Assembly (NCBI GenBank): GCA_022925895.1
Contig: JAKSYS010000646.1
Span: forward strand, 1 to 35,753
DNA: 35,753 nt
Source of the DNA: Fragilaria crotonensis
Lineage: Eukaryota; Bacillariophyta; Fragilariophyceae; Fragilariales; Fragilariaceae
Direction: 5' to 3'
Numbering within the stretch: position 1 is the stretch's first letter; every line of letters begins with the position of its first letter. Shown in pieces: positions 1 to 35,753 of the stretch. A program made the translations under genes and the position numbers. Under the pieces are notes generated by a model, which was not told the origin of the DNA, did no database searches, and saw nothing but the letters and a program-made list of their open reading frames with translations.

Positions 1-1361
1 GTACACACGTGTATACATGTATACATACAGCTGTAGCTATTAGCTATTCATGTAGATATGCGAGTCTGGTAAGCCGTGGTGCGTTCCGACGATCCACTGA
101 ACGAACGACGTCGGTCTCCTACGACGTTGCCATCCTCCTTTGTTGATGAGGACATTGGCGTTGTGTCTTGCGATAATGAAGTCAGCATCATGGATAATGG
201 TCTTCCACCCAGCATCCAACATTGAGGTGTTATTCAGGCAGTTCAAGCGCAATCTGCTTCTCCAGGAGGTTTGCCAATACCACCTGATCCGCTTGGTCTT
301 CCAGCCGCATTGCGCGTGGATAATTTCAAGGAAGCCGTTCTCGAATATGCGCGAGTTCAAGGAGCTACTGCTCGTCTTGGCACCACGTGTCTTCCGTTCT
401 CTCTAGCGCAGTTCGGTAGAGCATCACATCGTCGAAGTGCCAAATTCACTGCCGATCGCATGCGACTACGTGCCTCGTGCTCGTTCGCGTTGGCGTACTC
501 CAGACAGAGCCACAGATCAAGTTCCGAATAGCTTGTGGGGATAGTTCGGTCCTTGAAAGACCGAGGTCGAACGCTTTCATCATTAAAGCCATAACTTTTT
601 TTGGATTATTTCAGTTGATTGCGTCGCTCAATTTGCTTCATATCTTCCCGTCTTCACAAGAATGCCTGCGTCCAGGATGCCCTGTTCTATTGTTGAGCCC
701 CAATTTTCCTCTGTAAATCCTTTTCATCAACTCGAAGTTCCGCCTGAACGATACGATGAGAGCTCAGTAGGGCACACACAGCATATGTAAGTTCTGAATA
801 CAAGGGGCATAAACGAACTAATGGCACATGGCCCCATGCCGAGACGCACTTTGCAGTTGTGGGTTATAAATCTTACAGTGACGATTATTGGATTTTTTTG
901 GCTCGCGAACGTATCTGCTGGCTATTTTGATGCTTTGACGTCTGCGGACTGAAGGCAAATGTAATTCATCTTTACACTACTAGATTATGGCTTTTCTTCG
1001 CTCCTATCTTTGTCAACCCTCATACTACCGGTAGCGACTCATACCGTAGGTCAGCGTGATGAGATCCAATAGAATGCCCATTCCAGCACAAGCTATAAGT
1101 GCATATGCGTTCATCGCTACGAAAAACAATGGAATGACAGAAAAAGACCGTTGTCGCTAGCTAATCTGGCGTGGTCGCAACGCAAGTCTACATGATGCCA
1201 GCATTTCAAGCAAAGCAATCCTTCATGCAGCGATGGACTCCGATATTTCGCAAATGTATGTACAGTAATCATCAGTCTGAGCAATTTTACAAAGATGGCT
1301 TCGCTAAGTTCGGCGCGTTACTTCCCATGAAAATGCTTCCGGTACCAGTCAGCAACTGGTA
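1..1361. other. gene-poor left edge
   Basis: I see no gene here that I can support. A plus-strand frame is open from about 226 to 531 and has a protein-like stretch (PPDPLGLPAALRVDNFKEAV, around 277-340). It has no ATG and no recognisable domain, so it could be a fragment of an exon or of a transposon. The left end begins with short TATA/TACA-rich repeats, and the rest looks like ordinary intergenic DNA. Confidence 0.35.
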
Positions 1362-1512
1362 TCAACCAACCGTCCTTATCGTCAGGAAAGCGTCCTCGAG
1401 CGCGATGTATCCCTCATCTACCATTCCTTTTCGGTCTACGTCATCGCTGCCTGTGGCCCAATATACTACAGCAGTTATCGCTTCGATCTCAATTTCTCTC
1501 GTCTCCTGAGCG
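1318..1512 (-). pseudogene. possible degraded duplicate of the ankyrin gene's C-terminal region
   Basis: Just downstream of the ankyrin-repeat gene, and on the same strand, a frame encodes IEAITAVVYWATGS. This loosely resembles IEGAVTAIYVISGG in the C-terminal region of that gene. With a one-base shift near 1383 the frame continues through DDKDGWLIPVADWYRKHF to a stop at 1318-1320. The resemblance is short and seen by eye only. It could be a diverged second copy of the same domain, or chance. Confidence 0.2.
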
Positions 1513-1549
1513 CTGTGTGGCAAAGCCCAGCATATTGAGAGAACAGCAA

Positions 1550-3061
1550 TCACGCAGCGGAAAAGGCTAGCTTTACATACTCGATTGCGATGATCCATTC
1601 CGCTTGATTATTTTCAGCAACGATGGTCTTGTTTTCTTTCGTTACCTTGTAGTGCCATCCCGCATTGAGGGGGACAGGCACGTCTGGAGTTTCCAATCTT
1701 GCTTCATGGGTATTGACGGCATCGGTGCTCGCCTCATATTGCAACCCTCCACTGATGACGTAGATAGCAGTGACCGCTCCTTCGATACGTGATAGACGCC
1801 AGCCGTAACGATCACTTTCGAAGGTGTCTTTCAAAGAATACTGCGATACGGCCCTCCTCGTGATTTGCGGGTCTGTGTCACCGAAGGAGAGGTTCCAATT
1901 TGCGTCATTTATTCCCTTCAACCCGGCCTCGGCAAGAAAGCTATCTCTCGGTGCGATGAATCTGATGAACCCCGCCTTGAAGGAAGAAAGATGCTCTTTG
2001 GTCAACGGAATGGAGTGTTGCTGTGAAACGTTTTCTATGGCTTCATTGACAAAGTTTTGAAGTTTGGTCTTCATCTTGTCATAGCGCGCGAGAGTGATGA
2101 GAGTGTCCCGTTCATCCCCGGGGTTAACGAGAACAAGGGAATCGGGTGACCACCAGTTGAACCACCCTTTGAACCACCCTTTGAAGCACCCATTGAAGCA
2201 CCATTTGAACCAAAAGTTGAACCACCAGTCGAACCACCAGTCGAACCACCACTTGAACCACCACATACTACTCTCGCTTGGCTTGATGTGGCCGCGGCTG
2301 ATAATCTGCAACAGCTTGATAGCGGTCCACGGGCAAAGACAAGGAACACATACACCTTTTCCAATGACGCTGCGGACAGAATCCGCAAAGGAGTTGTCTT
2401 CAGTGCTAATAGGCCTTGGTCCATGTACGCGGTGAATAGTGCAACGCTCATTAAACGGGTGGGATAGTTCAATGGGACGTTCCTTTTGATCCTCCAAGAG
2501 CCGTGCGATGAAGTCGATCCCCTTAGTGCGAGTCACATCAAGAGTAGTGGAAGGTTTCTTCTTTTCGACATTCACATCACCATCATTTTGCCGGAGAGGC
2601 GCGCTGAAGGTTTCCACCATGCCCTTGGAGCTTGCCGAGAGAGGGGCGGTCTGACCCTCAGTATCCTTGTCATTCACACCGACATTGTCTCGTTTCGAAA
2701 TTTCAATGGCAACATCTGAAAGGTTGTTGCAGCTTACCCAGTATAGGGCTGATCGACCCTCAGTATCCTGGGAGTTCACATTGACATTGTCTCGTTTCAA
2801 AATTTCAAGGGCAACATCTGAAAGGCTGTTGCGGCATGCCCAGTATAGGGCTGACCGACCCTCAGTATCCTGGGCGTTTAGGTTGACATTGTTTCGTTTC
2901 AAAATTTCATGGGCAACATCTGTATGGCATCTGATGATCGCCCAGATAAGGCCTGCATTCTGGGCGTTCACGTTTGCCCCCTCGTCCAAGAGTTCACGAA
3001 CCTTCACGACGTCGCCGTCTTTGGCACTTGGGATCAAATGGTGGGATATCATGGATGGCAT
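1550..3061 (-). CDS. ankyrin-repeat protein with unassigned C-terminal domain
   Basis: The frame encodes about 503 residues starting at MPSMISHHL; the frame is open a little further upstream but without an ATG. Residues 6-145 hold about four ankyrin repeats, recognisable from VRELLDEGANVNAQN, GRSALYWACRNSLSDVALEI and similar units. The DNA of adjacent repeats is nearly identical with a 102-bp period (copies of GCAACATCTG at 2709, 2811 and 2913), so the repeats expanded recently. The middle is disrupted in character by a 12-bp minisatellite (2149-2264), read in this frame as a Trp/Phe-rich run. The last 170 residues look like an ordinary folded domain that I do not recognise. Ankyrin repeats bind proteins; no catalytic role can be read from the sequence. 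The minisatellite frame is doubtful: a Gly-Gly-Ser-Thr frame also exists there, so an intron or frameshift may be hidden. Confidence 0.6.
   Translation of the reverse strand: MPSMISHHLIPSAKDGDVVKVRELLDEGANVNAQNAGLIWAIIRCHTDVAHEILKRNNVNLNAQDTEGRSALYWACRNSLSDVALEILKRDNVNVNSQDTEGRSALYWVSCNNLSDVAIEISKRDNVGVNDKDTEGQTAPLSASSKGMVETFSAPLRQNDGDVNVEKKKPSTTLDVTRTKGIDFIARLLEDQKERPIELSHPFNERCTIHRVHGPRPISTEDNSFADSVRSVIGKGVCVPCLCPWTAIKLLQIISRGHIKPSESSMWWFKWWFDWWFDWWFNFWFKWCFNGCFKGWFKGWFNWWSPDSLVLVNPGDERDTLITLARYDKMKTKLQNFVNEAIENVSQQHSIPLTKEHLSSFKAGFIRFIAPRDSFLAEAGLKGINDANWNLSFGDTDPQITRRAVSQYSLKDTFESDRYGWRLSRIEGAVTAIYVISGGLQYEASTDAVNTHEARLETPDVPVPLNAGWHYKVTKENKTIVAENNQAEWIIAIEYVKLAFSAA
2149..2264. repeat. 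12-bp minisatellite inside the ankyrin gene
   Basis: Nine full units and one partial unit of a 12-bp repeat are seen, with consensus ACCACCAGTTGA on the plus strand and variants such as ACCACCCTTTGA. Because 12 is a multiple of three, all frames stay open. The minus strand can encode WWFK-type, GGST-type or VVQL-type four-residue repeats depending on frame. Copy number probably varies between alleles. Confidence 0.9.
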
Positions 3062-3407
3062 GTTGAAGACGCAGTAGGAACAACGCTGCAAACTTTGAGG
3101 GGTTCAGATGGCGATGCACTTTTTTATGCTACAAAGCTTGCCAAACGGAAACGAACGACGTGTCAACGAGTTGCCTCCAGAGTACGTTTATGTACAAGTA
3201 TGTGGCTTACGTGCCAAAGTACAAGTACTGTACTTGTGTTGGGGTGGGGAGTGGGGGGCTTGACGAACCTCCGAGATGCGGCACGAAGCATCAGGCGGTG
3301 TCCATTCGGGTTTTTTTCACATCCAAGTTTCCAAGTTTCGAAGTGCTCGAACTAGTCGACTCGTGATTCAACTTGGATTTTGGGTTTAGTGGGACTCGTC
3401 TTTCGTT

Positions 3408-3480
3408 AACTTGGAAATCCAAGTTTTTTTAACGATGGGTTGCGGGAAACACCAACCATTCACGATTCTTCCCGCAACCC
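3408..3480. repeat. palindrome plus hairpin with GGGTTGCGGGAA arms
   Basis: Positions 3408-3425 form a palindrome with 8-bp arms (AACTTGGA, two-base centre, TCCAAGTT). Immediately after it, GGGTTGCGGGAA at 3437-3448 is perfectly complemented by TTCCCGCAACCC at 3469-3480, with a 20-base loop. A near-identical hairpin with the same loop length lies at 4641-4688. Confidence 0.8.
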
Positions 3481-3939
3481 CAAATGAAAATCAGCGTTCT
3501 GTACAGCGTACAGTACTTGAACTAACTACAGTAGCGAGGACACAGCACTTGCTCGTATCATATGATATAAATCATACACATGTATCGATACATTTATCGA
3601 GGGTTTTGCACTTTGTTTCGGGGTTGCGGGAAAGGGCTCCCATAGAACCTGCATCTTCTTCAGTATACTTCACATAGAAATGGACAAAAGACGGTGTCGA
3701 TCGGATTTGTCCAGTGTCTGATTTCTAAGTGCCTATGTCATGGAGAAATGACACGGTTGTTTGTACTGTAAGGGTAATAGGTAAAACAATGGTAAGGCCG
3801 TTTGATTTCCGATGTGTTCCTACTTACGATTCGTGCTGTGATAAGAAATTCCAATTACTATTTAGTTGGAGAAACTCATTTTCCATTAAGAAGAACTCGA
3901 GAAAATGTCGCAGGAGTTAACAGCTTAGGAAAACGTTTT

Positions 3940-4196
3940 TTATCCCTAATGTCAAGTCATTTTCTGTACAATGTGGTATGATTCTACAGACATCTCTCGA
4001 CATCTTCTGACATCTTCTGACATCTTCTGACATCTTCTGACATCTTCTGACATCTTCTGACATCTTCTGACATCTTCCGACATCTTCCGACATCTTCTGA
4101 CATCTTCTCGAAACGTCCGTAGAGATCCTACACGCTATTATATGGGGTCCCGTTTTATCATTAGGGATAATCGTTTCGAAGATGTCAGAAGATGTC
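3940..4196. repeat. foldback element with nested inverted repeats
   Basis: The outer arms are TTATCCCTAATG at 3940-3951 and its exact complement CATTAGGGATAA at 4159-4170. Inner sequence from the decamer array ending CATCTTCTCGAAACG (4101-4115) is complemented by CGTTTCGAAGATG (4172-4184) followed by inverted copies of the decamer to about 4196. The two inverted relationships interleave rather than nest perfectly, as in a rearranged foldback or MITE-like element. No coding capacity is seen. Confidence 0.65.
3991..4110. repeat. 10-bp tandem array (CATCTTCTGA)n
   Basis: Twelve consecutive decamers are present. Most are exactly CATCTTCTGA, two are CATCTTCCGA, and the edge units are degenerate. 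There are no spacers, so this is a minisatellite and not a CRISPR array. Inverted single copies lie at 4181-4216. Confidence 0.95.
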
Positions 4197-4640
4197 TGAA
4201 TGTGTCAGAAGATGGCTCGAGTTCCAGCGTTCAGTATTGCCCGCCATCTATGAATTTTATTACGTGTCTTCTGGCATGTTACGTCAATCATCTGTTTTGT
4301 AACAAGTTGTACCAAGAAGATTACTATGACATTTTAACGCATGATGATGAGTGTTTCATGATAATCCAAGCCGTGCTTTCGTCGATGCGCAGAAGCACGA
4401 AGTGAAGCAACGGTCTTTGGTACCGGTGGGATTGTTAGAGATATTCTGTGTACATGTAGGTGGCAACAAGCCGAAATGCATAAGTATGACATTCCCGCAG
4501 CCCCGGAACCGGAAGAAGATAAATGCAACACAATGGAAGAATGTGTCTTAAAAATATGGTCTATCTGCAAGCAATACGACGTGTCACTACACATACCAGT
4601 ATTGTGCAGTACTGGAGTACTAGTACCTGCACATTTTTTC

Positions 4641-4688
4641 GGGGTTGCGGGAAAAGTCTTGAACATGGTTCGTGTTTCCCGCAACCCC
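4641..4688. repeat. hairpin with GGGGTTGCGGGAAA arms
   Basis: GGGGTTGCGGGAAA at 4641-4654 is perfectly complemented by TTTCCCGCAACCCC at 4675-4688, with a 20-base loop. The arms and loop length match the hairpin at 3437-3480, but the loop sequences differ. Confidence 0.85.
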
Positions 4689-4726
4689 AGTAGCTTGAAC
4701 TCCGTACTCCGTGCATTTAGACTTTG

Positions 4727-4767
4727 CTGTACCAGTATCACACCTTCATGCTGCGTGACTGGTACAG
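4727..4767. repeat. inverted repeat CTGTACCAGT / ACTGGTACAG
   Basis: Perfect 10-bp arms lie at 4727-4736 and 4758-4767, separated by 21 bases. It sits about 40 bp after the preceding hairpin and about 70 bp before the retroelement 3' end. Its function is unknown. Confidence 0.7.
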
Positions 4768-4839
4768 TAGTAGATAGCATGTCAAACGCGAGCGAGGAAA
4801 GGACGGGTCCCCGATTAGGTTTCACCAATTTGAAAAAAA

Positions 4840-6270
4840 ACAACTAAATATCAATTTAACGTGCTGCCGCTTCACTCGCTACGGGGTGGTCGACCCACAC
4901 GACCAGATACTACCCTTCCGTATAAGGTAGCGTCCGGTGGTCAGTATCGCGTCCTCGGAATCACCGTACTGGTGCAAAGTACGACCGTATTGATCGTACG
5001 CCTGAGATTGCTCTTCGTTTAGCGCGACGTAAGCTCTCTCGTAATATAGGCCCATTTGTGTGTATCCAATTCCGTGTTGTATGATGCCGATGCCTCTGAA
5101 TATGATCTTGCGCTTCGCTGTACAATAAACTTTGGTATTCCGGTTCCAGCTGTTCCCTTTGGTCGTATATTGTTCTCAGTTCTTCCTCTGTTCGTCGTCG
5201 ATTTGCCTCATTCTGAGCCGTCATATTTATTCCGTGGACCAAGTCGTTACGTGCCTTCCACAAGATCATCCACTGCTTCCAAATCTCAAGTATAAACTTC
5301 TTCTGCCATTGCTTGCCTTTCTTGCGCAATTGAGTGTTATTGCTCCCGTTCGATCCAGTAAGCCTTGCTATGTAATCCTCTTGTACCGTCGACCATGCTT
5401 TTGCGAACCGGCCATTGAATACCTGTCTCCACCCTATCTCATTCTGCTGCAGTATCACTCGGCGAACATCCGGCGGAAAGAGGATTGGTGATACATGAAC
5501 GTCATCCATGTCTTCTGCAAACCATAATTCCATCGCTTCCCTCCACATGCCGGAGCAACGGGGATGTGTTTTCCTTTTCGTGAAACCCATCTATTGCTAC
5601 CATAAAATCGCGCCGCCATCGCGCTCGTTTGTCCTGGCAACATCTGATGATGTGATCTCGTGTTTCGTCTGCGTTGTTACATGCCGGGCACTTGCGCTCG
5701 CCTTTGGTGAGTTTATTCAGCCGCTGAAATGTTGGTAGTATCTCATGGACCAACTTTGTCAAATGAACCCGCTTCCCGATCATCCCGTTAAGAGCTTTCC
5801 CGTGAGCTTTCCAATTGATTGACGCCATCGTCTGATCGGTCCAGCTATTGCGTTGTTGAATATGCTCACGTAGCGGAGGCCCGGTTGCGTAGCTGCGTAG
5901 CTCTGTGACAACTTTTGCCGTGATCGTGCCTTCCGAGAGTGTTACAAAGGCTCCTGCATTGGGCGACATCAGAACAAACGGGTGGGCTTTCCCCATATTG
6001 TTGTTGATATTCTTTTGCTTTATCGTCGGCGTCCACATTCAGCTGAGAGATAAGGGACAGTCTTGTATACGCCCGATGCGTGTCTTGATGTCCTTTTACA
6101 TAAGTCAATTTCACATCTGGGAGTACTCTGAGCGACTCTTGAATTTCGTATAAAAGATCCCATTCGGCGACCATCACATCCAATTCTTCCAGCATCCCGG
6201 CTTGCAATGGTCCCCCCTCACGGACTCTCGTGGTGCCAAACAACTTCTCCAACATGCTCCGGCTGTCTGT
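4840..6270 (-). pseudogene. 5'-truncated non-LTR retroelement: RNase H tail, zinc knuckle and C-terminus
   Basis: Read on the minus strand, this is the last third of an ORF2 protein in three overlapping frames (6255-5866, 6038-5502, 5590-4961). The first frame carries late RNase H motifs: TDSRSMLEKL just upstream of 6255, then VKGHQD and LNVDADDKA. The second has a C-x2-C-x8-H-x3-C zinc knuckle (CPACNNADETRDHIIRC, about 5690-5640). The third has WKARNDLVHG and ends SIRSYFAPVR before a stop near 4961. The endonuclease and reverse transcriptase are absent, as expected for a 5'-truncated insertion. The 3' end carries AACGTGCTGCCGCT at about 4859-4872 and an A run near 4836, a signature shared with the copy at 25.6 kb. 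The frames change twice by single-base shifts, so this copy is inactive unless those are sequencing errors. Confidence 0.8.
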
Positions 6271-6338
6271 TCCTATTGTTCACTCCTTTCCTTCTCCTCC
6301 TCCATGTCATTTGCACAATCTCCATCTCCTCCTTGTTG

Positions 6339-6452
6339 ATGTTTCAGTCCAAACGGAGATTTGAGACAGTTGAAGCATTGAAGAATGCTGTGTTGAGGCA
6401 TTGGAGCAATCCTGAATGGAAAAACCGTTTGGTTTTACTGGTTGACCGTTAA
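6339..6452 (+). pseudogene. possible Tc1/mariner-like transposase C-terminal fragment
   Basis: A short frame reads FETVEALKNAVLRHWSN and ends a few residues after LVLLVDR. The pattern (a hydrophobic-spaced helix with LK.AV...W.N) is like the last helix of Tc1/mariner transposases, where it precedes the end of the DDE domain. Only about 37 residues are present and no catalytic residues are visible. It lies against the truncated end of the retroelement at 6.27 kb and could be the older element it inserted into. Chance is a real alternative. Confidence 0.2.
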
Positions 6453-6998
6453 CCGTTACCCAAAAGAATTATAATTTATTCTGTAAAACCAAAAAATTAA
6501 ATTAAATTAAAATTAATCTAGATTATAATTCATTAAATTAATTTATTCCCGAGCACTGCTTTAGTTACTTCCTTGTCTCAGATCAGTCCTGCCAACCTTC
6601 CCAGACAGGGATCTCTTGTCTTGGTTGGAGATGATCTTAACTCCTCTTTTAACTCTCCTTTCTCTCTTACTTACAGTCGTCCAATCGCCATCTACATCAT
6701 CAAACAATTGTAGTTTCTTGTCGGGCGATTTACTGTCGTTCGGATACTGTAGATTCTGGATCGTGCGCGTTGCCAACGGAATGCCGTTCGTAGTTCCCGC
6801 GTACACACACACGACGGAAGCGGGATTCCGGTGCTGGAGTGTCTGTCTGTTTGCACAGCCAGTACATCCTCACCGGTACTGTCGTTGGTTAGTAAACGCT
6901 TATCCTCGACAAGTTCGATCGTATGGCGACAAAGTACAAGTACAACGACCATACGAACGACGATCTCACCTTCCACAGTGAAAAAGGAATTTGAAACG
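6453..6998. other. AT-rich spacer and upstream region of glucokinase
   Basis: Positions 6467-6546 are almost pure A/T with repeats of ATTAA/AATTAAA. From about 6753 the glucokinase frame is open upstream of its ATG without another ATG. The translation of that stretch is Ser/Thr/Arg-rich (around 6831-6990), so an upstream exon encoding a presequence cannot be excluded. No defined promoter motif was recognised. Confidence 0.4.
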
Positions 6999-8328
6999 AT
7001 GGTGGCTTCAACCCCATCCAGAACCTTTACTGGTACTCTGACTAGTTCCTACCTGCTCACTGGAGACATCGGCGGCACCAACAGTCGCATGAGGCTGTAT
7101 GACACTGTCAATCCGAAAGCCCTCGTCGAAATAGACTACCAAAACCAAGATGCGCTTCCCACAAGCGAAAGGACGGAGGGGAGCATTTGAACGCTTGATC
7201 ATGGATCCTTTCCTCGAGTATTGCTGGGAATTTCTGAAGCTGGAGGAATCCACTCCAATCGAGAATTGTGAAATTATTGCCGTTCTTGCCTGCGCTGGTC
7301 CGGTCAAAAACAACAGAGCAACTGTGACTAGCCTGGGGATCAAAATTGACGGAAAGGCCATTGAACAAAGTCTTCACTGTCAGAAGACGTATGTGACCAG
7401 TGTCAAGCGAGCATTGATCATTAATGAGGTTGTTGCGCAAGGATACGGCTGCCTAACTCTCGATCACAAGACAGAAGTCAGGGAGCTTATCCCAGCATCT
7501 CATGCCTTTATCGACCCCAATGGACCGAAAGTCTGCGTTGGAGCTGGAACCGGGTTGGGCGAGTGCTTCCTTACTCCCTATGGGAGCGGGTATACCTGTT
7601 TCCCAAGCGAAGGTGGCCACGTGGAGTACAACCCTCGCTCCGACCTAGAAGTCAAGTTGCGAGCCTATTTGATGTCCAAGTTCGACGATGCTCACCGTAT
7701 CTCAACGGAGCGTGTTGTCTCGGGCACCGGGCTCGCGAATGTCTACGAGTTTTTAGCACTTGAATACCCAGACTGGAAGGAGGAAATGATCCATGATGCG
7801 CTCTTGTCTGGTGGTGACTTGAATGGGAAAGTTGTCGCTGACAGCGTGAACAGTAAGAAAATCTGCGCCCTTGCGATGGATATCATGATTAGGTATGTTT
7901 CGTCGCACAATGTGCAAACGTTGTCAAAGGATGGCGTCGATGAGATGACTAACCCTCAAGCTCAATTGTTCTGCATGACAAGTGCCTATGGATCTGAGGT
8001 CGGGTCCGCAGCATTGAAGTGGATTCCAACAGGCGGGCTTTATGTCACTGGGGCTCTTACTCGAAAGAATATAGAGCACATTGAAGGCAAGGATTCCATG
8101 TTCATGAAGGCATATTGGGACAAAGGTCGCGCTAGTCACGTCCTGAAAGATATTCCTTTGTTTGCAGTCATGGTAGAAGATTTGGGAGTGCGGTAAGTTA
8201 CTGTACCACGAAACGACATTTATGGCGTCTGACAACACTAAACTCCCCTAACTTGATTTGATCCCTGTTGCAGCGGAGCCTATCACGTGTGCACCACCGA
8301 GTATGCGAAAATCAAAGCGGGGACTTAG
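6999..8328 (+). CDS. GLK: glucokinase, bacterial type (one intron, one frameshift)
   Basis: It phosphorylates glucose to glucose 6-phosphate with ATP, the entry step of glycolysis. The sequence matches the bacterial-type glucokinase family (Pfam glucokinase, PF02685). LTGDIGGTNSRMRLYD is the first phosphate-binding loop, GAGTGLGE the second, PSEGGHVEY the conserved EGGH region, then SGTGLANVYE and PTGGLYVTGALTRKN. The ATG at 6999 has A at -3 and G at +4. The reading frame breaks at about 7178-7181, where removing one G from GGGG joins the two halves without loss (TEGAFERLIMD). This is either a sequencing error or a recent null mutation. An 81-bp intron (8193-8273) splits the Arg codon of the conserved LGVRGA segment, and exon 2 ends at the TAG at 8326-8328. 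Total length is about 417 residues, somewhat longer than bacterial members. It may be cytosolic unless an upstream presequence exon exists. Confidence 0.93.
8193..8273 (+). other. spliceosomal intron of glucokinase
   Basis: The donor is GTAAGT after GTG-CG and the acceptor is CTGTTGCAG before CGGAGCC. Splicing gives VRGAYHVCTTEYAKIKAG, the expected glucokinase C-terminus. Without splicing the protein stops immediately after the exon. ACTTGATTTGA upstream of the acceptor is a possible branch-point region. Confidence 0.9.
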
Positions 8329-8756
8329 AAAATCCATGCTAGCGAAATCTGCCTCTTGCCTTTTACTCCTGCTTTACTATTAGTTAGTGGCGAAAGCAGC
8401 TCGTTATCATGTACTCCTCCAGTGAAAGCACACCCGGTACCATCACCTCGTTGACTTTTGGCAGCAACAGCTTTGTACGGAACGATCATCGAGGATTTCT
8501 GGTGAAAGCCCGTGCTATTTGTGACGTATATTCTCACCTCTACCCCGAGTGCACCGAACTTACCCACTTGGACTCAGAAAATCTGGATTAATATGGTGTG
8601 ATTTCTACCGTATCGTCAACGATAGAACAACGTTCAAACGAGGACGACAAGGTTGGGCTGCTGAAACGAGAGTATACAGAATTATAAGATTTAACGACGA
8701 TACCGTCTATATCGTTTGGGGGGTATAAAAAAATCTGACCCCCCGGGGTCAAATTA
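8329..8756. other. 3' flank of glucokinase, no gene seen
   Basis: This is presumably the 3' UTR and spacer. Short open frames are present on both strands without recognisable features. A G6 run near 8717-8722 and a C6 run near 8738-8743 can pair and lie just outside the inverted-repeat element. TTA at 8754-8756 is the left target duplication of that element. Confidence 0.5.
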
Positions 8757-9283
8757 GAGCATCCCCACCCGTGATTCAAGACTTTTGATCTATTCAACGC
8801 TGGATTCAGGCATGGCGCGCCATACTTTTTTACTTGTACTGTGGTACAGTACTTGACTACGTTTCAAAATCGCAACAAAATTGACGTCGTTTGGGATGAC
8901 AATGGCGACCTCATCGACCTAGTGATGATGTTGTTCTTCACACCAGGAGGTGATTTCACGCCTGAAAACGAAGTGCTTCATGAGCAAATCGTCGTTGCTG
9001 ACAGGTGGATCCATTCTACAACCATGATGATGATGACATGATGATAGAACGAGAGACCAGGATGACGACGAAAGAATGAAATCCGAATATCGTACTGTAC
9101 TCGTATACTGGTACTGAAATATTCTACGCCGCACGGGCCCGCGCCCGTTTTTGAACACGATAGTAGCGCATCGGGTGGGAATTAGAGAAGTGATCGGACA
9201 TATCGGAAATGTCCTAAATAAGCTTCTAAGGACGCTACTCGTAAAATAGCGTCCCAAAAAGACCCCGACGGGTGGGGATGCTC
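8757..9283. mobile_element. MITE-like element with 16-bp inverted termini and TTA duplication
   Basis: The left end GAGCATCCCCACCCGT (8757-8772) is perfectly complemented by ACGGGTGGGGATGCTC (9268-9283). Both ends are flanked directly by TTA (8754-8756 and 9284-9286). A three-base TTA/TAA duplication is the hallmark of PIF/Harbinger elements, and the GAGCATC...CC terminus is like that of many such MITEs. The element is 527 bp long. It has no credible transposase, so it would be moved in trans. Near its right end it carries an internal pair GGACGCTACT / AATAGCGTCCC. The intact 16-bp termini suggest a fairly recent insertion. Confidence 0.85.
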
Positions 9284-9286
9284 TTA

Positions 9287-9834
9287 TATACCAGGACAAC
9301 AAATAAAAGTCGTCATGATGATTAACAGATCAATCCTTTCAACGATACGAGAAAGGTAATCAAAAAGGTAGGCGCTACTTTTGCCAACCGGTACCCAAAT
9401 GGTCGAATAGCGCCCCCGAAAATGTCCGAAAATCCCACACCGGTAGGGGCTTTCTGCCATCTTGATGCGCTAAATCGAATTTGATGCGTATGTATGTATC
9501 ATACGCACAAATCAATGAAAATAGCTCATTTCGAAAATGTGATCCTTTCTGTTCGACTCACTGGATTGACTTGTTTGAACCATTCGATTCCAATGTGGAT
9601 CCCTCCGACTCGAATGCAACCTTTGAAATTTTTAGTGCGAAGACGACGATGTTTCGACCAATGTTGTGTCGGCCGATTACATCTGCTGCCCCTGGAAGGT
9701 CCGGCAATACGGGCGAAGTCCTGAATAAAGGAAGTATGCGCGCCCGCCGGGAGGGAAACAAGTTCCGATCAATGTCTGGCTGGCGCAAAATTGGATGTGC
9801 CGGCGTGGTGGTGACACGGCTGACGTCTGCAAGA
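9287..9834. other. spacer with a possible diverged MITE end
   Basis: Around 9369-9450, GGCGCTACT, AATAGCGCCCC and ACCGGTAGGGGCTTTC occur in the same order as GGACGCTACT, AATAGCGTCCC and GACGGGTGGGGATGCTC at the right end of the neighbouring element. This may be a diverged copy of that end. A plus-strand frame of about 130 codons (9481-9873) overlaps open frames on other strands, has no recognisable motif and runs into the AAATTTGCTTAC cluster, so I do not call it a gene. Confidence 0.35.
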
Positions 9835-10151
9835 AAATTTGCTTACAGCGAAAAAAATTTGCTTACGGAATGAAATTGCTTACGGAATTTGCTTACCATA
9901 AGCAAATTTATTGTAAGCAGAAATTTGCTTACAAAATTTGCTTACTGGGAGATTAAATTTGCTTACGGGGACTGTCTTTTCTACGTAAAAACATACCAAT
10001 TTTCAAACACCTAAATAAAATTTACTTACAGCAAAGAAGAATTTGCTTACGAAAATCAAATTTGCTTACAGAAAAAAATTTGCTTACAAAATTTGCTTAC
10101 CGGCATAATTTGCTTACTGATTTTGCTTACTGTCAAGAAAAATTTGCTTAC
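9835..10151. repeat. cluster of the interspersed motif AAATTTGCTTAC
   Basis: The core GCTTAC, nearly always preceded by A/T-rich AATTT, begins at 9841, 9861, 9878, 9891, 9927, 9940, 9961, 10045, 10064, 10082, 10095, 10112, 10125 and 10146. Inverted copies lie near 9898-9908 and 9912-9918, and a degenerate TTTACTTAC at 10021. Spacings are irregular but recur at 13, 17-18 and 19-21 bp. It is therefore not a plain tandem repeat; it looks like an array of protein-binding sites or of subterminal transposon repeats. Confidence 0.9.
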
Positions 10152-10572
10152 GATGCAGCAACCTTGCCGGCTCGGATGGATCATTACGATTGCTAAAATT
10201 CTCGCATCATGCAAATCGGAGCAAGGCTGGCGCGCAAACTCAACTGCCCCTAACGGTACGGCTGGAACGTGCATGGGCCGGACCTTCCTGGCAAACATTT
10301 CAAGAGGTCTACTATTAGTAGAAGTAGACTTTAGCAACAATATATGTAACAGTGTTTTGATTGGGTTCTGCTAACGGGGTGTGAAAAAGGAAAGAACTTG
10401 CTCGAGCACCTTTAGATTATAGAAAAAGAGTTAAAAAACGCGTCGTGGTTCCGCTGCTTATTCTACTGTTACTAGCTGTGAGGCTTCAATTTTCACTTCG
10501 GAGAAAATAGTAAGACTACTAGGTTTTTCTACGTGAATCTTGAGTAGCTCTTGGTACCTACGTCAACCGACG
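10152..10572. other. spacer, possible 5' UTR of the retroelement
   Basis: No gene is supported. The last 200 bp precede the ORF1 start of a non-LTR element and may be its 5' untranslated region. I could not identify the element's 5' boundary. Confidence 0.35.
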
Positions 10573-12590
10573 ATGATGGACCCTCCCGTTCAACTTCCCA
10601 CCGCTGGCAAGCAAACTCAAGCGCCCTTTTCTCAAGATGACGATGACACTGTTGTTACTCCACCCGAAAGGTGACAGAGGCAACAACCGAGGAACAGTCA
10701 TGCAAGAGAAAACATTGAAATTCAGATTTCCGCCGCCCACTAGTAACAACAGCGCTGTTAACCCTCTCTTACTTCACACTCATTGGATGCATGAAGTAAA
10801 AACGGCGTATGGTGATGGTGTCGTTTTCTTAGACAACAACAATCGCAAGATTGACAAGCTGGATCCGTTACGTACAACGTCCGAATCTCCAACATACTAT
10901 TTCTCCGTCAAGGGCTTGTCCACGTCAGCGAAATCTCCTGAATCCCAAGCGAACAACACAACTCGCTTCATTATCCATCGCATTCAGTCTAAACACTCCT
11001 TAAGCGAGATTTAAAATGTAACAAATGTGGCAAAGCAATCTTATGCAGAAGTACGATTTTTACGTCAACGAGCATTGCTGGTGTGAAACTGATTGGCAGA
11101 CAACTCAGCTGGGTTTTTTCTATGACATCGACCCACAGTATTACAATATTGATCAAGCAACGTGCAAAATTCAAGAAGTTCTTAAGCGGAATGCCCCCAG
11201 GATGACAGTCCCAAAATTCCGACTCGTTTATTGCTCTCCTAAAGTCCGCACATCTCAAGGAAGCAACCGCTCAATTCGCACTAAGGCGTATGCTATCGAA
11301 ACCCTTCGAAAAGACCGAGACGACATGATCCGTATTCTCAAGCAGGCATATAAAGACAATGGCACTTTTGTTCCGTTTCAAATGCGCTCGCGTCATCCAG
11401 AAGCTTTCGAGAAGATGATTAGGGCACAGACGCATCGATTATCAATATGTGGGTACGGACGTTATGCATTATATTTCAGAACGAATTTTAACAATCGACG
11501 GAGTACGAGCACTCCTTCCCTGCAAATCAGTAAATGAAGATGGAAAGTACAAGATATTGGTCAACAAAGACCATTATCACGCAACGAGGAAACGTCTAAT
11601 GGAGGAACTCACTATCTGGATTGAAGACAATGCAGCACCTCATGCCAAAGCGACTTCGATCAAATATCCAACTTCCCCCCAAGGACCTCCGATTCAATCC
11701 GATGGTTTTTCAAGCGGCGAACAATCATACATGAATATAAGTGTCAACACTGCATTCTCTGTGGGATCAGCCATATCGGATACAAGTCCACCTACTTATA
11801 TTTTTCAGGACACAAAAACAAGAATGTCGTCGGATGACTCCACATTAGAAGGAAGTCAAACAAATTCTTCAAGAGGTCATAATCACACATGGGCGGATAC
11901 TGTCGTTGGTCGTAAATCTGCAAAGGGAAGTCCAGACATCATTCAAACAAGCATAGACCAATCAACAATAGTTAGCGATCTAGAAAGCAGTCGTGCTGAA
12001 GTGGAAACATTGAAATCGAAGGTGGCTCAACTGGAAGCGGAGCGAGCTGAACAACAAAAAGTACTGGCAGACACTGTGCAAGAACAAGTATCAAAGGCGG
12101 TTCAAGATCAGTTGATGGTCTTCCCAGCCCAAATGACGCAAATGTTCGCAAATCTTGTCTCCAGGCTGCATCAAGTATCGACTAGTACTATACCCAAACG
12201 ATCAGCTCAAGACATGGAAGAGGAACAGGTCAATAATCAGAATACAGACGATCTCAGCAGCGGCACATCTAAGAGATGGGATAAAAAGAAAACACCAGTC
12301 AGAACATCGACAATCGAGGAAACGAATCAGGATCAAGACACCTGGCAGACACCAGACTATTTGGAGCAAATTGCATCACAATCAGAGTGGAGCGGGTATT
12401 CAACGCCCCAATAAAAATAATTAAAAAAATCTTGGAAAACACGAACTCAAAGGAAGAGGAAAATCGTGAACAACAAATGTCGGAGTCAGGAGACGAAGAC
12501 AGTACAACGCACGGCTCTGGAATTGAAAGCATCAATAAGTCCTTAGCAAACATAATGGAGGCTGAGGCGACGGAGAAACAAAATGAATAA
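10573..12590 (+). CDS. non-LTR retroelement ORF1 (coiled-coil protein, frameshifted)
   Basis: The frame starts at the tandem ATGs at 10573-10578 (MMDPPVQLPTAGKQ) and continues in overlapping frames through about 11014, 11025-11537, 11449-12414 and 12387-12590. Most of the protein has no motif I can name. About 11970-12120 encodes a clear coiled coil (SDLESSRAEVETLKSKVAQL onward), followed by a polar, charged C-terminal tail. Such coiled-coil ORF1 proteins usually bind the element's RNA and form trimers or other oligomers; here that role is inferred from position. The last frame ends at TAA 12588-12590, overlapping the ATG of the next ORF (12583) by eight bases. The single-base frame breaks may be sequencing errors. 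Confidence 0.65.
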
Positions 12591-12897
12591 CCCCCAGGAT
12601 GAAACACAAGGTCACGATGCCGAAGAGCAACCAATCTACCGGCACCTGACATTAAGCGAAAAGTTAAATATAGCACAGACAGAATGGAGAAAGATTTTTG
12701 CGCAAACGATTGATGATGGTACAGCCACACGAATCAACCGGGAGATACACATGTCAGTCGAAAATCAGAGGACGAACCAACCATGGGGAGACAAACTTCA
12801 AGCAAAAGGTGAAGGAACAATAAGAGTATACGGCGCTAATGTTAATGGATTCACCCTACATCACAAGGCGGCGGCTTTTACATGGACTCCTACATAG
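12583..12897 (+). pseudogene. start of non-LTR ORF2, cut off at the APE endonuclease
   Basis: The ATG at 12583 begins an ORF2-like protein. After a polar leader it reaches GTIRVYGANVNGFTL (about 12814-12858), which corresponds to the first strand and Asn of the apurinic-like endonuclease domain; the full element further right has LRIFFQNVKGLTY at the same place. The homology stops near 12880-12890 and the frame ends at TAG 12895-12897. No remaining APE, RT or RNase H follows, so the element is 3'-truncated or interrupted by the DNA beginning with the transposase region. Confidence 0.65.
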
Positions 12898-13207
12898 TAC
12901 ATTGTTTTACAAATTATGTCCAAACTTTTTACAATTTGTACCTTTATGTATTTTACATTAATATGGAATTTTTGACCAAAACCATTCAAAATAAGTGTAC
13001 CACCTATGGTACGCCAATTTTGTATTTCAAACATATCCATGCATATAGTGAACACCTCTATGTATGAAGTGTTCTGTTTCTTTTTTTGTATTCGCAACTT
13101 TCTTGGTATCGGAGTACCACTTCATTTGTGTCATTCTCAACCTACATGCAAGGGTTTTCTGTTTAAGTCGCTCGTCCTTGTCTGTTGTTCATTTTGATGC
13201 CACCACC
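12898..13207. other. AT-rich left flank of the transposase gene
   Basis: This probably holds the left end and promoter of the DNA transposon. It contains repeated short motifs such as TTTACAAATT, TTTACAATTTGTACC and TTTTACATT between 12905 and 12962, and a GAACACCTC / GAAGTGTTC pair near 13049-13075. I could not find a matching inverted terminus on the right side. Confidence 0.4.
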
Positions 13208-16200
13208 ATGAGCCTCCAGGCCAGGCTTTCACGTCGGATCGAAAATTCACGCAGGAGAAATGCCAAGAAAGTCCTCATGTTATCCCCAGAGAAAGACCAA
13301 TGTATTTCATGTGGTCGATTTGTTGTTGCTGGCCCAATGGGTCTGTCCCGTCATCTCTCAACGCATCCTCAGTGTTCCTTGGATTATTCAAAAGAACCTT
13401 CCATTCATGGTGGCATAATGGACGCACCCCTTCATCACCAACAAACCAATGCGAGCTTTCATGCTGCCTTGTCATCTGTTACTGGTGCCCATGCAAACAA
13501 CGATCACATATCTTTACTACCCTTGCACGTTGAGGATGATTTTGTTGGTACCTCGTCATTTGCTGATGTTGATGAAAATGACCCTTTACTATCCATCGCT
13601 GAGGACTCCACCACCTTTGCATCCAACCATCCCAACAGCAGTGTCCCTATGTCTGCTGCTGAGATTGGCGATGCCCCTTCTTTTTCTGATACATTCAAGG
13701 ATCCATGGTCAAATGATCACGATGATGGCCTTGAACTGTCGTTGTTTTCTGTTGAAGAAAAGGTTCAGATTGATCTCCTTCAGACCCTGAAGAGACTCAA
13801 AGCTCCAATGATTGCTTATGACGAGGTTATGAAGTGGGCTGTTAGATCCTGCTCAGAAGGACACATTTTTCGCGACATGCCGATCACTTCACGTAAGACG
13901 GTTATGGACAAGCTGCGTGGACGTGTTGGCCTCGATTCTTTGACTCCCATTGTGAAAGAGCTCTACCTCCCTTATTCAAACTGCCACATTGAGGTTGTTT
14001 ATTTTAGTGCCCATGCCGTATTCAGTTCTCTTCTTTCTTGTCCGGACCTTAACCAGGACGAGAACTATATATTTCACGACCCCAACAATCACCACCTTGA
14101 CCCATTTGCAAAACCGTCCGGGTCAGTTTTGGGTGATATCAATACTGGCATGTCCTACCTGAAAACCTACGACAAGCTTATCAAGAATCCTGAGGATATG
14201 TTACTTCCATGCACACTTGCAATTGATAAGACAACATGCGACATTGGTGGCGGTGGTAGGTTGAGTTTGGAACCCATTGTTCTTTCCTATGGACTGATGA
14301 AGCATGACATTCGCAAGACACCCGCCGCAATGAGGGTGTTGGGTTTCATCAACACAACTCCTGTGAAGGAACGTGATTCCTCTCCTGGTGTTCCAAAAGC
14401 CAATACGCCACTCCCAATTGTATCATCTTCACTTGTTTCTGATGCTTGCTACCGCGTAAATGAATATCACCTTCAAATTGACTTCATTCTTCGTGAGTCA
14501 GGATATCTTCAACTCCAAGAAACAGGTATGAAATGGAACCTTTGTTATCGCGGTAAATCTTTCCCTGTTGTCTTGCACCCTTACGTTCCATTCATTGTTG
14601 GAGACACTGAGGGACATGACACTCTCTGTGGTCATTACCGATCTCGCACAGCAGGTGTTGCACAGCTATGTCGTGCTTGCGAGTGTCCAACTGGGAAATC
14701 AGGTTATTCCAAGGCACGTGCCTATCCAAAACGCACACCCAAGTCCGTCAATGAAATGGTCACCAAGCGACAGTTTGACTTGTTGAAGTCAATTCTCAAC
14801 AGTTTCTGATCAATGCGTTCGATTCTGTCCGATTTGGCGCCCACAACGATCGCGGCATTTTTGGTGCCTGCCCTGGCGAGATCCTTCACTTGGTTCTTTT
14901 AGGCTGGTTCAAAATGTTCTTGACTCGTTCTTTAAGCAAATTGGAAAGACATCCGAATTTGCAAGGAGGTATAATAATCTGTTATTGGACATCAACCAGC
15001 AAGTACGCCGGCAAAGTGATCGTCAGATTCCCAAGACAAATGTCACAAAGGGTTTTCCTCCACCGCTAACATTCCTGGACATGAATATGCGGGATGCCTG
15101 TTCATCATGCTGATTTCATTGTACACCACTCAATTCTCAGAAATATTTCAATCAAAAAAGGCATCGTCTCATCAGCCCGATGTTGACATGAACCTGAGCA
15201 ACCCTGATTTTGTCAACGACTGGAAGCTTTTACTCAGTTCTTTGCTTGAATGGCACGCCTGGCTGAAGCAACCTCATATCCCACGTCTATCCGCATTGAG
15301 ATCTGGCTATGCAACATCGTCGCTGATGCGAACCCTGAAGTTTGTTGCCCCCAGACTTGCCGGTGCCATGGGCAATGCAACAATCAAAACACATCTTGTG
15401 TTGCATATTGCAGACGACATCCTCAATTTTGGTGTCCCCGAGGTTATGAATAGTTCCTATGCAGAGTCTGCTCACATCACCATCTCCAAAGATACCACAC
15501 GGAATACCCAAAAGCGTCAAGAAACATTTACAGTCCAGGCTGCTATGCGTTATGTTGAGAACCTTGCAATTAGGAAGTCTGTTTCCAGTGTCAGCGATTC
15601 CTCTCCAAGCACCAACTTGCCTCCCACCACTCATCGCTTGCAAGGCAAGAGGTATTCCATGGAGAGGGATGCTCATGGTAATGTAAAGTGCCGCCGTTTT
15701 GCATCAAAGAAGAAAGTTGACGACTCCATTCCTGAGGAGTACCACCTGAATTCACATGTTACCAACACCCTGGCATCGTATTGCCTCCCTCACTTGACTA
15801 CGTCAATTCTTCACTGTCACACTGAATACAAATCTGCTGATGGACAGATCTATCGTGCCCATCCCAACTATCACCAAAAACCATGGTTCGACTATGCTTT
15901 GGTCAAGTGGTCCGGATTCAATGATCTCTTCCCTTCTCGAATTCACACCTTTCTCAACCTTCACAATGTACAAAGTGGTTCCCGTATCAGTTTCCCCCAC
16001 TCAGGACAATCTGTTGCCGTCAAAACGCCTGGTTTTTATGCGGTTATTGAGTCTTACAATGAGGTTGTGCTTGACAATGATGATGACAGCAGTGATGTGG
16101 AAGACCTTGACGTCGAAGAAGTCAATGACCACAACAATGTGGAAGAGGAAGTTGACAGATCCATCTTTCGAGAGTTCAAGCTCTCATTAATCCCCGGAAC

Positions 16201-16588
16201 TCTCCAACCAATCCTCTACCTTGTCCATGTCAATGCAATATGGAGACCTACTGTGGCCATTCCCGATACATTCAGCGATTCGCCCCCCGACAACAATGCG
16301 CAAAGTCTTCCCGACATCAAGTACCTATTCATGATTCTCTCCCCATCTGAGTGGTCAACAACGTGGGACTCCTTCATTCACAAGAAGCACAGAGAAGTAG
16401 TCATCACTCGTGAGAAACCCGAATCCGACGAAAGTGGGGATGAAGGATTTGTGCAACGGCGTCAAATTGTCGCACCAGCACCCGTGAAATCCAAACGTCG
16501 CAAACCACGCGTTCGCAACAGTGGAGTCATCGGAAGGGAAGGGAAGCCCGAATTGCAAAAAGCCCGCAAACGAAAACGTAGTAAGTAG
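13208..16588 (+). CDS. large DNA transposase, CACTA/Plavaka/KDZ-like
   Basis: The ATG at 13208 is in a CACCACCATGA context. An N-terminal zinc finger is visible (CISCGRFVVAGPMGLSRHLSTH, C-x2-C-x13-H-x3-H). The central region has candidate catalytic acids in LAIDKTTCD (about 14217-14243) and FIVGDTEGHD (about 14593-14622), followed by LCGHYRSRTAGVAQLCRACE. Next come GIFGACPGEILHLVLLGWFK, RQSDRQIPKT and, near 15463, YAESAHITISKD, a plausible third acid. This layout (large protein, IDxT, GDxxGHD, PGEILH, late E) is like the tnp2/Plavaka/KDZ group of cut-and-paste transposases. The frame breaks three times. Each break is healed by one extra base in a homopolymer: T run at 14793, A run at 14911, T run at 15053. 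The restored product would be about 1,130 residues and otherwise undamaged. The C-terminus is basic (KRRKPRVRN, RKRKRSK), perhaps a nuclear signal. Confidence 0.75.
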
Positions 16589-16925
16589 ACGAATTATATC
16601 TCTGAAGTCCATGTCATTCTTCCCTATTATGTATCATTTTGTTGCCCTGTGGGTAGACCAGCCAGTGTGTCGCATGTTCCAGTCGATTGCGGGGTGACCG
16701 GAAAGACCAACAAGGTTTCCCCTCCTTCTTTCGTCACCTCGTCAAGAATGTTGCATTTTTGTTGGCTGCAGCCTTTCTGTTCCACCTCGCGAAGTCTGCA
16801 CCGGTTCACCAACAATTCCGGCACCTCCGAGGCCTCTCAGATCAGATGGTATTACCGTGTTGATTGTTTTTCGATCAGGTGTCCATCTTTCGTCGTGAAG
16901 GGCATAGTCCTAACAAAATTAAGAA
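16589..16925. other. spacer between two convergent genes
   Basis: This is a 337-bp spacer between the transposase stop and the stop of the minus-strand gene. It probably holds both 3' UTRs. A minus-strand frame of about 65 codons (16824-16627) could be an extra 3' exon but has no recognisable feature. Confidence 0.45.
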
Positions 16926-19900
16926 TCAACTTTCGAAGTAGAATACGTCGTCACAGGCAAGGGCGTGAACCAGAATTACATCAGGAATCAGCGTAGTGAT
17001 CATCGAAGCAAATGCCGATAGAATGTTGTCCACCAGCCGCGATGGAAGACGTGCAATTGCATGTTTTATGCTGAGGCACATCCTGTCAAAGATCATGGCA
17101 TACCTCAAACCAAATCCAATGGTTTCTCGAAGAGCCAGAACCATAGTCTCAGTGGCATGTCTAGCCACAACATCTCGGTGATCATCATCGCATTGTAGGG
17201 TCAAGATTGACTGTAACGCAGTTGATAGACTCTCCAGCGATTTCCATCGGAACATGGGAGGAACCTCCTTTGCAGCCATGAATCTCCGTTTGTACCAGCT
17301 TAACCTCTCATCATACAATGGTGAGTTAAGGTCATAGCAGAATAACCCATCATCTTCTTCATACTTTGAAAGAGCACCACTCGTCACTTCATCAGTCCAA
17401 TTGGGACAAGTGTCACTTAATGACGCCACACCAGCTGTAGCAGCCGGAACCTTAACTAGAAATAGTACAGACGTATCTGACGGTTTTCTCCATGTGGGCA
17501 GGACCGGGAACCATCACTCTCTTGTTCCCCAACCTGTGCATGCGCACCGGGAGGCAAGAAGGGTTCAAATTTTCTACGGAACACATCCCGTAGTTTCTTT
17601 GTTGGGAAAAAGACTCTGTTTCCACCAAGGAAAGTTCCCGCAGTCAGAGATTGGATTGCAATCATACGCCTGTCAGATCCGCATTCCCCCGACACACCTA
17701 TCATGACGTTATGCCGAATGGCGTCATCAAATGTTCTCCAGTCACAGTCGTTGACTTTGATCCACGTATCGTAAGCACACCCGTATGACTGGACATGAGG
17801 ATACTGGGTCTTACACGCAACCATCCGAACGTAATACCATGGAACATCCAATATCCATTCCACACCAGTACGGAGTGTTGTGAACCCCGGTAAAAACAAC
17901 TTCCAGAACTCTTCAAAGTGGTATTGCAAATGAGGACATGGAACCAAGATGTGCGATGCGCGAACCAAATGAGACGCCGTGACCTCCGATGGTTGCAGGA
18001 TATCAAAGAGTGTTTCCGATTCTCCATTCCTGCTGCAAAGGAAATACGGATAATAAATTCGAACATCGAAGCCACTCCCATCGTTGATTGGCCGATGCAG
18101 ATATCGACAAGCATATCCGGGAGTTCGACGCCCACCCGTAAGGCCACGAGGAGGGCAAGAGGTTCGCGAGGGTCCAACATCGTTCGATAGCGGCCACCCG
18201 CACAAACAAAATGAAGAGCATCTCGTTTACTTCCCGGTTGTTCACGCACAACAAATCACACACCCCACACGTCTCTTGCCCCACCAGAGGAAGCAAGTTG
18301 GGCAGCCCTTTCGTGGACTCGTGATGAACAGCTTTTTCACAGTTCCGTTCCAGTGTCAATGAACGGGCGGATATTTTGCCGATCGTCACCGCATCATCAA
18401 CTTTCTTGAGATGCAACGTTGTTGTCGTGCACGTAGAGTTGACACCACCGTAATCATCTTCAGGTGCTGATGAAGATGGGGCATCACATGATATAGACGT
18501 GTGCATGGAAGCGGAGTTCCGACAATTGTCCCAAACAAGTAAGTCGTCAGACACCCCCTCCCCAACAGCATCAGAAGCTGGGACTCCTTCATCAACACTG
18601 CTGTCGTCTTCATCATCGCCCCCGTCTTCATCATCGCCCTCGTCTCCAAGACCGAGATCAGATTCAAATCCATCCATCCAATTGCATGCCAATGATGGGG
18701 AGACGCCGCAACGTCCAACAAGAACGCCATCGACATCACCAACAACAACTTTCGATTCCTCAGTTGGCGTTTCATCAACGATACCTTCGGGTAAATCCTC
18801 AGCATCAGACGGGGTGCAACACTCCGGTTGTGCTTCCCCACCTGCCCACGTCGCTTTTGCTCCAAAGCGATGGCCCGTTGCACACCATACCGAACGATGG
18901 CTGTCTTTGCCGCAAAAAAAGTGCCATAAACATGACAGTCCTTCTTTCTTTGCATCATAGAGGTGCAGTGCCTAATCAGCCTCCCATCCCAGCTTATAAG
19001 GACACCGTGAGTTAGCTTTATTGCCATGCCGTTGTATGTTGTACCAGCACTATTTTTTTTCCCGAAGACATTGGGAAGCACAAAGTACCAATCTGTTGTG
19101 GTACCAGGCTCATCTTCAGTCCAGATGCTGAACCCTTGCGACGCGTCGTTAACGTCATAGTGGGAGGAGTTTGCCAAATCAACACTAACATCCATTGTAT
19201 GGGACACACGACAAGATGCACCATCACCCCTCATGCCACCCGAAGGTTTCAGGTCGGCATCATCTTCCATGTCCTGCATGACCCTTAGCACAGCAGGAAC
19301 CGATTCCGAGGCCAGCTGGGCTGCAGCTCGAACACACGCCCCAAGAACCGGACGGTCCAAAAGAGTAGAAGATGCAACATATTGTGTTCTAGTCACAAGA
19401 TCCCTTTCAATTCGAGTCCCCACCGGGTGCATAGACCCAAGATCACCCTGGTTTGCCCTTACCCCCGAAGCACCACGACTTCGACGAACACTGGCAGCAT
19501 GGTCACGAACAAGTCCAACCAGATCAAGGGCACCCCTGCCAAGTGCAGGAAGGTACCTTACCTGTATCACAGAATCGCGAAATAGGGCAACCATATTGTT
19601 CCCCTGATGGTGACGAATATGAACGGAAACATTGACATCCACATCGCCTTCCTTTTCAGGATCAATGATCCAAACCGAATCTGGATTTATATGGTGATGG
19701 AGGTATCCCGCAACATAATGACGGCAGCCTCTTCTTGCCGATGTTGACTGTAAATACTTTTCAAGGTAGTCTCGCCGAAGCTCTTGTGTATTCCTTGTGG
19801 AATGAAAGTCCGCCCCCCCAAATATAGTCCGGTGGTAAGCGGGGAGAATCCTCGTCGGCACATTGCTGTACATGATACACAGACTTGGGTGGAGATTTGT

Positions 19901-20896
19901 CGAAAGTGATTCCGACAGCATTACCAGTGAGACGGTCGGGAATGACAAGTTTCGGCGAACCCGATGGATCCTCCATCTCCAGACACAGTCAGGATCACCA
20001 CCCCACAGACGTGTCACATAACCACCTTTCCCAAATCTCCTCTCCTTCTTCCCGTTCTTGACAACCCGAAGCCAGTTAATGTCAAGTGGTACATGCGTAT
20101 TTGGCACGCCAACACATACCTTCCTCCTCTCCCGGTGGCAGTAAAACACACCCGCCTCCGGAAGCACAGCGACCAACGCCCTGAAACGGTGGTCGTGACA
20201 GGGCTCCTTCAGGGAAATGTCATCAATACGCATCTTGACGGGAGTATCAACCGTAGCGCGGGTGGAAGACAATGGCCTTGGAACTTTCTTGGAACGCGCC
20301 AAGACAGCATCGAGAACAATGATCTCAAGAACGTGAGGAACAGCCACACCACACGTCTTGTCGCGATCACACTTCATGAATTGGCACTGTTCCACGGAAA
20401 CATTACCAACACCAAAGGTATCCACTAGTGCTTCGTGAATACTGGAAACGAAGGTTTTGCAAACCTGTGCTCCAGGCGGGATGGCATCATGCACCCACTT
20501 TGAACCGGCTGTGGGCAATCCTGATGATGGAGAAAGCGCTTGGTGAAAGACTCCGACAGATGACGTGGAATGCATTTCGACAACACCGCCGCAGCCTGCA
20601 CTTGACTAGGGCAGAATGTCTTGCGGCGCGCGGGATCCGAAAAATGCGACTCATCTCCAGACGAAAGACCGCGAAAGACACGAGGATTTTTGTACCCGCA
20701 ATGATATAACGCGAGCTCTCCAGGAAACGTTCGGCCCCACATGGGAAGCCACCAATACACGACGACGTACCGGCGAGGCGAGATCCTGAACATCCAAGAC
20801 ATCAGAGTCCGCCTTGCGTTTGCGGTTCTCACAAGGAGAGGAGCCACATTCCCGAGTATGATTGCAAGAGCGTCTCCCAAATGGTGAAGTTGACAT
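16926..20896 (-). CDS. large TE-associated protein with possible Fe(II)/2OG dioxygenase core
   Basis: The likely start is MSTSPFGRRS at 20896-20894. Coding then runs in shifting frames (to about 20760; 20760-20500; 20560-18700; acidic frame 18692-18250; 18205-17456) and ends at 16926. At about 1,300 residues it is unlike any protein I can name. Residues of the 20575-18386 frame contain SVDLANSSHYDVNDASQGFS, then WYFVLPN, then IKLTHGVLISWDGRLIRHCT. An HxD pair (His and Asp codons 19162-19154) and a distal His (18970-18968), 64 residues apart between strand-like segments, fit a double-stranded beta-helix dioxygenase. An acidic linker (GDEGDDEDGGDDEDD) follows, then an aromatic-rich C-terminal region. 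It converges with the transposase and its 5' end abuts the satellite at 20.9 kb. Function is unproven. One short piece (19976-19761) must be read in another frame to join the rest. Confidence 0.55.
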
Positions 20897-20911
20897 AATT
20901 GCAAGAACAAC

Positions 20912-22271
20912 AAGCACCGCGTCACTGGATGGCAACGACGATCCTCTTCGCAACGTCAGGTACCGCGGCGTCAACAAACAATCGAGCGTCACTGGATGGC
21001 AACGACGATTCGTTTCTTCGCAACGTCAAGCGATGGCGACGACAATTCTCTTCGCAACGTCAAGCACCGCGTCACTGGATGGCAACGACGATCCTTTCGC
21101 AACGTCAAGTACCGCGGCGTCAACAAACAATCGAGCGTCACTGGATGGCAACGACGATTCGTTTCTTCGCAACGTCAAGCACCGCGTCACTGGATGGCAA
21201 CGACGATCCTCTTCGCAACGTCAAGTACCGCAGCGTCAACAAACAATCGAGCGTCACTGGATGGCAACGACGATTTGTTTCTTCGCAACGTCAAGCGATG
21301 GCGACGACAATTCTCTTCGCAACGTCAAACACCGCGTCACTGGATGGCAACGACGATCCTTTCGCAACGTCAAGTACTGCAGCGTCAACAAACAATCGAG
21401 CGTCACTGGATGGCAACGACGATTCGTTTCTTCGCAACGTCAAAGCGATGGCGACGACAATTCTCTTCGCAACGTCAAGCACCGCGTCACTGGATGGCAA
21501 CGACGATCCTCTTCGCAACGTCAAGTACCGCGGCGTCAACAAACAATCGAGCGTCACTGGATGGCAACGACGATTCGTTTCTTCGCAACGTCAAAGCGAT
21601 GGCGATGACAATTCTCTTGGCGTCAAACACCGCGTCACTGGATGGCAACGACGATCCTTTCGCAACGTCAAGTACTGCAGCGTCAACAAACAATCGAGCG
21701 TCACTGGATGGCAACGACGATTCGTTTCTTCGCGACGTCAAAGCAATGGCGACGACAATTCTCTTCGCAACGTCAAGCACCGCGTCACTGGATGGCAACG
21801 ACGATTCTCTTCGCAACGTCAAGTACCGCGGCGTCAACAAACAATCGAGCGTCACTGGATGGCAACGACGATTTGTTTCTTCGCAACGTCAAAGCGATGG
21901 CGATGACAATTCTCTTCGCAACGTCAAGCACCGCGTCACTGGATTGCAACGACGATCCTCTTCGCAACGTCAAGAACTGCGGCGTCAACACACAATCGAG
22001 CGTCACTGGATGGCAACGACGATTTGTTTCTTTGCGACGTTAAGTTTCCTTTCTTTGCAGCGATGCGAACCGCGTCACTGGATGGCAGCGACGATTCACT
22101 TTGAAACCTTAAGTACAACGTCGGTAAGGGCGACGAAGATTCCTTTCGCACCGTTAAGCGGCACCGCGTCAGCGAGCGACAGGAACGACAATTCCTCTCG
22201 CGTTAAGCACCGTGTCACTGGATGGAAGCGACGATTTGATCTTGATTGTTACTGGATGGCAACAAAAGATC
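20912..22271. repeat. satellite with ~150-bp higher-order unit
   Basis: The landmark CACCGCGTCACTGGATGGCA starts at 20915, 21065, 21180, 21330, 21480, 21628, 21778 and 21929, so the unit is 148-151 bp, with one 115-bp unit. Each unit is built from three related blocks that all contain GCAACGACGA or GCGACGACAA followed by CTTCGCAACGTCAA. The 115-bp unit lacks the GCGATGGCGACGACAATTCT block. The right edge (22030-22270) holds decayed copies. The unit is divisible by three and lacks stops in several frames on both strands, which creates long apparent ORFs. These are side effects of the repeat. Confidence 0.95.
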
Positions 22272-22897
22272 GTATTCGTCAAACCTTGTGAACGTGTGTT
22301 AATTGCTACAAATTGCGGAAAGAAACTAAAAAGCAGAGCGGTGAAAAAGTACTAGAGGACTACGTACAGGCTAGTTCGCAACATATGTTGCACAAACAAC
22401 AAGACTGCAATGTGGGACTTCATTTTGCCGCTTAAAACCACAAATTTGCGCTGTACAAGCATACATACAAAGAAGGTATCTACATATATGCCATATATGT
22501 AGAAACTTAGTTACATAGGAATTTGCCATGTACACGCATACATGCAAAGAAGGTATCTAGGTATATGCCATGTATGAAGAAACTTAGTTACATAGGAATA
22601 AGTTGAAACTTGGAAACCATTTGATAACTGTAGCTTACACTGGCAATACGTGCAAAACGACGTATCATAACCGTCGTGGCACTGACATGTTTGCAGTACG
22701 TATCAACCTGTGCTAAGTATCAAAGATATGCATACTACAACTTGCTCATAATGGGAGCATATGCGCATATGCACGCAAAATTTCGTTCGAAATACTACAT
22801 ACGTGACTATATATCTTTGCATTGAGAAAATGCGTTGCAAACCGGTGTAGAATTGAATTCAGGTACTATGCCTCAAAGTACCCGGCACAGACATCTA
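22272..22897. other. gene-free spacer with a 77-bp tandem duplication
   Basis: No gene is seen. GCATACATACAAAGAAGGTA at 22459 recurs as GCATACATGCAAAGAAGGTA at 22536. The surrounding 77 bp, including GAAACTTAGTTACATAGGAA, is duplicated with few differences. The stretch is rich in TACATA and CATATG. Confidence 0.7.
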
Positions 22898-23343
22898 CAT
22901 CATGCTGGTACAAACAAAATTCAAATACCATGCGAGTACTAAACGTACTACAGTAACATAGCAATTCGTACGTGGAGACATATGTATATGTACACCACGT
23001 AATAGAACACAAACGTAGTAAATATAGCTGTACATACAGCATGTACAGGAGTAATAGTATGCATACGGTGATTTGAAATCAAATGTACGACCGGTTGTCC
23101 TCGCATTCGCCCAACGAAAACATCATGCTGGTACCTGGTACAAACAAAATTCAAATACCATGCGTGGTACTAAACGTACTACAGTAACATAGCAATGCGT
23201 ACGTGGAGACATATGTATACACCATGTATACAATAGAACATAAACGTAGTAAATATAGCTGTACATACAGCATGTACAAGGAGTACTAGTACGGTGATTT
23301 GAAATCAAATGTACGACCGGTTGTCCTCGCATCCGCCCAACAA
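22898..23343. repeat. 223-bp tandem duplication upstream of a gene
   Basis: Copy 1 starts at 22898 and copy 2 at 23121 (CATCATGCTGGTAC). They agree almost throughout, including ACTAAACGTACTACAGTAAC and TGATTTGAAATCAAATGTAC, and differ by a few substitutions and small indels. Copy 2 runs directly into the gene that follows, so the duplicated unit probably includes its promoter or 5' UTR. Each copy contains the 14-base palindrome ATTTGAAATCAAAT. Confidence 0.9.
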
Positions 23344-23359
23344 AAGGAGCGCACAAAAC

Positions 23360-25056
23360 ATGAAAAGAAACACAAACTCCAACACATTGTCTGAAACATT
23401 GTACGACCAGGTAAGAGGAAACAAGCAATTAAGACGAACAGGAATGCCGCCAAAGAGGGTTTGGAATGATGAAAACATAGACCCAGAATCAGGAGGTAGG
23501 TCAAAAGATGTGCAGGGAAGGAGAGTACAGCAGAGGAGGAGTCTGCGCAACTTGAATCAAAATTTGGAACGGCATTTGAACGCAAATGGCAACGAGTAGA
23601 GGAAGCTCACCATCTAAGTCTGTATTGGAGGAACTAGACACCCTTTCACAAGATAACTGCTCTAGTAGTGAGGATGACTCTCATGCAGTAGGAGAAGGTC
23701 ACCATGAGCGGGATCGCCAGCAACAGGAGGGAGGACCCCATTTTTCTGGTGATGTGCAAGTCGACGGCATGCCTCCATCCAGAGACATTCCAGGTGACAC
23801 TTCATATCACCTGAACAATGGGAATATGCTGCAGGGTGGAAGCAACAGTACTGCAAATATGCAAGTCGGTGGCAGGCCGCCATCTACCGGAGGCAGACCT
23901 CCATTCGGAGACAGACCCATCCAAACTGCACGTGACCAGAACAGGACACAAGCTCCACTCAATCATTGGACAAGCACACAGTCAGACAACCATGTTCGTC
24001 AGAATGGACGATTGCCTCCATCCAGAGGAAACGACTTCAATGATGACTTGTTGGTCTCTCGACAGCAGCAACCTCCAATGAATCAGGAAATGCACCAGAG
24101 ACACCACGTGCAGAACCAGCAGGAGTCCATTTGGGAACATCACGAAGGTGTTGGACAAGATATCAGGTACAGGGCAGGAGATCGGACACTACTACATGAA
24201 GCCGGAAGACGAGCCATGTCCTACAGAGCCGCAAAAGCAATGCAGCAGAAACATGTTGCCGATCGCATACAGATTGTGGTGAAAACGAAAGTCTTCCGGA
24301 AATGCAAGTTCATTACAAGCGGGGAACACTTCGACAAGGTAATGCAGGTGGTTGTGGATTCGGAGAAACCAGCTGATGCTTCCAAATTTGTGAGGATCTA
24401 CAAAACATGTGTCGTTGGAAGCCTGAATACTAAACGTAGCACATGTGGGCAAGCTGCTACTGAAGCAGTGATGAAACTGCTGAAGATTAAAAACATGTTG
24501 ATGAAGTGGAGCCACCGCCCTATTCAATGGATATCCTTTGCAAGCTACGGCAGTCACAGTCTGATCTGGAGAGAGGCCTTTCTGTGGTTTGCTGGTGAAT
24601 TGCTGGAATGTGTCAGTGGAAAGAGGGCATGGGGGCGAGGACAAAGTATAAGGCAATGATATCAGAAGCAACATCAAACGATACCGGAGAACTGATTGTG
24701 ACGGTTTCGGACGAAGCATTTGCGTTGCTTCTATATGAAAATTATATTGACAAGTGGATCAAGAGGTACCACGAGGATCGAAGGGAGAAGAGAGGTCAAA
24801 ACGGATTGCTGGGAGGTACACAAGAAGTAGCGTTGGGTACTGTGAATATGGAGGCTGGAGCGAGGACGGTGTGCTGCGATTCAATGAATTGTGCCAAATG
24901 GTGCAAGAGGACAGGGCCAGTCGAAATGCAAGGGAGGCTGAGGGTAGGCTAATGGCAAGTCTTCGGCAACAAGCAGGACAGGGAGTGGAGAGGAGCAATG
25001 AGAGGAGGTGGATTACAGTGATTCGCAAAGGAGTTTGGACCGGAATGAACAAGTAG
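23360..25056 (+). CDS. unassigned multi-frame gene, probably transposon-derived
   Basis: Frames 23309-23599, 23586-24659, 24608-24952 and 24754-25056 overlap in series and look like one protein of about 560 residues broken by shifts. I start it at the ATG at 23360, because an earlier ATG (23309) lies inside the duplicated upstream unit. The N-terminal half is polar and disordered, with repeated motifs such as GRPPSTGGRPP and GMPPSRD / GRLPPSRG. The middle has a folded region (KVFRKCKFITSGEHFDKVMQ; FVRIYKTCVVGSLNTKRSTC). The end has SDEAFALLLYENYIDKWIKR and, in the next frame, GRYTRSSVGYCEYGGWSEDG followed by RFNELCQMVQEDR. I recall this ending from multi-copy uncharacterised algal genes, which suggests a mobile origin, but I cannot name a function. 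Confidence 0.5.
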
Positions 25057-25606
25057 TCAATGCATTTATTGAGTTGTAACTAGCAACAATTGAACGCAGC
25101 GACCCAGTACTATGAAAAGCAGTATTATTATACAGGGAATGGTACTGTGACAAGATGATACATTGTAACAAAGAATGGACATCCAAAGCATGCGTGGTGC
25201 AGTGACAAAAAGGTGATTGGTGTAGAATGAATGTTACAACGCTGTACTGGACTAAAAAAAACATTGTACAAAGACAAACAAATTACGGACAGTAAGCAGG
25301 CAATGGTACAATAAAAAAAATGTTACATGTAACATGCACGTCGGGACGATGTACTGGACTCAAAAAATATTGGTACATGCACAAAAAAATAAACAGGAAA
25401 AACAATATGGTACATTGTAATAAGATATTTCGAAGTGTACCGGACTCAAAAAAAAACAGTCTATGTAACAAATATGTTACATGTACCACCCGCCACCTTG
25501 TGATGTAGGCCGACGAGGCGGACAATACGACAGTTTTTGTACTGTGCTGCAGGAAGTTCAGGCTGACATTGCGTGCGGGCAAGAACACAATCTGGACGCA
25601 ATAAAA
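25057..25606. other. AT-rich 3' flank with short direct repeats
   Basis: No gene is seen. GTACTGGACT or GTACCGGACT followed by an A run occurs at 25244, 25351 and 25437. TACATTGTA, TTACATGTAA and GTTACATGTA palindromes are scattered between them. It could be the 3' UTR or terminal region of the preceding gene's element. Confidence 0.5.
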
Positions 25607-25990
25607 AAAAACTGAAAATCTAATTAACGTGCTGCCGCTGTATCCGACTTAGGAGATACTCGACCCACACGGTTCAACACTACTGCCGTGATGGTAGTGG
25701 CATCAAACGGTTCCATTCCTTCGTGGAGTTCTCGGGTACCTTGTACTATACGTCGGCAGGTACATGTACCGGTCTGAAATAGGACTGTATTGTTCTTACT
25801 CCCTGCCTTGATTGCTCGCGTACTCGTCGGAGGCTGTCGCGTATTAACGGCGTGTTCATTGTTATCCAATTTCGTGTGACCCATGTGGGCCTCTGCAGAT
25901 GCGTCATCACATCGGTATGTAACAATTGTTGTACCGGCTCAACAAAGGTTGCAGTCATTGCTGCTGGCACTGCAGTGTCATTGTCTTGTT
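25607..25990 (-). pseudogene. non-LTR retroelement C-terminal tail and 3' end
   Basis: Read on the minus strand, the frame gives PVQQLLHTDVMTHLQRP, then TRNWITMNTPLIRDSLRRVR and GVRTIQSYFRPV. This matches the end of the left element (TRNWIHTNGPILRESLRRAK, GVRSIRSYFAPV). The 3' end carries AACGTGCTGCCGCT at about 25626-25639 and an A run at about 25602-25610, as in the left copy. Homology is lost at about 25990, where an inverted piece of the same kind of element starts. Confidence 0.75.
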
Positions 25991-26019
25991 CTCCTCCTCG
26001 TGCATCTCGTCCATGCACT

Positions 26020-26570
26020 AGACCTCTCGCGGACGGAGCGCCGACTTCTTGATGGGTTGGAACAAATTGCCTCTGATGTACAAATATGGAGGCTTTCAGT
26101 GAAATCACGTCTACACTAGCTTCAGGCGGACTTGGAGATAATGCGGCGACTCATGGATGGATTCTAAGTACGGGAAAAGAGATTCTCTATCAATGCTCTG
26201 GCCCTGTGGACGGTCCTGATACTGACATCATCAACACGCCCATGACTTGGCGGCTGCAGCGTCTCTCTTCCTATCATCTCTATCTGAATTCTGGGGCATT
26301 CGCCATCGATGTTTGTTTAGGTGGTACGGATAGTCAATCACCAATCAGCCGGTTTATAAATTCTGTCGTGGATCTCGCCCTTGTCGCATGCCCCCGGACT
26401 CTGATCTTCTGTCCATTATTTCAACTTGTCGACGGAAACTCAAGAGACCGTTCACACCTTACTGGGTTCGTGCGCATCAAGATAACTCCATGGCCTACGA
26501 TAGGCTCCCTGTGTCTGCACGCCTTAATATCGACGCCGACTTTTTGGCAACACACAATTTTCTAGTTTAG
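26020..26570 (+). pseudogene. inverted RNase H fragment of a non-LTR retroelement
   Basis: On the plus strand, RTERRLLDGLEQIASDVQIW and then LASGGLGDNAATHGWILST and SGPVDGPDTD correspond to YQRRLLSSVRLCVSEAEVW, IASDGGLKDARGTFGWTLST and SGPVDGPRDV of the full element further right. The first catalytic Asp of RNase H is missing (ASGG instead of ASDGG). Near the end, in another frame, YWVRAHQDNSMAYDRLPVSA and LNIDADFLAT give the late RNase H motifs. It lies head to head with the minus-strand tail at 25607-25990. Confidence 0.75.
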
Positions 26571-26646
26571 AGTTTCGCAAGTACAGTCTGTCCGCAGTCC
26601 GTAATTGCGTACAGTAAATAGGAAGTTGTCGCGTACCCCAAGCATC

Positions 26647-29600
26647 ATGACCATGACCGAAGGAACGGCTCCCACGCCTCCTTCGGCTCTCCCCGTCGAT
26701 TTGACTCCATCGCACACGATGTATGGATTCGAGACTGACACCTGGGTAGATCAACCCATTCCCGAAGCTCCCGACTGGTTTTCCCGCCAAGAACGTTATC
26801 GTAGGAACGCCAACGCGCAGGCCTATCGGCAGTACGGACACCCAACCAACTGGAATCGATACATTCATCTTGGATTGTTTGTGTTCGAAGATTGTTTCGA
26901 ATGCGACAAAGTTTGGGCAGCTGTTAACACGGATCCTCTCATGGTCCATAGAGCAATCTGGTATAACTTCATGAGTCACGTTGATCGTGATCTCCAGGTT
27001 CCAGTCAAGTTAAACGATTGGGCAACCAACATCTCTCAACCGTATCTAGCGGTCCATGACCCAACGACATTGCACGAAACCGATACCACTGCTTACTCTT
27101 GGAAAGAGATGCGATTTTCAAACAGCAAGAGGAAATGGAGATTGACGATGCCCAAGCTTGGATCCCAGTTTCAGGACGCCGTCGATCAAAGAGCCCACCA
27201 AATCAGCAGTCCATTATTAACGTGAATACGAGCAATGTTGTCGGTGCCTTTGCTCCTGGTTTTAATCTTCCCCCAGAAGAATTACCAAGGAACTATCGAC
27301 CCATGGAAAACAAACTGCCGGAACAACGAGGACAACTCCCATTGATCCAAAAGAACAAAGACGTGATCGAAAGGAAAGGGGAAAAAGCTGACCAGCTCAA
27401 CAAAACGATGAGAGAGAATAAGAAGCAGGATTCTCAGCAACTTCCACTTGGTCGAAATGTGACGGATAACGAAGTTGAACAGAAACCCAACACGTATTTG
27501 GTAACAACCGACATGATCTAAATGAAAAGGAGAGTACGACGCCATGGAACAATACAACCACCCAAACAGCACCACATCCAAACATTCCGACAAACGATGG
27601 TACCCATCGAGTCACGATCAAATGGTTCCCACCGGAGGATTTGGCAGTATACGAAAGCGACAAAATAAAATGAATGAAGCAATCTACAACTTAGTGAGTG
27701 ATATTCTCCCGAACAATACGGAATGCTGTACCGGTGGGAAAGCGAAGATTTGATGATGTCAAATTCGGTGCAAAATCTAACAGCTATCGGGTTACGAGAC
27801 TATATATCTCCGAAAGTTACAATGATACCAGAGCGATCTCAGATGATATTTGGAGTCCGCTTTGGCTTTAAGAACAATCCGTCCATGTGGAAGAATTCTG
27901 AAATGATGAAGGAAAAGTTTACAACAAAACAACTTGATGTCACAATTTCAAACTCTGCGAGCTCAAGTGGTAAAATGGTTACAGCGGGATATATCCTGCT
28001 CAAAGCTCCGAACACCACTCATAAACTCTGGTACAACAAGTATTTAAGGAGTTTACTGCCGGATCATGCTCCATTTTTGACGTCATTCGACAGAAAAAGT
28101 GCCCTATGGATCAGCTAATTCCACATCTCACGATCCAATGCGGGGAGAAACATGTCACACCGTTGTGCCAAGCACTTCTTCCGATCATGACGGGACGAGG
28201 TATCGCTCTGTTCTTACCAAGATACGCACTAGGCACAATGAGCAACGAACAGGTTCGGAAACATTTTCAGTTCCATGACAGGTGGGCAAAGTCATTGCAA
28301 GCGATCACACTTTCTCCACAAGTCACTCATCTTGATCAAGTTCGCACTGAATACCATGAAGACGGATCAACAACAAAACGATCTACACGAGAATGGATAG
28401 CATCTCTTAAAGAAAAGGACGGAACCACTTCAGCTTTATGCGATGCAGTTAACGGGACAAATGACAACAAGGCATATTTGGTGACTCCGAGTCATTATTT
28501 TAAACGCGCACAATATCAATGGCAGCAATACAAATCAAGGCTTTTCCCTCCGAGTCATCGAGAAGCAAGGTTCAGAGACAATTTACCAGGTCTTCCCGAC
28601 GTAATAGTCATTCAGACGGAGATCCAAGCAAATGTGCAATTCCTGGAACAAATGTCGATGGCGACAACATGGCACCGAGAACCAGAAGGACAACCAAGGT
28701 CAGATTCAACGTCGCCAAGCAACAATTCCAATCACAACAAGCCCCAAACAGTCTCACAGAACACCAGTCTGAACTCACATCTCCAACGCACAAAACAAGC
28801 ATGGCCAACTCCATCTGAGGCGTCCAACAACCGTAGCGATCAGTCCACTGGAACAACTAACCAACGCAACAACCATGAGCAAAACAATCCGTACCTCGGG
28901 TCGGAGGCAAGTTCTGCCACAAGTATGGAAGAGGAAAGAAGCACAACCTCAACACGATCAATGACAGTTGTCTCTCGAATGAATAGCACGGACTCTAGAT
29001 TCCATGAACTCGAACAGTTAATCAAACGACAACAACAGGAGTCGAAAACATCAGGGAAGATATCATCGGACCGCTTGAACAATCTTGAACGGCAATTCAC
29101 AAGAATAGAGGAGTTGGATACCAAAATGTCGGCAGTCCAGACGCAACTAGAACATTCAAATGTGAAGCTGGAACAATCGGCAAAAGAGCAAAAGATCTTA
29201 TCAGATAATTTGGAGGTACTTTCCAAGGAAACATCCCACCAATTTTCAGACATGAACGACAAGATACTTCTCACAATGGAAAGCCAACAAGACATGTCAT
29301 ACACGATGTTGGACATGAGAAACAATTCGAACAATTATCTCAGTTTATGACAGCCATGGCGGACAAAATGGAAATAGCAATGACACGACAACACATCGAC
29401 GGCACGAAGTATTCAAACCCTGGAAATTTGGAAAATCCTAGGGCAAACAAGAAGCCAACATAGTGGCGGGTCGAGCGTGCATTCTGGATCGACGAAATCG
29501 AAGACATCTCAGGACTCATCCCAAGACACGAGCGTTTACAGATCTCCTGAGAAAAAGAAGCATACAAGATCCAAACACCGAATCGGCGATGACGAACACA

Positions 29601-29680
29601 ACAACTGCATAATTGCGGATAAGATAGATAAGGACAAGATTAAACCAATAGAGGGCCTTGCATACCAAGAAGAAGGGTGA
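26647..29680 (+). CDS. non-LTR retroelement ORF1 (frameshifted)
   Basis: It begins at ATG 26647 (MTMTEGTAPTPPSALPVDL). The N-terminal region is aromatic-rich (GFETDTWVDQPIPEAPDWFS), followed by a polar linker in the next frame (27099-27521). A third frame gives THRVTIKWFPPEDLAVYESD, and the frame from 27723 gives FGVRFGFKNNPSMW and LWYNKYLRSLLPDHAPFLTS. The 28106-29350 frame adds ALFLPRYALGTMSNEQVRKH, a Ser/Asn/Gln-rich stretch, and a coiled coil at about 29000-29330 (RLNNLERQFTRIEELDTKMS onward). A last frame reaches 29680. The layout parallels the ORF1 at 10573-12590, including the C-terminal coiled coil, but it is about 1 kb longer. The role as an RNA-binding oligomer is inferred from position. 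Several breaks are healed by one base in a homopolymer, for example GAATG to GAAATG near 27721. Confidence 0.6.
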
Positions 29681-29985
29681 AGGATTCGCAATTCATGGAA
29701 TCGGTGGTGAAGACCTTCTTGAGGATATGTCTGAGTCGTCGGACGTCTGCTTAAACCTTGAAGATGCTTTCGAGGAACTACAACACGCTAATACCCTACA
29801 CCAGGCTAGCGGACAACATCATATTGGGAACCTTGCATCCCGCGAAGCCCCAACCGATCTGGACGATCAATACACAAGACCCCTCGATCCAGACGGTGGC
29901 AAACCTGATTAATGGCGACACAGCATCATAATCAGCAGCGTACAGAGGAGGTGATGCGGACACGAGGACTACCGCGAACGAGGAA

Positions 29986-32900
29986 ATGAACAGCCTAGAT
30001 ACTACCACGATTCCATTTGGTCAATCATGCAATGGCGGAATGTCCAACAGAACAAGAGGCCGCTATATGTCACAAGGACAAGACAGGCATCCACCACTGC
30101 CACATCTGTCATCAGTTTTAATGCTCCCGAGACATCGCCCTGGACGAATCAAAGCAAGAAAGCAAACAGACCCACAGGCTACACAATCATTCGGTGATGC
30201 GGTTGTGTATAAAGACCCACGTTCGTTAAGGATATTCTTTCAGAATGTAAAGGGATTGACGTATTCCTCCGGATTGGAGGACTACAAATACTACATGTCC
30301 CAGATGGCGGCATTCGGAGTCGACTGTTTTGGATTGGCTGAGACAAACACCGCGTGGCAACAATACCATCTCCAAATGGAATACACAGCGAGTGTTAAGA
30401 GACAGTTTAGATTGGGGAAAACAGTCTTTGGGTACCCAATAACGGAGGTGGATCGATGTTCGAGTAGCGAATCTTTTCAGGCAGGGGGATGTCTCACCAC
30501 TATCCGAGGAAAACACACAACGACAGTTCAAGGTCCAGGAATCTGCGACCCTACAGGACTGGGCAGATGGAGTGGAATCACCATCGAAGGTAAAGGCGGA
30601 TCCACTCTTTCGTTACTCACTGTCTACAGAGTATGCGAGGATCAGTAAGGCAGGCGCCACTAGGGAGTGCATTGGTAGGGAACATGAGTACTACCGGAGA
30701 CAAGGTGAAGTTTCTCCCCAGCCCCGACAGAGGATACTATCAGATCTCCGACAGACAATCATGAAGCTCCAGAATGCAGGGCACTCGATTTTGGTAATGA
30801 TGGACGCAAACGGAACCATCTATCAGGATAAGCACTTGCAGGAATTTATTGGATCCTGCGATTTGTCTGACTTACACAGCACTCACCCTGCCCCATCCAC
30901 ATTTATTGGTTCAGCGAATCGACGGATCGATTATATACTCGGGTGTCCAAAGTTGTATCCTCTGTAATGCGCCAAGGCAGTCTTGCTTATATAGAGGGCC
31001 CACAATCAGATCACCGAGGTCTCTATGTCGATCTAAGACTGGAAGAAATCCTAGGGGATACGGTTGATAGTCCAATGGATACACCGAATATGAGATCGTT
31101 GTACAGTGGAAATCCAGAAATGGTTGCTACGTATCTATCGGGAGTCCGGAAATACTACGAGACTCACAATATGGAATCTCGGATCCAAGAGTTACATGCA
31201 CGTCATCAGGAAATGACAACGCCACAACTCCGCAAACTCTTATGTGCGTGGGACAACGACCAAGGCCGCGCGATGATGCATGGTTCTCCACATCCAACCG
31301 AAAACATATAAATGGTCGCCGAAACTACGCAATACGGGGGTGATAATGCGATACTGGAAACTCCGACTGCGCGAACTCCTACATGGGGCAGATTACCAAG
31401 AAACCTTTCAAAGATGGGAAACGAAGATTCAAGAATTTGACTCGTCCTTTCGACTTCCCGAGTTTGGTCAGGCATTGGATGTGAACACGGTCAGAAAGCG
31501 TCTCAACGAGGCATCTAAACAACTGCGCATCGTTCAGAAACATTCATTGTCTCACCGCCAACAGAGTTTTCAAGATCTGTTAGACACATACGACGCTGAC
31601 ACTAATCACCACACGAAACATGAATCCATGCGAAAGGCCAAAATCGTACGACGAACACTCTCGAGTGAATCAAATCGAAATATGTTTTCACATATCAAAA
31701 ACTTGATTAAACCGGGGGAATACTCTCCACTCACAAAGTTGAAAATTCCTCGCGAGAAAGAAGCCAGCAAGGTAACTCAGCCCGGCGATGTGCACACGGT
31801 ATTGGAGGAGACCTCCCCTGCGGACATAATGTGGGACACCATCATCTCTCGCGAGGAAATCGAAGCCCACCTTGTCAAGTTCAATAGAGACGCATTCAGA
31901 GCTGCAGCTTCTTCACCTTGCGGCAATGGCACGATCCATGACGCGTTAACATTCACCAGTTTGTCTCCTGCAGCCGAGGATCTCCTACGGGGGGATAGTA
32001 CCATCTTCATGGCATGGAGACGACATGCTATTGAAAGAGTTTCTCGCGTCGTTCACCATTCCCAACTCGGTACAAGACGCTGATCCAATCCCCATTACCA
32101 TCTCCAGTGAGGATTTCAAGAAAGGAATCCTAAGTTGGAAGGAATCTACCACTACGTCCCCATCTGGACGACACCTCGGTCACTATAAAGCGTTGGTACA
32201 GGATCCGATCCTGCTCGACAGTATGGCCAAATTCTTGAACATTGTTGTGACACGCGGGATATCTATTCCCAGATGGCAAAAAGCAGTGAACGTCATGATC
32301 GAAAAAGATAAGGGAGATCCCAAAATCAATCGTCTACGTATCATTCATCTGTTCGAGGCAGACTATAACTTGTTCCTGAAACTCACTTGGGGATCGCGAC
32401 TGGTACGGAGAGCAGTGCAGATGAATCTACTCAACTCGGGCCAACACGGTTCAACTCCAGGGGAAAACGACAATGGAACCTATCATGTTGACCCAACTAA
32501 CGGCCGACATGAGTAGACTTTTGAAGACCAACTACGCTCGATTCGATAATGACGCGTCTGCGTGTTTCGATCGTATCATAGTAGCCCTGGGAATGTTGGC
32601 CGCCCGACGATGCGGCATGCCGATCAATGCTGTAAGGTCTCACGCCCAATCGTTGGAACTTATGCGCTATATGGTTAAAACTGTGTATGGAGTGTCGGAG
32701 AATTCCTATACAGGTACTCCATTTGCTCCTCTTTTTGGTACGGGGCAAGGCAGCGGAGCATCCCCTGCTGTTTGGCTCACGTTGGTAGTCATTCTTCTGA
32801 ATACGCTGGAGCGAGTCAGTCCCCTCCGAATGAGCTTCCGATCATCGGACGGCGTCAATACGCATTCGAGATTGGTGGATGCATTTGTGGACGACACTGC

Positions 32901-35709
32901 CCTCGGATTCACGGACAACGGAAGTATGTCCTTTGAAGATCTCGTAACAAGCCTTGAAGATCTAGCACAAACATGGGAGAAACTATTGCACTACTCCGGA
33001 GGTTCTCTAAATCTTTCAAAATGCTCGTGGTTTGTCATGTATTGGGATTGGAGGTCAGGACGTCCCATTCTTCGAGAGCAAACGATAGATCCCCTCGCAA
33101 CAGTCAGATTGAGCCAAGGACAAGATCCGCACCGAGTTGTAATTCGCCGACAATCACTCAATCAAGCAACACGAATACTTGGGTTACCAAAACCCGATCG
33201 GCGATTTTTCCCACCACGTTTCCATACTGAAGAAAAAGGCCGACGAGTACGCATCGGATACAGACACCACGGTTGACGTCGAGCGACATAAGAGTTTTCG
33301 TACGAACAACCTATGAGCCAGCAATGCGATACTCGCTTCCAGCGTTAGCGATCGATGAGGAGGAGTTGGAACAGATACAAACAAGGATATTGCCGGCAAT
33401 TGTACAAAAGCTAGGGATGAATAGGAATCTACCAACAGCAGTCCGCCACGGGCCGCTTTCCATGGGAGGATTGGGACTGATGGATCTTCGCACCGAGTGT
33501 GGAATTGAGATGGTGAAGTACTTTCGCCATCATATCTACCGTCGTACGGAAGTGGGAGAACTTTTGGTCATACAATTGAAGACGCTTCAGTTGGAAGCGG
33601 GTATTTTGTCCCATCTTCTGGAGCATCCAACAATCGTTTTGGATTACCTGACGCCAACGTGGATCCTTTCTCTCCGCCAATTTCTGTCGAATCACAACAT
33701 GGCGATCCATGTTACGGATGTACTACAAGTTGATCTAAAGGGAAGCAGGATACGGCAATCATGGATCCTGATCGGCTATCCCGATACTCTCGTGTTCAAC
33801 AAAGGGATATAAATTTGGTTCGCCTATACCTGCAATGTTTCAAGCTGTCTGACTTGTGTTGCTCCCGACCACAGAAAGATCTCCCAACATCTCCTAGGGG
33901 GTGACAGGCCTCCACATTTCGAAACCATACCTGGGTGGCCTCGCCAGGAGCGACCGTCCGCCCACCAACGACGACTATGGCGACGTTATATCTCGTCAAA
34001 TTATTTACGATATGGAGACTTATGGAAGAGGAGACCGATAGACAATCTGCAAGAAATCAAGCAGAATATCCGGCCGCGGGAAGAGCCCGCTGATCTTTTC
34101 ACTAATAGTACGGACAGCATCCAAATGGAAACGCTACCCCCTTATCAACGACGGTTACTCAGTTCAGTCCGACTATGTGTATCTGAAGCAGAAGTATGGG
34201 AAGCCAGCCGCTCGAAAAAGAATCTCACGATTGCTAGCGACGGCGGTTTGAAAGATGCTAGGGGTACATTCGGGTGGACACTGAGCACTTCAGAGAATAT
34301 CATCCTGTACGAAGGATCGGGACCAGTCGACGGGCCCAGAGATGTTGCTAATTCGACTCGATGCGAGATTGCTGGATTGGCTGCTCCACTCCTGTTACTG
34401 TCGTTGCTCGTTCACCAGTGGGGCACAAAGATTCAGGGGAAGCTACGGTGGGTGTGTGACAGTAAAGCAGCAATTTCGAACGTCGAGAAGCATACTTCAG
34501 CCCATAAGCCCAGGTGGAAACAACCCACAAACTCAGATCTCCTTGCCCAGATAAGATCGTATCGAACTTCTCTACGCTCTCAGCTTCTACCAACATGGGT
34601 AAAAGGTCATCAAAGTACAAAAAATCCAAGCAAGGATGTCATCCGAAACAACCGCGCGGACGAACTAGCTACCGAATATCGCAATGGTACCACAAGACGA
34701 CAGTCCAGAGAAATCACGGTCCATATTCCAGAGTCGAGTCTCCATTTGGATTCAAGGCATTCAGCAAGTAGGACAGGTGGAGGAGTGTATCCGCTTCCAC
34801 ATCAACGGCTATCATTTGCGTCAACATTTACAAGCTCGTCACAAGTGGACCGACGACGAGTGGAATACGATTGATATTCAACTACTGAGCCAGTTCTGCC
34901 GGTCGCTGACCCCATCTAAGCACACTGCACAAGTCAAGTTCATGAACAACCAGAGACACACTGGACTACGGAGGTACCAAGTGGCGAAGATAAAAGACCC
35001 AACCATGAGATTGTGTCCATGCTGTTTTCGGGTGGAGGAAGATGACGACCACGTTCTCCAATGTATTGAAAATCCAGGACGAGAGACAGCCCTTGGTCTG
35101 TTTAGACGAGCGATAGACACTGCGAGTCTGCTCCCACCCGTCAAGGCGCTCAAGCATATGTTGTTAAACTGGCTGGAAAACAAGGACCAGCATTTGGATA
35201 TGACGGAGTATCCGAGTCTCCATCAATCTTCGATCGTGAAGGCGGTGGCACAACAGTCACGGATTGGATGGTCTGCAGCCATGCGAGGGTTCTTCACAGT
35301 CGAGTGGCGATACCTAGCATCCCTACCAGCAGGTGATACGGAGGAAATAATCCAGGCAAAGGGTCTCCAGACTATGCGGAAAATCATTCGAGCAACCCAC
35401 GAATTCAGTATGTCGATGTGGAAAGCACGGAACCAAAAACTACATGGCCATGACTCGCAGGGTATGCGAGGATTGCGTTGTCCAGAATTATTTGAGATCA
35501 CTCATCTTCACAACCATCCTGAACTCGTAAGCGCGGGCGACCGACATTTCTGTGAACGTCCACTGGGAGATTTACTTCGTGCAAGTCATTCAGTAAGGAG
35601 GAGGTGGTTACTGTACATGCGAAACGCTCGAGCACGGTACGAACACGACGGTAAAACCCAAACTGCGATTACGGAATTCTTCAGAGACTATAATCGTGGA
35701 ACATTTTAG
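29986..35709 (+). CDS. non-LTR ORF2: APE endonuclease, reverse transcriptase, RNase H, zinc knuckle
   Basis: It nicks target DNA and reverse-transcribes the element RNA at the nick. Domains in order: APE endonuclease (LRIFFQNVKGLTY, FGLAETNTAW, then MMDANG near 30800, RRIDYIL near 30920 and SDHRGL near 31010). Reverse transcriptase fingers (SPSGRHLGHYKAL, RLRIIHLFEADYN). Palm motif A (FDNDASACFDRI, 32542-32577), motif B (GQGSGASPAVW, 32743-32775), motif C (FVDD, 32884-32895), and GGSLNLSKCSW. RNase H has all key residues: ASDGG, RCEIAGL, CDSKAAI, VKGHQ and NNRADELA (34230-34680). A C-x2-C-x9-H-x3-C knuckle lies at 35014-35064, and the C-terminus ends TAITEFFRDYNRGTF. All catalytic motifs are intact, but the frame changes at about six places, and near 33760-33850 coding must switch frame twice. 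An additional open stretch (29658-29912) may be its leader. Confidence 0.85.
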
Positions 35710-35721
35710 TAGGGGCCGCGA

Positions 35722-35739
35722 CACTGTACTAGTACAGTG
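35722..35739. repeat. perfect 18-bp palindrome CACTGTACTAGTACAGTG
   Basis: The sequence equals its own reverse complement over 18 bases, 13 bases after the ORF2 stop. It could fold into a hairpin in the element's 3' UTR. GTAC-centred palindromes of similar type recur across the window. Confidence 0.8.
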
Positions 35740-35753
35740 ACGCCACTCCAGGG

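Follow-up and report, generated by a model that had tools for sequence, protein, structure and literature searches.

A probable PlavakaB-type DNA transposon with a large accessory gene, inserted in a LINE frame

The question raised by this locus is whether a DNA transposase gene and a large gene converging on it belong to one mobile element. The window (the whole stretch of DNA analysed) is 35,753 nucleotides long. A preliminary description had confined the candidate element to 12898-22271 and had found no terminal inverted repeats enclosing both genes. Such repeats do exist, the right one lying past the right edge of that interval, and the DNA transposon they delimit is larger, spanning 12859-25505 (12,647 bp) and enclosing both convergent genes. 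Its ends and insertion site are as follows.

11449-12856, plus strand: target DNA on the left side, whose LINE-like frames end ..RVYGANVNGFT
12857-12858: left copy of the TA target-site duplication, within the interrupted LINE ORF
12859-12884, plus strand: left terminal inverted repeat, beginning CATCACAAGG
25480-25505, minus strand: right terminal inverted repeat, terminating CCTTGTGATG
25506-25507: right copy of the TA target-site duplication
25508-25600, plus strand: right part of the target, where the frame goes on as GRRGGQYDSFCTVLQEVQADIACGQEHNLDA

The two terminal repeats are identical at 22 of 26 nucleotides. When the region 12400-26200 was searched blindly for inverted repeats (30-nt windows, 9-nt seed, pairs more than 3 kb apart), the top pair was the element termini, with 26 of 30 positions matching, while the maximum among dinucleotide shuffles was 24 (26 reached by 0/40 and 0/500). 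Meanwhile, the left 20 nt of the element gave an inverted match of 16 at 25486-25505, with a runner-up of 13 within 12.4-26.2 kb, and no second match stood out among the best six. An inverted pair of greater length (35 nt, 77%) is attributed to chance. The element ends read TACATCACAAGG...CCTTGTGATGTA, and they were fixed together with the TA before any comparison with published PlavakaB termini, which are 5'-CATCA..TGATG-3' with a target duplication of 2 or 3 bp according to PMC12730594. The CATCA..TGATG termini and 2-bp TA duplication of this single copy are the same features. As the repeat is short and the target duplication just 2 bp, one might still suppose that the terminal repeats are due to chance and that the Plavaka gene and the minus-strand gene have nothing to do with each other and happen to adjoin in repeat-rich DNA. 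We consider this very improbable, since none of 500 shuffles reached the score, the CATCA..TGATG ends, each flanked by TA, coincide exactly with the published PlavakaB ends, and the flanks join into one frame.

As for the insertion site, a LINE ORF runs to 12856 on the left and is followed by the element's own left end. Joining the flanks without the element and one TA gave a single open LINE frame, and this rejoined frame, the expected empty allele, reads ..CACCCTAGGCCGA... Joined peptides of 43, 48, 56 and 68 aa matched Pfam Exo_endo_phos (PF03372) weakly (E 0.049-0.17) from profile position 3 onwards, at 12-14 bits and thus far under the cut-off of 24.5. No PF03372 match was obtained with the unjoined LINE pieces (five entries, four distinct) or with the peptide retaining the left end's extra residues, and the family was not listed for a joined peptide of 121 aa. 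Joins assuming a 5- or 8-bp duplication scored like the TA join (E 0.12 and 0.077); what the PF03372 match supports is hence that the LINE is continuous, and it does not bear on how long the duplication is. When spacing was tested against the other LINE of the window, the values were -9 at the expected offset and -8 and twice -7 elsewhere, so that the join was not singled out, and the sole PDB match of the joined peptide (E 0.0042) was to an RCC1-like protein, which is unrelated. Insertion at a TA inside a LINE endonuclease frame is considered probable, as part of the joint reading of the locus as a single PlavakaB transposon. The element itself contains the following features.

13208-16588, plus strand: Plavaka transposase gene, spread over three frames, the breaks falling at about 14790-15110
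16589-16925: spacer between the stop codons of the convergent genes, 337 bp
16926-20896, minus strand: large accessory gene of some 1,320 codons, interrupted by five or more frame changes
18962-19162, minus strand: candidate Fe(II)/2-oxoglutarate site, with HYD (H472), LPN, HG (H523), R532 and RHCT (H536)
20911-22040: minisatellite with a unit of about 150 bp, directly upstream of the accessory gene
23303-25053, plus strand: third gene in several frames, the longest ORF (357 aa) at 23586-24659

The layout given in the preliminary description agrees well with these features: a plus-strand DNA transposase at 13.2-16.6 kb, a minus-strand gene of roughly 1,300 residues at 20.9-16.9 kb, the 337-bp spacer and the satellite on the right were all recovered. 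The transposase was recognised by its match to Pfam Plavaka (PF18759), although the gene is broken, with three frame changes placed by eye between about 14.79 and 15.11 kb. ORF 13064-14809 gave E 5.4e-6 and 26.3 bits, which is exactly the curated cut-off, and the read-through with X at the breaks gave E 8.2e-7 and 29.0 bits against the same cut-off of 26.3; the match covers only profile positions 43-171 of 325. By eye, a candidate zinc finger was made out near the N-terminus, formed by CxxC (13301) and HxxxH (13352). The acids D 14225, D 14603 and E 15464 are candidates likewise picked by eye across the frame breaks, and a CxxC at 14669 and an HxxxH at 15392 lie between the second D and the last E, which places the Plavaka C(2)C...H(3-4)H pattern in the right order relative to these calls. 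A tblastn search of ORF 13064-14809 against plasmids gave no match.

A KDZ transposase, the parallel drawn earlier, was ruled out, Plavaka being the only Pfam family listed for the transposase at E<=10; Kojima 2025 (PMC12730594) places Plavaka near EnSpm/CACTA and not with KDZ, and describes PlavakaB as the lineage of Plavaka whose fungal members carry TET/JBP dioxygenases. The preliminary description had also raised the possibility that the transposase has termini of its own inside 12.9-16.9 kb. Among the best six inverted matches to the left end, the best in that interval was 11 of 14, at 13463-13476, within the transposase itself. Because both genes are enclosed by one pair of terminal repeats and one TA duplication, a single element with a transposase and an accessory gene is the best reading, and we regard one cut-and-paste PlavakaB-type transposon at 12859-25505, inserted at a TA in the LINE endonuclease frame, as the probable interpretation.

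What the accessory gene encodes is less certain. Its open segments start with an ATG (20896) and finish with a TGA (16928-16926). In family searches the best E values were at chance level (RcsC 0.054, BIG2_C 0.14, a PHROG of unknown function 0.17), and neither Pfam, including Tet_JBP (PF12851), nor NCBIfam, PHROG or PDB gave a match of weight; tblastn of the minus-strand ORF 18386-20575 against phages gave no match either. Within this ORF, to which the residue numbers refer, the candidate site has an HxD (H472, D474); H523 follows 51 residues after the first H, and R532 is 9 further. In phage TET proteins the corresponding distances are 50 and 15; the Naegleria Tet alignment has 50 and 10. With the phage TET family (9 sequences collected) as yardstick, MAFFT aligned the HxD columns, while both MAFFT and profile alignments paired H536 rather than H523 with the distal histidine.

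The significance tests were negative or weak. Of 1,000 shuffles made, 949 were scored, and 13 of those reached the hmmsearch score against the TET yardstick; the hhalign score was reached by 15 of 200, and the full-length TET score by 56 of 400. When all six frames were scanned blind, the candidate came third among 325 tiles. In a TET comparison of 240 rows, the accessory-gene stretch was outside the top 12, the best match being another ORF (22951-23169, 9.6 bits). The whole accessory ORF against TET by hhalign gave P 0.15, compared with 0.61 and 0.79 for two control ORFs of the window, and single-sequence AlphaFold models of the protein, consulted for a double-stranded beta-helix fold, had pLDDT values of 31 and 32. 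Hence, of the earlier proposal of a transposase plus an accessory enzyme, the single-element part is upheld by the terminal repeats and TA of this one copy, whereas the dioxygenase part failed the significance tests.

A real element whose accessory gene codes for no dioxygenase, and may instead be a captured host gene or specify a second transposition protein, is given about even probability; it is compatible with the single-element claim and suits both the outcome of the TET/JBP searches and the fact that the motif occupies only about 70 of 1,320 codons. On the other side, the candidate catalytic residues follow one another as in TET/JBP and at distances in agreement with that family, and TET/JBP genes are carried by fungal PlavakaB elements (PMC12730594). 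A TET/JBP-like 2-oxoglutarate dioxygenase is the most likely single reading of the accessory protein, a tentative assignment drawn from residue pattern and judged slightly less likely than not.

The remaining contents bear on whether the element is of one piece. The third gene had no match at a meaningful E-value in family searches. The minisatellite is CpG-dense, with a CpG o/e of 1.79 over the stretch 20895-22270. Relative to an expectation from permuting synonymous codons, CpG across codon boundaries was 0.59-0.70 in 5/5 ORF segments inside the element and 0.77-1.00 in 7/7 outside it, while a GpC control left inside and outside segments unseparated. Six copies of the motif TGTAACA/TGTTACA are present in the element, every one of them subterminal, within 25164-25475.

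We have also considered a nested structure, in which the termini are those of PlavakaB, while all or part of the remaining contents (minus-strand gene, minisatellite, third gene) came with a later insertion of another element. The 12.6-kb size, the single known copy and a right half rearranged by the minisatellite and a 215-bp tandem duplication (22905-23345) are in its favour. It is nevertheless judged unlikely, for no inner inverted pair stood out among the 25 listed of 164 pairs or in the left-end match search, only 337 bp separate the end of the minus-strand gene from the transposase, and CpG depletion is similar in the transposase, the minus-strand gene and the third gene but milder in the flanks.

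Most likely the locus represents a PlavakaB element with a large accessory gene, in a copy that is decaying or contains errors. Given the frame breaks in both main genes, this copy is probably no longer autonomous, unless the breaks are sequencing errors. Exact peptide and pattern scans, which would miss distant relatives, confirmed no relatives in viral contigs; candidate stretches in three scans (1, 8 and 4) were not upheld by tblastn. Two genome-contig matches (L011 and L012) were rejected as chance, with in-frame stop codons around both, L011 resembling bacterial ribosomal-protein genes by eye, and the other genome-contig scan gave no match.

In the mechanism we propose, the transposase would bind both ends, excise the whole unit and paste it at a TA, and the accessory protein would aid the persistence of the element. 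If TET/JBP-like, it may oxidise methylated bases of the element itself, thereby countering silencing, as proposed by Kojima for fungal TET+ transposons (PMC12730594); otherwise it could be a further transposition or regulatory protein. A more speculative possibility, which we hold with limited confidence, is a probably non-fungal PlavakaB with its own divergent HxD DNA-base dioxygenase and a CpG-dense, island-like minisatellite at the gene's 5' end, which would be a self-demethylating element with CpG decay at its other silent sites.

Transposon-borne TET/JBP enzymes have been described in fungi, and the closest likeness is the TET+ PlavakaB reported by Kojima 2025 (PMC12730594) from Agaricus bisporus and Gymnopus confluens, which has a Plavaka transposase, CATCA..TGATG termini, a target duplication of 2 or 3 bp (2 bp in the present element) and an extra gene inside, as here. 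The present element may differ in its minisatellite and third gene, and its cargo is a candidate enzyme, compared with TET/JBP in fungal PlavakaB; furthermore, the PE type carried by fungal Plavaka is marked by HxE, whereas the candidate motif here is HxD. That study concerns fungi, and algae, diatom and stramenopile are absent from its main text. KDZ (Kyakuja-Dileera-Zisupton) elements with TET/JBP share the idea of a transposon-borne dioxygenase but have a different transposase, and their target duplications are 7 bp (Kyakuja) and 8 bp (Zisupton) according to the same source, against 2 bp here. Outside fungi, the Plavaka giant repeats of Amoebidium (PMC11244446) likewise combine a Plavaka transposase with large cargo; however, they form clusters of up to 50 kb in which many of the genes are for tyrosine recombinases. 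A green alga, Auxenochlorella, has Plavaka-type transposons in its EnSpm-Plavaka families (PMC12633428), and the passage describing them mentions no accessory enzyme. Among the matches listed in our literature search, no transposon-borne TET/JBP with PlavakaB was found outside fungi.

The exact ends of the element allow the source genome to be searched, and with this element one could ask directly whether such cargo shields its carrier from CpG methylation. Should the host be non-fungal, a large accessory gene in a PlavakaB would suggest either an earlier origin of the partnership or a repeated one.

The convergent arrangement recorded in the preliminary description, a transposase gene and a large minus-strand gene separated by a 337-bp spacer with a satellite beyond, was borne out by reading frames and coordinates as follows.

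Features of the convergent gene pair
13208-16588, plus strand: Plavaka-type transposase gene (frames and Pfam match)
16926-20896, minus strand: accessory gene of about 1,320 codons (open segments)
337 bp: spacer between the two genes
20911-22040: minisatellite, beyond the 5' end of the accessory gene

Neither main gene is a single open frame. By eye, three frame changes were read in the transposase gene, near 14.8-15.1 kb, and at least five in the accessory gene. Long stop-free stretches flank the breaks, which are therefore either recent decay or sequencing errors.

No terminal inverted repeats had initially been found around both genes, but an enclosing pair exists. Positions 12855-12884 and 25480-25509 match in inverted orientation at 26 of 30 nucleotides, as given by a blastn self-comparison of the window and by a separate inverted-repeat search, which also returned a longer, poorer pair (35 nt, 77%). 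Among 30-nt windows within 12400-26200, this was the top pair more than 3 kb apart, and its score of 26 was attained by none of 40 and none of 500 dinucleotide shuffles (maximum 24). The right end of the element lies 3.2 kb past the right edge of the interval originally proposed.

The element, CATCACAAGG...CCTTGTGATG, occupies 12859-25505 (12,647 bp) with TA at each side. On its left a LINE-like frame ends ..GEGTIRVYGANVNGFT, and the frame on its right reads GRRGGQYDSFCTVLQEVQADIACGQEHNLDA. When the element and one TA were excised in silico, the flanks formed a single open frame; the exact ends were set because these frames rejoin. Given these ends, CCTA/TAGG, outermost in the repeat, represents the palindromic target. 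Exo_endo_phos (PF03372) was matched from profile position 3 by joined peptides of 43, 48, 56 and 68 residues, at E 0.049-0.17 and with scores far under the curated cut-off. PF03372 was absent from the Pfam matches of a 121-residue joined peptide, and Pfam gave no match to the five unjoined flank entries (four distinct) or to a joined version retaining the left end's residues. The flanks thus look like one interrupted endonuclease frame. Joins assuming a 5- or 8-bp duplication scored similarly to the TA join, so the LINE join leaves the duplication size unfixed, and the 2-bp duplication rests on the TA at both sides. Because the 121-residue peptide fails and the alternative joins score alike, the LINE evidence is the weaker. 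A spacing comparison with the window's other LINE did not single out the expected join, and the joined peptide's only match in the PDB was an RCC1-like protein.

Elsewhere in the window, 25603-25671 and 4835-4901 share a 69-bp similarity (75%) adjoining similar minus-strand frames at 25749-26150 and 4964-5590, the latter resembling the C-terminal frame of the LINE at 34.7-35.7 kb. Just to the right of the transposon, a second LINE seems to interrupt the first. The stretch 26605-35709 is frame-broken and, by eye, a non-LTR retrotransposon; its matches to reverse transcriptase (PF00078, E 1.2e-4) and to RNase H (E 0.0018) are both weak and under cut-off. Glucokinase (PF02685, E 6.9e-48) at 7150-8196 is the clearest non-repeat gene of those scanned, and 1550-3091 on the minus strand encodes an ankyrin-repeat protein with 102-bp and 12-bp tandem repeats.

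The ends and TA were fixed from the sequence before comparison with the PlavakaB termini and target duplication, as defined in Kojima 2025 (PMC12730594). The element matches PlavakaB in its ends, is bordered by TA left and right, and encodes a Plavaka transposase. The latter scored 29.0 bits against PF18759 (cut-off 26.3) over profile positions 43-171 of 325, and its C(2)C and H(3)H motifs precede a candidate glutamate, in the order described for the family, acidic residues being assigned by eye. Viral, genome, plasmid and phage collections yielded no relative at the sensitivity used. The AT-rich subterminal stretch 25056-25505 holds every one of the element's six TGTAACA/TGTTACA sites and two GTACTGGACT motifs, which are possible transposase binding sites.

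Codon-boundary CpG reached 0.59-0.70 of expectation in each of five ORF segments within the element (two from the transposase gene, two from the accessory gene and one from the third gene, 23303-25053, plus strand) and 0.77-1.00 in all seven ORFs outside; the GpC control gave 0.64-1.07 and 0.55-1.25, respectively. Expectations came from permuting synonymous codons within each ORF, and the 12 segments were hand-picked from long ORFs. This shared depletion is a further sign that the element's parts belong together; the main rival, in which the right half is a nested insertion, is unlikely. Putative past CpG methylation of the element would explain the depletion. In contrast to these ORFs, the minisatellite region (20895-22270) of the same element is CpG-dense, with 169 CpG (o/e 1.79), the repeat being one unit counted many times. 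Between the minisatellite and the third gene lies a tandem duplication of about 215 bp (22905-23345, 90% identical).

At 19162-18962 the accessory gene encodes HYD, LPN, HG, R and RHCT. H472 and H523 are 51 residues apart, with R532 9 further; these spacings are 50 and 15 in phage TET proteins (H171, H221, R236) and 50 and 10 in the Naegleria Tet alignment. Such near-TET spacing suggests a TET/JBP-like oxygenase. Pfam, NCBIfam, PHROG and PDB searches gave no weighty match to this gene. Its TET profile scores were equalled by 13 of 949 scored shuffles and by 15 of 200, and its full-length alignment score by 56 of 400. Among 325 tiles drawn from 127 ORFs and scanned blind, the site ranked third, and in a further TET comparison the gene fell outside the best 12 of 240 rows. 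Profile and multiple alignments favoured H536 over H523 as the distal histidine, and AlphaFold single-sequence models were uninformative (pLDDT 31 and 32). Because these tests were negative or weak (no weighty match, shuffles reaching its scores, H536 preferred), the gene, which may still be TET/JBP-like, was not assigned to the TET/JBP family.

The analysis showed where the element ends, the TA on either side, the interruption of the target frame, the family of the transposase and the gene content. The best explanation, and quite probably the right one, is that one PlavakaB-type element spans 12859-25505, with the accessory protein as a putative persistence aid. The transposase would excise and insert the whole unit. 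For fungal elements, Kojima 2025 (PMC12730594) proposes a base-modification role, described there as experimentally unvalidated; likewise, the accessory protein may help this element to persist, most likely through base modification in the element's DNA.
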